From positions 1 through 64,000 of the forward strand of contig JACPPG010000002.1 in NCBI GenBank assembly GCA_016191115.1: a DNA stretch of 64,000 nucleotides, given 5' to 3'. This DNA is from Planctomycetia bacterium. Lineage in GTDB: Bacteria; Planctomycetota; Planctomycetia; Pirellulales; JACPPG01. The position numbers and the translations under genes were made by a program. The notes below the pieces were generated by a model that searched no databases, was not told where the DNA came from, and worked only from the letters and a program-made list of their open reading frames with translations. Of this stretch, positions 1 to 64,000 are shown one piece after another. The number at the start of each line of letters is the position of its first letter. Position 1 is the stretch's first letter.

Positions 1-75
1 AACCCAAGTACGCCGCCTTTTTCAACTCATCTCATCCACAACTTTCGGTTATAGCTCGTGCTCGACCTGGTTCGC

Positions 76-539
76 GTGCTCAACGCCTGACGGCATCAAA
101 GGATTCTCCACTGGCGACCCACCGCTCTTCCACCCGCGTGATCCCGTGCTCAACGCCTGACGGCATCAAAGGATTCTCCACCGCATGTCGGCCCCACGAT
201 CAACGTGCAGACCGTGTGCTCAACGCCTGACGGCATCAAAGGATTCTCCACGCAGCACCTCCGCGCTAGCGAACGCGCAACGTGAATTGTGCTCAACGCC
301 TGACGGCATCAAAGGATTCTCCACATCGGCGGCAGGTTGAACGACTCGCGCCATTGGTCGTGCTCAACGCCTGACGGCATCAAAGGATTCTCCACCGGCC
401 TGCCCGTCGGCCACCAGCGACGCGGCCTCGTGTGCTCAACGCCTGACGGCATCAAAGGATTCTCCACTGCCATCGCCGCCGTCTGCCTGGCGATCGCCAT
501 CGTGTGCTCAACGCCTGACGGCATCAAAGGATTCTCCAC
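76..539 (-). CRISPR. CRISPR array, 7 identical 36-nt repeats and 6 spacers
   Basis: Repeats begin at 76, 146, 216, 289, 360, 432 and 504. All are 36 nt and identical, starting GTGCTCAACGCC and ending ATTCTCCAC on the plus strand. The spacers are 34, 34, 37, 35, 36 and 36 nt and unrelated by eye. The array lies just downstream of cas2, so transcription is expected from the minus strand. On that strand the repeat holds a short stem (TGCC-GTCA-GGCG) followed by exactly eight bases, TTGAGCAC, which fits the 8-nt crRNA handle left by Cas6. No degenerate repeat is visible in bases 1-75, so the leader-distal end seems complete. The identical repeats suggest a recent or active array. Confidence 0.98.
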
Positions 540-806
540 GGCACCTGTTCCAACTCGTGCAATCCAAATACTTTAGGCTCGCGTTTTCAAGGATGTCACG
601 CCTCTTCGTTTGTGTAGAGGCGAAAACCGACGTCGATCGGACGCCGTTGAACGCTGACCTGGTCGAAACTACGGGGAACTGAGCTTTCCCGTTGAAATCA
701 CGGATAGCCATCTTCGGCAACTGCGTGGAAACCACTGCCATCATAGAGCTTCCGTGGAAAAACACTACCGACGACTCCACCACCAGGTGATCCTTGAGTT
801 GGGCCC
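540..806 (-). promoter_or_regulatory. Probable CRISPR leader
   Basis: This 267-nt stretch between the cas2 stop and the first leader-proximal repeat has no convincing gene. In this operon layout it is where the leader (array promoter and spacer-integration signals) should be. No promoter element is certain. Small ORFs here are in conflict with the array or with cas2 and are not accepted. Confidence 0.55.
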
Positions 807-1103
807 CTATACGATCTTGAAGCTCGGCGGACTGGCCGCCCAGGACGACTGATCGCCGGTCGAATGAAGCGGCACGCGCTCTGCGCAGCCGCCACAAATC
901 GGCATGACAAGCAAGTCGTCGTTTTCCTTCATGATTTCGGCCAGTTCCCAACAGAGTTTTTCTAGCGCGATACGGTCTAACCGGCATCGGAAGACGCTAT
1001 ATTGGAGCCGTTCGCCATATCCTTCCAGCTTCTTGGCCACCTTTCGCAAGCGTTTTGGATCGCGAATGTCGTAGGTAATCAAGTGCCACGATTTCTCAGC
1101 CAT
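807..1103 (-). CDS. cas2: CRISPR-associated endoribonuclease Cas2
   Basis: This 98-residue protein is a normal Cas2 length. It starts with the typical ferredoxin-like first strand LITYDIRDPKRLRKV, carrying the conserved Asp, then GYGERLQYSVFRCRL. Cas2 dimers bridge two Cas1 dimers in the spacer integration complex. A GAGGTAA ribosome-binding site lies about 6 nt before the ATG, and the gene begins 4 nt after the cas4/1 stop, so it is the last gene of the cas operon before the array. The C-terminal tail after residue 80 is less conserved. Confidence 0.95.
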   Translation of the reverse strand: MAEKSWHLITYDIRDPKRLRKVAKKLEGYGERLQYSVFRCRLDRIALEKLCWELAEIMKENDDLLVMPICGGCAERVPLHSTGDQSSWAASPPSFKIV

Positions 1104-1107
1104 GGTG

Positions 1108-2811
1108 TTACCTCATCCGCAGGCGAGCGTAAAGTCCCGGGGCGCCGGTCCATTCTTTTTCCAATAGTCTTGCCTCCAACTCGACGATTCTGGCGTAGCT
1201 CATCGACTGACCTGTAAATGGATGACGATACGCCTCGTTGAGGCGTTCTTCAAACAACGCAATCGCCTTCTTTCGGCCATCGTCCGAAAGCCATACCTGG
1301 CGGCCGGCAATGGTGAAGTCGTTATCCGGGCTCCATCGGTTGCGATTCACGCTGCCAACCACTGGCATATCGACGAGCGGGACGCGAAATAGCTCAACCA
1401 AGTCGAGCACCAGGGGAGGCGCCGATGAACGCGGTTGATGGAAGAACCCGAACGCCGGCTCCAGGCCGATTCCGAGCAGCGTGCGATGCACGAGGGCGAA
1501 CAACATGCCGTAGCCGAAACTCAGCAGGGCGTTGAAGCGATCCTCGGGCGGGTGCTTGGAACGTCCGCTTGGAACCAAGAGGGCATCGACCCGCGAACTC
1601 AGCAATCGCGGCAAGGCGGCGAAATACGCCTTCGCCGCCATCCCCTCCAGGCCACGGAGCGAATCCGCGCTGCCGACCTGATCCAGCTTCGGCAGCACCT
1701 CGCGGATGCGATTGATCGGCTCCTGCACGGATTGCCGATATGCCGAATCTCCACGAGATGCCCGCAGCAGATATCGCAGTTGCGATTCAACTTTGGCGTG
1801 GACGGTTCGCTGCGCCAGGTTGAGCCGCACGATATCGTCCGTAAGCGCGCGATACTGGCGAATCCGCTGTTGAACGCGGCCCGGAGATGCCGACACGCCG
1901 GCGACAAATCGTCCCCCAAAAGTGAGCCAGTCGACGGCCACGCCCCGATAGGCACACAGATGGAGGGCCTGCGTTGTGAGCTGACCATAGCCGTGAATAA
2001 GGATCGAGTCGACCTGCTCGATGGCGATCTTCTGCCGGCCATCTTCTGTTTCGATCAAAAGCGACTCTCCGCTGCGCCCTATCCGGGCTTTGGTGGCGGC
2101 AACGTGAAGGGTGTGACGCTCGCGGTTCGAGGGAAACAGGCGCGGTGGTTCGGCCGTTGCGACGTCTATTTCGGCAAGCCGCTCCTCTTCCGGTAGACAC
2201 ACGACCGCCAGCGAGCACTTTGGGCACAGACGCTCGTTCTCAGTCACCGGAGGGCGCTCCGTGGATTTGCTCAACACGCGAGCCCGATCGATTGCGTCTC
2301 GCAAATCCTGACGGGCGGCCTCGTCGATGTCGACCAGGACTGTGACGTTGTCTGCGTGGTAGCGAATGCGGGCCTGACGCACCGTATCGCCAAGCTGTTC
2401 TTCCACCAAGACGGCATAGGCAACGGCCTGGATGCGATCGCTGGGCCAGGCGAGCGGCTCGTCCTCGTCGCCACGGCGACAACGGCCCTTCTTGTGTTCA
2501 TAGGCGACCCAGACCCCGTCTCGTTTGCGGACCGCATCGACTTTGCCGACCAGTCCCCAGGTTTCGCTACTGACCTCGAAGGACCGCAACTCGGGCGTCT
2601 CGTCGTCGAGCGAAACCCGTTCGAGGTGCAACCGGCGACCGGCGTACACATTGGCGTCGGCGACGCGAATCTCTTCAACTTCTTCGAGATAGAACAGCCG
2701 CTCACAATACAGCAATGCGTGCAGCGCCATCACGCGAAGCGGCGGCTCGTCGCCAGAATCGGCTGGACGGATCATGATGCGACCTATGGAGGAATTGTTG
2801 ATTCCCTCCAT
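1108..2811 (-). CDS. cas4/cas1: Cas4-Cas1 fusion, CRISPR adaptation nuclease/integrase
   Basis: This 567-residue protein joins an N-terminal Cas4 domain to a C-terminal Cas1 domain. Cas4 (about 25-210) shows YCERLFYLEE, GKVDAV, AYEHKKG and the C-terminal cysteines of LCPKCSLAVVC for an Fe-S cluster; it trims prespacers and recognises the PAM. Cas1 (about 225-567) shows the acidic residue in RGLEGMAAKAYF, the FNALLSFGYGML helix, the His of GFFHQPR and the Asp of LVLDLVELFR, the expected metal ligands of the integrase. Such fusions occur in dev-type and in I-G systems. The start is uncertain: the first Met (2811) lacks a close ribosome-binding site, and Met13 (2775) is an alternative. Confidence 0.95.
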   Translation of the reverse strand: MEGINNSSIGRIMIRPADSGDEPPLRVMALHALLYCERLFYLEEVEEIRVADANVYAGRRLHLERVSLDDETPELRSFEVSSETWGLVGKVDAVRKRDGVWVAYEHKKGRCRRGDEDEPLAWPSDRIQAVAYAVLVEEQLGDTVRQARIRYHADNVTVLVDIDEAARQDLRDAIDRARVLSKSTERPPVTENERLCPKCSLAVVCLPEEERLAEIDVATAEPPRLFPSNRERHTLHVAATKARIGRSGESLLIETEDGRQKIAIEQVDSILIHGYGQLTTQALHLCAYRGVAVDWLTFGGRFVAGVSASPGRVQQRIRQYRALTDDIVRLNLAQRTVHAKVESQLRYLLRASRGDSAYRQSVQEPINRIREVLPKLDQVGSADSLRGLEGMAAKAYFAALPRLLSSRVDALLVPSGRSKHPPEDRFNALLSFGYGMLFALVHRTLLGIGLEPAFGFFHQPRSSAPPLVLDLVELFRVPLVDMPVVGSVNRNRWSPDNDFTIAGRQVWLSDDGRKKAIALFEERLNEAYRHPFTGQSMSYARIVELEARLLEKEWTGAPGLYARLRMR

Positions 2812-2887
2812 GGAGCAATGTCCATCTGGCTCCTTATAGATTCTTCGATTGGTTCTTGGTTTGCAACACTTATTCCGAACAATCGCC

Positions 2888-3526
2888 TCATGAATCAGCG
2901 GAAATCAGCGGTATCGAATTCACGGATGGAGGCTGACTTGCTGGCCAATCCACCAAATCCCCGGTTGCATAACGGGTTCTGGTCGACCCAACGTGGTCGA
3001 CCCAAACCGGCAGCGTAAGGCGTCCCCGGTTGGCGAGAAGAAATGCACGGCCAGAGTGACCATCGAGCCGCGCGTTTACTGTTTCAACGGGGCTCACCTC
3101 ATCGACAAGGTGCGTGCTTTCCCCCAATGACAAACCGCCAAACCGCGAAACGGAACTTGGATCAGTCAAAGCCCTACGGACGCGGGCTTCCAGGCCAGTC
3201 TCGGCTTCCTCGCTAGAATCCAGCCAGATCACTAATTTGAGGTCGGTAAGCAGTTGTTGATAATCGGGTCGGGTATTGCCGGCCGACCCGAGCGGTGTCT
3301 TCTTGACCCGCCAAATGGTGCGAAGGACGACGCTTGTCTGGGGCTCGTTGACCAGCACCGGAGCAATGCGAACGCCCAAATGACGGCGACGATCGGTCTC
3401 ACCGACGAGCGAGAGCAAGAAGCCATAGCAAGTCGCTGGTGGCGGCAGCGGCTCGGTTTCGAGGTATTCCCGGGCCAGCCCTTTGCGGAAGCAAGCGACG
3501 GGAACGGAGACGTAGACGCCGAGCAT
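2888..3526 (-). CDS. cas5: Cas5, DevS/Cmx5 type
   Basis: This 212-residue Cas5 binds the crRNA 5' handle in the Cascade complex. The N-terminus MLGVYVSVPVACFRKGLA, followed by REYLETEPLPPPATCYGFLLSLVGE, is the DevS signature of the Myxococcus dev CRISPR subtype. A glycine-rich RFGGLSLGES segment is at about residues 127-137. It starts 3 nt after cas7 with AAGGGGTAAG as ribosome-binding site, so the two are probably co-translated. The 76-nt gap to cas4/1 is the widest in the operon. Confidence 0.92.
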   Translation of the reverse strand: MLGVYVSVPVACFRKGLAREYLETEPLPPPATCYGFLLSLVGETDRRRHLGVRIAPVLVNEPQTSVVLRTIWRVKKTPLGSAGNTRPDYQQLLTDLKLVIWLDSSEEAETGLEARVRRALTDPSSVSRFGGLSLGESTHLVDEVSPVETVNARLDGHSGRAFLLANRGRLTLPVWVDHVGSTRTRYATGDLVDWPASQPPSVNSIPLISADS

Positions 3527-3529
3527 GAC

Positions 3530-4459
3530 TTACCCCTTGATTTTCAGTTCGGCGCTAATCCGCTCGACTGCTTCGGCGCACGCGGCCTTCACGCCGTGGG
3601 CCGTCACGCCAACTTCGGCGAATTGCCTGGCGAGCGGAGACTCAAGATCGCTCACGCCTAGGATTAATTCCTCCATTGTGACATCCCCTGCCTGCAATCG
3701 CTTGAGCAGGGCGTCGGCGGTCACGGTCTTGCCGTCGTCGTTCGTCGAGAAACAATACAGCAATCGCGGAGCCGGGTCGGCGGTCAGTCGGAAGACGACG
3801 GCCTCGGGTGAGAAGTCGAACAGGAAACGCCCATGATTGCCGGCAACCGTACCAAGGTTGCACAACGCTTCGATGGCCTTCGCTACCCGCGACTTGTCGC
3901 GAAGCCGTTCCGGCGTGAGTGCGATGCCGTATTGGTACCGCGTGGCGTGAACCTCGGTGCCGTAAGGCACGGGGTTTTTGCTTTTGTTCTCGCCTTTTGA
4001 AGCGGAGGGAGTGGCACCGGGCGAAGCTGCGTTAAAGGTGACGTCGCCAGCCCATGGGGTAAGCGACACAGCGCGTGTGATTTCAAGAACAGCCCGTCGG
4101 ACATTTGCTGAGCCCTTCCCGTCGCCGCCGTCAACTTCACTCTTCGCGGCGTCCGCCCTCATAAATCCGAGCAGGTCGTCGTCAATGAAAGTCTTGCCCT
4201 TTTCGCTGGTCCATCCCTTGAATTCGTGATCTTCCCACGCGTTGACCCGTTCGGTTTCGTCCCAGGAGCGGTTGGTAGTTTCGGCCGCACGGAGCCGTCT
4301 ACGGAGTGCGAATCGAATCGCTTCTGCCGAAACGGTGCTGTGGGTCTCGCCCATCCAGAGCAGCTTTTGGAGAGTAGTAATATTGCCCTCCGTTTCAGCA
4401 CGATTATTTGCCGCCGTGCCATATGGCGTGACAAAATTGGCGAACGCATGAAGACTCAT
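3530..4459 (-). CDS. cas7: Cas7, DevR type, Cascade backbone
   Basis: This 309-residue RAMP protein forms the helical backbone that covers the crRNA. The N-terminus MSLHAFANFVTPYGTAANNR, then ETEGNITTLQKLLWMGETHSTVS, matches the DevR/Cst2 branch of Cas7. The central HATRYQYGIALTPERL and the LFDFSPEAVVFRLTADP stretch fit the family. AAGGAGTAG lies 7 nt before the ATG, and the gene starts 5 nt after the cas8 stop. In Myxococcus the DevR homologue is tied to development; nothing here suggests that role, so interference is the default reading. Confidence 0.93.
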   Translation of the reverse strand: MSLHAFANFVTPYGTAANNRAETEGNITTLQKLLWMGETHSTVSAEAIRFALRRRLRAAETTNRSWDETERVNAWEDHEFKGWTSEKGKTFIDDDLLGFMRADAAKSEVDGGDGKGSANVRRAVLEITRAVSLTPWAGDVTFNAASPGATPSASKGENKSKNPVPYGTEVHATRYQYGIALTPERLRDKSRVAKAIEALCNLGTVAGNHGRFLFDFSPEAVVFRLTADPAPRLLYCFSTNDDGKTVTADALLKRLQAGDVTMEELILGVSDLESPLARQFAEVGVTAHGVKAACAEAVERISAELKIKG

Positions 4460-4464
4460 CGGGC

Positions 4465-6219
4465 CTACTCCTTGGTTTGGCTAGGTTCGGATTCTGAAGA
4501 GCTGCCGCCCTCTTCGCCGCGCCCGCCGTAACTGGATAGGGCCAGCAGGGCGAGATCTCGCGTCAATTGCCACTTGTGTTCATTCAACATCGGCAGCAGG
4601 GCTTGCCAACCGTCCGTGAGGCTTGGAAGTCGGCCCGCTCGACTGAACAAATCACAGACCGCGAAACGGACTTGACCCTGCGTCTTGGCGCCGGACAGAT
4701 CGAGCCGCAGCCGTTCTCGAAACTTATCCCAGCGATTCTTGGTCGCTTGTGATAAAGGTCGGTCGCCGTCTGTTTCGTTACGAATCTGGCCGAGGCGGAA
4801 ATTAATCGCCTCATGCACAGCCCTCACGACGAGGGCTTCCCCTTTGTCCTCCCAGACGCGGTCGTCGGTCACCATATCGTTCAAGCCTTTTCCTTCAAAG
4901 AAGATTTGGTTCCGGTACGGTTTGTCCGTGGCCGGGTTAATGGCAGTCATCAGGCGAGCAAATCCGGAATACCAAGGGCGGCCGCGGGCCAAGTTCTCGG
5001 CGATGAAGGGGCGGACCACGCTGTCGGTTCTAAACGATTCGCGACGTTCCGAGGTGCCTTTGGTTTTTCCCTTACCTGTCGGCTCTTTGACGGTTTTGGT
5101 GACGATTCGCGGCGCGAGCTTCGAGAACGCCAAGTCATAGATATCGAATTCGCGGCCTCTCAAGATGGGCACGTAAAGCGATTCGACCCGCGATTTTTGT
5201 TGTGAAGCCCATGCGGTTGGGCGAAACGTGAGCGCATGACAACCTGTCAATTCCAGGTCTCGCGCTTTCAAGCGGACCTGTAGTTGAAGTCCGGCATCTG
5301 CACCACTTCCGACGCGGCTATCCAATAGTCCGCGAGGTGTCATAACCGGTCGGCTGCTGGCAAACTCCAACAAGTCAGCGACATCAGGGATGATCAGCAC
5401 AGCGGTAATGCCATTGACTGGAAGCGCGAGAGTCCCAATGAGGGCAAAATGTAGGCAGATAAGACCACCACTCGACTCGAAGATTGCCGATTGCTTGAAT
5501 CTGTCATGCCGCGTCATCGCCCCAGGCAGGATTTTGATGTCGATCGCGTGTTGGCCGCCGGCTAGATGGCCATCGTTGTCGACGAATGGGGGCGTCTGGT
5601 GGAGCTTTATCCGTCGTCCAGTCTTTACTCTCTTCCCGGTTGCTGCGTCCGTTTCCTTCGATCTTTCATCTCTGTCGAGCCAAAACCAACCTTGGTGCTT
5701 GTAAGAAGTGAAAACATCGTGGCTGAAGTGATATGATTTGTCATCAACTTCGATTGTTGTTTCACGCTCGGCTTCGCGGCTGCCGCAGGTTGGTCCGTGC
5801 TGCAAGTACGTGAGTTGAATTCCTTCCTGCAACGACGCCCGCGCTACCAGCGTCGGCGGTAGGTCGGTGTACTGACCGGGCAAGTAAATCAAGCCTTCCT
5901 TAATCTGGAAACCTATTGCAAACAGTTTCCTTAGATAGTCGCCCGCCAACTCGGGCTCGCCAAATCGCAGCGTGATCTGATCCGCTTCAATCTCCCAAGG
6001 CGCTGCGGCCTTGTCCCACGGCCCGCCGGGCACGTCGTCGTCTGACAACGCGCCCTGCTGATATGCTCGTTCAATAAACTTGAGCGTACACGCTAATCCA
6101 CCGAGGCCGGCTCGGTGCAGTGCTGTCATACCAGGGGCGAATAATGACATCGGCAGGTGGTCCGGGCCAATTGGCTCCTTCGACACCTTATTGGCTGTCG
6201 GCTTCTTCACTTTCGCCAC
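4465..6219 (-). CDS. cas8: Cas8 large subunit, DevT/Cmx8 (MYXAN) type
   Basis: This 584-residue protein sits where the large subunit is expected, between cas3 and cas7. Its N-terminus (PMSLFAPGMTALHRAGLGGLACTL) and the stretch LRFGEPELAGDYLRKLFAIGFQIKEGLIYLPG resemble the DevT/Cmx8 family, which recognises the PAM and recruits Cas3. The start is a GTG at 6219 that overlaps the end of cas3 by 13 nt, with no strong ribosome-binding site, so it is probably translationally coupled. The call rests on family resemblance plus position; large subunits diverge quickly, so the exact subfamily name is less sure than the role. Confidence 0.85.
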   Translation of the reverse strand: MAKVKKPTANKVSKEPIGPDHLPMSLFAPGMTALHRAGLGGLACTLKFIERAYQQGALSDDDVPGGPWDKAAAPWEIEADQITLRFGEPELAGDYLRKLFAIGFQIKEGLIYLPGQYTDLPPTLVARASLQEGIQLTYLQHGPTCGSREAERETTIEVDDKSYHFSHDVFTSYKHQGWFWLDRDERSKETDAATGKRVKTGRRIKLHQTPPFVDNDGHLAGGQHAIDIKILPGAMTRHDRFKQSAIFESSGGLICLHFALIGTLALPVNGITAVLIIPDVADLLEFASSRPVMTPRGLLDSRVGSGADAGLQLQVRLKARDLELTGCHALTFRPTAWASQQKSRVESLYVPILRGREFDIYDLAFSKLAPRIVTKTVKEPTGKGKTKGTSERRESFRTDSVVRPFIAENLARGRPWYSGFARLMTAINPATDKPYRNQIFFEGKGLNDMVTDDRVWEDKGEALVVRAVHEAINFRLGQIRNETDGDRPLSQATKNRWDKFRERLRLDLSGAKTQGQVRFAVCDLFSRAGRLPSLTDGWQALLPMLNEHKWQLTRDLALLALSSYGGRGEEGGSSSESEPSQTKE

Positions 6220-8480
6220 GATGCACCACGCAGTGGGTCATAGTCGATCACGTCCGGTCGTGCGATCGGAATATCCCTGGCCGTTTGCCACTCGCGCCAG
6301 TTCATGGCTCTCGGCGGCGAGGGCATTGGTAGGACAACTTCTGCGAGCTTTTTGCTTCCCGTGCGAACACCTAGCATATCCTCTTGCAGAACCACGGTTA
6401 TGCCGGGAGAAGCTTCGCGCAGTTCAAGGACCGTCGTCATCGGTCCGCCATCGAGCCAGGCGCTGGCCACGAAGTCCGGCTTCCGTCCGGCATCGTACTG
6501 TTCCCAGGCTTCGGCCAAGTCCCTTTGCGACAGTGGACCGTCGGGCAAAGCTGCGAGCCATTCCCGAGCCGACTGTAACTCCGCCAGCGAATAGGGCAGA
6601 TTGTCGTCGCCGACATCGATGATGATAAACGGGCAGGTTGGGCAGCCTGCCTTGGCCTTTCGATTCAATCGGCCGAGCCTTTGGATAAGGGCTGGCACGG
6701 GTGCCAGTTCAGTGACTAGCAGAGTCACGCCTTCCAGGTCCAGGCTCATTTCGCAGACTTGCGTCGTGCAGGCAACGACCGGCTCGGATTGCTTCGCCTT
6801 GAAAGCTTTGACGACAGCCTCGTGCCGTTGCACGCGATCACAATAGCGGAACCGAGAGTGATAAATGGCCGGATGTAAATCAGCGATTGAATCGGCCGCA
6901 CCCATTGCGCGGTTGACCGTGTTGCTCACCCAAAGCGCCTTGCGGCCGGCAGCAATCTCGATCCAAACACGTTTCGGCACATCGGCGGGAGTGTCTTCCC
7001 GGTGGTAACGGGCCAGCGTTTCCAATTCCTCCGGCCCACCGATTTCGGCCATCGGCTGGCGGTGGGCCTGCTTCAAACAGTTTTGCAATGCCACGAGACG
7101 CGCGTTTGGCAAGCTAGCAGTCATCAACAATACGGGAACTCCAGGAAGGTTTTGCAGGAAGCGGAGCAACGCGCCGAACAGTTTGTCGTCGTAGGCATGA
7201 ATCTCGTCGAACACGAATGCCGAGCCAGCCAAGGCCGGCCATGCGTATATCCCGCGACGGATATTCTGTACGAGCCCAAGCACCGTATCGACCGTACAAC
7301 TGACGACCGGAGTGGACCATGCGTCGAGCGATTCAATTCGCGCGACGACATCAGCTTCGGCCGCTTTCTCGTCGTCCCGAACGATCAAAGCCATATCGAT
7401 GTCAGCCCGACCGTGGAACAGGCGGTAGTTCAAATTGGCGTCCGGATTGTGCAGATAGTCGCGGAATCCCTCCGTGGCAGTGCCTGTCGTAGGATAACAA
7501 AAGTAGAGCCGCTTCGAGGGATACTTGATCGCAGCCCATTGGTACGCGGCGAGTGTCTTGCCAGATCCGCATCCCGCCTTAACGAACGTGACGGATGACC
7601 CCGCCTTGGCAACGTCAGTCTGGAATTTTCGTAGCGAACCCCCGTCGAGCCGTTTGCTCACAATCGCAGCGAGCTCTCCAGGTTGGGGCGTGTTTGCGAA
7701 TGCATCTTGAATCCACGAAGCCCGTTTCGTTTCGTCCGCCACCCGCCGCGGCAAGGCCGATCCGGCGACATCCGCAGCGATGAGGGCGACTTTGACGGCG
7801 GCGACCAGCCGTTTGTCCCGATCCGTGAACCGCTTCCACAATTGACGGGATTCCACGAACCATTTTTGAAGCCGGCCAAAGATCATATCCGGGCCGACCA
7901 GAGGGAGTACCCACGGCCCGCAAAATCTTGGGATGCCCTCGACTTCAAACCGATCCTGCAGGACCTGCAAACATTCTCCGAACTCTGGATGGTCAACCAG
8001 CACGGTCAGGCGATCGCCCTCGCCCCGAGGCTCCTCCCGACGTGGCGGGGACTCACGTCCGTACGCCGGGTGGTGGCCGCCAATCGCCCACCCGACGATA
8101 GCCAAGTCGATTTCCTTTCCGCCTACCGCCGTCAGGAGCCAATCCCTCAGTTTCTCGCACAGCAATAGAACCGACACCCACTCGTGGCGAAGTCCTTGGG
8201 GGTTTTGTTGCACGTTCCGCTTTCCGCAGATCATCCCCTGAAAGTGATCGTTGGCTTTCCCGAGGTCATGCATCGCCGCCGCAAGCAGAACACATCGCCG
8301 AAATCGTTCGCGGTACGATCCAGCATCCAATCCAAGCGCACAAAGCTGATCGTCGGCCGTCACGTCAAGCACCTTCGACGCTGCGTCGTAAACGTCCGCC
8401 AAGTGATGGCGCAGGAGCATCGAGGCATGCTCGGCTTCTCCGTGCATCCTACTCTTGGCCCACAAATGGCTTGCATCCAT
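6207..8480 (-). CDS. cas3: Cas3 HD nuclease-helicase
   Basis: This 757-residue effector unwinds and degrades target DNA. The N-terminal HD domain shows AAAMHDLGKANDHFQ, GLRHEWVS and GGHHPAYG. The helicase core shows Walker A KAGCGSGKTLAAYQWA, the Walker B box FVFDEIHAYDD (DEIH), motif III TASLPNARL and motif VI VPALIQRLGRLNR. I chose the ATG at 8480 (MDASHLWAK), 2 nt after the cas6 stop, over the upstream in-frame extension, because the extension overlaps cas6 and looks non-coding. Both halves look intact, so the system should be able to interfere. Confidence 0.95.
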   Translation of the reverse strand: MDASHLWAKSRMHGEAEHASMLLRHHLADVYDAASKVLDVTADDQLCALGLDAGSYRERFRRCVLLAAAMHDLGKANDHFQGMICGKRNVQQNPQGLRHEWVSVLLLCEKLRDWLLTAVGGKEIDLAIVGWAIGGHHPAYGRESPPRREEPRGEGDRLTVLVDHPEFGECLQVLQDRFEVEGIPRFCGPWVLPLVGPDMIFGRLQKWFVESRQLWKRFTDRDKRLVAAVKVALIAADVAGSALPRRVADETKRASWIQDAFANTPQPGELAAIVSKRLDGGSLRKFQTDVAKAGSSVTFVKAGCGSGKTLAAYQWAAIKYPSKRLYFCYPTTGTATEGFRDYLHNPDANLNYRLFHGRADIDMALIVRDDEKAAEADVVARIESLDAWSTPVVSCTVDTVLGLVQNIRRGIYAWPALAGSAFVFDEIHAYDDKLFGALLRFLQNLPGVPVLLMTASLPNARLVALQNCLKQAHRQPMAEIGGPEELETLARYHREDTPADVPKRVWIEIAAGRKALWVSNTVNRAMGAADSIADLHPAIYHSRFRYCDRVQRHEAVVKAFKAKQSEPVVACTTQVCEMSLDLEGVTLLVTELAPVPALIQRLGRLNRKAKAGCPTCPFIIIDVGDDNLPYSLAELQSAREWLAALPDGPLSQRDLAEAWEQYDAGRKPDFVASAWLDGGPMTTVLELREASPGITVVLQEDMLGVRTGSKKLAEVVLPMPSPPRAMNWREWQTARDIPIARPDVIDYDPLRGASWRK

Positions 8481-8482
8481 GT

Positions 8483-9097
8483 TCACGTTCTTTCTTCGCC
8501 GGCCGCAACGAACACGCCGCATCCCATGTGCCGCTTGCCGCCGAGCCCGGTCTCCTGAAGAACGAGCGACTCGGTGGTGGTAAGGCCACTGACGCGAAGC
8601 TCGTAACCGACGATTTCCCGCTGCTTTAGGCGGAATGAGCGGCGCTTGCCAACCGTCAGAATTGCCTCAGCGCCAAGGCGTAGTTCGTCCATCTGCCTAC
8701 GGGCGGCCACTGTGAATGTCGCGGCCGTCAAGTCTTCCGCGCCAACATGCGCCACCTTGATGACGACCAGCCGGCTCTGAATCGCTGTCGATGGAACAAG
8801 TGCACGGACCTCGGGAACTCCGACGCGCACCGTGGCATAATCCAGTCGTAATGACTTGCCGGCCAGTTTCAACAAAGGCGCGATCTGGTTGTCCGGGACG
8901 CGCATCGCGAGCGCACTCCATGGCATCAGCATCAGCTTCCGATCTCCGATCTGCCGTCCGCGAATCGGATGGATAGCAACGCCGTTCTCTCGATGCAGCT
9001 CTGGTATCAGATGCGACACGGCTGCGTACAACGCGTACCCGTGGTCGGCGGGAATTGGTTCCGTTCCCTGCAAACGGAAAGTAAGGTCGACATGCAT
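8483..9097 (-). CDS. cas6: Cas6, Cmx6 (MYXAN) type crRNA-processing endoribonuclease
   Basis: Cas6 cuts the CRISPR transcript within each repeat. This 204-residue form has the Cmx6 features: HVDLTFRLQGTEPIPADHGYALYAAVS near the start, HPIRGR, LMLMPWSALAMRVP, LKLAGKSLRL and the glycine-rich end LVLQETGLGGKRHMGCGVF. The ATG at 9097 is chosen because GGGAGAAAG lies about 6 nt upstream; an in-frame extension to 9175 exists but matches the family less well. It is the first gene of the cas operon. A promoter should lie in 9098-9335 but I see no clear one. Confidence 0.93.
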   Translation of the reverse strand: MHVDLTFRLQGTEPIPADHGYALYAAVSHLIPELHRENGVAIHPIRGRQIGDRKLMLMPWSALAMRVPDNQIAPLLKLAGKSLRLDYATVRVGVPEVRALVPSTAIQSRLVVIKVAHVGAEDLTAATFTVAARRQMDELRLGAEAILTVGKRRSFRLKQREIVGYELRVSGLTTTESLVLQETGLGGKRHMGCGVFVAAGEERT

Positions 9098-9738
9098 GCG
9101 GCTTTCTCCCATGGTCAAAGACGTGCCAATCGCTTCGGCTAGCCGCGCCAGGCACAAGTGCACCAGCAGCGCCATGTCGCATGAATTGGTGGCAACACCC
9201 TACTATGCGGGTGCTCTTCCCATGTCTGAAAAACTCCGCCGAACGTTGCTCCTGTTCACCCGCCACTCGATTCCCGCAGCGCGTGAGGACATGCTAGGGT
9301 TGGGGGCGTCCTACTCAAGCTGGTAGGAGGATCTAATGTGCCGATGGGTGACCGGTTTTGCGCCGGCTGACAGCCAAGTCCCTCAGAATCTGATGCTTAG
9401 ACGGCTGGTGCTGCGGGCCATTTTGGCGAATGGTGGTTGCCAAAGCAAGCAACCGGTCTTGATACACCGACCCAAAACTGAGGGATTCAAAAGCGACGCT
9501 GAATATCACGCTGCGGCAACGCGGAGTGCGATCTCGTCTTCGACAGCGAGGTCCGGCAACGTCTAAATTTCGGCCGAAAACGCGCCAGAATCGAGTGAGC
9601 GGCCGCCGTTAGCTTGGCACGGGCCCGATTCTCGGCTTTCTCTCGCCAATTTCGGTTCGATTGACAAGTCACGTGGCCAAAGCTCTTCCGGCGGATCGGA
9701 CGCAAGCCCCACCGCGCGCACATCGAAAGGAGGTTCCC
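9098..9738. other. Intergenic region between the cas operon and the next operon
   Basis: This divergent 641-nt region should hold the promoters of both operons. A 76-codon ORF at 9336-9566 (plus) has a good GGAGG 6 nt before its ATG, but its codon use is mixed, it resembles nothing I know, and it has no clear domain, so it is left as a doubtful small gene. AAAGGAGG at 9726-9733 serves the next gene. Confidence 0.5.
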
Positions 9739-9939
9739 ATCATCACTCTGGTCCTCTTGAGTTGTTCCGTCCTGGTCCTGGTGCTCGTCCTGCTGCTTGT
9801 CCGCGAGGTCCGGCTCAGACGGGCGCTCGAAGCCCTGTTGCGTCGTCTGTTGAATCATTGGAGGTCCGCCCATGCCGCCAACAAAGATCCCCATCAAGAC
9901 ACTGACGTTACTCGCGGTCATCCTGGCAAGCGGCTGTAG
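9739..9939 (+). CDS. Small single-span membrane protein with apparent ATC start
   Basis: From 9739 the frame encodes about 66 residues: a hydrophobic span (ITLVLLSCSVLVLVLVLLLV) followed by a strongly basic tail (REVRLRRALEALLRRLL). A very good ribosome-binding site, AAAGGAGG, ends 5 nt before an ATC codon, and no ATG, GTG or TTG is at a suitable distance. The frame also extends upstream to a TTG at 9661 that lacks such a site. The 3' end overlaps the next gene by 68 nt. It could be a genuine small anchor protein, a gene that lost its ATG, or a leader. Function is unknown. Confidence 0.4.
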   Translation: MITLVLLSCSVLVLVLVLLLVREVRLRRALEALLRRLLNHWRSAHAANKDPHQDTDVTRGHPGKRL

Positions 9940-10444
9940 CTCGGACGAGCGTCTCGTCCACCATGTCGAGACGGCTAGCGAGCGACAAGCCGAACAGAAC
10001 CGCCAGATCGCCCATCAAAACCACGAGCTGGCCGAAGCCACAAACAACCTGATCGAGGCCGACGCCATTGCCCGCAAAGAAACCCTCTCTCTGCAGCGGG
10101 GGCTGCAAGTCGAGCAGTTCCGGATCGGCCAGCAGCGCGACGAGCTGGAGGCCGAACGCCGACAGGTTTCTGAGCAGCGGCACCGCGAATCAATCCTCGC
10201 CGCCGTCTTGAGCGATCTCGGGCTTACGCTCGCCTGCCTGTTGCCGCTTGTGCTTTGCGCGTATCTGCTGCATGGGCTGCGGCACGAACCGAGCGACCGG
10301 GAACTGAGCGACTTGCTGGTCGCGGAGTTAGCCTCCGACACGCCAATGCTTCTTCCACCGTACAGTCCGCCAAATTCACCGACACTAGCTCTGACGGCCG
10401 ACGAGCATAATGCGGCCCCAGACCAAGGAGGACAGGAGCCATGA
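9872..10444 (+). CDS. Coiled-coil lipoprotein, function unknown
   Basis: This 190-residue protein begins with a lipoprotein signal peptide ending in the lipobox LASGC (Cys22). It is followed by a long Glu/Gln/Arg-rich helical region, likely a coiled coil, at about 30-105, then a hydrophobic span (LGLTLACLLPLVLCAYLL) at about 112-130 and a polar tail. TTGGAGG lies 7 nt before the ATG. With a lipid anchor and a second membrane span it may form a hairpin-like membrane-bound rod. It is the second gene of an operon whose later members look like DNA-processing proteins. I recognise no named family. Confidence 0.8.
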   Translation: MPPTKIPIKTLTLLAVILASGCSSDERLVHHVETASERQAEQNRQIAHQNHELAEATNNLIEADAIARKETLSLQRGLQVEQFRIGQQRDELEAERRQVSEQRHRESILAAVLSDLGLTLACLLPLVLCAYLLHGLRHEPSDRELSDLLVAELASDTPMLLPPYSPPNSPTLALTADEHNAAPDQGGQEP

Positions 10445-10890
10445 GAATCGGGTTGGGCACTTATTCGTCGGAAGACTACAACGCCGATTGCGACTACGCG
10501 TTGGTCGACCTCACGCCGGCATTGGCAAAGCGGATCCTGGCCCGCATGGACCTGGCGGCCAGGCTACACCGCGACGACATCTCGCTCCACGAGCTGTACT
10601 TTTGGAACGCAGAGGCCGAGTTCTTCTCCACGCCGGACGACGCACTGACCGAGCAACTGCCGGACGCGAGCGATGGGCACGTGATCCTGCCCGAGGGACT
10701 CGAGATCCCCGCCGATTGCTTTCAGCGGACCGAGTACGACCACATGATCGTCAATACGGTCGGCGAGGAGTGCGAGGTCTTCTGGCGGTCGAGTCCCAAA
10801 AACGTGTTCATCGAGATCACGACGGCCAGCCTGCCGCGGGAGTTGATCGAGCAGATCGCGCGTGGTTTGCAGCCGTCCTCGCGACCTTGA
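10441..10890 (+). CDS. Hypothetical protein
   Basis: This 149-residue soluble, acidic protein starts with MRIGLGTYSSEDYNADCDYALVDLTP. It overlaps the upstream stop by an ATGA junction and has AAGGAGG a few bases further upstream, so translation is coupled to the lipoprotein gene. No motif is recognised. Conserved-looking blocks are the N-terminal DYALVDLTPALAKRIL and the C-terminal NVFIEITTASLPRELIEQI. Similar small proteins occur beside DUF1257 genes in planctomycetes as I recall them, but I can assign no activity. Confidence 0.75.
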   Translation: MRIGLGTYSSEDYNADCDYALVDLTPALAKRILARMDLAARLHRDDISLHELYFWNAEAEFFSTPDDALTEQLPDASDGHVILPEGLEIPADCFQRTEYDHMIVNTVGEECEVFWRSSPKNVFIEITTASLPRELIEQIARGLQPSSRP

Positions 10891-10901
10891 TCCATTGCGC
10901 G

Positions 10902-10915
10902 AAGACGCGCGTCTT
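10902..10915. promoter_or_regulatory. 14-bp perfect palindrome in an intra-operon gap
   Basis: AAGACGCGCGTCTT reads the same on both strands and lies 12 nt after the stop of the upstream gene, within the only sizeable gap (about 147 nt) of this operon. A palindrome without a loop is more typical of a dimeric regulator site than of a terminator. No -10/-35 pair is evident nearby. Confidence 0.3.
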
Positions 10916-11037
10916 TCTGGTCGCGTTCGCAAGCGACGGCGGGCAGCTCTTTCAGTCGCGCTACGCATGCGCGGTCTTGGGGTGGGTGTCGCCGATCGCC
11001 CTGCAACAGCACCTTCGTCACGAAAGGAGTCCACGTA

Positions 11038-11409
11038 TTGAGCCACATTGCCGAAATCAAAACCGAAGTGCGTGACACGGCGGCCGTCGAGGCCGCTTGT
11101 CGCCGTCTCGGCCTCGCGCAGCCCACGCAGCAAACCGTCCGTCTTTTCAGCGGCGAAGTCACGGGACTGGCCATCGCGTTACCGGGCTGGCGATACGCCG
11201 TCATTTGCGACGTCGCAAGCGGCGCGATCCGCTACGACAATTTCAGCGGCCACTGGGGCGACCAAAGGCAGCTCGATCGGTTCCTGCAGGCGTACGCCGT
11301 CGAAAAGGCACGCATCGAGGCCCGCAAAAAAGGCCACAACGTCACCGAGCATCTTCTGGCTGACGGCTCGATCCGCCTCTCGATTCAGGTTGCCGGAGGT
11401 GCCGCATGA
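11038..11409 (+). CDS. DUF1257 (Ycf35-like) protein
   Basis: This 123-residue protein starts at a TTG with AAAGGAG about 9 nt upstream. MSHIAEIKTEVRDTAAVEAACRRLGL, the central YAVICDVASGAIRYDNFSGHWGD and the tail ARKKGHNVTEHLLADGSIRLSIQ are the hallmark of DUF1257, homologous to the algal plastid protein Ycf35. Its function is unknown. Together with the DUF2997 gene that overlaps its stop, it forms a pair found widely in cyanobacteria and planctomycetes, often near AAA ATPases; no ATPase is next to it here. Confidence 0.85.
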   Translation: MSHIAEIKTEVRDTAAVEAACRRLGLAQPTQQTVRLFSGEVTGLAIALPGWRYAVICDVASGAIRYDNFSGHWGDQRQLDRFLQAYAVEKARIEARKKGHNVTEHLLADGSIRLSIQVAGGAA

Positions 11410-11600
11410 CGCGAATCATCGAGATCACCATCTCACCCACCGGCCAGACGACCGTCCAGACCAAGGGTTTTGTCGGTCCCTCCTGCCGCCAGGCCAGCCG
11501 CTTCATCGAAGAGGCCCTTGGGCAGCGGGCCGGCGAAACGCTCACGGCGGAGTTCCATCAAGCGGCCGACGTTCAGCAGGCCCAACAGCAGCGGAACTGA
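11406..11600 (+). CDS. DUF2997 small protein
   Basis: This 64-residue protein begins at an ATGA junction with the DUF1257 gene. MTRIIEITISPTGQTTVQTKGF followed by the GPSCRQASRFIEEALG helix is the DUF2997 pattern. Its function is unknown, and the constant pairing with DUF1257 suggests that the two act together. The C-terminal tail is rich in Gln. Confidence 0.8.
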   Translation: MTRIIEITISPTGQTTVQTKGFVGPSCRQASRFIEEALGQRAGETLTAEFHQAADVQQAQQQRN

Positions 11601-11654
11601 CCGCCTGGCCGCAGTTTCGGTTCTTTCCTTCGTCTCCGTCCTGGAGAATCCCAT

Positions 11655-12956
11655 ATGAAGACACGCGCAGGCGTGTGGGCGCGCCTGCGTGCGTTCCTAC
11701 TCCGCCGCAATGATCCTCTAGTCCCCGACACAACCATCGGCCCTGATCGCAGCAGGCCGGTGCTGGTCAACGTTGAAGGCGCCAACGACATCGAGTTTCT
11801 ACGACGGACAAGCGCCATCTTGCACCGGGCCGACAACTCGATCGTCGACCTGGCCGAGCTGGAGCAACGGCGCCGTCTCGTGTTTCTTTCCTTTGGAGGC
11901 GGCGATCTGCGGTCGTGGGCCTTCCGCCTGGCCGCGCTCGGTCATCCCGAGTTCCATCTCTACGACCGTGAGACGCCGCCAACTAGCGAACTCCGACGCC
12001 AGGTGGTCGAAGTGCTCAACTTCCGCGGTAACTGCCGTGCTTTTCTGACCGGCAAGCGCGCCGTGGAAAACTATCTACACCCAGACGCCGTCCGCGTGAG
12101 CCTCTCCTGGCTGGGTGTCCGCAAGACGCTCACCCCCGAACAAAAAGCCCAGGCCGCCGAGTCGTTTGGCGCCGAGGGGGAGTTCCTGTCGGCCGGCAAG
12201 AAGCTGCTCGACACCCGCCATCCGGCGTTCAAGGCGGTGACCAGCGTCCGCACGCGACTGCTTTCGTTCTGGAAGGGGATTACGCTGCCATATCCCGAGT
12301 CTGGCATCCGATTGATCCGCCAGGCCGACATCGCCAGCTTCGATGTGCAGATGACCACGCTCAAGGCCGAGCTCGATGAAGCGGTCGAACGATTGGACGC
12401 GCATTACGCGGAACTCAAGTCGGCAGCACGAGCGAGGCTGGGCACGCTCTACAACCCGGCCGACTATCCGCAGTCGCTGCGGCGGTTGTTCAGTGTCGAG
12501 TGGGACTATCCGTCGGTCGAGCCGCCCAACTATTTGCAGCAGCTCAGCCCCGAGTTGTTTGCGCAGGAGCAGGCCCGTGTAGCAGCACGCTTCGACGAAG
12601 CCGTGCGGCTGGCCGAAGAAGCGTTCACGAGCGAGCTCTCAAAACTCGTCTCGCACCTGGCCGAACGGCTGAGCGGCACGGAAGACGGCAAACCCAAGAT
12701 CTTTCGCGATTCGGCGGTCGGCAACCTGGCCGAGTTCTTCGATCGCTTTCGCACGCTCAACGTGCGATCGAGCCAGGACCTTGACGACTTGGTCGACCGC
12801 GTGCAGCGATTGGTCCGTGGCGTCGAACCGCAGGAACTACGCTCTTCCGAATCGCTACGGGAACACATGGCCACGCAACTGGCTGGCGTTCAGTCGGTGC
12901 TCGACGGCCTCCTGGTGGACCGGCCCCGACGGAACATCCTGAGGAGCCCGAAATGA
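11655..12956 (+). CDS. TOPRIM-domain protein fused to a conserved helical domain
   Basis: This is a 433-residue protein. Residues 35-145 look like an OLD/DUF4435-type TOPRIM fold: VNVEGANDIEFL (Glu41, Asp45), a GGGDL turn at 81-85, YDRET with Asp104 and Glu106, and KRAVENYL with Glu138. TOPRIM domains use such acidic residues for metal-dependent DNA cleavage or strand passage. Residues from about 190 onward form a helical region ending VDRPRR that resembles, from memory, stand-alone planctomycete proteins encoded beside clamp-like genes. I infer a fusion. The ATG at 11655 has no strong ribosome-binding site. The gene ends in an ATGA overlap with the next. Activity is untested; the TOPRIM call is moderately sure. 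Confidence 0.7.
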   Translation: MKTRAGVWARLRAFLLRRNDPLVPDTTIGPDRSRPVLVNVEGANDIEFLRRTSAILHRADNSIVDLAELEQRRRLVFLSFGGGDLRSWAFRLAALGHPEFHLYDRETPPTSELRRQVVEVLNFRGNCRAFLTGKRAVENYLHPDAVRVSLSWLGVRKTLTPEQKAQAAESFGAEGEFLSAGKKLLDTRHPAFKAVTSVRTRLLSFWKGITLPYPESGIRLIRQADIASFDVQMTTLKAELDEAVERLDAHYAELKSAARARLGTLYNPADYPQSLRRLFSVEWDYPSVEPPNYLQQLSPELFAQEQARVAARFDEAVRLAEEAFTSELSKLVSHLAERLSGTEDGKPKIFRDSAVGNLAEFFDRFRTLNVRSSQDLDDLVDRVQRLVRGVEPQELRSSESLREHMATQLAGVQSVLDGLLVDRPRRNILRSPK

Positions 12957-13261
12957 ATGCGCGGGCGCGCCATAGTAATAAGGACAAAAATCCAATGGAG
13001 ATTCTGGTCCTTCCGGGGGGATTGGTCCGCTGCCTCTATGACGAGGCGATTGACCTGGCGGAGCTAGGGCGGTTGACGATTGTGCGGGCCAGCCATGTCG
13101 AGCCGGATGCAGACGGCAACTGGTATGCAGACCTCGCGCCCGTCGGCGGTCCGAAGCTTGGACCCTACGCGCGACGAAGCGACGCGTTGGCTGCTGAGCA
13201 GAAGTGGCTCGAAGCGAACCACATTTGTCGCGTTCATTGCGAAGGTGCTGCTCCTGTTTGA
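12953..13261 (+). CDS. Small conserved hypothetical protein
   Basis: This 102-residue protein starts at an ATG overlapping the upstream stop, with GAGGAG about 7 nt before it. A shorter form from Met15 (12995) is possible and would match better the small planctomycete proteins I recall, which start near ILVLPGGLVRCLYDEAIDL. The core VRASHVEPDADGNWYADLAPVGGP followed by the LGPYARRSDALAAEQKWL helix is well formed. Function is unknown; it belongs to the DUF1257/clamp-like cluster. Confidence 0.75.
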   Translation: MNARARHSNKDKNPMEILVLPGGLVRCLYDEAIDLAELGRLTIVRASHVEPDADGNWYADLAPVGGPKLGPYARRSDALAAEQKWLEANHICRVHCEGAAPV

Positions 13262-13286
13262 GGAGCCATTCACCGCGCAATAAAAG

Positions 13287-13320
13287 AGCCCGTCACGGTG
13301 GGGCAGGAACCGGACGGGCT
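13287..13320 (+). terminator. 8-bp inverted repeat, possible attenuator or terminator
   Basis: AGCCCGTC and GACGGGCT are perfectly complementary around an 18-nt loop, 26 nt after the stop of the preceding gene. No run of T follows, so an intrinsic terminator is doubtful; an RNA structure in the roughly 300-nt gap before the next gene is as likely. The rest of the gap (13321-13565) holds no gene I can support. Confidence 0.35.
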
Positions 13321-13565
13321 GATGTACTACCAGGGGCAGCACAGCGGAAGAATACCAAACCGCAGCCGCCACTACAAACAAATTCTTCCGCGGTTTTTTC
13401 GCCGCTAGCGCCGGCAGACGCATCACAGCGAGGCTAGCGACAGTGAGGGGGGGATCGGCGCGTTTCGGTCTCGCCAATTGCCTCCACCTTTTCCACCGCC
13501 CTTTGGTCACCCCACCCGGGGCATTTGTCGGCATTACTCTTTGTCACCAAATGGAAAGGATTGCC

Positions 13566-13775
13566 ATGACCCAGGCCCAACTAGAGCGTGAGGTCGCCCG
13601 CGCGACCGGTGAATCTGTCAGCACCATCCGCCACCGCGGCTTCAGCATCGTCGACATGCCCGCGATCAAACTGCTCGACGATCCGGCTTCGGCGCAGACC
13701 GTCGATTGGGAGGCGATCGACGAAGCGCGCATCGCCCTGTTCCCGGACCGGACCAGGCGGCGGATGGCCGCGTGA
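13566..13775 (+). CDS. Small conserved hypothetical protein
   Basis: This 69-residue protein begins MTQAQLEREVARATGESVSTIRHRGFSIVD and ends in a basic tail. The first 30 residues read like a short helix-turn-helix-like segment, but I would not call it DNA-binding on this alone. GGAAAGGA lies about 6 nt before the ATG. Similar 60-80 residue proteins are familiar from planctomycete genomes beside clamp-like genes. A longer in-frame extension to 13443 lacks a start signal and is not used. Confidence 0.7.
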   Translation: MTQAQLEREVARATGESVSTIRHRGFSIVDMPAIKLLDDPASAQTVDWEAIDEARIALFPDRTRRRMAA

Positions 13776-13824
13776 CCAACCGGTCGGCTCAGTATTTCAC
13801 CTCTTCACACCAGGAGGTCATTCC

Positions 13825-15264
13825 TTGATATCGATCCCTCGAACGTTCATCCGGCAACTGCGCGCTGTCCTGCGGCGTGCCGGCATCAAGTCCAGCGCAC
13901 TCGGCGGATACGGCCACCGACTGCTCTTTCAAGCCACCCCGGACAAACTGACCATTCGTGCCTTGTCGCTGGACGTGGCCATCGAGTGCTTTGTCATCGG
14001 TAGCTTCGACGAAGAGCAACTCATCGTTCCCCTCGAATTCCTGGAGGATTGGCAAGGCCGCGTGGATGATCCAGTGATTTTGGAGCGACGCGGCAAGGAC
14101 CGGTTCAGCGCCAGTTGGTCCGACGGCCGCATCCCACAACGGGCCGAGTATGCGACCGAGCCTTTGCCCAAAGGATGGAAGTTTCCAGAAGTTCCTAGCG
14201 ACCTGCACGCCAATCCATCGTCGCTGTGGGCCGCCCTGCGCGACGCAGCCAAGATCACAGACGCGGGCTCGTCGCGGTATTCCCTCGGTTGCATCCAGCT
14301 CCGCGGTGACCGGGGCCAGCTTGTGGCCACCGATGGCCGCCAGGTGCTGATGCAAGAGGGTTTTGACTTCTCTTGGGAAGGGGAGCTGCTTGTGCCGCCG
14401 TTGGGTGTGCTTGGGTGCCGGGAACTGGCCCATGATTCCGGCGTCGCCGTTGGCCACACCGACGACTGGGCCGTCTTTGGCATCGGCAACTGGACCATCT
14501 GGTCACGGATCAACAAAGAGGGGCGGTTCCCGCGCGTGGACGACATCGTGCAACCGATGGATCGGGCGATCGCCACAGCCAGCTTGGTGCCAAGAGACGC
14601 CGAGTTTTTGGCCGCGTCGATTCACCGCCTTCCCGGCGACAAGGATTTTGGTCAGGCGGTCACACTCGACCTCGACAGCCGGGTGGTCTTACGGGCCAAG
14701 TCGGAAGACTGTCCGATCACTACGGAACTGGTGCTGTCGCAATCGGCAACCACCGGCGAGCCCGTCCGCGTCAACATGAACCGCAGCTTTCTGGCCCGCG
14801 CAATCGAGCTGGGTTTCAACGAGCTGCACGTCTTTGGGCCGACGACGCCCATTCAGTGCCGCGACGACCACAGGACGTACCTGTGGGCGGTGCTCGATCA
14901 CGAAAGCGCCTTGCCCGCCGTACCGAATGCAATACGGATCGACTCGGCGACGGCCGCTCCACCATCCCTCACCAAACAACGAAAGAACCGAGTTCCCATG
15001 CCTCGCACTCAACCAACGGCGCCGGCTGGCGCCGATGATACGCTGGCGAGCCGGCCGACCGAGGTTGCCGCCACGCAATCAGACCGCGAAGAAACGTCGG
15101 TGACCGTGAGTCCCATCCAGCAGGCAGTTGTCTTGCGGCAGTCGCTCGCCGCGGCCCTGGGACAGGCCAACAAGTTGATCCGTCAGCTCAAGCGACAGAA
15201 GCGGCAGTCCAAACTCGTCGAATCGACACTCGCCTCGCTCCGCGAGTTGCACGACGCAGCCTAA
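13825..15264 (+). CDS. Divergent DNA polymerase III beta-clamp-like protein
   Basis: This 479-residue protein starts at a TTG with AGGAGGT 7 nt upstream. Three roughly equal alpha/beta segments fill residues 1-370. The second contains LRGDRGQLVATDGRQVLMQEG followed by FSWEGELLVPPLGVLG, and then RFPRVDDIV, reminiscent of the clamp motifs ATDGHRL and FPDY. The tail from about 390 is a Pro/Ala linker and a basic coiled coil (QANKLIRQLKRQKRQSKLVE). From the pattern I infer a sliding-clamp fold used by an element-specific DNA machinery; the resemblance is at fold level and needs a profile search. The chromosomal dnaN is not in this window. Confidence 0.6.
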   Translation: MISIPRTFIRQLRAVLRRAGIKSSALGGYGHRLLFQATPDKLTIRALSLDVAIECFVIGSFDEEQLIVPLEFLEDWQGRVDDPVILERRGKDRFSASWSDGRIPQRAEYATEPLPKGWKFPEVPSDLHANPSSLWAALRDAAKITDAGSSRYSLGCIQLRGDRGQLVATDGRQVLMQEGFDFSWEGELLVPPLGVLGCRELAHDSGVAVGHTDDWAVFGIGNWTIWSRINKEGRFPRVDDIVQPMDRAIATASLVPRDAEFLAASIHRLPGDKDFGQAVTLDLDSRVVLRAKSEDCPITTELVLSQSATTGEPVRVNMNRSFLARAIELGFNELHVFGPTTPIQCRDDHRTYLWAVLDHESALPAVPNAIRIDSATAAPPSLTKQRKNRVPMPRTQPTAPAGADDTLASRPTEVAATQSDREETSVTVSPIQQAVVLRQSLAAALGQANKLIRQLKRQKRQSKLVESTLASLRELHDAA

Positions 15265-15318
15265 CTTGCGGTGCGGCGCCGCACTGGCCAGTTCACCATT
15301 CACTCCGAGGAACCCTCC

Positions 15319-15831
15319 ATGCCCCTCAAACTCAACGTGGGCCTCTCCAAAAAAGTCGGCCTGCCCGACTATGGGTCGCTGGGTGCAAGCTGCAACGTCG
15401 AGTATGAGCTCGGCGGCACGATCCCAGGGACAAACATGGACCGCTTCTACGAACAGGTCCGCGAGACCTTTGCGGCGTGCTCGAAAGCGGTGCATGACGA
15501 ACTGGCCCGACAACAAAACGCCAACGGTAGCAACACAGCCCGTCAGCCCGCTGCGCGCAGAAACGCTGCCGCTGAATCGTCGGCGAGCCCTGACAGCCGC
15601 AACGGCAATGGCCCTCGGGCCACCACCAAGCAGCTCGACTACGCCGGGCAATTGGCCGGCCAGATTCGCGGGCTGGGCGTGCGGCGACTGGAAACGCTCG
15701 TCACCCGAATGTTCGACAAGCCGCTCGCGGACCTGACGAGCCTGGAAGCCTCGAACCTGATCGACACTCTCAAGGACATCAAGGCCGGAAGGATCGACGG
15801 CGATGCGGCCTTGAGTGGAGCCGCCGCATGA
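15319..15831 (+). CDS. Conserved hypothetical protein, possible DNA-binding
   Basis: This is a 170-residue protein. Residues 1-65 (PLKLNVGLSKKVGLPDYGSLGASCNVEYEL) form a compact beta-rich domain, a low-complexity linker runs about 70-105, and a C-terminal helical domain TTKQLDYAGQLAGQIRGLGVRRLETL ends the protein. The layout of a folded domain plus flexible linker plus small helical domain recalls single-strand-binding accessory proteins, but no motif proves it. The ATG at 15319 follows GAGGAA; the upstream extension to 15271 is less likely. Its stop overlaps the nuclease start (ATGA), so the two are coupled. Confidence 0.7.
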   Translation: MPLKLNVGLSKKVGLPDYGSLGASCNVEYELGGTIPGTNMDRFYEQVRETFAACSKAVHDELARQQNANGSNTARQPAARRNAAAESSASPDSRNGNGPRATTKQLDYAGQLAGQIRGLGVRRLETLVTRMFDKPLADLTSLEASNLIDTLKDIKAGRIDGDAALSGAAA

Positions 15832-16664
15832 CCGTCGAACTCCTCGACTTCAAAACTCGTGACGAGCCGGCTGGTGTCTGGGACTACGTCAGCCCCAGCC
15901 GGCTCAATCTGTGGCTCAAGTGTCCGCTGGCTTTCAAGCTGCGGTACATCGACGGGGTAGTGACGCCCACATCGCCGGCCATGTTCGTCGGTCGCATGGT
16001 CCACCAGGCCCTGGAATGTTTTTACCGCCACCGGCAGATCGGGCTGGCAATCAACGCCGCCGAACTTAAGAAGCGACTGACCGAAGCGTGGGGGCCAGCG
16101 GCCGCCGCCGACAAGGTGGCCTTCAAATCACAGGCTGACGAGCAGACGTGCTCCAAACAAGCGAGCGACCTGGTGACTGCCTACCTGGCGCACTTGGCGA
16201 ACAATTCCGAGCCGCATCCGCTGGCCGTCGAGACGTCTGTCTCCGCGCCACTGGTCGATCCAATGACCGGCGAAGATCTGGGAATCCCGCTCGTGGGCGT
16301 GGTCGACCTCGTGCTGGCCAAAGAACCGGGGCCGCTGATCGTGGACTTCAAGACCACCTCGCGATCCACAGCGCCGCTGGCCGTGACCCATGAAGTGCAG
16401 CTTGGCGTGTACGCCTATCTCGTCAGGCACGCCTTGGGCCGGTGTGAGTCAGGTCTTGAAATCCGCCAACTGGTGAAGACCAAGACCGTCCAGGTCGCTT
16501 ACGCCTGGCACTCCCCGCGCAGCCCGCAACACACGCGGAGGCTCTTTGAGGTGATCCGCGCCTATCTGGATGACCTGGATCGCGGCCGGTTTGTGTTCCG
16601 GCCGGGGCTCGCCTGCCAGTCGTGCGAATACCGTGACGAGCACTGCCGTCGGTGGTGTGCCTGA
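15828..16664 (+). CDS. RecB/Cas4-like PD-(D/E)XK nuclease
   Basis: This is a 278-residue protein. It shows SPSRLNLWLKCPLAFKLRY, GRMVHQALE, the Asp of GVVDLVL, the catalytic IVDFKTT (D-x-K), a QLGVYAYLV helix, and a C-terminal cysteine set CQSCEYRDEHCRRWC that with an upstream Cys would bind an Fe-S cluster as in Cas4 and AddB. Such proteins act as single-strand exonucleases. It is the strongest functional anchor of this operon and argues for a DNA-processing role. It is distinct from the Cas4 domain of the nearby cas operon and is not part of that operon. Confidence 0.88.
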   Translation: MTVELLDFKTRDEPAGVWDYVSPSRLNLWLKCPLAFKLRYIDGVVTPTSPAMFVGRMVHQALECFYRHRQIGLAINAAELKKRLTEAWGPAAAADKVAFKSQADEQTCSKQASDLVTAYLAHLANNSEPHPLAVETSVSAPLVDPMTGEDLGIPLVGVVDLVLAKEPGPLIVDFKTTSRSTAPLAVTHEVQLGVYAYLVRHALGRCESGLEIRQLVKTKTVQVAYAWHSPRSPQHTRRLFEVIRAYLDDLDRGRFVFRPGLACQSCEYRDEHCRRWCA

Positions 16665-16725
16665 GCGACCGGCCGCCTGCCTGCTCGGAAGTCTCTCCCA
16701 CTGCCCACAACTCCAAGGAGACAAT

Positions 16726-17266
16726 ATGCCTGGATTGACCGTAACCGAGAAAGAACACTGGAAAGATCGCATTGCCCGCCGGATTGACAAGCGGATCGAG
16801 GCAATCTGTGCCGAAGAGCTGGGCTTCCTGGAACGCCTCCATGACGAGGCCCGGCGGCTCGCCGTCGCTCGGCCTTTCGGAGCTAGTGGCCGAGTCAAAA
16901 CAGGTCGAGAGCCAGAAGCAGCAGCTCACAAAACGCGAAGTGGAGCTCGAACGAGAGATGGCGGCCGTGATCCGCGGCGCTTTGCCGGACGCCGGCAGCC
17001 CATACTACCGACCGCACTGCGACGCCGAGCGGGCGATCAACCAGCGGCAGACCGTGCACGAGGAGGAGTTATTGGGCCAGACGGACCGCGGTCGGCGGAT
17101 CCTCAAGTTGCGCGAGGAGAGAGAGGGTTTACTTGACACTGTCTGGTTGGCGACGTCGCCAACGCAGATTCGCGCGCTTTGGTCGAAAGTGGGCGAACTG
17201 TTATGCGACGAACCGACGCAACTCCAGCGCGATGCCCTGGCGATTGAGCCGGTAACGGCCATGTAA
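16726..17266 (+). pseudogene. Frameshifted conserved coiled-coil protein
   Basis: AAGGAG precedes the ATG at 16726 and the frame reads MPGLTVTEKEHWKDRIARRI through DEARRLAVA. Near 16860-16875 the coding sense moves by one base to SLGLSELVAESKQVES, continuing to QRDALAIEPVTAM. Read together the two parts give one roughly 180-residue protein: a basic helix, a coiled coil, and a C-terminal domain with DTVWLATSPTQIRALWSKVGELL. Intact proteins of this plan are, as I recall, common in planctomycetes next to clamp-like genes. Either the gene is broken, frameshifting occurs, or the assembly has an error. Confidence 0.7.
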
Positions 17267-17294
17267 ACTCTGGGTCTGCTGCGGCCGGATTTAT

Positions 17295-17332
17295 CGTCCA
17301 CCAGGGTCTGGCATCTCAGACCCTGGTGGATG
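17295..17332 (+). terminator. Strong hairpin after the 9.7-17.3 kb operon
   Basis: A perfect 14-bp inverted repeat, TCCACCAGGGTCTG and its complement, encloses a 6-nt loop (17311-17316), with one G-U and one more pair extending it. It lies about 30 nt after the last stop. There is no T tract, so it may stop RNA decay or act with Rho rather than as a classic intrinsic terminator. Confidence 0.5.
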
Positions 17333-17898
17333 GATTGGATCGAACCGTCCCATACACCCTCTTTAGCTATCAGCATCCACGAAACGGGCGATCTGACCAT
17401 TCTTCGCGTAGACTGTCTTGTCTTCCGAGACCTTGTATACCGCCGTTTGAAATTGACCCCGACAAACCTCCGCGAACCGACACGCCCACCTCAATTCCGT
17501 CAGCACCCGACAGTGCTAGCCCTGACTCAAACGGGACCCGCGGCCGTCGACAAACGCAACGAGAATCAAGAGGCTCTGGTCCGACTGTCCGAACATCTTG
17601 CTGCTAAGGCGGCTCAGCGCAAAGCCAGGCCACACGTCCAGGCAGTGTTGGGGACTGGGTTGGCGACAGACTCGGAACGGGCTGCAGAACGCGTCCGGCG
17701 ATTCCTTGAGGCGGATTAGAAGTGGGCCTTTGGCAACCCCGGGTGCTGCCGACGGCCGGAAGGGTATGCATTCCAGCGGGGTTCTGCGGTGCCGTTGCGG
17801 CCCTACCCCGCGTCGCACCACCGTCGCCACCTGTTTCGCCGCCTGTCGATCGGCGCTTAAGGCAGCCTGCCGCAGTAGTTGCGTCAACTTGAGGCGAC
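17333..17898. other. Convergent intergenic region
   Basis: This 566-nt stretch lies between the plus-strand cluster and the minus-strand FHA-ABC gene. A 129-codon plus ORF (17330-17719) starts inside the hairpin arm, has no ribosome-binding site and no recognisable motif, so I do not accept it as a gene. Nothing else is seen. Confidence 0.5.
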
Positions 17899-20445
17899 TT
17901 AGACGTGGCTCTTCATCCACCGGGCCTGGCAATGGAGGATCGTTGCCGTTAACAGCGGCAGCCCTACGAACATCGATAGCAATGTCAGAGCCGCCTCGTG
18001 GCGCCAGCGTGGATAGCCGTCGTTCTTTACGTGAGCCGGTTCAATGGGATCCTCCACCGAAGGGCGCCAGGTGTACGCTTTGTACGCATCGCGTCCGTAT
18101 GCAAAGCTCCGCAGGACGATGTCGGCGTAACGCGAGAGCGTGAAGTACGAGCTAAGGACGGCCGCGCGGCTTGGTAGGCCACTCTGCTGTGTTTTACAGT
18201 CGTCGCCCGCACGCTCTTCGCACTCGCAGATCCACGAGTATTCCGAGTCCGAATCCTTGCGTCGCCACTGGATGGCCCGTCGGTCCGGGTGGGCAGCGCA
18301 GTGGTGGAGTGTGAACCCGCCATAGGAGGTCTCGAGCGGCCCATCACCGTTTCCTGCCCCGTGCACGCTGAAGACAATCTGCCCCACCATGAAGAACGGC
18401 AACAGGGAATTGGCGGCAAGCACATGCCCGCCGACCGACGCAGAGATCACCAGTCCCAGTCCCGTGGCGGCCAGCCCGACCAACCACAAATAGAGCAGGC
18501 TCGACCAAGGCGAGAAGAGCATGTAGTCCCCGTCGGGCGCAAAGCCCGCCCACTCCGGGTGACGGCGAATGGTCCACACCAACAGAAAGAAGATCGTGGT
18601 CTGCACGGACGACAGCGTCCACAAGATGGCCGTCTTGGCTGTCACGTACGGGCCGATTCGCAGAAATAGCAACCTTTCATGCTCATACACTGGCCGCTCG
18701 TTTGCGATCGCCAATAAGCCGAGGCTGGCCCCCAGCCAGGTCGTGGCGAGAATCGCCAGGAATCCTAGCAGGGGCAGCTCACCGACTTTGACCGTGACTC
18801 CGATCGCCCCAGCGAGCACCGTCGGCACGACGACGACGGGGAGGGCGATCCGCCGCCACAGGCTGTTCGTCAAAAGGTACAGCTCGCGCTTAAGAAGCGT
18901 ACCGAACTGACGCAGGCCCTGCTTTGCCCACCGCACGAGGACGCCGTCGGCCGCATCGATTTCCCCGAGGGGCCTAGTCACGCAGCCATCCCCACCTTCC
19001 GGCCGATCAACGGGGCCGTACTGGGTGCTCAGGTCAAAATCCGACAATTCACCCGACGGAATCAACTCCCGCAACTCTTCCGGCGTGCGGTCGGTGACGA
19101 GCTTGCCGCCCGGATGAAGGACCAGCACGCGATCGCATTCGTGCAGGCTGCCTAAATTGTGTGAGACTACGATCACGGTGCAGCCTCGGTACGACAGATT
19201 GCGCAGAAGATGCATCAGTGCGGCTTCGCGGTCGCGGTCCAGCCCACTGCCCGGCTCGTCCAGGACGAGCAGCCGCGGGTTGGTCGCCAGTTCGGCGGCG
19301 ATGCGAACCCGCTTCCGTTCCCCTCCGCTGAGATCCCTGATCGGCCGCTCTTCATCCACAATGTCAACCTGCCGGAGCGCGAGCCCCGCGTCTGGGTCCC
19401 TGTGTCCGCGCAGGCGGGCGGCGAACTCGACCGCCTGCGTCGCCGTCAGCTCCTCGTGCAGCACTTCCTGCTGGGACACGTAACCGAGCAATTGACGAAA
19501 GCATTCGAGCTGGGCGGTAACGAGGCTTCCGTCCTCTTGTAGTTTGCAGCCGCCGACATGGACGGTGCCTTTGTCGGCCACGCGCGGCACCCCGACCAGC
19601 ACTTGGACCAGCGTCGACTTGCCGGCCCCGCTCGGCCCGACGATCGCGACAAACTCTTTTGCCGGGATCGACAAATCCAAACGATCGAGCCGGTTCTTTA
19701 CCAGAACGCCGCAGAAGTCGACGGGTGGGCCATCGATGGGCTCTGCTCGCAACCAATGCCTGCCGGACTCGCGGACCGTCCAGGAAAAGGGGCCCATCTG
19801 CACGAGGTCGTTGTTCGAGAGCCGATGAGCGATGATGCGGCGCCGGTTGACGAACGTGCCGCCGACCGTGCATCCTTCGGCGGTGCAATTGTCCACCAGC
19901 CAATAGTGCCCAGACCCGGCCTCGCGAACGACTATCGCGTGGACGTCTTCGACCTCCCCGCTGTTGAGTTCGACGTGGCGCGCGTCCCCCTTTGCCTTGC
20001 CGAGTGTTCTGTGGTACGGCTTGACCTCCTTATTGTCTGGGGCAGCAGTGACCGGTGGCGCTTTCGTGTGGGGCGCGGTTGCGACGAGACTGGCGCGAAC
20101 AACCAGCCCGTCCACGCGCTTCTCACCCGGCAGTTTCCAGCCATGCCGACCGTTCGGGGCGCGCAGTTCGATCCCCAGCCCGCCGTTCCAGGTAACAACC
20201 AGACGAATGCCGTCCGCAATCAACTCCGACGTCCCAGGAGCAGCAAGCCGCGCTGCCGAAGTCCCGTTCTTCCCGATGACCTCCCAGCACAACTCCGGAT
20301 ACCGTTTGGCCCAGTTGCGCAGCGCGTCGGCGAAACGGCCCGTGTCCCGCAACCAGGCGAGCGTTGAGCCGCAGCGCGGGCATTTGGACGTGCCGTCAGG
20401 GTTTACCGTCTGGCAGCTCGGACAAGTGATGACCGCATCGTCCAT
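17899..20445 (-). CDS. Zinc-ribbon/FHA/ABC transporter fused to ABC-2 permease
   Basis: This is an 848-residue half-transporter of the ABCG layout. It has a zinc ribbon (Cys8, 11, 22, 25), an FHA-like domain at about 155-235 (VHAIVVREAG, NCTAEGCTVGGTFVN, LSNNDLVQMG), then an ATPase with Walker A GPSGAGKS at 270-277, signature LSGGE at 372, Walker B LLVLDEP at 392 and the switch His429, and from about 530 six likely membrane spans with a large Cys-rich loop before the last. FHA domains bind phosphothreonine, so a kinase partner is expected; the kinase-like gene two places upstream is the obvious candidate, though it looks inactive. I start at Met 20445 because of the zinc ribbon; no ribosome-binding site is visible. 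Substrate is unknown. Confidence 0.88.
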   Translation of the reverse strand: MDDAVITCPSCQTVNPDGTSKCPRCGSTLAWLRDTGRFADALRNWAKRYPELCWEVIGKNGTSAARLAAPGTSELIADGIRLVVTWNGGLGIELRAPNGRHGWKLPGEKRVDGLVVRASLVATAPHTKAPPVTAAPDNKEVKPYHRTLGKAKGDARHVELNSGEVEDVHAIVVREAGSGHYWLVDNCTAEGCTVGGTFVNRRRIIAHRLSNNDLVQMGPFSWTVRESGRHWLRAEPIDGPPVDFCGVLVKNRLDRLDLSIPAKEFVAIVGPSGAGKSTLVQVLVGVPRVADKGTVHVGGCKLQEDGSLVTAQLECFRQLLGYVSQQEVLHEELTATQAVEFAARLRGHRDPDAGLALRQVDIVDEERPIRDLSGGERKRVRIAAELATNPRLLVLDEPGSGLDRDREAALMHLLRNLSYRGCTVIVVSHNLGSLHECDRVLVLHPGGKLVTDRTPEELRELIPSGELSDFDLSTQYGPVDRPEGGDGCVTRPLGEIDAADGVLVRWAKQGLRQFGTLLKRELYLLTNSLWRRIALPVVVVPTVLAGAIGVTVKVGELPLLGFLAILATTWLGASLGLLAIANERPVYEHERLLFLRIGPYVTAKTAILWTLSSVQTTIFFLLVWTIRRHPEWAGFAPDGDYMLFSPWSSLLYLWLVGLAATGLGLVISASVGGHVLAANSLLPFFMVGQIVFSVHGAGNGDGPLETSYGGFTLHHCAAHPDRRAIQWRRKDSDSEYSWICECEERAGDDCKTQQSGLPSRAAVLSSYFTLSRYADIVLRSFAYGRDAYKAYTWRPSVEDPIEPAHVKNDGYPRWRHEAALTLLSMFVGLPLLTATILHCQARWMKSHV

Positions 20446-20461
20446 GGTAGCCGTGGATCGC

Positions 20462-21853
20462 TTACTTCTTGACTTCCGAGGGCGTCGAAGCGCCAGGCCG
20501 TGCCTCATACAGTGACTTCATTGTCAGATTCTTCACGCGTTCGGTCCCGAAGAGCAGGTGATTGGTCGACAGATACGCACTCTGGGCCTCCCATTCCATT
20601 TCGGCGTGCTGCACCATCCGGTCCGCCGTGGAGTAGCGAATCCGTCCAGCCTTTCGCTTGATCGTCGCCGAACGTCGGACTCCGTACACTTCGGTCGCGA
20701 CGTCGACCGCGCCACCCACAACGTCCATCGTGGTGATATCGGGACTTTGATCCGTATCTCGCTCACGCCGCCGCAAATCGAACTGGCCTGACAGACGTGG
20801 CTGGTGCCCCAGGTTGAGGATGCCCCCAATATCCTCGGCGCGAACGGTGTACGTCTCGCCGGGCTTCACTTCCGTCGCCTTCGAGACGAAATAGTCCGCG
20901 AGCAAGGCCGCGTTTTTTGCCAGCTCGAGCAGATCGGCTCTGGAGATCGGCACGTCGTTCGATGGCTCAGCCTTGACAACGCCCAGACCGGTCACATATT
21001 CCAGGCGGACTTTCAATCCCTGCAGCTTCTCGATCTGGGCGACGATTTCGAAGTCCTCGTCCGGCCACTGATCCGCGCCCAGCCATTGGCTGACGGTCGT
21101 GAGCGTCTTCCTTAAGCGGGGATCGAACGTGTTGGCAATCTGAGCCAGCCTGCGAACGAGCGCGTAGCGGGGGATTCCGCGGAGTTCTTCGTCCGCCTCG
21201 CCGACGATCAGCTCCAGAAACGGCGATTCGGGCATGTGCAGCTCGATCTGTCCCACGCGGTCAGCGCGGACCTGGCGAATCTGCTTGAAATACTGCTCAA
21301 AAACCACGGCCGTGCCACGGTTTTCGACAACGCGCGTTTCGACCACCGTCCAGTATTGGTAGACAAAGTTCACATAGCCCTTGAAGATCCACTCCTTGTT
21401 CGTGCCCGATCCTTCCGCAGTCAGGATGGCGCTGCTCTCGACCGTGCGGCCGACTGGATAGGCCGCAATAAGCTCGTCTTCCGGCACCTTTCCGGGACGG
21501 TCCCCGTCCGTCGATGGAACGTCGACCGAGCCTTTGACTGGGTCGAGCTGGCATTGTTGCTGAACGAGGTCGCGATTCCGCCGGGCCTCGCTCGCCACGT
21601 CGTCGTATCTTCGGTGACCGTCGACCAGCGTTATGAGTTCGTCCAACTTGTCGCGCGCACTGCGCCAGTCCTTGCTCGACTGCAACTGGTAGGCTTCTTC
21701 ACTCAGCTTCTTGACCTGCTCTGGTGTGGGGCCATTGTCCTCGCTGCCTCCTCGGCCTGAGATCCACCAGGCGATGGCCGCAAACGACACGACCGCGATG
21801 ATGAGCACGAACAACAATGCACGCCCAGTCCCGGCCCGCTCGTAGTGGCTCAT
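20462..21853 (-). CDS. Membrane-anchored protein of unknown function
   Basis: This 463-residue protein has an N-terminal anchor (ALLFVLIIAVVSFAAIAWW, about 12-31), then a short helical, TPR-like segment (EAYQLQSSKDWRSARDKLDEL) and a long mixed region with no motif I recognise. The bulk is probably periplasmic. Its ATG overlaps the stop of the kinase-like gene (ATGA) and the FHA-ABC gene follows 16 nt later, so it sits in the middle of a four-gene operon and may link the kinase-like protein to the transporter. Confidence 0.8.
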   Translation of the reverse strand: MSHYERAGTGRALLFVLIIAVVSFAAIAWWISGRGGSEDNGPTPEQVKKLSEEAYQLQSSKDWRSARDKLDELITLVDGHRRYDDVASEARRNRDLVQQQCQLDPVKGSVDVPSTDGDRPGKVPEDELIAAYPVGRTVESSAILTAEGSGTNKEWIFKGYVNFVYQYWTVVETRVVENRGTAVVFEQYFKQIRQVRADRVGQIELHMPESPFLELIVGEADEELRGIPRYALVRRLAQIANTFDPRLRKTLTTVSQWLGADQWPDEDFEIVAQIEKLQGLKVRLEYVTGLGVVKAEPSNDVPISRADLLELAKNAALLADYFVSKATEVKPGETYTVRAEDIGGILNLGHQPRLSGQFDLRRRERDTDQSPDITTMDVVGGAVDVATEVYGVRRSATIKRKAGRIRYSTADRMVQHAEMEWEAQSAYLSTNHLLFGTERVKNLTMKSLYEARPGASTPSEVKK

Positions 21854-23802
21854 GGTTTACTCCCCAGGAATACTGTTTGCAGCGATGGCTTCCAACCCTG
21901 CGGCGGCCCCGGACAGTTAGGAATCTCGAACGAGATCCAGTTGGTCTCGTCCGCATTGGAGGCATATCCGTACCAGTTGAAGTACCAGAGCGCGAGCGAG
22001 CCTCGGAGCGTGTCGTTGAGCAGGTTGGGCCGGTCCCCCAGCCGCGCCCAAGTCCCACCCGCCTCAAGCATCACCGTCATCTCGTTTCCCGGCTTCCACG
22101 AGAATTGGATGTCGGTCACGTCGGGTGCATCGTTGGCATAGTCATGCTCGTGGTCCCGCTCCCACTGGTGCCACGCGCCTGTGACCCATTTTGCGCTCTG
22201 ATCACCCCGCACCGAAACAAGACGCGACGCGCTGAAGCCAGGACTGGTCTTGCCCTTGCGGAGACGCAGAATCCACGTTCGGTCTTGCATCGCCGCCAAC
22301 CAGCCCTTGAGGATCTGTTGCACTTCCCGATCGGTGACCAAGTCCAGTCGCTCACGCAGGTCACTCACGGACAACGACGGATTTTCCGCCCATCGCAGCC
22401 ATTGCTCTGCCGCCTCCTGCAACGCCCGCATGCGGGTCTCGGCCTGCTCCACGGCATTGTTGTCCCACGGCGCCGACGCGGCCGCTTTGACGAGGGCGAC
22501 AATCCCCCGCTCGGTCGATTGCCAGACGCGCGCCTTCTCGACTAGCGGCGTGAGCCGACGGAGCCATTCTGCGAAGGCTTTGGCCTCCGGATCATTCGGG
22601 CCTTTTGACCGTAACAGCTCTTCGTGCTTCTTCTGGGCTTCGGCAAGCTTCCTGTCAGGGTCCGCGACGTTGGCGACGGTTTCCTGCCACGTTCCCCTCG
22701 CACGGTCTGACGGCTCCCCTCTCGAACGGGCGATTTCGCGATCCTGCGTCTCGACTACGCGATCCTTCTCCTCGATTAAGCGATCCTTCGTCTTGATCGT
22801 TTCCTGGGCCGCCGAGAGACTGGCCTCGAGAGCCTTCCGTGTCTGTGATTGTTGACTGTTGTGATGCAGTTCGATCAGCACCAGGACCGCGATGACGACC
22901 GAAGCCGTCGCGGCGCTCGTCAAAATACGCCAATTCAAAAGTGCATTCTGTTCTTGCAGGCGCTTGAACTCCCTCAATGCTTCGCCGGCCGTCTTGGGCC
23001 GCTTCGCTTGCTCGGCCAGACAGTAGCGAACGAAGCTGCAAAGCCATCTTGGGACGTTGGCTTGCCGGAGTCGCAGAGTCGCAGCGCTAGGAACGTTTTC
23101 CTCGACGCTGCTACCGTTCCGTTTGGGGTTCGCCTTTCGCCCTCCAAACAACTCGCAGAGGACGAGCCCCAAGGCATATACGTCGGCTTCCAGACTGGGA
23201 GGATCGCTGCCATTGACGACCTCCGGCGCCCGATAGAAGTTTGCGTCGTCATCGCGAAGCTTCCCCTCCGACCAACACGTCATGCCGCCAATGACGGCGT
23301 TGCCCCAATACGCTTGTGTCTGGTCGGGTTTGCCACTTGTGTGGTCAAGAAACACGTTTTTCGTGCGAATGTCGCCGTGGGCGATCCTCTGGTCGTGCAG
23401 CGCGGCCAGCCCCGTGAGTAACTGCTCGGCAATGCGCAGCAACCGCTGGCTGCCCTCTTTCCATCGCTTCTTCCCGTCGACGTCGCCCAGTTCGTCCCAG
23501 AAGGATCTGTCGTGCAGGTCGCTGACGATGTACAGCTTCCCGTCGACCGTTTCGCCGACCTCGTGAAGACAGGACAGGTAGGGGAGCTGACGATTCAGAA
23601 GCAGGCCAATTTGCTCATCAAGGCCGGCGCGGGCTTTACGTACGGCGGCGGTCTGTTCCAAGACGCGGACCGCGCGGAGCGGCCGTTGCCCCGCAAATCG
23701 CTCGTCGGCAACCTTGAAGACACGGCCGAAGACGCCGTCCTCACCCAACGGTCGCTCGATGCGGAGACCGTCGGGAAGCCTTGGCCACTCATTGGTAGAC
23801 AT
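21850..23802 (-). CDS. Membrane-anchored Hanks-type pseudokinase
   Basis: This is a 650-residue protein. Residues 12-280 have a protein-kinase outline: glycine loop LGEDGVFGRVFKV, HGDIRTKNVFLD in place of HRD, FYRAPEVV, and DVYALGLVLCELFGG. The VAIK lysine is replaced (AVRV, Arg46) and the DFG motif is absent (AVIGG at 169-173), so catalysis is doubtful. A membrane span lies at 291-312, followed by a coiled coil (about 315-400) and a C-terminal globular domain of about 200 residues that looks carbohydrate- or ligand-binding at best. GGAGGAA stands 9 nt before the ATG. A sensor or scaffold role is likely. Confidence 0.85.
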   Translation of the reverse strand: MSTNEWPRLPDGLRIERPLGEDGVFGRVFKVADERFAGQRPLRAVRVLEQTAAVRKARAGLDEQIGLLLNRQLPYLSCLHEVGETVDGKLYIVSDLHDRSFWDELGDVDGKKRWKEGSQRLLRIAEQLLTGLAALHDQRIAHGDIRTKNVFLDHTSGKPDQTQAYWGNAVIGGMTCWSEGKLRDDDANFYRAPEVVNGSDPPSLEADVYALGLVLCELFGGRKANPKRNGSSVEENVPSAATLRLRQANVPRWLCSFVRYCLAEQAKRPKTAGEALREFKRLQEQNALLNWRILTSAATASVVIAVLVLIELHHNSQQSQTRKALEASLSAAQETIKTKDRLIEEKDRVVETQDREIARSRGEPSDRARGTWQETVANVADPDRKLAEAQKKHEELLRSKGPNDPEAKAFAEWLRRLTPLVEKARVWQSTERGIVALVKAAASAPWDNNAVEQAETRMRALQEAAEQWLRWAENPSLSVSDLRERLDLVTDREVQQILKGWLAAMQDRTWILRLRKGKTSPGFSASRLVSVRGDQSAKWVTGAWHQWERDHEHDYANDAPDVTDIQFSWKPGNEMTVMLEAGGTWARLGDRPNLLNDTLRGSLALWYFNWYGYASNADETNWISFEIPNCPGPPQGWKPSLQTVFLGSKP

Positions 23803-23806
23803 GGCG

Positions 23807-25201
23807 TCATTCCTCCGCGGTGCTCGTCGCCAACGTGGCGACGATCCACCGAAAGACCTCGTGTTCTTCCGGGCGAGCGCCCGGCAATGACAAGAGCTCC
23901 AGATGATTGACGTCGAAAACGCGCTCGCTCGCGGCGCCCTGCAACCGCGCGGAGGCAACAGCCACGACGCCATCGCCGCGTCCGGTGCGGAGTTCGTCCG
24001 ATCGCAGCATCTGTAGGACGTGGCTCCGCGTTTCGGCTGCAACCGAGCGGCGGTCAAAGATGTCTTGAAGTTCTCGTTCAACGTCGCGAACCTGCTCGTC
24101 GCGCAAGAACCCCTTGCGGCCAATCGCGGAGTGATAGCGCACCCCTGCCGGGCGAGGGCGCGCATTCAACCGGCGCAGGAACAGACTTCCTGGATGCAAG
24201 TCGTCACTAGCTTCCCCGAGGCCGTCCCTCAGGGTGCTGCGCTTCCCATTCCACAAACCCGGAATCACTTCGCCGGCCAGTTCCACAACATCGCCTCCCC
24301 TTGCCAGCGCCGAGCCGTGGTTTGGTGTGCCGACCAGGAAGAGGTCTGTCACGTACTTTGGTTGACGGTCTTCAGCGGCCTCCAGGCAATGCCGTGCAAC
24401 CAAGCCCCCCATGCTGTGCGCCACGATTGCTGCGCGAAACGTCGGGTGCTGGTCGGCCAACTTGTCGAGGCTCGACCGCAGCCGATCGCCGGACCAGGCC
24501 AATGGGCCATCGTTCGGATAATCGAACGCAATCGCTTGAATGTCACGGGCCCGACAGGAGTCGACATAACGCCGCAGCTTGTCGACGTTTGATTCCAGGC
24601 CGTGCACCAGCACGATCGTTCGTCGGCCCGGGTCGAAGTCTGAGGTCAAGTGCAGCCCCTTGTCGCGCGGCCACTCATTGAGGTCGATGCCGAGCAAAGA
24701 GCCCAGCCGACGACGGTGCCGCCTTCGTGCGTCGTCGCTTTCGCGATTGGGCAGGCGGAGGACCAGGCGGTCGTCGAGCAACTCGAAGTCCAAAAAGCCG
24801 GCCGCCTTGGCTGCGGCAAGTGCCGCGCGATCGGCTACCGACAACTCGCAAACGCGGTCGGCTGTATCGAGCTGATGGTCCGTCCCCAGTTTCTGGTTAG
24901 CTTCCGCGAGTACGTCGTGCGACGAGTAGAACCGCCCTCCCCGAAGCGGCACTACAAAGACGATGGTCCCATTTCTTTCAGCGGCTTGCGTGGTGTCGGC
25001 TTTGGCAGTGGCCGCAAATAGGGCCGCCGTTGCGATGAGGAGCGAGAAACGCGCGCAACAAAGATTGCTGCGAGCCCGGGCGCCTCGAATTCGAGCAGGC
25101 CGCCGGTGAATCGTGCGCCGAACAGGACGACAAACCGCGTCGAGAACCGGCGCGTGTGTCGAGCGTGGCGCTGAAGGACGGCACCGCCCCTTGCAAGGCA
25201 C
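23807..25201 (-). CDS. Exported alpha/beta hydrolase (lipase-like)
   Basis: The core reads TIVLVHGLESNVDKLRRYV, the nucleophile elbow VAHSMGGLVARHCLE, FLVGTPNHGSALARGG and a C-terminal FDVNHLELL that supplies the catalytic His, as in PGAP1/lipase-like serine hydrolases. A signal-peptide-like stretch ends at AALFAATAKA. The true start is unclear: the nearest in-frame alternative codon is a GTG at 25201, which gives a long basic N-terminus; the frame opens to 25348. First gene of the operon with the pseudokinase, anchored protein and FHA-ABC transporter. It may act on an envelope lipid or ester; the substrate is unknown. Confidence 0.82.
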   Translation of the reverse strand: MPCKGRCRPSAPRSTHAPVLDAVCRPVRRTIHRRPARIRGARARSNLCCARFSLLIATAALFAATAKADTTQAAERNGTIVFVVPLRGGRFYSSHDVLAEANQKLGTDHQLDTADRVCELSVADRAALAAAKAAGFLDFELLDDRLVLRLPNRESDDARRRHRRRLGSLLGIDLNEWPRDKGLHLTSDFDPGRRTIVLVHGLESNVDKLRRYVDSCRARDIQAIAFDYPNDGPLAWSGDRLRSSLDKLADQHPTFRAAIVAHSMGGLVARHCLEAAEDRQPKYVTDLFLVGTPNHGSALARGGDVVELAGEVIPGLWNGKRSTLRDGLGEASDDLHPGSLFLRRLNARPRPAGVRYHSAIGRKGFLRDEQVRDVERELQDIFDRRSVAAETRSHVLQMLRSDELRTGRGDGVVAVASARLQGAASERVFDVNHLELLSLPGARPEEHEVFRWIVATLATSTAEE

Positions 25202-25714
25202 TCGTTCGATGTCGCTGGCCAAAGCTTGAACCACCGCAGCCCCCCAAAAAATGAAAGGAGCGCCGAACCACAGCCGCTCCTGAGGCCCCTGCGAAAGGGC
25301 GTACAGAACAGCACATGACCGACGCTCCCTTTCGGGAGCGCGGTCCAAGGGCTGCCTCTGTACAAAGGCCCTGGGTGGGCCAATTTCGCAGTTTCTCAGG
25401 AAGCAGTTCTTGACGCTCGCGCGTCGTTCAAATTGTCGATTTGCGGCACGATGGCCGACTTGGTTCGTCTCTCTACAAGAAGAAGCTTGGATTGATCGAA
25501 GCCGTCAGTCTACGCTGCCGGCGAGAGGCGGGCAAGAAAGCGTGTGCGCGCGGCGTCGCGTCACGCGGCCCGGCATCACTTGCACGACTGACGCCGTATC
25601 GGTGGGCGTGGCACCGAATGGTTGACTAGCCCTGTGAACCAGCATGCACTAGGCTCACGACCGTGGGTGCGCCCCGATGCTTCAGGCGGCCTCAGCAGTC
25701 ACGAGCACCAAGTC
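25202..25714. other. Divergent intergenic region with a hairpin
   Basis: This region should contain the promoter of the hydrolase operon. A perfect hairpin, CGCTCCC-TTTC-GGGAGCG, lies at 25323-25340. No gene is supported: small ORFs on both strands lack start signals and resemble nothing. Confidence 0.4.
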
Positions 25715-26960
25715 ATGCACTTTGAAGAGCTCCGTACAATCCTCAAGTCGTCGCCCGCGATCAAGCTGCTCGAAGCCCGCGACGCGCCGTTCGTCCTCGA
25801 TTTCCTGCACCGACAGTTCAAGGGCGATGGCCGGGTGACGATTCTCCAGTCGGAACTTCATGCCGCGCTTGTGGACTATCGCGGGGAGGTCCGAGCTGCT
25901 TATCCTCGCGCTCTACGCAAAGCACCTGATCTGTGCCTTGCGACTTGGTGCTCCACGCACGTGCCCTGGTTGCGCATCGTCGCAAGAGACGGACAAGATG
26001 AACCGCACTATCAGCTCACGCCGTCCGCCGAGACCGTATTGGAATTCTTGAGTCGCACCCAAGACGACGAGCATGGCGTCGTCAAGAGCCCGATTGAACG
26101 CGCGACGGACGTGGTCCGTAAGGAATTCGCATTTGCAAAGGGCTTTTGCCCGTTCTACACGAACTACCGCGTCTTGATTCCGCCGGACTATTCGCAGATC
26201 GCTACGATCGTGCCGCTGGACCACGATGCAGTCCTGCCGGTCGAGAAGGACCGCCGCGAATATGAACGGTTGGCGCAGCGATTCACGCGGGAGCTGCCCA
26301 GGTATGTCGAGGTCCTCACAAAGATCGAGCCCTTCCGGACCAAGGAGGGAGTGCTGCGCGCCGAATCGGACGGGATCACGCCCTACTGGCCGAACTTGTA
26401 CTTTGGCGTCGCCGACGCCATGACTTTGACGGGCATCATGGGCACTTATCGGCCACGCCGATATGTCGAGATTGGCTCGGGGCACAGTACGCGGTTTTGC
26501 CACCGCGCGCGACGCCTATTCGAGACCAACACCAAAATCACGTGCATCGACCCAGCGCCGCGTGTCGAAATTGCGGCGATTGCCGATCGGGTCATTGCAA
26601 AGAGTCTGATCGAGGTGGAAGCATCGTTCTTCTCGGAGTTGGAAGCCGGTGATGTCTTGTTTTTGGACGGAAGCCATCTGGCGTTTCATGGTTCCGACGT
26701 TACGTACTTCTTCTTGCGAGTGCTGCCGGTGCTGCGGCCGGGAGTCATGGTCCACCTCCACGACGTTTCCCCCCCCCTACGAGTACCCGGAGCGATGCGA
26801 TCACCTGCAGTGGAACGAGCAGTACGTGTTGGCCGCCTTTCTGCTTTTCAATCCGTCCTGGCAGGTACTTCTGCCGGTCCAGTTTTGCTACCGCCAGGGC
26901 CTGCTATCCGAGGGCGTCTCGTTCTGGATGCAACGGTCCGACAACGACGCCACGGCGTAG
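25715..26960 (+). pseudogene. JetA-like (DUF3375) N-terminal fragment joined to a frameshifted methyltransferase
   Basis: Residues from the ATG at 25715 (HFEELRTILKSSPAIKLLE, APFVLDFLHRQF, ITILQSELHAALVDY-like spacing, HYQLTPSAETVLEFL) match the start of DUF3375, the JetA subunit of Wadjet, which is normally nearly 500 residues. After about 125 residues the frame continues into a class I SAM-dependent methyltransferase: YWPNLYFGVADA, the SAM loop YVEIGSGHSTRF, IDPAPR and HLHDV. At a run of nine C (26769-26777) the frame shifts by one; the true tail PYEYPERCDHLQWNEQYVL follows in another frame and stops at 26960. No JetB, JetC or JetD is nearby. Probably a decayed, recombined locus. Confidence 0.75.
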
Positions 26961-27139
26961 ACGGTCTGTTCGTCAAGCCGAACGATTCGGTGGCGGAGGC
27001 CGCATGGGTCATTGGAATCGCGCACGCCCTGGTGTTATGCTTGTCGCTGGGGTCTTGGATCAACTGGGCTACCGGCCCGGTGGATTCATCAGGACCTGGT
27101 TGGCGAGCACGGCATCATGGTCACTGCACAATCACAAGC

Positions 27140-27688
27140 TCAGCCCGTCGCCGTTTTGGCCTTCGTTTCAGTCCCACCCGTGCGAGGAAACACGCGAAGG
27201 TCGTGCCTACTGGGCAACTCACCACCCGCAGGAATCAACCGCTGCACGAGCATCAGCGACCGCACCGCGGCCATGTAGCGGCGATGAGCCTGGTCCTGCC
27301 ACCGACGTAGATGCCGCTCCATCGCTAGCGTAATGCCGGGCTGAGCCGCCAGTCGGTCCGAGAACTGCAGTTGCAACCAGCAGACCACCAATCGATCTAC
27401 AGCCATTCGCTCTAAGCGTGACGGCTCAGGACCGAAGACTTCAGCGCGAATCTGGGTGACCTGACGGGCGAGCGATTCAGACAAGAGCTTGTCGTTGCCG
27501 GCGATCAGGGCGATCAAGGTAGCCTCGGAATGCGTGGCCAGATCCCCAACCTTCTGCCAGATTTCAGGATGGCCGTCGAGCAAGGTCCTCAGCTCGTTGA
27601 GCGAATCCGCGTCGCCCGCGTTCGCCTGGTTGACAAGTTGGCGAAACGCATCCTGGCTGACGGGCAGGCTATTTTCTGCGGCGTCCAC
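27140..27688 (-). CDS. Conserved hypothetical protein, helical
   Basis: This 182-residue helical protein (FRQLVNQANAGDADSLNELRTLL, EIWQKVGDLATHSEATLIALI) is of a kind I remember in planctomycetes next to the small WEKRG protein encoded just upstream, with which it overlaps by 20 nt. No activity is known. The tail after residue 165 is basic. It ends the three-gene minus-strand unit. Confidence 0.7.
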   Translation of the reverse strand: MDAAENSLPVSQDAFRQLVNQANAGDADSLNELRTLLDGHPEIWQKVGDLATHSEATLIALIAGNDKLLSESLARQVTQIRAEVFGPEPSRLERMAVDRLVVCWLQLQFSDRLAAQPGITLAMERHLRRWQDQAHRRYMAAVRSLMLVQRLIPAGGELPSRHDLRVFPRTGGTETKAKTATG

Positions 27689-27986
27689 TGCGTTTTCTCC
27701 ACGGACCGTGGGCGTGTTGGTGATAGCCGCTCAAGAGGAGGTACGCTCCGGCCAATAACTCGGCGATCTGCCCAAACCCGATCACCAGATCGTCCGAAGC
27801 CTTTCTCTCCGCCTGCACTGCCTCACGCTGCCTCTTCAGGGCTTGCCTCGCGGCACGCTTTGCAGCGTCCACAAAGGCCGCTGCTTCGCCGATAGCGCCG
27901 CCTCCGACATACTCGCGTACAACCTTGCCTTTGACCTTGCGGCTGCGGGTGTAGTAGCGCCCATTGCCTCGTTTTTCCCATCCCAT
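27669..27986 (-). CDS. Small conserved basic protein
   Basis: This is a 105-residue protein. The N-terminus MGWEKRGNGRYYTRSRKVKG followed by KVVREYVGGG is highly characteristic and recurs, as I recall, in planctomycete mobile regions; it looks like a nucleic-acid-binding beta hairpin rich in Arg, Lys and Tyr. It is followed by a long basic helix. It starts 4 nt after the preceding stop, so it is co-transcribed with both neighbours. Function is unknown. Confidence 0.75.
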   Translation of the reverse strand: MGWEKRGNGRYYTRSRKVKGKVVREYVGGGAIGEAAAFVDAAKRAARQALKRQREAVQAERKASDDLVIGFGQIAELLAGAYLLLSGYHQHAHGPWRKRSGRRRK

Positions 27987-27990
27987 TCTG

Positions 27991-28923
27991 TTACCCCGCC
28001 TGTCTCACTCCGAGCCTGGCCAGTGCTGCCGCATCGAATGCAGGTAGTACGGCAGGCATGACATTCGAGCGGGAAACGGTCGGTCGATTTCGCAGGCTCT
28101 CCAGCGTCTCTGCCACCTCTTTGGCGACTGCGGCAGCCTGGGCCTGTAAGTCCGAAACGTCTTGCCTCGCCTTCATCATTTCGAGCTGCCGAAGGTCGAG
28201 GTAGACATTGACGAGCTTTAGGAGTTCACGGTCCAGAGGAGCGATCAAGAGCTTGGTGCACAGGTCTGCCTTGAGCCGCAGCGCGTCCCTTTCCTCGACA
28301 GGATAATCGGCGAAACCGTCGATCACAGACTCCAGGACGCAAGGACCGCCAAGGTATCCGAGCTCCGCCAATTGAAACGCACGTTCCGACTGGTCCATGA
28401 TCGCTTCGAGCACCGTTGCCCGGATCCAGCCGCGTGCCGACAGGTGGGGCCGAACGTTGAAAAAAACCTCCTCATAAAAGTCAACTGTCGCCTCTGAAAA
28501 CCCAGTGCGATCCGCGATTTCCTCGGTCGTCTCGCGGGCAAGCAACCGGGCCTGCAGGTGCCATTTTCGGAGCTCCATCTGGGTGATTTGGTACGCCACA
28601 GCCATGTCGGTGAGGTCAGCAGGAAGGGCGTCTGCAGGAGCCGCTTGTAGCGATCTACGGAGCCGCGCGGCGCGCGCTAGAGCGGGATCGAGGCTCCCGA
28701 TATCATCAAGCGAGAGCGCCGAACTGAGGGCTCCTGCGAGCTCCCAGCGCCACCATGGTTTGCGGCACGGGTTGACGTGCTCCGCCTCCAGGAATAGGGC
28801 CAACTGCGCTAGCAGCTCATGCTGTTCCTCGGCTGAGTCAAGATCAGAGGGGAGGCGACGGTTGCTTGGACGCCTTGGCACCGTCGTGCCGCGGGCTTGA
28901 AGAATTTTGGCTATGTCTTCCAT
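27991..28923 (-). CDS. Conserved hypothetical protein with an HTH-like segment
   Basis: This 310-residue helical protein has a central TTEEIADRTGFSEATVDFYEEVFFNVRPHL stretch that reads as a helix-turn-helix, recalling sigma-region or MarR-like recognition helices. The C-terminus is a coiled coil (VSDLQAQAAAVAKEVAETLESL). It is the first gene of the three-gene unit that ends at 27140. A role in regulating or partitioning the element is possible but not shown. Confidence 0.7.
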   Translation of the reverse strand: MEDIAKILQARGTTVPRRPSNRRLPSDLDSAEEQHELLAQLALFLEAEHVNPCRKPWWRWELAGALSSALSLDDIGSLDPALARAARLRRSLQAAPADALPADLTDMAVAYQITQMELRKWHLQARLLARETTEEIADRTGFSEATVDFYEEVFFNVRPHLSARGWIRATVLEAIMDQSERAFQLAELGYLGGPCVLESVIDGFADYPVEERDALRLKADLCTKLLIAPLDRELLKLVNVYLDLRQLEMMKARQDVSDLQAQAAAVAKEVAETLESLRNRPTVSRSNVMPAVLPAFDAAALARLGVRQAG

Positions 28924-29226
28924 GACGGATCCTTTCCAGTGTGAACGGGGTCCTGCACCCCTTTATTTTACTTGAGTTGGCGCACGCGCGCTAGACGAGT
29001 CGGCATGTGACTCGGTCACTTCCGCGCGTTCGTCTAAAGTGTTGACGCAATCGTCGTCTGGCCGCGCGCGAAGCGGAACCCCAGGCCCCGCACCGAGCGC
29101 GAACTTTGCGATTCGACCAGAAGACCTAGGTCGGTCGCTTGGCCGCCTCGCTCGTTCGCGACCGACACACCCGACGCCGACGCTGTGAGCCCAAACCCCT
29201 GAATTGGCGGGACTTTTTGGCTATTT
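28924..29226. other. Gap between the DUF3987 gene and the three-gene unit
   Basis: This 303-nt region holds no gene I can support. It should contain the promoter of the minus-strand unit starting at 28923; a weak AAAGGATCC-like ribosome-binding site lies just before that start. Confidence 0.4.
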
Positions 29227-30585
29227 TCAGCGTCGGGTCGAACACGACACTTCGAACGTCTCGACCTCCCGGTGGTTGCCCGCTCGCTGGTTGGTCCGTT
29301 CGCACCGGCCCAGATCGACGAGCATGTCCAGCGTTTTTCGCGCGTCCGATGCGGTTCTAATGCCAGCCACATTGGCGCGCTGGACATCGCGGGGTGTGCA
29401 CGGTCCCCCGCGTCGGACCAGCCAGTGGAGCACTTTCATCGCCCTTGTTTCATCCGCCGTGCGATGCAGCAACTGATGAGCGCGACGCGTGTGCTGCGCG
29501 AAATAATCGGCGAGGAGCAAAGCCCGTTCCACACATTCTCTACCAATCGTTCGCCCCGAAGCTTCCCCGCAAACGACGTGCAGTTGCTGCAGGACAAGAA
29601 TGAGCCTCAACGAATGGGACCAAAACTTTGCGAATGCCGCTTGCAGGCGGTTTCCGTCCGAGGCCGTGGCTTCGAGTTCAGAGCACCATCTATGCCAGCG
29701 GCGGAGAACAGCCTGCGACATCTGAAGCACATGCTCGCCGTCTTGACTTCTCCTCTCGACGAGCGAAAAGATTGCGGACGCCCAAGCCTCTTGGGCTTCT
29801 TCGCTGACCCCTGCTCCAAGTGCGGGACAGTGACGTTGAATGGCGGGATAGCTAAAAAGAATGCGGTGGATAAAACCATCATCGCGCCCGTGGCGATCAG
29901 CCAAGGCGCTGAGCATTTCGGGTTGCGTTCCGCCGACCACATTTACGGACGGGCGTTCGACGATGATTGGCGGTTCACGCTTCCGATCGACAGTTATCTG
30001 CTGGCCTGAAAACACAGACGAGAAGAATTGCCGGTCTGCTCCACGGCCGCCGCGGTAAGCGTTCATGGACTGCACCCAGCCAACTAGTTCGTCGTGATGC
30101 AAAAGTATTCCGTCTGGCGTTCTCGACAGGATTTTCGCCAGTGCCTCAACGGTTGCGTCGGTCGTCAGGAATCGACTCTCCCGTGTTTGTAGAGAGCTCA
30201 AGGCTGGCAGCACCGCGTTGACCGCTGGCGTTTTTCCACTCGCTGGTGGCGCGATGAGGCCCATGTAGAAAATTGCCGGCTCCTGCCATCCGTTATGGGC
30301 CTGGATCCGCCAGCTCGACCCCAGCGCCGTTGCAGCCACCGGAAGAATCGGCGCGGCAACCAAATCGACGGGGCAGCCGATGGCAGCGGCCGTCTGCTCA
30401 ACGAAGGGATGTAGAGCTTCGGGTAGGCTTTGCAACGGGAAGGGCACGGCATCCGCATCAACATCATTCGCATTTGGTGCAATGCTATCAGTTCGAGTTT
30501 CGTTTTGATTCGCGCGAACTGCGACTCTTGCTGGGCAGGCTGGGCGACGTGCCGGCCGCCGTCTCGCGCGATTTCTGGCGGACAT
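29227..30585 (-). CDS. DUF3987 helicase/primase-like protein of mobile elements
   Basis: This is a 452-residue protein. The core has ALHPFVEQTAAAIGCPVDLVA, a P-loop-like APPASGKTPAV, a Walker B-like GILLHHDELVGWVQ and VNVVGGTQPEML, all typical of DUF3987, a family of plasmid and phage replication proteins related to primase-helicase C-terminal domains. The ATG at 30585 follows GAGGT; the upstream frame is not used. It is close to the excisionase and integrase, as in phage satellites and integrative elements. It probably serves replication of the excised element. The 60-residue basic N-terminus is disordered. Confidence 0.82.
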   Translation of the reverse strand: MSARNRARRRPARRPACPARVAVRANQNETRTDSIAPNANDVDADAVPFPLQSLPEALHPFVEQTAAAIGCPVDLVAAPILPVAATALGSSWRIQAHNGWQEPAIFYMGLIAPPASGKTPAVNAVLPALSSLQTRESRFLTTDATVEALAKILSRTPDGILLHHDELVGWVQSMNAYRGGRGADRQFFSSVFSGQQITVDRKREPPIIVERPSVNVVGGTQPEMLSALADRHGRDDGFIHRILFSYPAIQRHCPALGAGVSEEAQEAWASAIFSLVERRSQDGEHVLQMSQAVLRRWHRWCSELEATASDGNRLQAAFAKFWSHSLRLILVLQQLHVVCGEASGRTIGRECVERALLLADYFAQHTRRAHQLLHRTADETRAMKVLHWLVRRGGPCTPRDVQRANVAGIRTASDARKTLDMLVDLGRCERTNQRAGNHREVETFEVSCSTRR

Positions 30586-30874
30586 GATGGACCTCTGAGC
30601 TGGAACGAGAAGACTTGGGCGGTGACACGTCGTCTCCGCCACGATCAAACACCAGGCCGTTTCGCCTGGTCGTACCAGCTCGCAGGTCATCATGAGCCGC
30701 TTCTAGCGTCTAAACTGCCGTCTTCGAGCGACGAGCGTCGTGCAGTCCGCAGCGAAGATTTCGTTCAACAGGAAATTGAAATGGGCCCTTACTCATTGAG
30801 GGTGGGGTAGGCTGTGAGTGCACTTTGGCTCGGCTCGAGCGGTTGTCGCGATTGGTGTTCGGGACCTCAGCCGG

Positions 30875-30917
30875 TTGACAACATAGTATGCAATGCAATT
30901 ATTACTTGGTATGCAAT
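30875..30917 (+). promoter_or_regulatory. Putative promoter with two 9-bp direct repeats
   Basis: TTGACA at 30875-30880 is a perfect -35 box. Downstream, GTATGCAAT occurs at 30886-30894 and again at 30909-30917, 23 bp apart (about two helical turns), straddling the region where the -10 box would be. The next gene starts at 30936. The spacing suggests an operator, perhaps for autoregulation by that gene. Confidence 0.45.
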
Positions 30918-30935
30918 CGGGGAAAAGGGGAACTT

Positions 30936-31502
30936 ATGGCCCGCAAGGGAAGGGGAATCCAAATACGGCTTGGAACCGTGGAACGGGTGACCGTTGCCGT
31001 CCCTCGAGCGGTCGCTCTTCAGATGAAGGCGGTCGGCCGGGCGGTGAACTGGTCGCAAGTGGCGAGCGATGCCTTTGCGGCAAAGGTCGCGGAAGTGTCA
31101 GCAAGCAAAGCTGCAAAGGACGTCGAAGATGTCGTCACGCGGTTGCGCCATTCGCAGCGCAAGCGAAACGGACCGAACTATCTAGCTGGTTTGCAGGCCG
31201 GAACGGCTTGGGCTCGAAATGTCGCCGAGGCCGATCAGCTCAGCCGCCTGGAGACAATCTTTGGCGGGTTTGATGCGGCGGCTTGGGACGATCTCCATCA
31301 GAAGCGGGAAGGGACGGCGGCCGGGGATGCGTTTCTGGTGGCGTGGGCCCCTGCGACCTACAAGGAAGGCAGCCGCCGTCGGCAGTTCTGGACGGACGAG
31401 GCCAAAATCGAGGATCAGAACCAATTGGACAGTTGGGATTTTATCCGCGGCTTTTGCGATGCGGCCCTGGACCTCTGGACCGACGTCAAGGAGCGGATCT
31501 AG
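30936..31502 (+). CDS. Conserved hypothetical protein, possible ribbon-helix-helix regulator
   Basis: This is a 188-residue protein. Residues 10-45 (GTVERVTVAVPRAVALQMKAVG, AVNWSQVASDAFAAKVAE) look like a strand followed by two helices, the ribbon-helix-helix pattern. The rest, including YLAGLQAGTAWARNVAEADQL and FIRGFCDAALDLW, is a domain I recall from planctomycete proteins without known function. The ATG at 30936 has AAAAGGGGAA about 4 nt upstream. Repeated sites in its promoter fit autorepression. Confidence 0.7.
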   Translation: MARKGRGIQIRLGTVERVTVAVPRAVALQMKAVGRAVNWSQVASDAFAAKVAEVSASKAAKDVEDVVTRLRHSQRKRNGPNYLAGLQAGTAWARNVAEADQLSRLETIFGGFDAAAWDDLHQKREGTAAGDAFLVAWAPATYKEGSRRRQFWTDEAKIEDQNQLDSWDFIRGFCDAALDLWTDVKERI

Positions 31503-31651
31503 ACTGAGTATTGCTTTGGCGAGGTGCGTCCCTCTGGCGATAGCCATCGACACGAGGGGCTGCCTTGCTTCGTCTTGAACCGACGTTGTGCTATCCCTCC
31601 GGGAAGTGACCACCAACCGTTTGCAAAAAGGAAAAGCAATGGCAAGCACGC

Positions 31652-31912
31652 ATGAGTGGTCCACAACGCACGAAGTTCACCCCTCGCGAGATTGCGCGCG
31701 ATTGGGGTGTGTCGATCGAGAAGATCCACGCCTTAATCCGCTCGGGGCAACTTGAGGCAATGAACGCAGCGACCAATCCAGGAGGTCGGCCCCGATACCT
31801 GGTCGATGCCGAAGCACTTGCAGCCTTCGAGCAACGAAGACGAGTCGGTCGCGAGAATCCGCGACCTTCCCGCTGCCGACGAGCGACCGAGGGAGTGATC
31901 GAGTTTTTTTGA
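31652..31912 (+). CDS. Excisionase-like HTH protein
   Basis: This is an 86-residue protein. FTPREIARDWGVSIEKIHALIRSGQLEAMN followed by GGRPRYLVDAEALAAFEQRR is the winged HTH_17/MerR-like pattern of excisionases. It lies 50 nt from the end of the convergent integrase gene, the usual company for such a protein. It probably bends DNA at the attachment site and sets the direction of recombination. The ATG at 31652 has a poor ribosome-binding site; a better-placed ATG at 31639 opens only a short different frame. Confidence 0.8.
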   Translation: MSGPQRTKFTPREIARDWGVSIEKIHALIRSGQLEAMNAATNPGGRPRYLVDAEALAAFEQRRRVGRENPRPSRCRRATEGVIEFF

Positions 31913-31961
31913 ACGGCGACCCCTCGGGACGAGCTACTGGAAACCAAGCGCTACTTGGCTT

Positions 31962-33137
31962 TCACTCTTTCGTTTTTCGCTTCTTCGGCGGAAAGAGCCA
32001 TTTGCGCACGTGGTCGGTCACGGCACGGAGGCGGTCGTCGCTGATTTTTTCGCGGTAGACTGCGGCCATGCTCGCGTCCGCGTGCCCCATGATGGCGTTG
32101 ACCGCTACTTGGTCTTTCGCTTCTCCGCCGATGGTCTCGAACACGTGCCGTAACACGTAGAACCCGAGGCCCGTCCGATGCAGCTTCAAGTCCTTGAGCA
32201 GCTTGACGAACTCTTTGGCCACGGGATTGTCGCGCGTGTCCTTCGCCCACGACAGTCTGTATTTCGTCACGAACACGAGCCCCGCGTTCTTTTCGTCCTT
32301 TGGTTCTGGCCGTGCCTCGATGGCCTCTTTCACTGCCGCCGCGGTCTCGGGCCACAGTGGACAACGCCGCGGGATGCCTGTCTTGGGCCTCGGGAAGCTA
32401 ACCCAGCGACCTTTCAGGTCCAGGGCGGTGAGGGGTAGATTGCCCACATCGGCGTTGCCGAAACCGCAGTTCAAACCCAGCAGCACCATTGCCTTGAGCG
32501 GGATCGGTGCGGCGTCGACGACCGTCCGCAACTGCGCCGCCTCAAGCAGCTTTTCGCCCTTGGCATGGCGGACCAGCCGAAGCGTTTTCTTGCTCGGCCG
32601 CTTGAAGCCGGCGCCGTAGCGAACAGCGTGCTCAACGAGTCCGGCGTCGTGACCGTACTTGAACACAACCCGAATACGGTTAATCTCGTTGCCCACAGCG
32701 ACCGGTCCCCAGGTTTTTCCCAGGCTGGCGCGTAGCCGCTCGAAGTCGTCGCCCGCAAGATCGACCACTAGCCGGCTCTTACCGAAGGCAGTCAACAGCC
32801 GCTCACAGGTTGCGTGGTAGTCCGCCCAGGTGCGCGGCGACAGCTCGCCCGTATCCACGAGGTTCTGCTTGGCGGTGAGGAAGCGATTGCACAAGTCCCG
32901 CATGGTGAGCCCGTCGCTGGCGACACGCGGCGTGCGGCCCGCGAGTAGATCGTCGCGCTGTTCCAGCCACAGCAGCAGCGCGGCTTCGCCGTCGGGATCG
33001 TCCGCGATGCGCCCGAAGTAGCGATGCTGCCCCCGAACCTTCTTTGCCCATCGTCCTGTCGCATGTTTGAAGAGGGGGAAGTCCTTGTGTGGCTTGTGTG
33101 GTTTCTGGCCCCGGCGGGTGGTGGTAGACTTGAGCAC
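31962..33137 (-). CDS. Tyrosine recombinase (integrase)
   Basis: This 391-residue protein starts at a GTG. It has an N-terminal arm and SAM-like core-binding domain (about 60-170) and a catalytic domain with GLNCGFGNADVGNL, the beta-hairpin KTGIPRRCPLW, YVLRHVFETIGG (Arg and His), NAIMGHAD (His) and MAAVYRE (nucleophile Tyr). The first catalytic Arg, usually in a G-x-R-x-x-E box, is not at its normal place. This GFGN type is common in planctomycetes. It faces tRNA-Arg 99 bp away and is the likely recombinase of the island to its left. Confidence 0.92.
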   Translation of the reverse strand: MLKSTTTRRGQKPHKPHKDFPLFKHATGRWAKKVRGQHRYFGRIADDPDGEAALLLWLEQRDDLLAGRTPRVASDGLTMRDLCNRFLTAKQNLVDTGELSPRTWADYHATCERLLTAFGKSRLVVDLAGDDFERLRASLGKTWGPVAVGNEINRIRVVFKYGHDAGLVEHAVRYGAGFKRPSKKTLRLVRHAKGEKLLEAAQLRTVVDAAPIPLKAMVLLGLNCGFGNADVGNLPLTALDLKGRWVSFPRPKTGIPRRCPLWPETAAAVKEAIEARPEPKDEKNAGLVFVTKYRLSWAKDTRDNPVAKEFVKLLKDLKLHRTGLGFYVLRHVFETIGGEAKDQVAVNAIMGHADASMAAVYREKISDDRLRAVTDHVRKWLFPPKKRKTKE

Positions 33138-33235
33138 GTTTCGGACGCCATGGGTCGCTGTCGGGTGTCAAAGCGGGTGTCAAGCATGATAACCGACCCG
33201 GCCACGGAGTCAATAAGCCCTGTAAAACACGGCAC

Positions 33236-33309
33236 GCGCCCGTAGCTCAATTGGATAGAGCAGCGGACTTCTAATCCGCAGGTTGCAGGTTCGAGTCCTG
33301 CCGGGCGTG
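33236..33309 (+). tRNA. trnR: tRNA-Arg (anticodon TCT)
   Basis: This 74-nt cloverleaf has a 7-bp acceptor stem GCGCCCG/CGGGCGT, D-arm AGCTCAATTGGATAGAGC-like, anticodon loop CTTCTAA within GCGGACTTCTAATCCGC, and T-arm GCAGGTTCGAGTCCTGC, with discriminator G and no encoded CCA. It is probably the attachment site of the neighbouring recombinase. The element lies on its 5' side, which is less usual; no second partial copy of this tRNA is seen in the window. Confidence 0.97.
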
Positions 33310-33639
33310 CTTCCATTTTGCTTCGCGAGGCGATTCCGCGCGCCGATGCCCCTACGCGGACATCCCTTTTGGCGCAGGACGTTCTAGGACGGCTTGGGGC
33401 GGAGCCTGGGCTGCGCGAGCGGCGTGGTGCTTGAGCCAGCGGGCGCGCCTTTGCGCGCCGGCCGCCGCCTCGACATGCCAGGCACCGGAACCGAACGTCG
33501 ATTCCGTCTCCCGAAGCAAAGGCGCGAGAAGGGCACCGCGCTCGCGGTGGCAGCGGACGCGCGTCATGATTCGTGACGTGCAGACGTTCTTCGTGCTCTT
33601 GTTGGCGCCTTTGACGGTCAACCGCGAGCCAAAGGCCGC
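33310..33639. other. Intergenic region right of tRNA-Arg
   Basis: No convincing gene. A minus ORF at 33352-33621 has a composition like random GC-rich sequence and no start signal. Chromosomal genes resume after it. Confidence 0.4.
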
Positions 33640-35295
33640 TCAAAACGCCGCAGCGTGGCGGCCTGCCCGGGCGTCGCCCGCCGTCTCGAAATGGCCGGCC
33701 GAGTCGATGCGGATCACGCACGGCGCCCACAGGGGGCCGCTTGATCGCGCGACCGCGTGTCCCAGCTTCTCCAGCGCGCCGACAGTGGCATCGTCGGCAT
33801 TCTCGTGAATCGAGAGGCTACCCAGCGCCGGCGGCGACTGTCGGAAGGAGCCCAGGTGATGGTTCGTGCCGAAGCGCACGGCGTTCATCGACTCGGCCGG
33901 CGAGAGGCCGAAGTCGATCTGGTTGAGCACCGCCTGCAGCGCCGCCTGGTCCTGCCCGTCGCCCCCCGCCACGCTGACCGCCAGCACCGGCTTCCCACCC
34001 TTGAGCACCAAGGTCGGCGTGAGCGTGATCCTTGGCCGCTTGCCAGGCACGATGCAGTTGGGGTGACCTTCCCAGGTGTTGAAGCTCTGCAGCCGCGAGC
34101 CGAGCCAAATACCGGTCGCCCCGGCTTGCACGCCGCTCCAACCGCTGGGCGTGGCAACGACCACGTTGCCCCAGCGATCGGCCGTGGTGCACGTGGTCGT
34201 GTCGTGTACCGGGCCGGCCAGGCCTTGCCGCTTGTCGCGCTCCGCCAAAAGGGCCTGGCCTGCGCGCGGGTCGCCGGGCCGCTGCTCGAGCGACGCCCGA
34301 CTGCGATCGATCAAGGGACGCCGCAGCTCCGCATACGGCCGCGACAAGAGAGCCCCGAGCGGCACGTCGGCAAACAACGGGTCGCCGTAGAACACGTCCC
34401 GGTCCGCCAGCGCGAGCTTCATCGCTTCGACGACGACGTGGATTGTCTCCGGCCGGTTATGCCCGAGCGCCGCCAGGTCAAAACCTTCGAGCAGCCGCAG
34501 CGTCGCCAGCAGATACGGGCCCTGCGTCCACGCGCCGCACTTGTAGACTTCGTGCCCGCGGTAGTCGACCGTGGCCGGCTCCTCGACGCGCGTCACGTGC
34601 GTGGCCAGATCCTCGCAGCGGATCAGCCCGCCGTTTTGTTCGCACCAGTCCGCGATCTCGTGGGCGAGCGGGCCACGATAGAAATAGTCGGCCGCCAGCC
34701 GCAGCCCGCGACTGCGATCGCCGCCGCCCCGGCTTTCGGCGTCGATCAGTCGGCGGAGCGAAGCAGCCAGAAGCGGATGCCACTGGGCCTTCGCGCGATC
34801 GAGCAATCGCAGAGCCGGCTGGGCCACGTCCGCGAGCCGCAGCGTTCCGTAGCGGTCCAAGAGCGTGATGCAGGCGTCGAAAGCGGCGGGCACGGCGGCC
34901 GCCTCGATCCCCTTGGCCGGAATGCCCCCCTTTTTCTCAAAGTATTCGCGCGTTGCCAGCCGAGGTGCCGCGCCTTGCCCGGCGAGCACTTCGACGACCT
35001 TGCGTCGCGCGTCGTAAACGATGATCGGCACCTCGCCGCCGAAACAGAAGCCGGTCGAATCGGTGACGCTGAGAGCCAGGATGGTGGCCGCGGCGGCATC
35101 GGCCGCGTTGCCGCCAGCTTTGAGAATCTCAATCCCGGCTGCCACCGCCTCGGCCCCACCCGCGGCCACGGCGCCCTGAGTGCCGGCGGCCTCGGAGCCG
35201 GGCAACGGCTCGGCCGCGGCCAAGAACGAACAGCCAACGATGAAGCTGGCCGCCACGCCTGCAATGGATGCCGACCAACGCGATACACTTCGCAT
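33640..35295 (-). CDS. ggt: Gamma-glutamyltransferase family protein
   Basis: This is a 551-residue exported enzyme that cleaves gamma-glutamyl bonds of glutathione and related amides. It has a signal peptide MRSVSRWSASIAGVAASFIV and then GAVAAGGAEAVAAGIEILKAGGNAADAA. The autocleavage site is in VHDTTTCTTADRWGNVV, where the second Thr is the expected nucleophile; the His that usually follows it is Thr here. SVAGGDGQDQAALQAVLNQ is conserved. The ATG at 35295 has GGGAGA 9 nt upstream; the longer frame begins inside an intergenic repeat and is wrong. It may be a cephalosporin-acylase-like relative rather than a true GGT. Confidence 0.9.
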   Translation of the reverse strand: MRSVSRWSASIAGVAASFIVGCSFLAAAEPLPGSEAAGTQGAVAAGGAEAVAAGIEILKAGGNAADAAAATILALSVTDSTGFCFGGEVPIIVYDARRKVVEVLAGQGAAPRLATREYFEKKGGIPAKGIEAAAVPAAFDACITLLDRYGTLRLADVAQPALRLLDRAKAQWHPLLAASLRRLIDAESRGGGDRSRGLRLAADYFYRGPLAHEIADWCEQNGGLIRCEDLATHVTRVEEPATVDYRGHEVYKCGAWTQGPYLLATLRLLEGFDLAALGHNRPETIHVVVEAMKLALADRDVFYGDPLFADVPLGALLSRPYAELRRPLIDRSRASLEQRPGDPRAGQALLAERDKRQGLAGPVHDTTTCTTADRWGNVVVATPSGWSGVQAGATGIWLGSRLQSFNTWEGHPNCIVPGKRPRITLTPTLVLKGGKPVLAVSVAGGDGQDQAALQAVLNQIDFGLSPAESMNAVRFGTNHHLGSFRQSPPALGSLSIHENADDATVGALEKLGHAVARSSGPLWAPCVIRIDSAGHFETAGDARAGRHAAAF

Positions 35296-35382
35296 CGGAA
35301 TGTCTCCCGCCAAGTAACGTGACTTCCCGCGAGCGCATGATAGTCGTCGCGGCGCGACCGGAGCAAGCAAGTGGGGTACAGA

Positions 35383-35534
35383 GCCAGGGTCATTCTGTTT
35401 TTCAAAATGGCGAGGCGGGAAAAGGGGACTGGCTCCGAGCATAAACAGCGCAAGTCCTTTCAGACCAACGTTGCGTCTCGGTGCCTGTCCCACTTTCCCG
35501 CCGGTGCGCCGCCGGCAAGCTTGAATCTGTGAAT
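35383..35534 (-). repeat. MITE-like intergenic repeat, copy A
   Basis: This roughly 150-bp sequence recurs at 36472, 61481 and, diverged, at 57841. Near the ends are GGGACAGGCACC and GGAGCCAGTCCC, an imperfect inverted pair; between them is a conserved core CAACGTTGGTCTGAAAGG-like. No transposase is linked. It lies just upstream of the gamma-glutamyltransferase gene. Confidence 0.8.
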
Positions 35535-35700
35535 GTGCCTGACCCCCTCTCCCAGAACTTTGCAGTACTCCTGGGTAGAGCGTGCCCTGGCTCTCTGGCG
35601 GCCAGTCTCCGTGACCTAGATTTGCGGGGCGGACCGTCCGCCTGTCCGGGGCGACACTGGGTTACCCGGCATCTTGTCAGCCTTGAGGAGAGTTCCAGCC

Positions 35701-36132
35701 ATGCCCACGAGAATCATTGTCGGCCTTGTGGCCGGAGTGGCGCTATTGGGGATCTACTACCTGGAGTCGATCGAGAACGCTCCCCGCCCCTTGCCGGCGG
35801 AGTACACGCAAGGCCCTGAGGCGCTCGGGTGGCTTCGCAAGAGCAAGAACGAGTCGGCCCTGGCGTCGAATCGGTTTGGCGAGACGCAGAATGCTGTCCG
35901 CTTCGTGCAGCAGCTTTACAGTGCCGGCGCCGCCAATGTGATTGTGCCGATGGCGGCTATCCAAAACGATGGCGTCGAGATCTACGCCGATTCACTCGTG
36001 GTTACGCTGCCAACCGACCCGGCAAAGCGCGACCGCGTCTGGAAGCTGTGCGCCCAGGAGCTAAGGCGCGAGGGCGACAAGGTCGCCGACAAGCCCGGCA
36101 GCGAGGAACACGTGCTGTTGTGGTGGGATTGA
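35701..36132 (+). CDS. Small membrane-anchored hypothetical protein
   Basis: This 143-residue protein has an N-terminal span (IIVGLVAGVALLGIYYL, 4-20) and a soluble domain (NAVRFVQQLYSAGAANVIVPMA, ADSLVVTLPTDPAKRDRVW, EEHVLLWWD). GAGGAGAG is about 9 nt before the ATG at 35701. The regular alternation of strands and helices suggests a small ferredoxin-like fold. Not recognised. Confidence 0.7.
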   Translation: MPTRIIVGLVAGVALLGIYYLESIENAPRPLPAEYTQGPEALGWLRKSKNESALASNRFGETQNAVRFVQQLYSAGAANVIVPMAAIQNDGVEIYADSLVVTLPTDPAKRDRVWKLCAQELRREGDKVADKPGSEEHVLLWWD

Positions 36133-36811
36133 ACTGTCATGGCTGGCTTACTTTCGTCGCGCCTCCCACCACGAATCGCACCGCCCCTTGACGACTGCCG
36201 AAAGCTCCCGTCCGCTGGGCGTCGTGCGTCTCATTGATGATTTCAATGCGGCGCAGGCGCGAGAGTCGCCGTCCCACAACAACAGTCGACTTCCGGTCCG
36301 CGTTGCCGTTCGGGCGAGTCTCCTGACGGTTTCGACCCGGAGACTCACGCCCCCAAGCGCCCGGACCTTCGCCGGGCAATGCGGGCTGGTGATCCTCCGC
36401 CCACACGTGCTTACACCCCGGGCGCAACGGGAACGTCGGGCGGGGTTCGGACTACGTGCGGGACAATGTCGCCAGGGCCGTTCACAGATTCAAGCTTGCC
36501 GGCGGCGCACCGGCGGGAAAGTGGGACAGGCACCGAGACGAAACGTTGGTCTGAAAGGGCTTGCGCTGTTTATGCTCGGAGCCAGTCCCCTTTTCCCGCC
36601 TCGCCATTTTGAAGAATCGGGTGCAACAAATCGCTTTACTGTGCGCTTGGGATATACAGCGAGGCAATCCTTGCCGCATATCACGCTTCAGCGAATGCGA
36701 AAGGCGGAATCGTGCGCCCGCCGCGGCATGTGACTGCGGCAGGGGTCTACGTCCTTGGCGGCATGGGCTTGCACGGGTTGCTCTTCGAAACGCGCATGAG
36801 GGTCGACGCCC
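36133..36811. other. Intergenic region with a segment repeated after the next gene
   Basis: This 679-nt stretch carries MITE-like copy B (listed separately). Bases about 36144-36200 (GGCTTACTTTCG through TTGACGACTGCCGA) resemble 37999-38054 after the next gene. No gene is supported. Confidence 0.5.
36472..36617 (+). repeat. MITE-like intergenic repeat, copy B
   Basis: It matches copy C (61481) at nearly every position from CCAGGGCCG through CCATTTTGAA, and copy A in reverse orientation. The predicted peptide of this repeat (QAPRRNVGLKGLALFMLGAS) appears at three places only because the DNA is repeated. Confidence 0.85.
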
Positions 36812-38032
36812 ATGTCAACAACAACCCGCTATTCCGCGATCGTGGTCGGTGGAAGCCTCAGTGGGCTGATGGCCGCGCGGGCACTGCGCGAAAAAGGCCT
36901 GGCGGACTTCGTCGTGCTCGATCGCAAGCCACGGCTCGGATCGCCACTTAAGTGCGGTGAAGCCGTTGAAGCCTCGACCTTCGACCAGCTATTCGGGCCT
37001 GGCGCGAGGTTCCCCTTCGTAAAGCAGACGATTACGTCACATAGCGTGATGTGTCGTGGGCATGCCCGCTCGCTCGAAGATGTGCCGCAGTTGCGGTTCT
37101 ATGAGACGGACCGTCCGCAATTCGAGCGGTGGCTGGGCCAGCCCGTGCAGGAACACCTCCAGTTTTCCACCACCGTGCAATCCGTGGAACGCGTGGGGGC
37201 AGACATCTGTGTCGAAACAAATCGAGGCCGCATGTTGACCCGCGGGCTGATCATCGGTTGTGGCGCGCACTACGAGTTGCAAAAACGGCTCGGGATGGTC
37301 GAAGCCACCCCGTCGATGGGCTACGCCTGCGGCGAACTGCACGAAGTCTCGGGCTCTGAGCGGGAACAGGATAAGTTCGCCTGGCACATCCTGGAACGCT
37401 GTGAGGGGTACGGTTGGCTGTTCCCGAAGGGCGCCGACGGTTGCAACCTAGGAGTGCTTGCTTTTGGTGGTGGCAAGCTGCAGGACGTGCTTGCCGAGTT
37501 CAAGCGAGACCAGCAAGTGAAATCCACCGCCCAAGTGCGCTTCGGTGGACGCTTTCCCCAAAACGGGCCTATCCGACACACCGTGGCTGACTCGGTCATT
37601 GCCTGTGGCGATGCGGCGGGCATGGTCTTTGCGGCGACCGGCGAGGGAATCCGCTATGCCCTGCGGTCCGGAAGATGGGCGGGTCAAGTCATGGCCGATG
37701 CCGTAGCCAAGGGCGATACGACGCGTCGCCGTTTGACCGCTTACGAAACGCGTTGGCGAGCGAGCTTCGGCCGTGAGTTGCGCGCGGGAGTGCAGGTAAA
37801 AGAACTGTTGATGGCCCTGCGACGTTCGGGCCACCTGGGATACTTCCTAAAGCGCCTTTCCGACCAGCGCCTGGCCGATTTCATGCTCGGCAAGCAGCGC
37901 TATTCGATCGCCTGGCTGTCCGCAGCCGCAAGAATCGCGGACTGGATAGCGAGCCGCGCCTCTTGGCAAATGCCTTTTAGACTGCCGCAGTGGCGGCGTG
38001 GCGTACTTTCGCCGTGCCTCCCCCAGGAATAG
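36812..38032 (+). CDS. FAD-dependent geranylgeranyl-reductase-family oxidoreductase
   Basis: This is a 406-residue flavoprotein. It has a dinucleotide-binding AIVVGGSLSGLMAARALREKGL, the family motif SPLKCGEAV (Cys48), YETDRPQFERWL and a second FAD motif VIACGDAAGMVFAATGEGI. The family reduces isoprenoid chains (geranylgeranyl groups, archaeal-type lipids) or related substrates. ATG at 36812 with GAGGG 9 nt upstream. The product could modify a menaquinone or carotenoid side chain; the exact substrate cannot be read from sequence. Confidence 0.88.
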   Translation: MSTTTRYSAIVVGGSLSGLMAARALREKGLADFVVLDRKPRLGSPLKCGEAVEASTFDQLFGPGARFPFVKQTITSHSVMCRGHARSLEDVPQLRFYETDRPQFERWLGQPVQEHLQFSTTVQSVERVGADICVETNRGRMLTRGLIIGCGAHYELQKRLGMVEATPSMGYACGELHEVSGSEREQDKFAWHILERCEGYGWLFPKGADGCNLGVLAFGGGKLQDVLAEFKRDQQVKSTAQVRFGGRFPQNGPIRHTVADSVIACGDAAGMVFAATGEGIRYALRSGRWAGQVMADAVAKGDTTRRRLTAYETRWRASFGRELRAGVQVKELLMALRRSGHLGYFLKRLSDQRLADFMLGKQRYSIAWLSAAARIADWIASRASWQMPFRLPQWRRGVLSPCLPQE

Positions 38033-38103
38033 CAGTGCCCGTTGACGACGGCTGAGGCCGCCAAGGTGAAGCGCGGACGGCGCAACCGCTCTTCGTACCA
38101 AAG

Positions 38104-38176
38104 TGGACAGGGCCGGGGTTGAACCGGCGACACCTGGATTTTCAGTCCAGTGCTCTACCAACTGAGCTACCTGTCC
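38104..38176 (-). tRNA. trnF: tRNA-Phe (anticodon GAA)
   Basis: This 73-nt gene on the minus strand has acceptor GGACAGG/CCTGTCC, D-arm GCTCAGTTGGTAGAGC, anticodon stem CTGGACTGAAAATCCAG with GAA, and T-arm GCCGGTTCAACCCCGGC, with discriminator A and no encoded CCA. It stands alone between the flavoprotein gene and a hairpin repeat. Confidence 0.97.
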
Positions 38177-38203
38177 GTTGCTGTGCTGCCGCCCGCGTCG
38201 GTT

Positions 38204-38270
38204 GGGAGGGCGAGGCTCCCGCCGAGCCGCTTCGTCGCCGGCACCGGCTCAGCAGGAGCTTCGCCCTCCC
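38204..38270. repeat. REP-like hairpin (GGGAGGGCGAGGC family)
   Basis: Left arm 38204-38228 (GGGAGGGCGAGGCTCCCGCC...) and right arm 38246-38270 (...GCTTCGCCCTCCC) pair at about 22 of 25 positions. The same element recurs at 58774 and half of it at 54881. The stretch from here to 38602 has no gene I can support. Confidence 0.8.
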
Positions 38271-38602
38271 GATGCCGGACCGCGCTCGACGGACATTGCA
38301 CCAAGCAAGCGCCGGCAGCAAAGCGAACCGAATCGTACCTACGCGCGGCGGCGGTTGTCAAACCGGGCGCCGCCCTCGCAACTCGCGTCGCGCCAAGCAG
38401 TTCGGCGTGCCGCTGCTGCTTGACAGTGCCGTTGTTACGCGGTTACGATTTGATGTAGTAGTCCTCGCGCGTCAGGTTCCTTCTCGCGCGGGCTTCTTTG
38501 CCGGCTCCCGGCCGATCCCAAAGCGTGCCCTGGCAGCCGGTGGTTTCCTGGTGCCCCCTGCCGGAACGGGGCGCCGACGGCAAAACGATGGAGTTGCAAG
38601 CG

Positions 38603-40204
38603 ATGCGGGCGCCGTGGTCGATCCGACCAGCACGGGGGGCAGCATGGGCCGCGCTGGCCGCCGCCTCGCTCATTGCGGTGCCCGTGCGCGCCGCGCTCAC
38701 GCCGAAGAGCCCGGAGGTCAAGGCGGCGGTCGAGAAGGCCCTGCGGTACCTCGAACACGATCAGGATCCGCGGTCTGGTGCGAAGGCGCTCTTTGGTCTG
38801 GCGCTGATGAAGGGGGACGCCAAGCCCGACAACGCCCGCGTACAGGATGCCCTCAAGGCGGTTCTCGACAGCAAGGGGCGGACCGATTCGCTCGACGTCT
38901 ATACGCTGGGTCTGAGCGTCATCTTCCTGCTGGAGCTCGATCCGGAGCGGTACCGCGCGGATATCCAGTTTTTTTTGGACGCGCTTGTCAAGGTTCAAAA
39001 GCCGCACGGGGGATGGGGCTACGCGGAGCGAACCACCGGCGACACTTCCATGACGCAATACGGCGTCCTGGCGATGTGGGAGGCGACGCGGCTGGGTTTC
39101 AAACCGCCCGCCGACTCCTGGGAGCGGGTCGCCAATTGGCTCTTGCGCACGCAGGACCCCAACGGCGCCTGGGGATATCAGGGCAACGACCCGGGAAGCT
39201 TCGAGCTGGTGCCGCAGATGGAAGTGCGGCACAGCATGGCGAGCGCCGGACTAGGGAGCCTGTTGATCTGCGCCGACCACTTTGGCCAGCGCACCGGGGC
39301 GACCCGCGACCCGAATCTCCCGGCGGAGCTGAAGCGCGTCCGCAAGGATGAGGATCGCCGCGGCGTCCCCACGGCGAAGGTCGACATGTCGCACGTCACG
39401 AAGGCCTTTGCCCGCGGCGACGAGTGGATGAAGGAAAAGTTCGCGATCGAAGGGACGTTCAATCTGCACTACTACTTGTACGCCTTCGAGCGATACCAGG
39501 CGTTCCGCGAGCTCGCGACCGGCCAGCCGTTCAGTCACCCTGCGTGGTACGACGATGGAGCACAGCATCTGCTCAAGACGCAACGGCCCGACGGGGCGTG
39601 GCAAAGCAGCGCCTTCGGCCTCGGTCCCGATACGGCGTTCGCCGTCTTGTTTCTCGTCCGCTCCAGCCGCAAGAGCATCGAGCAAGGGAACCACCTGGGA
39701 CCCGGGACGCTGGTGGGCGGGCGCGGCTTGCCGACCGAAGGCAACGATCTTACAGTCCGCTTCGGCAAGCTGGCCGCCAAGCCCTTGACCGGTCCGGCCG
39801 AGCAGTTGTTGGCGGCCATCGAGGATCCCGGCCACCCCGATTTTCTCCGCGCGGTCGAGGGTTTCGAGGAGTCGGTCGAGTCGGCGCCCCTCAAGGAGAT
39901 CGACAAGCTGCGCGAGCGGTTGCGCAAACTGGCTGGCGACGGTGCCCCCGAGTCGCGCGTGACAGCGGTGCGGGCGCTCGCGCGGACGCGGGACATGGAC
40001 CAGGTGCCGGTGATCGTCGCGGCCCTTTCGGATCCGGACGATCGGGTCTTTCTGGCAGCCGAAGAGGCGCTCGAATTCATGAGCCGCACGTTCCCCAGCC
40101 GCGACGCCGACGAAGATGTGACGCCGGCGCGGCGCGCCACGGCCACAAGAAAGTGGAAGGCGTGGTACCTCGCAATCCGTCCCAATGCCAGGCTGGATGA
40201 CTGA
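38603..40204 (+). CDS. Exported terpene-cyclase-repeat (squalene/prenyltransferase fold) protein
   Basis: This 533-residue protein has a signal peptide ending VPVRAAL. At least three QW-like repeats are visible (VQKPHGGWGYAE, TQDPNGAWGYQG, TQRPDGAWQSS), the mark of the alpha/alpha-barrel shared by squalene cyclases and prenyltransferases. The DxDD acid of true cyclases is not seen, so it is probably a binding or structural relative. The C-terminus has HEAT-like repeats (SRVTAVRALARTRDMDQVPV). The ATG at 38603 has GGAG about 10 nt upstream. Stop overlaps the next start, so the two are co-translated. Confidence 0.82.
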   Translation: MRAPWSIRPARGAAWAALAAASLIAVPVRAALTPKSPEVKAAVEKALRYLEHDQDPRSGAKALFGLALMKGDAKPDNARVQDALKAVLDSKGRTDSLDVYTLGLSVIFLLELDPERYRADIQFFLDALVKVQKPHGGWGYAERTTGDTSMTQYGVLAMWEATRLGFKPPADSWERVANWLLRTQDPNGAWGYQGNDPGSFELVPQMEVRHSMASAGLGSLLICADHFGQRTGATRDPNLPAELKRVRKDEDRRGVPTAKVDMSHVTKAFARGDEWMKEKFAIEGTFNLHYYLYAFERYQAFRELATGQPFSHPAWYDDGAQHLLKTQRPDGAWQSSAFGLGPDTAFAVLFLVRSSRKSIEQGNHLGPGTLVGGRGLPTEGNDLTVRFGKLAAKPLTGPAEQLLAAIEDPGHPDFLRAVEGFEESVESAPLKEIDKLRERLRKLAGDGAPESRVTAVRALARTRDMDQVPVIVAALSDPDDRVFLAAEEALEFMSRTFPSRDADEDVTPARRATATRKWKAWYLAIRPNARLDD

Positions 40205-41133
40205 TGGCGCCCCACGCGACCACCGAAGCGCCCCCGCCCAAGAGTAAAAAATCGCTGGCCGCGGCCGCGTCGCTGGCCGTCTCGGCGTACGATCGGGCCG
40301 CGAGCCTGGTAGTCGCGCTCTTGGTGTTGTTGGGCACCGTCGTGTTTTGCCTGTTGATGGCATGGCTGTCGTCGGGCATTTTCCACTATCAAAGGGCGGT
40401 GCCTGTGGTCATGGAGGAGTTTGGCGGCGGCATCGAGTCGGGCGAAGGAACCGAGGGACAGGAGATTCAAGCGCCCGAAGTGGGCGAGATTGCCCGCGAG
40501 AGCAACATCGCCGGCCAGCCGCTGCCCGATACGTTGGCCGCTGTGGTGGACGTGGCGGCGACCCGCGCCAGCGACGTCGAGCAATTCGATCGCACGCAGG
40601 ATCGCAACGTGCAAGAAGGGGGCGGCAGCTCGCGGGGGACGGGCGACCGTCCGGCCAAGGGGACCGGCGGCGGCGCTGGGGGTGGTCACGGTCACGGCTT
40701 GGCCCGGCCGCAACGGTGGGAGATTCGCTTTCCCGAAGGCAACACGGTCGAAACCTACGCGCGGCAATTGGACTTCTTCGGCATCGAGCTGGGCGTGCTG
40801 GGGGCTTCGAACGAAGTCATCTATCTGTCGAAGCTGAGCAGTCCTGTCCCGACGGTGCGCACCAGCCCCCGAACGTCCGAAACCCGCATGTACATGACGT
40901 GGAGCCGCGGCGATTTGGACCAGGCGGACCGGGAGCTCTTCGCGCGAGCCAAGGTCGACGTGGCCGGGCGGATCATCCTCAAATTCATCCCGCAAGAGAC
41001 GGAAAAGCAACTCGGCACGGTCGAGCAACAGTACAAGAACCGGCCCAGCAAGGACATCCGCCGCACGCGGTTCAGCATCAAGCCGCAGGGACAGGGCTTT
41101 GCGTTTTTTGTTACGGATCAGGAGTATTACTGA
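40204..41133 (+). CDS. Membrane-anchored hypothetical protein
   Basis: This 309-residue protein has a span at about 34-58 (LVVALLVLLGTVVFCLLMAWL), an acidic and Gly-rich linker, and a C-terminal domain from about 175 (WEIRFPEGNTVETYARQLDFF, FSIKPQGQGFAFFVTDQEYY). It starts on the last base of the upstream stop, so it acts with the terpene-cyclase-fold protein. The layout resembles TonB-like or ExbD-associated anchor proteins of planctomycetes, but no motif proves it. Confidence 0.72.
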   Translation: MAPHATTEAPPPKSKKSLAAAASLAVSAYDRAASLVVALLVLLGTVVFCLLMAWLSSGIFHYQRAVPVVMEEFGGGIESGEGTEGQEIQAPEVGEIARESNIAGQPLPDTLAAVVDVAATRASDVEQFDRTQDRNVQEGGGSSRGTGDRPAKGTGGGAGGGHGHGLARPQRWEIRFPEGNTVETYARQLDFFGIELGVLGASNEVIYLSKLSSPVPTVRTSPRTSETRMYMTWSRGDLDQADRELFARAKVDVAGRIILKFIPQETEKQLGTVEQQYKNRPSKDIRRTRFSIKPQGQGFAFFVTDQEYY

Positions 41134-41145
41134 AGCGACTAGCGA

Positions 41146-41243
41146 CTAGCGATTAGCCGGAGCTGACGCCCGTTTCCGGGCCCCTCCGGTCGCTGCGGCA
41201 AAGGGGGGCTCCGAGGTGGGTGCCAGCTCCGGCTAGTCGCTAG
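41146..41243. repeat. 98-nt structured intergenic element
   Basis: Arms 41146-41165 (CTAGCGATTAGCCGGAGCTG) and 41224-41243 pair at 19 of 20 positions, enclosing a GC-rich loop with an inner GCCCGTTTCCGGGC hairpin. Extra CTAGCGACTAG units precede the left arm. It lies between two plus-strand genes and may be a mobile palindrome or a transcription/RNA-decay signal. Confidence 0.65.
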
Positions 41244-41255
41244 TTGCTTCCCCCT

Positions 41256-41390
41256 ATGCGCATCCAATTCAATTGCCGAAAATGCGGCAAGCTGCTCAAG
41301 GCCAATCGCGAGGACGCCGGCCGGAAGGCCAAGTGCACCGGCTGCGGAGCCGTGCTCACCATCCCCACGCCGCGCCCCCGCGGCCCGTGA
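41256..41390 (+). CDS. 44-residue zinc-ribbon protein
   Basis: ATG at 41256 encodes MRIQFNCRKCGKLLKANRED and ends TIPTPRPRGP. Cys7, Cys10, Cys27 and Cys30 form a clear zinc ribbon of the kind found at the N-terminus of many planctomycete membrane proteins. The TGA stop at 41388 is followed, in the same frame and with no gap, by the DUF805 frame, so this may be the detached first domain of one protein. Confidence 0.65.
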   Translation: MRIQFNCRKCGKLLKANREDAGRKAKCTGCGAVLTIPTPRPRGP

Positions 41391-41828
41391 GTGGCTGCGC
41401 TTGCCACGCGCAAAGCCCCTATCCCTAAGAAGCCCATGCGCGGATTTCTCAAGTCGTTCCTCACTTTTGAGGGTCGAATCCCGCGCTCGCAATTCTGGAT
41501 GTGCCGATCTGGCGTTCTTGTGCTTCTGGGTGCTTTGGCTGTGCTCGCCGAGTCGAAGCAGATCCCGGGATGGCTCGCAAGTATGGGGGTTTGGTTATCA
41601 TTCTGGCCGCTGCTCGCCACTCAGGCGAAGCGTTGGCACGACTTGGACATCTCGGGCGCGTGGATTCTCATCAATGGCGTGCCGATCGTGGGCGGGCTAT
41701 ATGCCCTTATCATGCTGGGGTTCGTCGCGGGGACCAGCGGCCCCAACGAGTACGGCGCAAACCCGCTGGAACGCCAATATGCGCCAAACGACGACCGCGA
41801 CCCCTGGGTCCAGAAACCGTCCGCGTAG
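41391..41828 (+). CDS. DUF805 membrane protein
   Basis: This protein has up to 145 residues, starting at a GTG directly after the zinc-ribbon stop, or 130 from the ATG at 41436. FLKSFLTFEGRIPRSQFWMC, the ATQAKRWHDLDISGAWIL segment and GPNEYGANPLE are the DUF805 pattern, with about three membrane spans. Function of the family is unknown. It is in frame with the upstream zinc ribbon; read-through of one TGA would give a 190-residue fusion. Confidence 0.8.
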   Translation: MAALATRKAPIPKKPMRGFLKSFLTFEGRIPRSQFWMCRSGVLVLLGALAVLAESKQIPGWLASMGVWLSFWPLLATQAKRWHDLDISGAWILINGVPIVGGLYALIMLGFVAGTSGPNEYGANPLERQYAPNDDRDPWVQKPSA

Positions 41829-42117
41829 TCCTGGTCCAGCGAACGGGATCGCTCCCGTTGGGTCGATGAATTGTGAGCCCGGCCCCTACGTGGTAGGCTG
41901 AAATGGGATGTTGACGGCCCGGCTGGAGGGCCGTGGGCATCCGAACCGGAACAGGCCTGTCGCCCGAATCAACGTGCCGTTTCGCCGGCGCTCTTTGGCG
42001 GCGCTGCGCTATGCCGCTCGACGGCCGGCAGGGACCTGCTCCGGCACACTCCCGAAATGGTTCTCATGGCGGTGCACGACACGGTGCCAGCTTAGCGAGC
42101 AGGAAGCGTACCCTCCC

Positions 42118-45100
42118 ATGAACAGTGAAGAGCTGTTGCGAGCGCTAGAGCGCAGCGGGCTAGTGGCCGACGATGTTTTGGCCGGCTTGCGCGCCCGCCT
42201 TACCGGTGGGGGGCACGCGCTTGACCCGTCGCGCATCGTCCAATCGCTCGTGGCGGAAGGGCATCTCACGCAGGCGCAGGGAAGCAGGTTGCTGTCGACC
42301 GCCGTGCCTCCGCCCGACGCGTCGATGCCCGTCATACCGGACGATGACCTGGAGGTCCTTCCGGACGACGAGGAGGACGACCTGTTGCCCCCGCCGCCGG
42401 CATCAGCGGCGCCTGCCGCGCCGCCATCCGGTCGGCGAGCGAAGCCCAGTTCCCACCTGCCCGAAACCCGCGTGGCGGACGACGACCTGGGCCTTTTGCC
42501 GCTGGAGGATGAGCCGGTACTTGCGCCGTTAAAGGCGCCGTCGGCGAAACCGGCGCCCAGCGGCTCGGCGTCGGGCCTCAAGGCGGCCTTGGGACCGACG
42601 AAGAAGCCGGAGAAAAAGCGCCGCTCGTGGCGCAGCGAGATTCAGCGGCAGGACTCGCTCGCCGCGGGGTTGGACTCGCTGTTGGGGTCGGAAGCGGCGG
42701 CCGAGGCCGGGACCGCCGGCGCCGCGCCCGCCAAGCGGATGCGGGCCCTTGGCGGCGGCACAATCCCGGGAGCGCGCAACGCCTGGGACTCGCCACTCTT
42801 GCTGATCGGCGGGGGAACCGTGCTGGGGTTGGTCATCCTGGGTGCGGCGCTCTTCTGGATGTTGACCCGGCAAACCGCCGGTCAGGCGCTCCAGCAGGCC
42901 GAGGACGACTATCGCGGCGGCTCTTACTCGCAAGCGATTCTCAAATACGACAACTACCTTGAGAAGTTTCCCAAGCATGCATCAGTGAGCGTCGCCCGGG
43001 TGCATCGTGGACTGGCCCAATTGCGACAAGCCGTCGAAGGCACGAGCGACTGGTCCAAGGCGCTGGCGTCCGCCGACAGGGTGCTGGGTGAGATCTCGCC
43101 AGAAAAGGACTTCGCCGAGGCGCACAATGAACTCGCCGCGGTGTTGCCGCAGATCGCCAAGGGGCTGGCGGGCCAGACGACCGCCCATCCCAGCCCGGAG
43201 CTGGCGACCCAAACGCGTCAGGCCGTGGCGCTCGTGGAGAAATACGTCCCCGCGAATTTGACGCCTGCCGATCAGTTGCGCGAAATCGAGGGCTCGTTGG
43301 CCCTGGCCAATCGCCGGCTGGATCGGGATAAGGCGCTAGCGGCCGCGATCGCCGCAATGAACAAGGCGGCTAGCGCCGGCTCGCCTGAACAGGCCTACGC
43401 GACCCGCAAGCAATTGCTCCAGGCTTACCCCGAGCTGGCCGACGATAGCGCGCTCGTGGAAGCGGTGGCAACGATAGCGCAGGCCGAGTTGGCGGCGGTC
43501 AAGTACGTCGCCGAGAAGCGCGCGGCCGCGGTCGAGGAGCGGCCCTCTCGGATCCTCGTCTCGGTGGCCCTGACGGCTACGGCCGGCGCCGCCGCACCGA
43601 TCGAAGATTCGGAAGCAATCGTCACATTGGCCGCGGGCGCGGCCTACAGCCTCGACGGCCGGACGGGCAAACCGCGCTGGCGGCGATTCCTGGGCCTTGA
43701 GAACGAGCTTGCTCCACAAGTCATCGCGAGCACCGCCGGTAGCGAGGCGCTGTGCGTCGACGCGGCGCGGCAGGAGCTCGTGCTCGTGGACGCCGCGACC
43801 GGAAAGCTGCGGTGGCGGCAGCCTGTGGGCGAAAGTGTGGCGGAGCAGCCGCTGGTCATCCGCGACCGCATCGTTGCCGCCACGCGATCCGGCAAGCTGC
43901 TAGTCGTGGACCTCAAATCGGGTGAGCTGCGCGGCACGATTCAACTGCCGCAGCCGCTTCGTGTCGCCCCCGGCGCGGACGCCGCCGCGAAACACTATTA
44001 CCAGGTTGCCGAACATTCGAATCTGTACGTCCTGTCCTCTGAGACCGGCGCATGTCAGGAGGTGTTTTATCTGGGCCACGAGCCAGAGAGCATCGCCGTG
44101 CGGCCCTTGGTGGTGGGCCGTTACCTGTTCGTGGCCGTCAATGCCGGCGCCGAGGACTCGTTGTTGCGGGTCCTTTTGACCGACGAGCAGGGGCTCAACC
44201 TGCAAGTCGTCGAGCAGGTCCCGCTCAAGGGACACGTCTTCTCGCCGCTCGAGTCGGGCGGACGATCGCTCGTCGTCGCCACCGACCACGGCGCCTTGTA
44301 TTCGTTCGAGATCGGCGCGCCCGGCGCCGGGCGAACGTTGACAAAGGTGGCCGAGAAGCCGGCCGACGAGCGGACGCCGCTGGTGCGGTTCGCCGTCCTT
44401 CGGGGGGCCGAGCTGTGGCTGGCCGGCTACGGATTGACCCGCTACGACATGCAGGCCTCGCGCGGGCTGTTGGCGCCGAAATGGGTTGACAACGATCGCG
44501 CCGTCGCGGTGCACTCCCCGCAGGTGCGCGGCTCGGTGATCGTGGATGCGATGCGCCGCGGCGACGCTTCTGGTGTAACGTTCGCCGCGGCGAACGGCAC
44601 TGACGGCAAACGGTTTTGGGAATCGAGGGTGGCCGTTCCCCTGGCCACGGCGCCGCTTGTCGAGCCGGCATCCGACAAAGCGGTCGCTTGGACCACGGCC
44701 GGCTTCGTCTACGAGGTGCCTGCCGTCGGGCTCGCCAGCCGAAAGCTGAGCGACGCTCCGGTCGCCGTCCCTCTTGAGCGAACGAACCTTCCGGCCGGCG
44801 CGCCGTTGGCGAAATTGTCCGACGGGCGGTGCGTGCTTCCGCTCGCTCGGCCGGACTCGAAGGACGGGCTGCGCGAGGTCCTTGTCTACGACCAACGATC
44901 GGCGGCCGACAAGCTGCGCCGGCGGCCTCTTCCCGACGCCGCATCCGGCTGGCCGGTAGCCTTCGCCAATGGACTGATGGTGGCCGGCAAAATCGGCCAG
45001 GTCTTTGTGATCGATCCCGACACGGGCCGCAATCTGGTCGAGCCGTTTCAGCCTACCATCGAAGGAGGCCGAGAGGTCGCCTGGGGCCAGCCGACCGCGC

Positions 45101-45663
45101 TCGACGAGCGGCAGGCGCTCGTTTCCGATGGAGCCACAAAGCTCTATCGGCTGGCAGTGGTCGACGACCCACGCCCACACCTGGCGGCTGCCGCGACAGC
45201 CGAATTGGCCAATCCGTTGACGACGCCGATCGTGGTCGCCGGCGAGCACGCATGGGCCGTGGACGCAGCGAACGAACTGGCGGCGTTCCATCTGCCGGAT
45301 ATGGCGCCGGCGAAGTCGATCCCGCTCGGCTCGCGCGTTGCATGGGGGCCGGAGGTCGTGGGAGGGCGGGTGCTCGCGGCGACGATGTCGGGCCAGGTCT
45401 TCTGCGTTGAGAGCGCGGAGCGCGTCGTCTGGCAAGTCGCGCTGCCTGAGGGGAACCTGACCGGCACTCCGTACGCCTCCGAGGGCGCGATTGTCGCGGC
45501 CACGTCGGCGGGCACCATCTATCGCCTGGCGTCCGACAGCGGGCGCGTTCTCGCACAGTTCGACCTTGGCCAGCCAATCGCCTTCGGTCCCGCGCGGTGG
45601 CACGACCGGCTGTTGTTGGCCGGACGCGACGGGACGCTGCACGTTACTAGCGAGCCGAAGTAG
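42118..45663 (+). CDS. Large membrane-anchored PQQ-type beta-propeller protein
   Basis: This is a 1181-residue protein. Residues 1-70 form a helical domain (SEELLRALERSGLVADDVLAGL, EGHLTQAQGSRLL) resembling the N-terminal region of planctomycete kinases; a long Pro/Ala/Asp linker follows; a membrane span lies at about 225-247 (LLLIGGGTVLGLVILGAALFWML); TPR-like helices run about 255-500; the rest is propeller blades (TAGSEALCVDAARQELVLVD, GKLLVVDLKSGELRG). The ATG at 42118 has AGGAAG upstream; the longer frame looks non-coding. Probably an extracytoplasmic scaffold or quality-control-like protein, followed by an exported solute-binding protein. Confidence 0.85.
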   Translation: MNSEELLRALERSGLVADDVLAGLRARLTGGGHALDPSRIVQSLVAEGHLTQAQGSRLLSTAVPPPDASMPVIPDDDLEVLPDDEEDDLLPPPPASAAPAAPPSGRRAKPSSHLPETRVADDDLGLLPLEDEPVLAPLKAPSAKPAPSGSASGLKAALGPTKKPEKKRRSWRSEIQRQDSLAAGLDSLLGSEAAAEAGTAGAAPAKRMRALGGGTIPGARNAWDSPLLLIGGGTVLGLVILGAALFWMLTRQTAGQALQQAEDDYRGGSYSQAILKYDNYLEKFPKHASVSVARVHRGLAQLRQAVEGTSDWSKALASADRVLGEISPEKDFAEAHNELAAVLPQIAKGLAGQTTAHPSPELATQTRQAVALVEKYVPANLTPADQLREIEGSLALANRRLDRDKALAAAIAAMNKAASAGSPEQAYATRKQLLQAYPELADDSALVEAVATIAQAELAAVKYVAEKRAAAVEERPSRILVSVALTATAGAAAPIEDSEAIVTLAAGAAYSLDGRTGKPRWRRFLGLENELAPQVIASTAGSEALCVDAARQELVLVDAATGKLRWRQPVGESVAEQPLVIRDRIVAATRSGKLLVVDLKSGELRGTIQLPQPLRVAPGADAAAKHYYQVAEHSNLYVLSSETGACQEVFYLGHEPESIAVRPLVVGRYLFVAVNAGAEDSLLRVLLTDEQGLNLQVVEQVPLKGHVFSPLESGGRSLVVATDHGALYSFEIGAPGAGRTLTKVAEKPADERTPLVRFAVLRGAELWLAGYGLTRYDMQASRGLLAPKWVDNDRAVAVHSPQVRGSVIVDAMRRGDASGVTFAAANGTDGKRFWESRVAVPLATAPLVEPASDKAVAWTTAGFVYEVPAVGLASRKLSDAPVAVPLERTNLPAGAPLAKLSDGRCVLPLARPDSKDGLREVLVYDQRSAADKLRRRPLPDAASGWPVAFANGLMVAGKIGQVFVIDPDTGRNLVEPFQPTIEGGREVAWGQPTALDERQALVSDGATKLYRLAVVDDPRPHLAAAATAELANPLTTPIVVAGEHAWAVDAANELAAFHLPDMAPAKSIPLGSRVAWGPEVVGGRVLAATMSGQVFCVESAERVVWQVALPEGNLTGTPYASEGAIVAATSAGTIYRLASDSGRVLAQFDLGQPIAFGPARWHDRLLLAGRDGTLHVTSEPK

Positions 45664-45686
45664 CCGCCATCGCGAGGAGTGTCTCG

Positions 45687-48053
45687 TTGAGCGTCATCCA
45701 CACTTCGGACACCGCGGCGCGTGCCTGTGGGGCGCGGGTTTTGCTCGCGTGCACGTGCCTGGCTGCGCTATCCTTTGCGCCGCGCGCGGCGGCGCAGGAT
45801 CCGCCGGCCGAGCCCGCCCCTCCGCAGCGCTTCTACGAACAGGAGCCGTACGATCTGGTCACGATCAAGGACGCAAAGAATACCGAGCTCAAGACGGTCC
45901 CGCTCAGCCTGCCCGACCGAAAGGTACCCAGCAACCCTCAGCGCGGCGACAAGCTGCGGCTGCGGCGGTTCGACGAGCCGGACGAGGAATTCGACGTGCT
46001 GTGGCAGAACGTCGCTTCGGTGAAACTCTTCGAGCAGATGATCCTGGACGAGGCCAAGCGGCTGGCCGCGGCCGGCAACTTCAACGAGGCGTTCGACTAT
46101 TTTGGGTATCTCGAGGCGGAATACCCCAAGGTCGACGGGCTGCCGGAAGCCGTCGCCGATTTCTTGTACGAAGAGGCCAAGCATTGGCAGCGGAATCGCA
46201 GCTACGAGAATGCACTCGTGCTCTTGCACACGCTCTACGACCGCCAGCCGAAGCGAGCGGGGCTTGAAGCGGCGATTGGTGCGGCGACGGCGAAGCTCAT
46301 CGAAAAACACCTGCAGGCGGAAGATTACCGGTCCGTCCGCCGGCTGGTACGCGAGATCAAGGCTCGCTTCCCCGACGGCGCCGTGGCCGCGCAGTTCGAG
46401 CGGCAGTTGACCGAGCGATCGGCGGGTCTGGTCGCTGAAGGCCGGCAGCAGCTCGAAGCCGGCGAGCCGCGACAGGCGCTTGCGAACGCGCGGCGAGCCC
46501 TCGTGATCTGGCCCGCGACCGAGGGCGCTCGCGAGTTGGCCGAGAAGGCCTTCGCTGCGCTGCCGCAGATCGTGGTGGGCGTCACGACGCCGTTTGCGCC
46601 GCTATTGACCGATCCCATTACCGACTGGCCGGCCCAACGCACGCGTCGACTGGTCGACCGACGCCTGTTTGAGTTCATCGGCTACGGCGCCAACGGCGGA
46701 GAGTACATCTGTCCGTTCGGCCGCTTCGAGATTACAGAACTGGGCCGCGGCCTGTCGATCCAGATTGCGCCCAATCTCCCCTGGTCGCACGAAAACAACC
46801 TGACCGGCTACGACGTGGCGCGGCGGCTGCTGGCGCTGGCCCAACGCGGGCAGCCCGATTTTCGTCCCGATTGGGCGGAGGCGTTCGCCCGCGTCGACGT
46901 GCGCGACGTGTACGCCGTCGATATTCGCCTTCACGAGGCGCACGTCCTGCCGATGGCGCTATTGACCGTGCCGCTCGCCTCGCCACGGCGCGACGCGGAC
47001 GCGCCGCCGACCGCGGGCGCGCCGTACGTTCCGCGGCCTTCGACGCCCGAGCTGGCGACATTTCGGCTCGAGGAGAACTATTTCGCGCGCACTGCCGGGC
47101 AACCCCGCGAGATCGTCGAACGACGATTTCCCACGCGATCCGCGGCGGTCGACGCCCTCCGTAAAGGCGACGTCGCCCTCGTCGATCGCGTGCCGCCCTG
47201 GGACGTCACCGCCTTGAAGGGCGATGCAGGACTAGTCGTCGAGCCGTACTGCGTCCCGGCGCTCCATTGCCTGGTGCCGAACCTGGCGCGGCCGTTCTTG
47301 GCGCATCGTGCCTTTCGCCGGGCCCTTGTCTACGGGATCGATCGACAGCGGATCCTGACGGAACAACTCTTGCGACGACAACAGTTGCCGGGCTCGCTGG
47401 TCACCAGCGGCGCATTCGCCAAGGGTGCGGGGCTCGCCGACCCGATGGGCTATGCGTACAACGACCGGATCGAGCCGCGCCCCTACGAACCACGATTGGC
47501 GATGACGCTGGCGGCGGTGGCGCTGCGGGATCTGGCCACGGCCGCGGAAAAGGACGCTCAGGAGCTGAAGCAATTCCCCACCCTCACGCTGGCGCACCCG
47601 GCGGACGACGTCGCCCTGACCGCGTGCAAGGGAATTCAGAAGAACTTGGGCGCGATCGGACTGAAGGTCGAACTGCGGGAGATTCCCCCCGGCCAACCGA
47701 CCCGTCTGGCCGAAGGGGATGACCTGGTGTATGTCGAGCTATCGGTCGACGAGCCTCTCGTGGCGGCCCGGCGCCTGTTCGGCGAGGACGGGATTTGCGG
47801 CGTCGCCAGCTCGTACATGAGCCTGGCGCTGCGGCAGGTCGACGCGGCGACCGGCTGGAACGAGGCCCGCGCGGCACTTCACGACGTTCATCGCATCGTG
47901 CACGAAGAGGTAACGATTGTGCCGCTGTGGCAGCTTGTCGAGCACTTCGCGTATCGCAAATCACTGACGGGCGCGGGCACCCGTCCGGCCACGTTGTATC
48001 AGAATGTCGAGCAGTGGCAGGCCACGGTGCCCTTGCCGGAGGAGCAACCGTGA
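45687..48053 (+). CDS. Exported TPR plus family-5 solute-binding protein
   Basis: This 788-residue protein starts at a TTG with GAGGAG 8 nt upstream. It has a signal peptide ending RAAAQ, helical repeats at about 110-300 (EAKRLAAAGNFNEAFDYFG, YENALVLLHTLYDRQPKRAG), then from about 310 an oligopeptide-binding SBP_bac_5 fold (ALVYGIDRQRILTEQLL, DPMGYAYNDRIEP, HEEVTIVPLWQLVEHFAYRK). No permease or ATPase genes for such a transporter are next to it, so it may bind its ligand for another purpose. The 4-nt overlap with the next gene couples the two. Confidence 0.85.
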   Translation: MSVIHTSDTAARACGARVLLACTCLAALSFAPRAAAQDPPAEPAPPQRFYEQEPYDLVTIKDAKNTELKTVPLSLPDRKVPSNPQRGDKLRLRRFDEPDEEFDVLWQNVASVKLFEQMILDEAKRLAAAGNFNEAFDYFGYLEAEYPKVDGLPEAVADFLYEEAKHWQRNRSYENALVLLHTLYDRQPKRAGLEAAIGAATAKLIEKHLQAEDYRSVRRLVREIKARFPDGAVAAQFERQLTERSAGLVAEGRQQLEAGEPRQALANARRALVIWPATEGARELAEKAFAALPQIVVGVTTPFAPLLTDPITDWPAQRTRRLVDRRLFEFIGYGANGGEYICPFGRFEITELGRGLSIQIAPNLPWSHENNLTGYDVARRLLALAQRGQPDFRPDWAEAFARVDVRDVYAVDIRLHEAHVLPMALLTVPLASPRRDADAPPTAGAPYVPRPSTPELATFRLEENYFARTAGQPREIVERRFPTRSAAVDALRKGDVALVDRVPPWDVTALKGDAGLVVEPYCVPALHCLVPNLARPFLAHRAFRRALVYGIDRQRILTEQLLRRQQLPGSLVTSGAFAKGAGLADPMGYAYNDRIEPRPYEPRLAMTLAAVALRDLATAAEKDAQELKQFPTLTLAHPADDVALTACKGIQKNLGAIGLKVELREIPPGQPTRLAEGDDLVYVELSVDEPLVAARRLFGEDGICGVASSYMSLALRQVDAATGWNEARAALHDVHRIVHEEVTIVPLWQLVEHFAYRKSLTGAGTRPATLYQNVEQWQATVPLPEEQP

Positions 48054-49504
48054 CCGCGCACCCGCGATGCTCGCCACGCCACCGGCGACCGACCGGAGTA
48101 TGCCTCTGGTCCCTGCTCGCCCTAACGGTTGCGCCGGCCCGTGCGGCCGACGCCCTGTTCGAGCTGACGCCGTACCGCGTGCGGGCGCTGGTGGCCGTTG
48201 CGCCTGACGCGATGCTCGACGGCGCATCGCCCGCGGAGTTGTTGCCGGCGTTGGATGCGCGTGCCGCGAGTATTGTGGGTGGATATTGGACGTTCGGCGC
48301 AAGCGAGGCCCCGACGCCTCTCGCCGAGACGATGCTGGCGGCCTTTGACCAGATCACGCCCGAGGAGGTCCTACAAGCTCTTGGCGAGGAGGGCTGCGAC
48401 AAGGCGTTCTTGGTGCGGATTGCATCCGCTGACGAGGAGTTCTCGGTCGTCGTTCGCGAGTTCGACGTCCGAACGCAACTGTTCGGCACGCCGGTCGCGC
48501 AGATGGTGCTGCATCAAACCCGGCTGACCGACGCCGTGTTTCGCATGATTCTGCAGGCTTTTGCGCCGCTGGCGGTCGTCGAGGACCTGGCCGATGACAA
48601 AGGCCGCGTTACCCTGCGTCTCCGGGCGGCGGCGCTGCCGCCACGCGATGCTTCACTCGTCTTCGCCACGCCGGGCACGATTTTCCGGCCCGTGATTCGC
48701 GCCAACGAGCGCACCGGCAAGCCGCGCCGCATCCAGGCGCCCGATTGGACCTTCTTGACCGCCGAATCGGTCGAAGGCCCGCTCGTGAAGGCGCGCATGG
48801 TCACGGGCGTCGGGAACCCGCTCTCCTCGCGGCGCCGCGGCCGGACCGAGCAACTGGCGCTCGCCGTGCGTCCGCCCGAGGGCTCGACCATGCTCGAGCT
48901 CCGCGCGCCGGGCAACGAGGGGCGCCCGCTGGCCGGCTATCAGGTCTATTCTCATCCGGCCGACTCCAAGGAAACAATGCTCCTGGGGGCGACGGACTAC
49001 GCCGGCGAGGCGCGGATTGACCCGGGCGACGGCGGCGTGCGCGTGCTTTTGATCAAGAGCGGCAGCGCTGTGGTGGCGCGATTGCCGATTCTCCCCGGCC
49101 TTGTGCCGACAATGACCGCACGCGTGTCGGACGACGATCGCCGGCTGCAGGCCGAGGGGTTCATCACCGGCTTTCAGGAGCAGTTCGTCGATCTGATCGC
49201 CCGGCGGCAGGTCCTGATGGCGCGGGTTCGCGCGCGGATCAAGGCAGGAAAGAAGGAGGAGGCCAAGGAACTCTTCGACCAACTGCGCCGCCTGGCAACG
49301 CAGCAGGACCTGTCGCGCACTTTGCTGGTCGAACGGCAGAGATTGATCTCAAGCGACCCTCGTGCGCGGCAGCGGATCGACAAACTATTCGACGATACGC
49401 AAGCGGTGATCAATCGCTTTCTCGATTCCAGTCAGTTGGACCAGTTGGAGCGCGAACTGCGCAGCGACGAAACGGCGCAGGCGACCGGGCCTGAAAGAGA
49501 ATGA
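48050..49504 (+). CDS. Exported protein of unknown function
   Basis: This 484-residue protein begins at a GTG overlapping the upstream TGA, with GGAGGAG 5 nt before it. A signal peptide (VCLWSLLALTVAPARAADA) is followed by an alpha/beta domain (LVAVAPDAMLDGASPAELLPAL), a beta-rich region including VFATPGTIFRPVIR, and a C-terminal coiled coil (QVLMARVRARIKAGKKEEAKE). No family recognised. With the propeller protein and the solute-binding protein it forms a three-gene envelope unit. Confidence 0.78.
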   Translation: MTAHPRCSPRHRRPTGVCLWSLLALTVAPARAADALFELTPYRVRALVAVAPDAMLDGASPAELLPALDARAASIVGGYWTFGASEAPTPLAETMLAAFDQITPEEVLQALGEEGCDKAFLVRIASADEEFSVVVREFDVRTQLFGTPVAQMVLHQTRLTDAVFRMILQAFAPLAVVEDLADDKGRVTLRLRAAALPPRDASLVFATPGTIFRPVIRANERTGKPRRIQAPDWTFLTAESVEGPLVKARMVTGVGNPLSSRRRGRTEQLALAVRPPEGSTMLELRAPGNEGRPLAGYQVYSHPADSKETMLLGATDYAGEARIDPGDGGVRVLLIKSGSAVVARLPILPGLVPTMTARVSDDDRRLQAEGFITGFQEQFVDLIARRQVLMARVRARIKAGKKEEAKELFDQLRRLATQQDLSRTLLVERQRLISSDPRARQRIDKLFDDTQAVINRFLDSSQLDQLERELRSDETAQATGPERE

Positions 49505-49593
49505 TGAATGATGAATCCAAGGGACGCAGGTGGCCGACGGTCGCCGTCACTCCCTTGTGCCGTTGCGCATTCCGCATACATCATTCATCATTC
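49499..49593. terminator. Inverted repeat between convergent genes
   Basis: GAATGATGAATGATG (49499-49513) and its exact complement (49579-49593) flank a 65-nt loop between the stops of two converging genes. It could act as a bidirectional stop signal or be a trace of a repeat family. The left arm overlaps the upstream stop codon. Confidence 0.5.
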
Positions 49594-49597
49594 GTGT

Positions 49598-50968
49598 TCA
49601 CATCAGCCGGCTGATCACGACCGTGGCTAATGAGAGGGCGGCCACGCCCACGGCAACGACCATCATCCACCGCAGCCATGGCGGCATCCGCGTCCACTCA
49701 TTGGGTAGTGGCGGCAAGTACGGCTCCGGCTCCAACAGGGGGAGCGTTTCCTGCTCCGCCGCGTTGACCGGAGCAGTCCCCACCGAAACCTGGCTCGAAC
49801 TTTCGGTCGCGCCCGGCTCGGCGGCGGGCTGGATCATGAAGTTGGTCTCGGTGTCGCGCATAGTGACCGCCAGCGGGCGGTGGCGCGGCGCCGCCACCGG
49901 CGGCGGAACCGGCGCCGCCGAGCTGATCTCGGCCGCCGCGGCCGCGAAGTCGTCCGACCACACGGCCAGCCGCCCCACGACCTCGCCGGCCGTCGGGATG
50001 CGCTCTTCGACCTGCTTAGCCATCATGTCGGCGATCACGTCCACGAAATCATCGTCGATTTCGGGGTTAAAGCGGCGCGGATCGATGGGCGGCAGTTGAC
50101 AATGGGCCCGCGCCTTGTCGCGCGTGTTGCCGCCGGGGAAAGGAACCTTGCCGGTCACGGCGTAATACAGCGTGCAGCCCAGCGAGTAGATGTCGCTCGC
50201 GGCCGTCAGCTTGTCGGGCGTCATGATCTGTTCGGGCGAGAGATAGTCGGCCGTGCCGACTATCTTGCCGCTGGCCGCGTCCGCGGGAATCTCCTCGGTG
50301 AAGAAGCCGGCCAGCCCCAAGTCCGACACTTTGCAGTGTCCCTCCGGCGTTACCAGGAGATTGCCGGGCTTGACGTCGCGGTGGATCAGCCCGCGGCTGT
50401 GGGCGTGCTCGAGTCCCAGCGCGGCTTGCGAAATGATCACCGCGGCGGTGGTCATGCTGATCTTGCCGCGGCGGCGGATCAGCCGCCGCATGTCGGTGCC
50501 GGGCACATACTCGGTGACAAGAAAGTAGACGTTCGCGTCGTGACCGGCATGATACGCGCGGACCAGGTTCTGATGGTCCAACTGGGCTTGTGCGCGGATC
50601 TCGCGAAAGAAGCTGGCGACGGCGTCGGGCGTGGTCTTGCTGACCGGGAGCACCTTGACGGCGACGATGCGCCCCATCATGGCGTGCTCGGCCTTGAAGA
50701 CCTGCCCCATGCCCCCCGCGCCGATGGAGTCGATGATGTGGTAGTCACCCAGGGCGAACTTGGTCTGCCCGCGGCGCAGCTCGCCGGCCTGCCAGCGATT
50801 GAGCCGCCCCATGGCCATGAGCTTGGCGGCGAGTTGCTCGTCGCTGGGCTCGCCGGCGCCGGGTCGTTCTGCTGCCAATGCCGCCAGCGCCTCGTCCAGT
50901 TCCTCCTTGATCAGGAGGCCACTGGCCAGGGCCGCCTTCTGGAACACGGATTTGGTGGTGTTGGTCAC
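49598..50968 (-). CDS. Membrane-anchored Ser/Thr protein kinase, PknB-like
   Basis: This is a complete Hanks-type kinase: glycine loop IGAGGMGQVFKA, VAVKVL with the ATP-binding Lys, IHRDVKPGN, DLGLA in place of DFGLA, GTADYLSPEQ and DIYSLGCTLYYAVTGKVPF. An N-terminal helical domain (about 60 residues) and a C-terminal membrane span (WMMVVAVGVAALSLATVVI) flank it, with a Pro/Glu linker between. The start is uncertain: the GTG at 50968 gives a sensible N-terminus, while the frame is open to 51133. Its targets are unknown. Confidence 0.9.
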   Translation of the reverse strand: MTNTTKSVFQKAALASGLLIKEELDEALAALAAERPGAGEPSDEQLAAKLMAMGRLNRWQAGELRRGQTKFALGDYHIIDSIGAGGMGQVFKAEHAMMGRIVAVKVLPVSKTTPDAVASFFREIRAQAQLDHQNLVRAYHAGHDANVYFLVTEYVPGTDMRRLIRRRGKISMTTAAVIISQAALGLEHAHSRGLIHRDVKPGNLLVTPEGHCKVSDLGLAGFFTEEIPADAASGKIVGTADYLSPEQIMTPDKLTAASDIYSLGCTLYYAVTGKVPFPGGNTRDKARAHCQLPPIDPRRFNPEIDDDFVDVIADMMAKQVEERIPTAGEVVGRLAVWSDDFAAAAAEISSAAPVPPPVAAPRHRPLAVTMRDTETNFMIQPAAEPGATESSSQVSVGTAPVNAAEQETLPLLEPEPYLPPLPNEWTRMPPWLRWMMVVAVGVAALSLATVVISRLM

Positions 50969-51166
50969 AACTTGTGCCGCTTCGTTGGCGACGTAATTTA
51001 CCAGCCTTCCCGTGGCCCTCCCCCCCTGTTCGCCGCAACCGCGCGATACTACCCCAGGATTACGTCTAGCATAGTGCGCTTTGTTCACCCGGCCAAGCGA
51101 AATGCAAACCCAGAGGCACTGGCGCGCCGCCACTTTGGTGGGTTGCCGGGACCTAGCTACACAGAG

Positions 51167-51850
51167 TCAGACGTCGCGGACGCCGATTTGGTTCCAAGCT
51201 GGCGGCAGGGGTGCGACCAGCTCGATTGGCTCGCGGCTCGTCGGATGGATAAACGCCAGCCGTCGGCTGTGTAGCGCAATGCCAAGTAGAAACGTTCGCG
51301 AGCTACCGTACTTCCGGTCGCCAAGCACCGGCCAGCCCCGGGCCGACAACTGCAGCCGAATCTGGTGCTTCCGGCCCGTCTCCAGATGCACTTCCACGAG
51401 AGTGCCGGCGGGCAATGCGGCCAGGCGACGATAGCTCAGCCGCGCCTCCTGGGCCCCCGAAGCCGTCGCTGCGGCCCGATGCACCCGTCGGTGCCGCGGA
51501 TCCCGGGTCATGAAGTCGACCAGCCGTCCGGTCGGTGGAGACACGTCGCCCGACAGAAGCGCCCAATAGACCTTTTCCACCTCGCGGCCGCGGAACTGCT
51601 CGGTCAGCCGGGCGGCGGCCTTCGAGGTCCGCGCAAAGAGCACAACCCCTGAGACCGGCGCGTCCAGCCGGCTCATGGCGCCCAGGTAGACGTTGCCCGG
51701 CTTTTGATAGCGGCGCTTGATGTACGCCTTGGCGCGCACGAGCAGGCTGTCGCGCCCGGCGGCGACACCCATCGTGGGCACGCCGGCCGGCTTGTTCACG
51801 GCCAGCAGGTGGTTATCTTCGTACAGGATTTCGAGATCGGCGCGAGGCAT
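51167..51850 (-). CDS. RluA/RluD-family pseudouridine synthase
   Basis: This 227-residue protein starts MPRADLEILYEDNHLLAVNKPAG and carries the catalytic motif SRLDAPVSGVVLFARTSKAA (Asp nucleophile in RLD) and LETGRKHQIRLQLSARGWPVLGD. It isomerises specific uridines in rRNA or tRNA. No S4 domain is present, as in RluA-type and truncated members. The target base cannot be told from sequence. Confidence 0.92.
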   Translation of the reverse strand: MPRADLEILYEDNHLLAVNKPAGVPTMGVAAGRDSLLVRAKAYIKRRYQKPGNVYLGAMSRLDAPVSGVVLFARTSKAAARLTEQFRGREVEKVYWALLSGDVSPPTGRLVDFMTRDPRHRRVHRAAATASGAQEARLSYRRLAALPAGTLVEVHLETGRKHQIRLQLSARGWPVLGDRKYGSSRTFLLGIALHSRRLAFIHPTSREPIELVAPLPPAWNQIGVRDV

Positions 51851-52078
51851 AATGGGCAGCGGGAGTAGGCGGCGGGCGGGAAACAGCGCCGTCCATTAAC
51901 CGGATCGGATTGCTTGGGCGCCATGAGGCGCCATGCTACGCTCGCCGTGGGCATGCGAGACGCCCAACCTCGATTGTCAATGGAGCGGCCGAGAACGATC
52001 CTAGAATGAATCGCTCGCCCGTGATAGCGTAGCAGGCCGTGACGAAACATTGAGCGGACCCTGCGGTTGGATCGTTCG

Positions 52079-52660
52079 ATGCCCCACAAGCTGATTCTGG
52101 CCAGCGGCTCGCCCCGGCGGCGGCAGTTGTTGTCCGACGCCGGCTATTTGTTCGAGGTCGTGCGGCCCAGCGAACTGGCCGAATGTGGCGTGTGCAGCGG
52201 CGAATCGCCGCCGGAGTTCGTCGCCCGGCTGGCCTATCAGAAGGCGGCCGATGTGTCGACGCGCGTCGGCCCGGCGATCATCATTGCCTGCGACACCATA
52301 TGTGAGTGCCAGGGCCAGATTCTCGGCAAGCCGCTCAACATCGACCATGCCCGGCGGATGCTTGCGATGCTTTCGGGCCGCCGGCATCGCGTCTTCAGCG
52401 GGCTGTGCGTGTGGCGCGTGCCGGAGGGTGAGCCGACAGTCCGCGTCGCCGAGACCACGCTGCGGATGGATCCGCTGACCGCCGAGCAGATCGACCGTTT
52501 CCTAGCCACCGGCCAATGGGAGGGGAAGGCGGGTGGCTTCGGCTACCAGGACGACCTCGATTGGGTCCACGTCGAGCATGGCAGCGAAACGAACGTGGTC
52601 GGCCTGCCGATGGAGCTCGTGGCCGAGATGCTCCGCGACGCCGGCGTGACGGCCCGCTAA
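52079..52660 (+). CDS. maf: Maf nucleotide pyrophosphatase
   Basis: This is a 193-residue protein. MPHKLILASGSPRRRQLLSDAG holds the SGSPRR signature, then AYQKAADV, IIACDTI with the catalytic Asp and GQWEGKAGGFGYQ (the usual motif is KAG-Y). Maf proteins hydrolyse dTTP/UTP or modified nucleotides and act in septum control or housecleaning. The ATG at 52079 is used in preference to a TTG 12 nt earlier. Confidence 0.93.
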   Translation: MPHKLILASGSPRRRQLLSDAGYLFEVVRPSELAECGVCSGESPPEFVARLAYQKAADVSTRVGPAIIIACDTICECQGQILGKPLNIDHARRMLAMLSGRRHRVFSGLCVWRVPEGEPTVRVAETTLRMDPLTAEQIDRFLATGQWEGKAGGFGYQDDLDWVHVEHGSETNVVGLPMELVAEMLRDAGVTAR

Positions 52661-53053
52661 CTGAGAGTGAACGGTGAACAGCGGTCGGTGGTCAGCAGGA
52701 ACAACGCGGGCGCTCGGCCGATACACCGACACGCCTGCCGGCAAGCAAGTGACCATCGACCGGCTGGAAGCGCACACGATGGTTGTGGCGGAGCTGGAGG
52801 CTGCGGCGCCGCGGTACACTCACCGTGGCCGCATGCGCACCGGTTGGAGCTTGCGCTGGAACGGGTCACGCACGAGGCCGGGAATTTTCCAGCGCAACGG
52901 TCCCTTCGTGGTCTTGGTGCCTTTGTGGTTCCCTCTGCCGTCGCAAAACCGGCCTGCTATCCGCCGTTGCAAGATCGCCGGGATAAAGCCGGCGGCTCGC
53001 CGTTCGATTCGGCTGCGTACTGCCGGCCGCCGGCTGCGTGTTAGACTGCCCGC
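52661..53053. other. Intergenic region
   Basis: No gene supported. A 128-codon plus ORF (52674-53057) has a basic, repeat-like composition and no start signal. The segment around 52904-52935 (TTCGTGGTCTTGGTGCCTTT) resembles a common intergenic repeat of GC-rich environmental bacteria, seen once here. Confidence 0.4.
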
Positions 53054-53461
53054 ATGAAGCAATCGGCCGGGGCGCTACTCTATCGCGACAGTCCCGACGG
53101 GATCGAGGTGCTGATCGTGCACCCGTCGGGCAATTACAATCGCCGCGCGCCGTGGAGCATCCCCAAGGGGCTGGTCGACCCGGGCGAAGACCTGGAAACA
53201 GCGGCCCGGCGCGAGGCACTCGAGGAAACGGGCGTCGCCGCGGCCGGCTTGCAGCCGCTGGGACACGTCATCCTCACGAAAAGCCGCAAGCAGATTCATT
53301 GTTTCGCCGGGCGGGCGCCTGCCGACGCGGCCCCGCGCTGCGCCTCGTGGGAAGTCGACCGTGCGGAGTTCGTGCCGATCACCACGGCGCGGCAACTATT
53401 GCACCCGGACCAGGCGCCACTTCTGGACCGGCTCCTAGAACGAATGATGAATGCGGAGTGA
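53054..53461 (+). CDS. Nudix hydrolase
   Basis: This 135-residue protein has the Nudix box in one run: GLVDPGEDLETAARREALEETGV, matching G-x5-E-x7-REUXEEXGU. MKQSAGALLYRDSPDGIEVL starts the fold. It hydrolyses a nucleoside diphosphate derivative such as an oxidised nucleotide or Ap4A; the residues after the box do not settle which. Confidence 0.93.
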   Translation: MKQSAGALLYRDSPDGIEVLIVHPSGNYNRRAPWSIPKGLVDPGEDLETAARREALEETGVAAAGLQPLGHVILTKSRKQIHCFAGRAPADAAPRCASWEVDRAEFVPITTARQLLHPDQAPLLDRLLERMMNAE

Positions 53462-53519
53462 CAGTGGTGCCCACACCACCGGCAGCCGTTTTCGTTGCTG
53501 GTCGCGACGTTCCGCGCAT

Positions 53520-54419
53520 TTACCCTCCATACGCGGTCGACCGGCGGAATTCCTCCACCACGCGGCCGTTTTTGCGCTTGATCAGCGGGCTGGCCTGCAG
53601 TGACTTGGTCAATTTCGCGCGCTGCTCTTCCAGGTTGCTGTCGTCGTAGTGGTCCACCATCGCGCCGAACTGGCTGGTATGGGCCGCCGCGGCGCGGGCC
53701 TTCAGCGACAATTGATCGGTAATGTCGACCGCGTAGTTCGGCTGCGCGGAATAGTAGAAGAACGCGACCGGCACCTTGTGCTGCTTGAAACCTTCCCGCT
53801 CCAGCTCCGGGAAGTACAGCCGCCAGCCGGCGGCCCGCATCGCGTCGGCCGTGATGACCGCGCCGCTGCGGTGGTCCGACTTGTGCCACTGTTCGTAGGG
53901 CGCGCCGGGATCGATCGACAGCACCGCGTCGGGCCGGTGGCGGCGGATCTCGCGGGCCACTTGCTTGGTCAGCTCACGGCGGTCGACGTATTCCAGCATG
54001 CCGTCGTCGTAGCCCAGCCAGGTGATATGGTCCTTCGGTATGCCGAGGATGGCGCAGGCGTCCTCCTCCTCGCGGCGGCGGATGTCGGCCAGCCGCTCCT
54101 TGGTCATCGCCGGATCGTTTGAGCCGGCGTTGTCCGAGGTGTAGATCAGAATCTGCACGTTGTTGCCCTTGGCGGCGAGCATCGCCAACAGGCCGCCGGC
54201 AGAGAACGTCTCGTCGTCGGGATGCGGCGTCACGGCCAGCACGGTCTTGCCCGCCCATTTCTCGATGCGGTCGTCGCCGGTGTATTCCCTCTCCGCGACG
54301 GCCACCTGCGCGTGCAAACCGTGGGCGCCGGCCAGCGCCGCGGCGAAAACGACCGCGATCATCACGGCGGGCGGGAATTTCTGCCGTGCGGCCCGTTCGT
54401 TTTCTTGCGTTATCAGCAT
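53520..54419 (-). CDS. Exported PIG-L (LmbE) family deacetylase
   Basis: This 299-residue protein has a signal peptide (AVMIAVVFAAALAGAHGLHA) and the zinc-site motif AVTPHPDDETFSAGG, then YEQWHKSDHRSGAVI with further ligands. The family removes N-acetyl groups from sugars such as GlcNAc-inositol and bacillithiol precursors. TAGGAGA lies 7 nt before the ATG. The exported location suggests an envelope or secreted glycan substrate. Confidence 0.9.
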   Translation of the reverse strand: MLITQENERAARQKFPPAVMIAVVFAAALAGAHGLHAQVAVAEREYTGDDRIEKWAGKTVLAVTPHPDDETFSAGGLLAMLAAKGNNVQILIYTSDNAGSNDPAMTKERLADIRRREEEDACAILGIPKDHITWLGYDDGMLEYVDRRELTKQVAREIRRHRPDAVLSIDPGAPYEQWHKSDHRSGAVITADAMRAAGWRLYFPELEREGFKQHKVPVAFFYYSAQPNYAVDITDQLSLKARAAAAHTSQFGAMVDHYDDSNLEEQRAKLTKSLQASPLIKRKNGRVVEEFRRSTAYGG

Positions 54420-54670
54420 GGTTTTGTCTCCTAGTTATGGTTGTGTTTTCAAAGCGTAAATGAATCGCAGTTACGGCGGAGCCCACCATTCTAAAGCATG
54501 GAACGGCCGCGAGCACGATCTGCCCCCGCGGCGTCGACGCGCGGCGGGATAAATGCTTGGCTGCCTCGCCGCGCATCGGGTACAACGGCTGGCTGCTGAA
54601 ACCAGTCGACGCGCCGCGATATCCACCATCACCGCGGCCGTCAAACCGAAAGCCCGCAAGAGGTGGCCGC

Positions 54671-55579
54671 GTGGACGCGCCGCAATCAAGCCCGGGCCCG
54701 AAGTGTTCGCAGTGCGGTGCACCACTGGCGCCCGGCGCGGTGGCTTGCGCCAAGTGCGGCGCGGCGATTTCTCCCGCGGCGACCGACGTAGGGGCTAGCC
54801 AGCCGCCAACAGACGCGTTGCCCGCGCCGCCGCAAGCCGCCAGTGGGCTGACCGCGAGCCGCAACGTCATTGAAAAAGGCGGCTCGGCGGAAGCCTCGCC
54901 CTCTCGCATCCCGCCCACTGCTTCCTGGTCCCTGGACGAAGCCCCGGCGAATGCCGCCACGGCGGGGGCCTCTTCCGTTGGCCCGACCTTTCGGTTCAGC
55001 CTCTTGGGCTTGATGGGACTGGTGACGGTGATTGCCGTAGCGCTGGGGATCGGCGTTGCTTCGCCGGGGCTGGGGATCCCTCTGGGCATCCTGGCCACGC
55101 CCGCGCTGATCCGCGTGTCATTGGCGATGAGCCGGCGGCGGGCGGCCGGACTGCCGGTGACGGCTGAAATGCGGATCATCGCGTTCTTCCGCTCCCTGGG
55201 ATTGATGCTCATCGTGTCGATTGCCGCCAGCGTCGCCTTTGTGATTGTCTGCTTCCCGGTCGGACTGATGGCGCTCGACGCCAGGGGAGAGACTGGCTTC
55301 TTCTTCGCGATCATCATGGGCATCGGCGCCAGCCTGGCGACGGTCGTATTTCTGCTTGTTAAGTTCGGTCCCTTGAAGCGCTACGAGCGGCTCTATCCGT
55401 GGGCCGACCCGGATGCGCTGCTCGGCGAACCATGGCGCAGGTATCCACAGCCAACCAAGCTGCCTCCGCCTTTGACGATGGAACCGCCACCAACATCGCC
55501 AACGGTGCCTCCTGAGCGCGCGGCGCCTCCTGCGCCCTCGCCACCCGAACCCGAAAGGAAAGACGATGCAACTGCGTGA
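54671..55579 (+). CDS. Zinc-ribbon membrane protein
   Basis: This is a 302-residue protein from a GTG that follows AAGAGGTGG. The zinc ribbon has CSQCGAPLAPGAVACAKCG with four Cys. The linker (about 30-95) contains the REP fragment listed separately. Three or four membrane spans follow (LLGLMGLVTVIAVALGIGV, IIAFFRSLGLMLIVSIAASV, FFFAIIMGIGASLATVVFLL), and the tail is Pro-rich. Upstream in-frame sequence to 54557 looks non-coding. The end overlaps the radical SAM gene by 14 nt. Function unknown. Confidence 0.8.
   Translation: MDAPQSSPGPKCSQCGAPLAPGAVACAKCGAAISPAATDVGASQPPTDALPAPPQAASGLTASRNVIEKGGSAEASPSRIPPTASWSLDEAPANAATAGASSVGPTFRFSLLGLMGLVTVIAVALGIGVASPGLGIPLGILATPALIRVSLAMSRRRAAGLPVTAEMRIIAFFRSLGLMLIVSIAASVAFVIVCFPVGLMALDARGETGFFFAIIMGIGASLATVVFLLVKFGPLKRYERLYPWADPDALLGEPWRRYPQPTKLPPPLTMEPPPTSPTVPPERAAPPAPSPPEPERKDDATA
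54881..54905 (+). repeat. REP fragment inside a coding region
   Basis: GGCTCGGCGGAAGCCTCGCCCTCTC matches one arm of the hairpins at 38204 and 58774 at about 23 of 25 positions. It encodes GGSAEASPS in a low-complexity linker and keeps the frame. Confidence 0.55.
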
Positions 55580-57107
55580 CCACACCTTCCTGGGCATGAC
55601 GCAGAGCCTGTGCCCCGAGTGCCTGGCGCTGGTGCCGGCCAAGATCATCGCCAAGGGCCGGCGCGTCTATTTCCGCAAGCGCTGCCCGACGCACGGCGTA
55701 CGCGAGGACTTTGTCTGCTCCGACCTCGCCCGCTACGACCAAATGGAATTCAGCCTGCCGGGCAAGGTGCCGCCGCGGATGGGCGTCGAGCCGGATCGCG
55801 GCTGCCCATACGACTGTGGGCTGTGCACCGAGCACGAGCAGCACACGTGCGTGGGGCTGGTCGAGATCACATCGAGCTGCAACTTGACGTGTCCGATGTG
55901 CTACGCGGCGAGCGCGCCCGGCGGGAAGCACCTGTCGTTCGACGAGTGCCGGCGGGCGATCGATCGCCTGGTCGCCGTCGAGGGCCGGCCCGAGGTGCTG
56001 CAACTGTCGGGCGGGGAGCCGACGATCCATCCGGACTTCACGCGGATCCTCGACTACGCCTGCGAGCAGCCGATCGACCTGGTGATGATCAACACCAACG
56101 GCCTGCGTTTTGCCCGCGACCCGCGTCTGGTGGCGGACGTGGCTCGTCATCGCCGGCGGCTGGAGGTGTATTTTCAATTCGACGGTTTTCGGGCCGAGAC
56201 GTCGCGGAGCCTGCGGGGCGAATCGCTCGTCGAGGAGAAGCTGGCGGCGCTGGAGGCGTTGGGCCGCGAGGGGGTCCGCGTCATGCTGGTGACGACGCTG
56301 CAAGGGGGCGTGAACGAAGACGAGATCGGCGCCGTGGTGCGGTTCGGCGCCGAGCGGCCCTGGATCACCGGCGTCAGCTTCCAGCCGGCCACGTACTCAG
56401 GGCGGCACGTGCTGCCGGAAACGCTCGAACGGCGGGTGACGTTTCCCGACGTGGTCCGCGCGGTCGCGGCGCAAACCGGCGGCATGTTCCGCGAGGACGA
56501 CTTCCTGCCGCTGCCGTGCGCTCATCCCAACTGCCACACGCTCACGTACGCCTTTCGTTCGGCGGGCGCGGTCGTGCCGCTGGCCCGCTTCATCAACGCC
56601 CGCAACCACCTCGAACTGTTGGCCAACGGCATCACGTTTACCCGACCGCGCGCCCGCGAGCTGGTCCAGAGCTATCTGGCGAGCCTGGGCTGCTGCTCGA
56701 CCGACGCGTCGACGCCGGAGACGATTCGGCGACTGGTCGAATCGCTGGGCGAGGCCGCGCCTCGCTCCAACGGCGCAACCGCATCCAATGGGGCCGGCAC
56801 CGGGGGCAGCGCGCTTTCGCGGTTGGCCGAGGAGTTCTTCACGCGCTCTCTGGCCGAAGAACTCGGTCCGGCCGACGTGTTTCGCATCACCATTACGTCG
56901 TTTTTGGACGCCTACAACTTCGATGTCCGCCGGCTGATGAAGTGCTGCATCCATCACGTCCTTCCGAGCGGTCACGTCGTGCCGTTCTGCGCCTACAACG
57001 TGCTCTATCGCGATGGCCACGTGCCGCTGCCGGCGCTGCGCGACGTGGCACGCGCGAGCGCGAGCGCGGACAACGAGGGCTTGCCGCTCGAGGCCGCGAG
57101 AACATGA
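55566..57107 (+). CDS. Radical SAM protein of the tetraether lipid synthase (Tes/MJ0619) type
   Basis: This 513-residue protein has an N-terminal metal site (Cys16, Cys19, Cys40 with CPTHG), an auxiliary set RGCPYDCGLC (80, 84, 87) with HTC at 93-95, and the radical SAM motif CNLTCPMC (105, 109, 112), GGEPTIHPDF, and a C-terminal CCIHHVLPSGHVVPFC. This Cys layout is that of the Tes family, which joins lipid tails head to head; bacterial relatives are linked to membrane-spanning lipids. The ATG has AAAGGAAA upstream. Its stop overlaps the Lgt-like gene (ATGA), so a lipid substrate is plausible. Function is inferred. Confidence 0.85.
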   Translation: MQLRDHTFLGMTQSLCPECLALVPAKIIAKGRRVYFRKRCPTHGVREDFVCSDLARYDQMEFSLPGKVPPRMGVEPDRGCPYDCGLCTEHEQHTCVGLVEITSSCNLTCPMCYAASAPGGKHLSFDECRRAIDRLVAVEGRPEVLQLSGGEPTIHPDFTRILDYACEQPIDLVMINTNGLRFARDPRLVADVARHRRRLEVYFQFDGFRAETSRSLRGESLVEEKLAALEALGREGVRVMLVTTLQGGVNEDEIGAVVRFGAERPWITGVSFQPATYSGRHVLPETLERRVTFPDVVRAVAAQTGGMFREDDFLPLPCAHPNCHTLTYAFRSAGAVVPLARFINARNHLELLANGITFTRPRARELVQSYLASLGCCSTDASTPETIRRLVESLGEAAPRSNGATASNGAGTGGSALSRLAEEFFTRSLAEELGPADVFRITITSFLDAYNFDVRRLMKCCIHHVLPSGHVVPFCAYNVLYRDGHVPLPALRDVARASASADNEGLPLEAART

Positions 57108-57820
57108 CCTGGGTCTATCCGGCCATCATGCTGTCGGCCGTGGGCACGGCGGTCGCCCTGTCGCGGCGCACGCAGGGGGGCCTGCCGCTTGCCGGCCGCG
57201 AGCGGCTGGCCATCTCGCTGGGGGCCTTTTGCGGCGCGATGATCGGCGCCAAGCTGCCCTTCGTGCTCACCGACCCGGCGGGGCTGGCCAGCGGCGCCGC
57301 CTGGTTCGAGAACGGGAAGACGATCGTCTTCGGACTGGTCGGCGGCTACTTCGGCGTGGAGATCGCCAAATGGGCGGTCGACATCCGCGTCAAGACGGGG
57401 GACAGCTTCGCGGTGCCGGTCGCCGCCGCGGTGGCCATCGGACGGCTGGGATGCTTCGCCGCCGGATGTTGCTACGGCACGCACACCGCGCTACCGTGGG
57501 GCGTCGATTTTCTCGGCGACGGGCCGCGCCACCCGACGCAACTCTACGAGTTCGCCTTTCATGCGACCGCCGCGTTGGTCCTGGCATGGCTTGGGTGGCA
57601 GGGGCGCTTTCCGGGCCAGCTCATCAAGCTGTACATCATCGCTTACCTCGCCTTTCGTTTTGCGCTCGAATGGGTCCGGCCCGAGCCGGTGCTGGCCTTC
57701 GGCCTTACCGGCTATCAGTGGGCCTGCGCGGCACTCGTGCCGGTGTTCGTCGTGCTGTGGGTGCACGACCGGAATGCTTTGGCGGAGCACGCCACATCGG
57801 CGGCAATGCCGCCCGGCTGA
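57104..57820 (+). CDS. Lgt-like integral membrane protein
   Basis: This 238-residue protein has about seven spans. GRLGCFAAGCCYG and HPTQLYEFAFHA are the altered forms of motifs in prolipoprotein diacylglyceryl transferase; the added Cys residues mark a separate branch. The real Lgt moves diacylglyceryl from phosphatidylglycerol to lipoproteins. The start sits within the stop of the radical SAM gene. The pair may act in a lipid-modifying path; the transferase activity is not certain. Confidence 0.82.
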   Translation: MTWVYPAIMLSAVGTAVALSRRTQGGLPLAGRERLAISLGAFCGAMIGAKLPFVLTDPAGLASGAAWFENGKTIVFGLVGGYFGVEIAKWAVDIRVKTGDSFAVPVAAAVAIGRLGCFAAGCCYGTHTALPWGVDFLGDGPRHPTQLYEFAFHATAALVLAWLGWQGRFPGQLIKLYIIAYLAFRFALEWVRPEPVLAFGLTGYQWACAALVPVFVVLWVHDRNALAEHATSAAMPPG

Positions 57821-57840
57821 AGAGTACACGCCCAGCGCCA

Positions 57841-57965
57841 TTCACAAACCCAAGCTGCGTGGCGGCGCGCCGGCGGGAACGTGGGACAGGCACCCAGACC
57901 TTAGCGCCGGTCTCAAAGGGCGTACGTTCCGCATGCTCGGAACCAGTCCCATTTTCCGCCTCGCC
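57841..57965 (+). repeat. MITE-like intergenic repeat, copy D (diverged)
   Basis: It shares GGCGGGAACGTGGGACAGGC, the GGTCT-AAAGGG core and CCAGTCCCATTTTCCGCCTC with copies A-C, with more changes between. It lies upstream of the FKBP gene. Confidence 0.7.
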
Positions 57966-58090
57966 TGGGTGCACGCCTCCCCTGTTGTATCGGGCCGGTC
58001 GGGGGTACGATTTGGGCACCCCGCCGGCGTCCTTCGCCAGTAGCCGCCCGCCGCCCCTACCCCCCCTACGCCCTTCAGAAAGGAAATGTC

Positions 58091-58768
58091 ATGAGAGCCA
58101 CCTGCCTCGTATTGTTCGCGGGCACGGCCCTAGTGGCCGCCACGGCCGTCGCGCAGGAGCCGCAGCGGCCGGCCGCCGGCGACATGAAGGCCAAGGCCAG
58201 CTATTCGCTCGGCTACCGGATCGGCTCCAGTTTCAAGAAGCAGGGACTGCCGCTCGACGCGCAATCGGTCATCAAGGGTTTGCAGGACGGGATCGCGGGC
58301 GCGAAGCCGCCCATCTCGGAAAAGGAAATGGAGGAGATTCTCCAGGCGTTCCAACAGCAGGTAGCCACGCAACTGCCGGAGAAGAACAAGAAGGAGGGGG
58401 ACGCCTTCCTCGCCGCCAACGCCAAGAAGCAGGGCGTCAAGACGACCAAGAGCGGCTTGCAGTACAAGGTCGTCAAGGACGGCACCGGCCCGGTGCCCAA
58501 GCCGACCGACACCGTGAAGACCCACTACCGCGGGACGCTATTGGACGGCAGCCAGTTCGACAGCTCGTACGATCGCGGCGAACCGGCCACGTTCCCCGTC
58601 AACAAGGTCATTCCCGGCTGGACCGAGGCGCTGCAACTGATGAAGGTCGGCTCGAAGTGGCAGCTCTTCATTCCGGCCGAATTGGCCTACGGCCCGCGCG
58701 GCTATCCGCCCGACATCGGCCCCAATTCCACGCTGGTCTTCGACATCGAGCTATTGGGGATCGAATAA
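58091..58768 (+). CDS. Exported FKBP-type peptidyl-prolyl isomerase
   Basis: This 225-residue protein has a signal peptide ending ATAVAQ, an N-terminal dimerisation domain (YSLGYRIGSSFKKQGLPLD, EILQAFQQQVATQLPE) and a C-terminal FKBP domain (THYRGTLLDGSQFDSSYDRG, IPGWTEALQLMKVGSKWQLF, AYGPRG). This is the Mip/FkpA layout. It speeds folding of exported proteins. AAAGGAA lies about 5 nt before the ATG. Confidence 0.95.
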   Translation: MRATCLVLFAGTALVAATAVAQEPQRPAAGDMKAKASYSLGYRIGSSFKKQGLPLDAQSVIKGLQDGIAGAKPPISEKEMEEILQAFQQQVATQLPEKNKKEGDAFLAANAKKQGVKTTKSGLQYKVVKDGTGPVPKPTDTVKTHYRGTLLDGSQFDSSYDRGEPATFPVNKVIPGWTEALQLMKVGSKWQLFIPAELAYGPRGYPPDIGPNSTLVFDIELLGIE

Positions 58769-58773
58769 CGGAA

Positions 58774-58854
58774 GGGAGGGCGAGGCTCTCGCCGAGCCGC
58801 TCGCCAAAGGCGGGAATGCTCGCGTCGCCGGCTCGGCGGGAGCCTCGCCCTCCC
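58774..58854. repeat. REP-like hairpin (GGGAGGGCGAGGC family)
   Basis: Arms 58774-58798 and 58830-58854 (GGCTCGGCGGGAGCCTCGCC...) pair at 24 of 25 positions. It starts 5 nt after the FKBP stop and may serve as its transcription end or protect the mRNA. A further half-copy (CCTCGCCCTCCCG) follows at about 58860. Confidence 0.8.
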
Positions 58855-58916
58855 TAAAATGCCTCGCCCTCCCGAACGCGCCCACAAACATCGACCGAAC
58901 GAGGAAGACCATTCGC

Positions 58917-59225
58917 ATGATTCACGTGATCGCCACGGTGCAGTTGGCCGCGGGACGGCGGGCCGACTTTCTCAAGGAGTTCCACGCGGTCGTGCCGCTG
59001 GTGAAGGCCGAGGCGGGCTGCCTGGACTACGGCCCGGCGGTCGACGTGGCCAGCGGCATCCCGTTGCAGGGACCGCTGCGCGGCGACGTGGTGGTGGTCG
59101 TCGAGCGGTGGAGAGACCTCGACGCGCTGCGGGCCCACCTGGCGGCGCCGCACATGCAGACCTACCGGGCGAAGGTCAAGGACCTGGTGCAGGGGACGCA
59201 GTTGCAGGTGCTGGAGCCGGCGTAA
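58917..59225 (+). CDS. Antibiotic biosynthesis monooxygenase (YgiN-like) domain protein
   Basis: This 102-residue protein starts MIHVIATVQLAAGRRADFLKEF, then EAGCLDYGPAVDV, VVVVVERWRDLDALRAHLA and HMQTYRAKVKDL. That is the ABM ferredoxin-like dimer fold of quinol monooxygenase YgiN and related proteins. The substrate is unknown; quinols or small aromatics are usual. Confidence 0.88.
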   Translation: MIHVIATVQLAAGRRADFLKEFHAVVPLVKAEAGCLDYGPAVDVASGIPLQGPLRGDVVVVVERWRDLDALRAHLAAPHMQTYRAKVKDLVQGTQLQVLEPA

Positions 59226-59231
59226 GTCTCG

Positions 59232-59456
59232 AAATGACGAATGTCGAAAGTCAAATGTCTAACGAAATCCGAACTCCGAATGATCGAAAAGCGAGCGCGG
59301 CTCGGTTGTGAGTCGCCGCCGGCGGGACTAAGCTGAACAAGCGTCGCTTGATACGGTGTTCTGAACTTCGATGGTCGCCGATACGATCGGTTTTCGGCCA
59401 TTCGGATTTCAGCCTTCGGATTTCTTTAGACATTTGACTTTCGACATTCGTCATTT
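59232..59456. repeat. 42-bp inverted repeat, ends at the xdhC start
   Basis: Arms 59232-59273 (AAATGACGAATGTCGAAAGT...) and 59415-59456 match at 41 of 42 positions in opposite orientation around a 141-nt interior. The right arm ends at the base before the xdhC ATG. The arms are far more AT-rich than the surroundings, which suggests insertion. Confidence 0.8.
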
Positions 59457-60545
59457 ATGCGCGAATTGCTGAATCAGTTGCTCGACAGCGTCTCCGGGGG
59501 CCGGCCGGTTGCCTGGTGCCGGCTCGTCGAAACGCGCGGGTCGACGCCGCAGAAGGCGGGCGCCGCCATGCTCGTATTCGCGGACGGTTCGCAGGCCGGC
59601 ACGCTGGGCGGCGGTTGCGTCGAGGCCGAGGTGAAGCGCCGCGCCCTGGCGGTCCTCTCCGGTGGCAAAGCCGAAATCTGCTCCTTTCAGCTCGATAGCG
59701 ACTATGGCTGGGACGACGGACTGATCTGCGGCGGCCGCATGCAGGTGCTCGTCGAGCCGATCGCATCGCCCGATCGGGCCGATTACTTCCGGCGATTCGC
59801 CGACTTGCTGGCGGCGGGCCAGGGATTCCTCGAAGCGATCGTCTTCGACGCACAGAAAAGCCAACTCGCGGCGCCGGCTTGCTATTTGATCGACGCCGAC
59901 GGCCGCTTGATCGACGCGCGTCATGGACCGGTTGTCGACGGCGAGCCGCCGCCAGCCGTCCGCGAGTCGATGCCCGAGCTGTCGACAAGGCCGCGGGCGC
60001 AAGCCGTCTCGGGCATCGCCTACCTGCCGAACCTGCCGCGGTGCACGCTCGTGATTGTCGGTGGCGGGCACGTCGGCCAGGCGGTGGGCAATCTCGCCCC
60101 GGAAGTGGATTTCGACGTGTGGGTCGTCGACGACCGGGCCGAGTACGTCGCCCGCGAGCGGTTCCCCCGCGCTGCGCGGCTGATTCAAGGTGAGATCGGG
60201 CCGACATTGGCCGGGCTCGACATCACGCCCAATACATATTGCTTGATTGTCACGCGCGGCCACAACCACGACGAGGAGGCGCTGGCCCAGCTCGTCGACC
60301 GCGGCGCCCGCTACGTCGGCATGATCGGCAGCCGCCGCAAGATCCGCCTGATCTTCGACGACCTGGAGTCGCAGGGGGTCTCGCCCGACGCGCTGGCAAA
60401 GGTCTTCGCCCCGGTGGGGATCGACATCGGCTCGCAGACCGTGACCGAGATCGCCATCAGCATCCTGGCCGAGCTCGTGGCCCATCGCAATCTGTGCGGG
60501 CAGGTGCCGGGCCGGCCGAGCGGGGCGCTGGCGCTCGATTCGTGA
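59457..60545 (+). CDS. xdhC: XdhC/CoxI family molybdenum-enzyme maturation protein
   Basis: This is a 362-residue protein. The N-terminal XdhC_CoxI domain has WCRLVETRGSTPQKAGAAML, GTLGGGCVEAEVKRRAL and GLICGGRMQVLVEP; the C-terminal Rossmann domain has TLVIVGGGHVGQAVG, TRGHNHDEEAL and IGSRRKIRLI. XdhC sulfurates and inserts the molybdenum cofactor into xanthine-dehydrogenase-type enzymes. The ATG directly follows a repeat arm, so no ribosome-binding site is seen. It is followed by mocA. Confidence 0.93.
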   Translation: MRELLNQLLDSVSGGRPVAWCRLVETRGSTPQKAGAAMLVFADGSQAGTLGGGCVEAEVKRRALAVLSGGKAEICSFQLDSDYGWDDGLICGGRMQVLVEPIASPDRADYFRRFADLLAAGQGFLEAIVFDAQKSQLAAPACYLIDADGRLIDARHGPVVDGEPPPAVRESMPELSTRPRAQAVSGIAYLPNLPRCTLVIVGGGHVGQAVGNLAPEVDFDVWVVDDRAEYVARERFPRAARLIQGEIGPTLAGLDITPNTYCLIVTRGHNHDEEALAQLVDRGARYVGMIGSRRKIRLIFDDLESQGVSPDALAKVFAPVGIDIGSQTVTEIAISILAELVAHRNLCGQVPGRPSGALALDS

Positions 60546-60587
60546 CGAACGGGCGAACACTCTTTCATCCGGCGCGGCGTTTAGGCG

Positions 60588-61235
60588 ATGCACGACACGA
60601 CCTCGCCATCATCGCTTCAAGCCGGCGCGCCGCGCTATTTCGCGATCGTCCCTGCCGCCGGGCGGAGCGAGCGGATGGGCCGGCCAAAGCTCCTCCTGCC
60701 GCTCGGCGGCGGCACGCTTGTCGAGCACGTGCTGGCCGCCTGGCGCGCGAGTCGTGTGGCGGCGACGATCGTCGTCGTGCACCCCGACGACGCGACGCTG
60801 GCCGATGTCTGCCGCCGCGCCGGCGCGGAAGTCGTCGTGCCGGCCACTCCTCCTGCCGACATGAAGGCGAGCATTATGCACGGTTTGGATCGGGTCGCGT
60901 CGGCACATGCCCCCACCGATCGCGATGCGTGGTTGATGGCGCCGGCCGACATGCCGGGCATCAACGCGGCGCTCATCGACACAGTGATTGGCGCCTACGA
61001 TTCGGCCGCGCCGCGCGTCGTCGTCGCGAAGGTTGCAGGCAAGCGCGGCCATCCCGTGCTTTTTCCCTGGCTGCTGGCCGGAGAAGTATCCCAGCTCAGG
61101 ATCGATGAAGGGGTGAACGCACTACTCGCCCGGCAGCCTCCGGTTGAGATCTCCTGGGACGACGCCGGCGCGCTCGTGGACATCGACAGCCCGACCGACT
61201 ATCGGCGTTTGCAAGACGAGTACAAACCAACGTAG
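60588..61235 (+). CDS. mocA: Molybdenum cofactor cytidylyltransferase-like NTP transferase
   Basis: This is a 215-residue protein. IVPAAGRSERMGRPKLLLPL is the nucleotide-binding start of MobA/MocA proteins; VVVHPDDATLADV, LMAPADMPGINAALID and KRGHPVLFP follow the MocA pattern. It adds CMP to molybdopterin to make MCD, the cofactor form of xanthine-dehydrogenase-like enzymes. Its position 42 nt after xdhC supports that role. The dehydrogenase genes are not in the window. Confidence 0.9.
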   Translation: MHDTTSPSSLQAGAPRYFAIVPAAGRSERMGRPKLLLPLGGGTLVEHVLAAWRASRVAATIVVVHPDDATLADVCRRAGAEVVVPATPPADMKASIMHGLDRVASAHAPTDRDAWLMAPADMPGINAALIDTVIGAYDSAAPRVVVAKVAGKRGHPVLFPWLLAGEVSQLRIDEGVNALLARQPPVEISWDDAGALVDIDSPTDYRRLQDEYKPT

Positions 61236-61480
61236 TTCGTTGGCGTGTGCTTGCGTCGCCGCGTCACAAAAAGGGTGCCGGTAGCAAGGGACTAAGAGAA
61301 TCGAATCGGTCGCGCGCAAAGGAATTTTCAATCGTCAGCCACCGATGGGGCGCATTTCCGGGCGCATCTCGATTCGCCGTCAGGCGGTTGCGATGGGGAC
61401 GATGTTTTTGCGGAAATCGAACCGGAGTCGCGGGCTGGTAGTTCAGCCCTTGCATTTCGGCTACGGGGCGCCCTTTGCAT

Positions 61481-61637
61481 CCAGGGCCGTTCACAGATTC
61501 AGGCTTGCCGGCGGCGCACCGGCGGGAAAGTGGGACAGGCACCGAGACGCAACGTTGGTCTGAAAGGACTTGCGCTGTTTATGCTAGGAGCCAGTCCCAT
61601 TTTCCCGCCTCGCCATTTTGAAAAACAGAATGGCCCT
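61481..61637 (+). repeat. MITE-like intergenic repeat, copy C
   Basis: Nearly identical to copy B from CCAGGGCCG to CCATTTTGAA, and to copy A a little further (AAAACAGAATG). The surrounding intergenic region 61236-61732 has no other feature I can support. Confidence 0.85.
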
Positions 61638-61732
61638 GCCTTTGCATCCCGATCGCTTTGCGTGACGGCTGCTACCCTTTACACTCGATTACAGGACACG
61701 ACTTGTCTGGCCGCTTCACGTCGAGCTCGATC

Positions 61733-64000
61733 ATGGAACAAGAGCCCAGGGAAGAGCAGCCGGCAGGGGGCGACTCTCTGCCTTCGTGGCGCGAGGAGTT
61801 GTCTGGCCCTGCCGCGGGCTGGCGTTATCTGCTCCGCCTGGCGCGGTCGCGATACACGTGGATCGCGGCGGCCGTCGCGATCTTGCTGGTCGCAGGGTAC
61901 CTGGTGGTTCATCGTTCGGGCGACGACGGCACGACGCAGAAGACGGCCGCCGACAAAGCCAAGTCCGACGGCAAGCGCCCCGACGAAGGCCCGAAAGACC
62001 CCTTTCAATTTGGCGTCTTCACGATTCGTCCGAGCGAGGCGCAGCGCGTCGAGGCCGGCATCAAGCCGGGGCATTGGACGACGGCCTCGCTCGAGGCCCG
62101 CGCGAATTTCGCCGACTTCCGCGGCGAGCTGGTCGCCGAGCTGATGGGCGCCGGTGGCCCGGTCGACCTCGACGGGCTGCCGTACCGGCTACGGAGCCAG
62201 CGCCCGGCGATCCTGGCGAAGGGGCAGAAGAAGACGCTCGACGTGGCGCTATTTGATCCTGTGCAGCACACCAGCCGGCAGGCGGCGCCGCGGCTGCTGT
62301 CGGCCGGCGGGCGCGATGTGTGGAACTCGCGCGAGCTATTGTCGCCGATGCCGCCGCAGCAATTCTTCCTGGTGGCGCTGGCGCGGCAGCCGGACGACTA
62401 TCGCTACCTGCACACGCTCGATTCGATCTGGGCGCCGCTGGGGACGATGGACGATCGCGGGGCGCAGTCCCACTACCGCGTCGTGCTGCCGACGCTCGCG
62501 ACGTCCGCGCCTTTGCCCGCGGAGGTTACGTACTGGACGAGCACGGCCGTGGTGCTGTGGGATGGAATCGACCCTCAGCTCCTGGCGCCCGATCAGCAAC
62601 GGGCGCTCGTGGACTGGCTGCACTGGGGCGGGCAATTGATTGTCAGCGGACCCGATTCTCTCGAGCTGTTGCGGGGAACTTTCCTCGAGCCGTACCTGCC
62701 GGCGACGTCCCGGCAAACGCTGGAGCTGACCGAGGACGCGCTTGCCCCGTTGGCGCGTTTCGCGGCGGGCGAGCCGCGGCTGCGACTGTCGCAGCCGTGG
62801 ACCGGCGAGGAATTGGCGCCGCACGCCGACGCCTCGGTCGTGGCCGCCACCGAGCAACAGCAACCGTTGATTGTCGAGCGCGCCGTGGGACGCGGCCGCG
62901 CGGTCCTCACGGCTTTCCGCCTCTCGCAGCGCGATCTGGTGAACTGGCCAGGCTACGACGGATTGTTCAACGCCTGCCTGCTGCGCCGACAGTCGCGGCA
63001 GTTTGTTAGCAGTCCCGAGTTCTCGGTCGCCGTGCAATGGACCGACGGCACCGCGGCCGATCCGGCAAAAAACTCGCGGCTGCGGTTCTTCACGCGCAGC
63101 GCGCCCGCCTCGTCCCAGCCCGTTGCGTTGGCCGTCCAGCAACAAATGATGCGGCAGGAGAGAGGCATTGCCGCCGGGCGAGCTTACTTTCCGGCCGGGT
63201 CGACGGAGGAGGACCCGTTGGGTCTGGCCCCGAGCGGGCCCGGCGCGGCGGGCTGGGACGACGAGAGCCCCGCCTCGAACGAGGCGCGGGCCGCGCTGCG
63301 GCAGTCGGCAGGCATCCAGGTGCCCAACCGCATGTTCGTGCTGTACGTCCTGGGGGCATATGTGTTTGTGTTGGTGCCGCTCAACTGGCTCGTGTTTCGT
63401 TCGTTGGGGCGAGTTGAATTGGCATGGATTGCCGCGCCGGTCGTGGCCATCGTGTTCGCCGGCCTGGTGATCAAAATGGCGCAGCTCAACATCGGCTTCG
63501 CCCGCAGCCAGACCGAAATCGCGGTGCTCGAGATACAAGGGAGCTATCACCGCGCGCATCTGACGCGCTACTACGCGCTTTACACGTCATTGTCGACCGA
63601 CTACACGCTCGAGTTCGCCGACCCCGCCGCCGTGGCCCTGCCGTTTCGCACGGGGACCGACTTGCTGCTGCGGCAGAGCCGGTCGACCGTCCTCCTCAGG
63701 CGGCAGCCCGAGTCCGCCGCCACGGGAGTCGCGCCGGTCAGCCTGGAGCAGATCGAAGTCTCATCCAACTCGACGGGCATGGTTCACAGCGAGGAGATGT
63801 TCGATCTCGAGGGACCGATCCAGCTTGAACGACTGGCGGCTGATCGGTACCGGATCAAGAACAAGACTTCGTTGCGATTGCGTAGTGCGACGGTGGTCGC
63901 CGGCGCGGCAACGGCGGCGGGCGTGCGATCCGCGTGGCTGGGCACCCTGGAGCCCGGCGCCGCCGCGGAGTTTGCGTTGGCGTCCAACAGCCGCCCGGAG
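61733..64000 (+). CDS. Large membrane protein, 3' end beyond the window
   Basis: The frame from the ATG at 61733 stays open to the last base (756 codons). It begins MEQEPREEQPAGGDSLPSWR, has a span near residue 40-58 (YTWIAAAVAILLVAGYLVV), a long soluble region (YRVVLPTLATSAPLPAEVTY, PDQQRALVDWLHWGGQLIVS, the latter like a glutamine-amidotransferase-type or GldG-like fold), and two spans (MFVLYVLGAYVFVLVPLNWL, WIAAPVVAIVFAGLVI) near 545-590. The plan resembles membrane proteins encoded beside ABC transporters in planctomycetes. Not assigned. Confidence 0.8.
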   Translation, partial: MEQEPREEQPAGGDSLPSWREELSGPAAGWRYLLRLARSRYTWIAAAVAILLVAGYLVVHRSGDDGTTQKTAADKAKSDGKRPDEGPKDPFQFGVFTIRPSEAQRVEAGIKPGHWTTASLEARANFADFRGELVAELMGAGGPVDLDGLPYRLRSQRPAILAKGQKKTLDVALFDPVQHTSRQAAPRLLSAGGRDVWNSRELLSPMPPQQFFLVALARQPDDYRYLHTLDSIWAPLGTMDDRGAQSHYRVVLPTLATSAPLPAEVTYWTSTAVVLWDGIDPQLLAPDQQRALVDWLHWGGQLIVSGPDSLELLRGTFLEPYLPATSRQTLELTEDALAPLARFAAGEPRLRLSQPWTGEELAPHADASVVAATEQQQPLIVERAVGRGRAVLTAFRLSQRDLVNWPGYDGLFNACLLRRQSRQFVSSPEFSVAVQWTDGTAADPAKNSRLRFFTRSAPASSQPVALAVQQQMMRQERGIAAGRAYFPAGSTEEDPLGLAPSGPGAAGWDDESPASNEARAALRQSAGIQVPNRMFVLYVLGAYVFVLVPLNWLVFRSLGRVELAWIAAPVVAIVFAGLVIKMAQLNIGFARSQTEIAVLEIQGSYHRAHLTRYYALYTSLSTDYTLEFADPAAVALPFRTGTDLLLRQSRSTVLLRRQPESAATGVAPVSLEQIEVSSNSTGMVHSEEMFDLEGPIQLERLAADRYRIKNKTSLRLRSATVVAGAATAAGVRSAWLGTLEPGAAAEFALASNSRPE

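Follow-up and report, generated by a model that had tools for sequence, protein, structure and literature searches.

The window, a 64,000-nucleotide stretch of planctomycete DNA, carries a cassette of closely packed genes (A to K), all on the forward strand, beside a type I-B CRISPR-Cas system on the reverse strand (76-9175) whose genes are divergent to the cassette and which is composed of an array (76-539) and Cas4-Cas1, Cas5b, Cas7b, Cas8, Cas3b and Cas6b. The cassette opens with a small transmembrane open reading frame (9739-9939, cluster c31) directly 5' of gene A, a position that similar frames also occupy in L025, L063, L066 and L093. Gene A (9872-10444) encodes a lipoprotein in which a lipobox, a coiled coil and a transmembrane segment were recognized by eye; no Pfam family gives it a useful score, and its profile finds a match in 22 of 91 loci. 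The small protein B (10441-10890) has a profile match in 2/91 loci, the sole other locus being L087. C (11038-11409) is a DUF1257-like, Ycf35-related protein with homologues 56-65% identical in eight relatives, although against PF06868 both it (18.4 bits) and its L019 counterpart (19.8 bits) stay under the cut-off of 22.2; the C profile also matches a DUF1257 protein on a plasmid. D (11406-11600) is a DUF2997 protein, over the cut-off of PF11211 (59.3 bits, E 3.3e-16). After the composite gene E (11655-12956) come the small conserved core proteins F (12953-13261; profile match in 87/91 loci) and G (13566-13775, 69 amino acids; 76/91), the sliding-clamp paralogue H (13825-15264, with a TTG start), protein I (15319-15831; 25/91), in which a variable linker joins a conserved N-terminal block to a C-terminal block, the nuclease J (15828-16664) and finally K (16726-17266), a family c45 protein (profile E 1e-28).

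The first-pass annotation had called the product of the gene at 13825 clamp-like and had supposed that it was not the housekeeping clamp, and both claims hold. The predicted structure of H and its structural matches, at 11-19% identity, give a three-domain clamp fold over residues 1-361, followed by a low-confidence linker and a C-terminal helix (430-478), while the genome's own dnaN lies apart at G000:C13:24355-25455. The TDGRQ and GRFP motifs of H align with TDGRR and GRFP of that DnaN, at positions that we take to be those lining the DnaN peptide pocket, and across a 27-row alignment D170 and P236 are invariant and T169 and R234 nearly so. H thus resembles the DnaN beta sliding clamp in its fold and pocket-type motifs but differs in its additional linker and helix, in its non-housekeeping gene and in its distance from the family model TIGR00663 (cut-off 137.65 bits): the window protein has no NCBIfam match at E<=1 and its relative in L021 reaches 17.9 bits. 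J likewise bears out the earlier proposal of a RecB/Cas4-like nuclease. It matches PF12705 (E 2e-32), and the PDDEXK residues D160, D173, K175, Q191 and Y195 are invariant in all 17 aligned sequences, as are four cysteines, one N-terminal (C32) and three C-terminal (C263, C266, C273), presumably of 4Fe-4S type as in Cas4 and AddB. With these motifs and this layout J resembles the Cas4/AddB/RecB 4Fe-4S nucleases, from which it differs in falling short of the Cas4 model TIGR00372 (35.4 bits, cut-off 65) and in lying next to genes that include a clamp rather than cas1 or addA.

Compared with its relatives, this copy is disrupted. In E, a TOPRIM-like part (amino acids 1-144) is fused in frame to a DUF3150-like protein (145-433). 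The first part is modelled as E36-40, H43-59, H66-71, E75-79, H85-95, E99-105, H110-123 and E127-134 (E, strand; H, helix), and it found no TOPRIM match in a profile search of PDB sequences or in fold searches; the name of the second part is taken from the annotation of a plasmid under a tblastn match, the Pfam DUF3150 family giving no match at E<=0.5 for E of the window or of L019. The AAA+ gene, present in intact relatives, is absent from the window cassette, and K is split over two reading frames (relatives lie at 3984-4502 of L030 and 10432-11217 of L087). Judged by its sequence, the stretch is a rearranged copy of the cassette, which probably no longer runs a full cycle because its own AAA+ gene is missing. 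The group of packed genes described at first is thus confirmed in part, and the suggestion of an independent machine finds no support in this genome, since its copy is without the core AAA+ gene and includes a chimera and a frameshift. That the cassette is merely a decaying, functionless remnant, as these same breaks could suggest, is nevertheless improbable: the frames of C, D, F, G, H, I and J are all open, J and H retain their conserved residues, and the breaks may stem from misassembly, the genome being a draft in 93 contigs.

The joint recurrence of the genes in planctomycetes, which had been supposed at first, is confirmed. E occurs in 27 of the 392 Planctomycetota genomes searched, a count drawn from at most five (4) candidates per genome that may miss some genomes and makes copy numbers per genome minima, and gene order is conserved. 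Both the clamp match and the conserved neighborhood on which the first reading depended were found. Of the loci compared, 80 are the best 80 of 140 as ranked by similarity to an alignment of clamp-type loci; a single genome contributes several, L016/L017, L018/L020 and L085/L086 are near relatives, and gene calls in the relatives are mechanical. In intact relatives the core consists of a Ycf46-like AAA+ ring, two small proteins and partners of the DUF1257-, DUF2997- and DUF3150-like kinds, and it is joined by one of two modules. The first, that of the window, consists of the DnaN-type clamp H, protein I and the Cas4/AddB-like nuclease J; the second is ubiquitin-like (Ubl) and comprises E1, E2-like, JAB and Ubl genes, the E2-like protein being joined to a long cysteine-rich tail. 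Profiles of the E1 family find no match in the window. In a quick tree of E, with SH-aLRT as its only support measure, the module label changes 14 times, six of these changes being forced by starred branches. A planctomycete accessory of host DNA repair or replication with its own clamp would account for the company of clamp, nuclease, TOPRIM-like and DNA ligase genes (an ATP-dependent ligase is found in 9/91 loci), for the chromosomal location of the cassettes in the complete genomes and for their conserved order. We consider this the least likely of the explanations, given the patchy distribution (in genus g7, E is present in five of the nine genomes listed), copy numbers that vary from one to seven and the ubiquitin-like genes in 19 of 52 loci.

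The core is also found on mobile DNA, from which the cassette is apparently derived. Plasmids of Candidatus Manganitrophus carry AAA, DUF1257, DUF2997, DUF3150-like and F genes (the F profile matches at 1e-28) near helicase, recombinase and ParB genes; the tailed phage Tunturi_3 has AAA, D, F and E matches, those of D and F being weak (F, 3e-6); and Thermovibrio and Pseudanabaena plasmids pair AAA with DUF1257/DUF2997 relatives. These core genes shared with plasmids and a phage, like the exchangeable modules and the defense neighbors, were beyond the reach of the first-pass annotation. We favor, at a probability of roughly 45%, the reading that a core module of mobile elements is present here as a rearranged copy in the chromosome. 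The clamp H would encircle DNA and tether J, and in relatives also a DNA ligase or the TOPRIM-like protein; the tethered enzymes would process DNA ends or junctions belonging either to the element or to DNA that competes with it; and the AAA+ ring may load or remodel the complex. Consistent with this reading are, besides those core genes, the clamp fold with its TDGR/RFP motifs, the motifs and four cysteines of J, the ligase genes, a single genome with seven copies of which some are recent mosaics, TniA-TniB-TniQ directly upstream in L097 and L099, and recombinases within 6 kb upstream. The last were counted with our own profiles in 6 of 13 Ubl loci but only 2 of 19 clamp loci, lower bounds because the profiles missed a window frame (31962-33137) that is tyrosine recombinase-like by eye. 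Against it, these incomplete profiles found no recombinase in the window, a search of 83.9 kb of the contig revealed no att-like repeat of tRNA-Arg that would mark an element end, the clamp was found neither in phage and plasmid records (tblastn) nor in viral contigs, E was likewise not found in viral contigs, recombinases are few at clamp-type loci, and a scan of cassette proteins showed no conserved motif for clamp binding.

The neighborhood raises a second, tentative reading, possible but less probable, in which the cassette is an anti-invader defense system: the AAA+/DUF core would sense infection and the plug-in module would be the effector, either a clamp-tethered nuclease that attacks foreign DNA during its replication or a pathway that puts ubiquitin-like tags on foreign proteins, beside and perhaps together with classical defense systems. 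The way in which one core exchanges two unrelated modules is effector-like, and at least 9 of 19 clamp-type loci, compared with 0 of 13 Ubl-type loci, lie beside CRISPR I-B, DISARM/Hma-like, type I RM or PglW genes (E<=1e-30; clamp-type against Ubl-type loci only), the nine being a lower bound from loci seen individually because the PADLOC table (53 clamp-side proteins, 25 of 120 families listed) is pooled over loci. Loci entered the comparison when their upstream sequence reached 4 kb or more (19 of 35 clamp-only, 13 of 23 Ubl-only), which left out L046 (Cas3g/Cas8g) and L020. Planctomycetes are rich in kinases like PD-T4-6 and mad6, and for this reason such matches in L064 (E <1e-60) were not counted even though they pass the threshold; an LmuA-like match in L094 (1e-12) was also left out. 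In 4 of the 14 loci examined, and beside three kinds of system, a related small HTH protein, mad1-like in the L016 copy, stands between the defense genes and the cassette. The difference in defense neighbors between clamp-type and Ubl-type loci has a Fisher p of 0.004 on the assumption that loci are independent, but when phylogeny is respected eight independent pairs remain, 4 of them starred, too few for significance. The defense reading is further weakened by the presence of core genes in plasmids and a phage too, by the tendency of mobile genes to gather in defense islands as well, and by the product of 11655-12956, the sole window cassette protein scanned, which matched no PADLOC family at E<=1e-4. 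A further reading, which we regard as rather unlikely, is a mobile conflict machine whose AAA+/DUF1257/DUF2997/DUF3150-like core repeatedly swaps a DNA effector (clamp and 4Fe-4S nuclease) for an E1-E2-JAB protein effector, the DNA version being co-housed with the classical defense system of its island. If this is true, relatives of ycf35 and ycf46, two unexplained genes of plastids, would be found in a setting of conflict.

The alternative use of a DNA clamp plus nuclease or of ubiquitin-like conjugation by one core appears to be undescribed in the titles, abstracts and passages searched on DUF1257/DUF2997, DUF3150 and their combinations, where we found no account of it. The cassette links, in a way that can be tested, the biology of mobile elements with the ubiquitin-like systems of bacteria and with the Ycf35/Ycf46 families, which are unexplained, and parts of it can be set beside known systems. 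With the Candidatus Manganitrophus plasmids CP114559 and CP114554 and phage Tunturi_3 it has AAA, DUF2997, F and the DUF3150-like E in common, and with the two plasmids also DUF1257, but H, I and J are unmatched in the stretches compared. The PRTRC cassette of Burkholderiales plasmids, with its DUF3150-like/vWA/ATPase neighbors, likewise has, within a single region, an E-like gene together with an ATPase and a ThiF E1; it differs in that the window cassette has neither E1 nor any other PRTRC gene and in that the E1 from a Ubl-type relative reaches just 32.7 bits against a PRTRC cut-off of 144.75, and in the two PRTRC regions examined DUF1257, DUF2997 and a clamp were not seen. In the portions of text searched, the accounts of bacterial ubiquitin-like operons have no planctomycetes or AAA (Iyer 2006, PMC1779556) and no Ycf46, DUF1257 or sliding clamp (Kaur 2020, PMC7159879). 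As far as these portions go, the Ubl-type relatives share with such operons their E1, E2-like, JAB and Ubl genes and are set apart by the long cysteine-rich tail of their E2-like protein.

The cassette at 9739-17266 (genes A-K) consists of open reading frames that all lie on one strand and form a single run in the window. Profile searches assigned D to DUF2997 with a score above the cut-off, J to PDDEXK_1 (E 2e-32) and C weakly to DUF1257 with a score below the cut-off; phage processivity factors matched the sliding-clamp paralogue H at E 9e-7, and no family reached a useful score for any of the other cassette proteins.

The first-pass annotation had suggested that these genes recur together, and our neighborhood survey bears this out: the order C-D-[AAA]-E-F-G-H, in which AAA is a Ycf46-like AAA+ gene, is repeated in planctomycete relatives. 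It recurs around the matches of a clamp search covering 294 genomes of the same phylum, 12 of which had a match; some of these matches are ordinary dnaN. Alignment of E, the DUF3150-like protein, against the genome collection gave 140 relatives; the best 80 were retained and, by title, are planctomycetes apart from one Emcibacter and two other bacteria. Among 89 loci with E, AAA is present in 61 of the 66 with at least 3 kb upstream, and C and D in 39 of the 45 with more than 8 kb upstream. E itself was found in 27 of the 392 genomes searched in the phylum; at most 5 candidates per genome were scored, and as many as 5 of them matched. Planctomycetales bacterium 10988 carries seven copies.

The window copy departs from this arrangement. 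TOPRIM-like residues 1-144 are joined in frame to E residues, without AAA, a fusion seen only in the window among the loci compared; the TOPRIM-like part is present in 20 other loci, in 11 of them between D and AAA. The closest AAA within the same genome is a paralogue on another contig (33% identical), with no adjoining match to C or D. K is split between two reading frames. These unusual features (the E fusion, the absence of AAA and the split of K) may be genuine or may be assembly faults.

On the 3′ side of the small core gene G, one of two modules is found in relatives: H, in some cases together with protein I and the nuclease J, or a ubiquitin-like (Ubl) set composed of Ubl, JAB, E1 and an E2-like protein whose tail is cysteine-rich. 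E1 matched ThiF (E 8e-24, locus L049) and JAB matched Prok-JAB below its cut-off (E 1e-4, L070), while the E2-like protein has an HPHV and a subsequent cysteine invariant in 10 of 10 sequences, which we take to be the UBC motif, and many further invariant cysteines. Ubl was identified by eye, a fused copy in L030 matching ThiS below threshold (E 0.025); the Ubl proteins of L039 (2750-2974) and relatives have the conserved end IEGA instead of a double glycine. A census of the 52 loci that extend 5 kb or more beyond the core found H with I/J in 14, H alone in 9, the Ubl set alone in 16, Ubl with I/J in 2, H with Ubl in 1, I/J alone in 1 and no module in 9. H and Ubl tend to exclude each other (Fisher p 6e-6, each locus counted as independent). 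Placed on the E tree, the two labels require 14 changes, of which starred branches force 6, and the modules have therefore been swapped repeatedly; shuffled labels needed 17.4 changes on average and were as low as observed in 34/500 (H) and 27/500 (Ubl) trials. An ATP-dependent DNA ligase whose N-terminus is cysteine-rich lies within or directly after the cassette in L036 (8340-9487), L087 (4126-5199) and 7 more loci, and an HTH protein of cluster c72, which by eye resembles a sigma factor, lies in or adjoins cassettes L021, L027, L032, L038 and L071. Cassettes L097, L099, L101, L104 and L106 lack the clamp; the last three are followed by a gene that by eye resembles gyrB, and by dnaN.

The genes upstream of the two forms were also compared. 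A PADLOC scan (E 1e-30, up to 6 kb upstream; 19 clamp loci with 53 proteins, 13 Ubl loci with 35) matched 120 families for clamp loci versus 0 for Ubl loci, and defense genes flank at least 9/19 clamp loci versus 0/13 Ubl loci (p 0.004, loci taken as independent). Upstream of the clamp cassettes lie CRISPR I-B (window), DrmD/HmaA-type helicases (L016, L017, L022), type I RM (L023, L045, L071) and PglW (L024, L062), and the defense gene is divergent to the cassette in 8 of the 9 defense-flanked loci. With phylogeny respected, 2-3 of the 4 starred pairs go in the same direction and 0 in the opposite one, short of significance because independent pairs are too few. Recombinases were found upstream of 6/13 Ubl loci and 2/19 clamp loci; TniA-TniB-TniQ stand immediately upstream of the cassette in L097 and L099, and TniB-TniQ in L101.

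Elsewhere in the window, a CRISPR array at the contig edge, with 7 exact copies of a 36-nt repeat, and type I-B cas genes that include a Cas4-Cas1 fusion occupy 76-9175. At 17899-24165 are genes for an FHA-ABC transporter (PADLOC mad3 and mad8 matches), an unknown protein and a protein kinase (mad6 match). A genomic island may have its right end in the region 29227-33310, which holds an ORF (29227-30693) that is presumably DUF3987-like and another (31962-33137) that is tyrosine-recombinase-like by eye, is not matched by the recombinase profiles used and adjoins tRNA-Arg (33236-33310).

E also matched in 37 plasmid records. Manganitrophus plasmids carry JAB, AAA, DUF1257, DUF2997, DUF3150-like and F genes consecutively, with helicase, recombinase and ParB genes nearby, and in two Burkholderiales plasmids an E-like gene is followed by a vWA gene, adjoining PRTRC and type IV secretion genes. 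The Tunturiibacter phage Tunturi_3 has matches to AAA and E and weak ones to DUF2997 and F; a ligase and a Cas4-type exonuclease are among its annotations. AAA relatives at E 1e-20 occur in 709 plasmid and 85 phage records (46 and 35, respectively, at 80% or more of the query), and the cyanobacterial Pseudanabaena plasmid pPg_01 has one cluster of GrpE, Hsp70, DUF1257, DUF2997 and AAA.

The listings returned by literature searches showed no published account of the cassette. A mobile-element origin is favored by the presence of the core on plasmids and a phage, by the copy number and by the recombinases; a role in conflict is favored by the swapping of a DNA-acting module for a protein-acting one and by the defense neighbors of the clamp form. 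We read the cassette as a module of mobile-element DNA processing or of conflict; in it, we infer, the clamp would be loaded and would tether the nuclease to its target. In that nuclease, J, residues D160, D173, K175, Q191 and Y195 and four cysteines are kept in 17/17 aligned relatives, a layout that we take to be that of Cas4/AddB-type 4Fe-4S nucleases.
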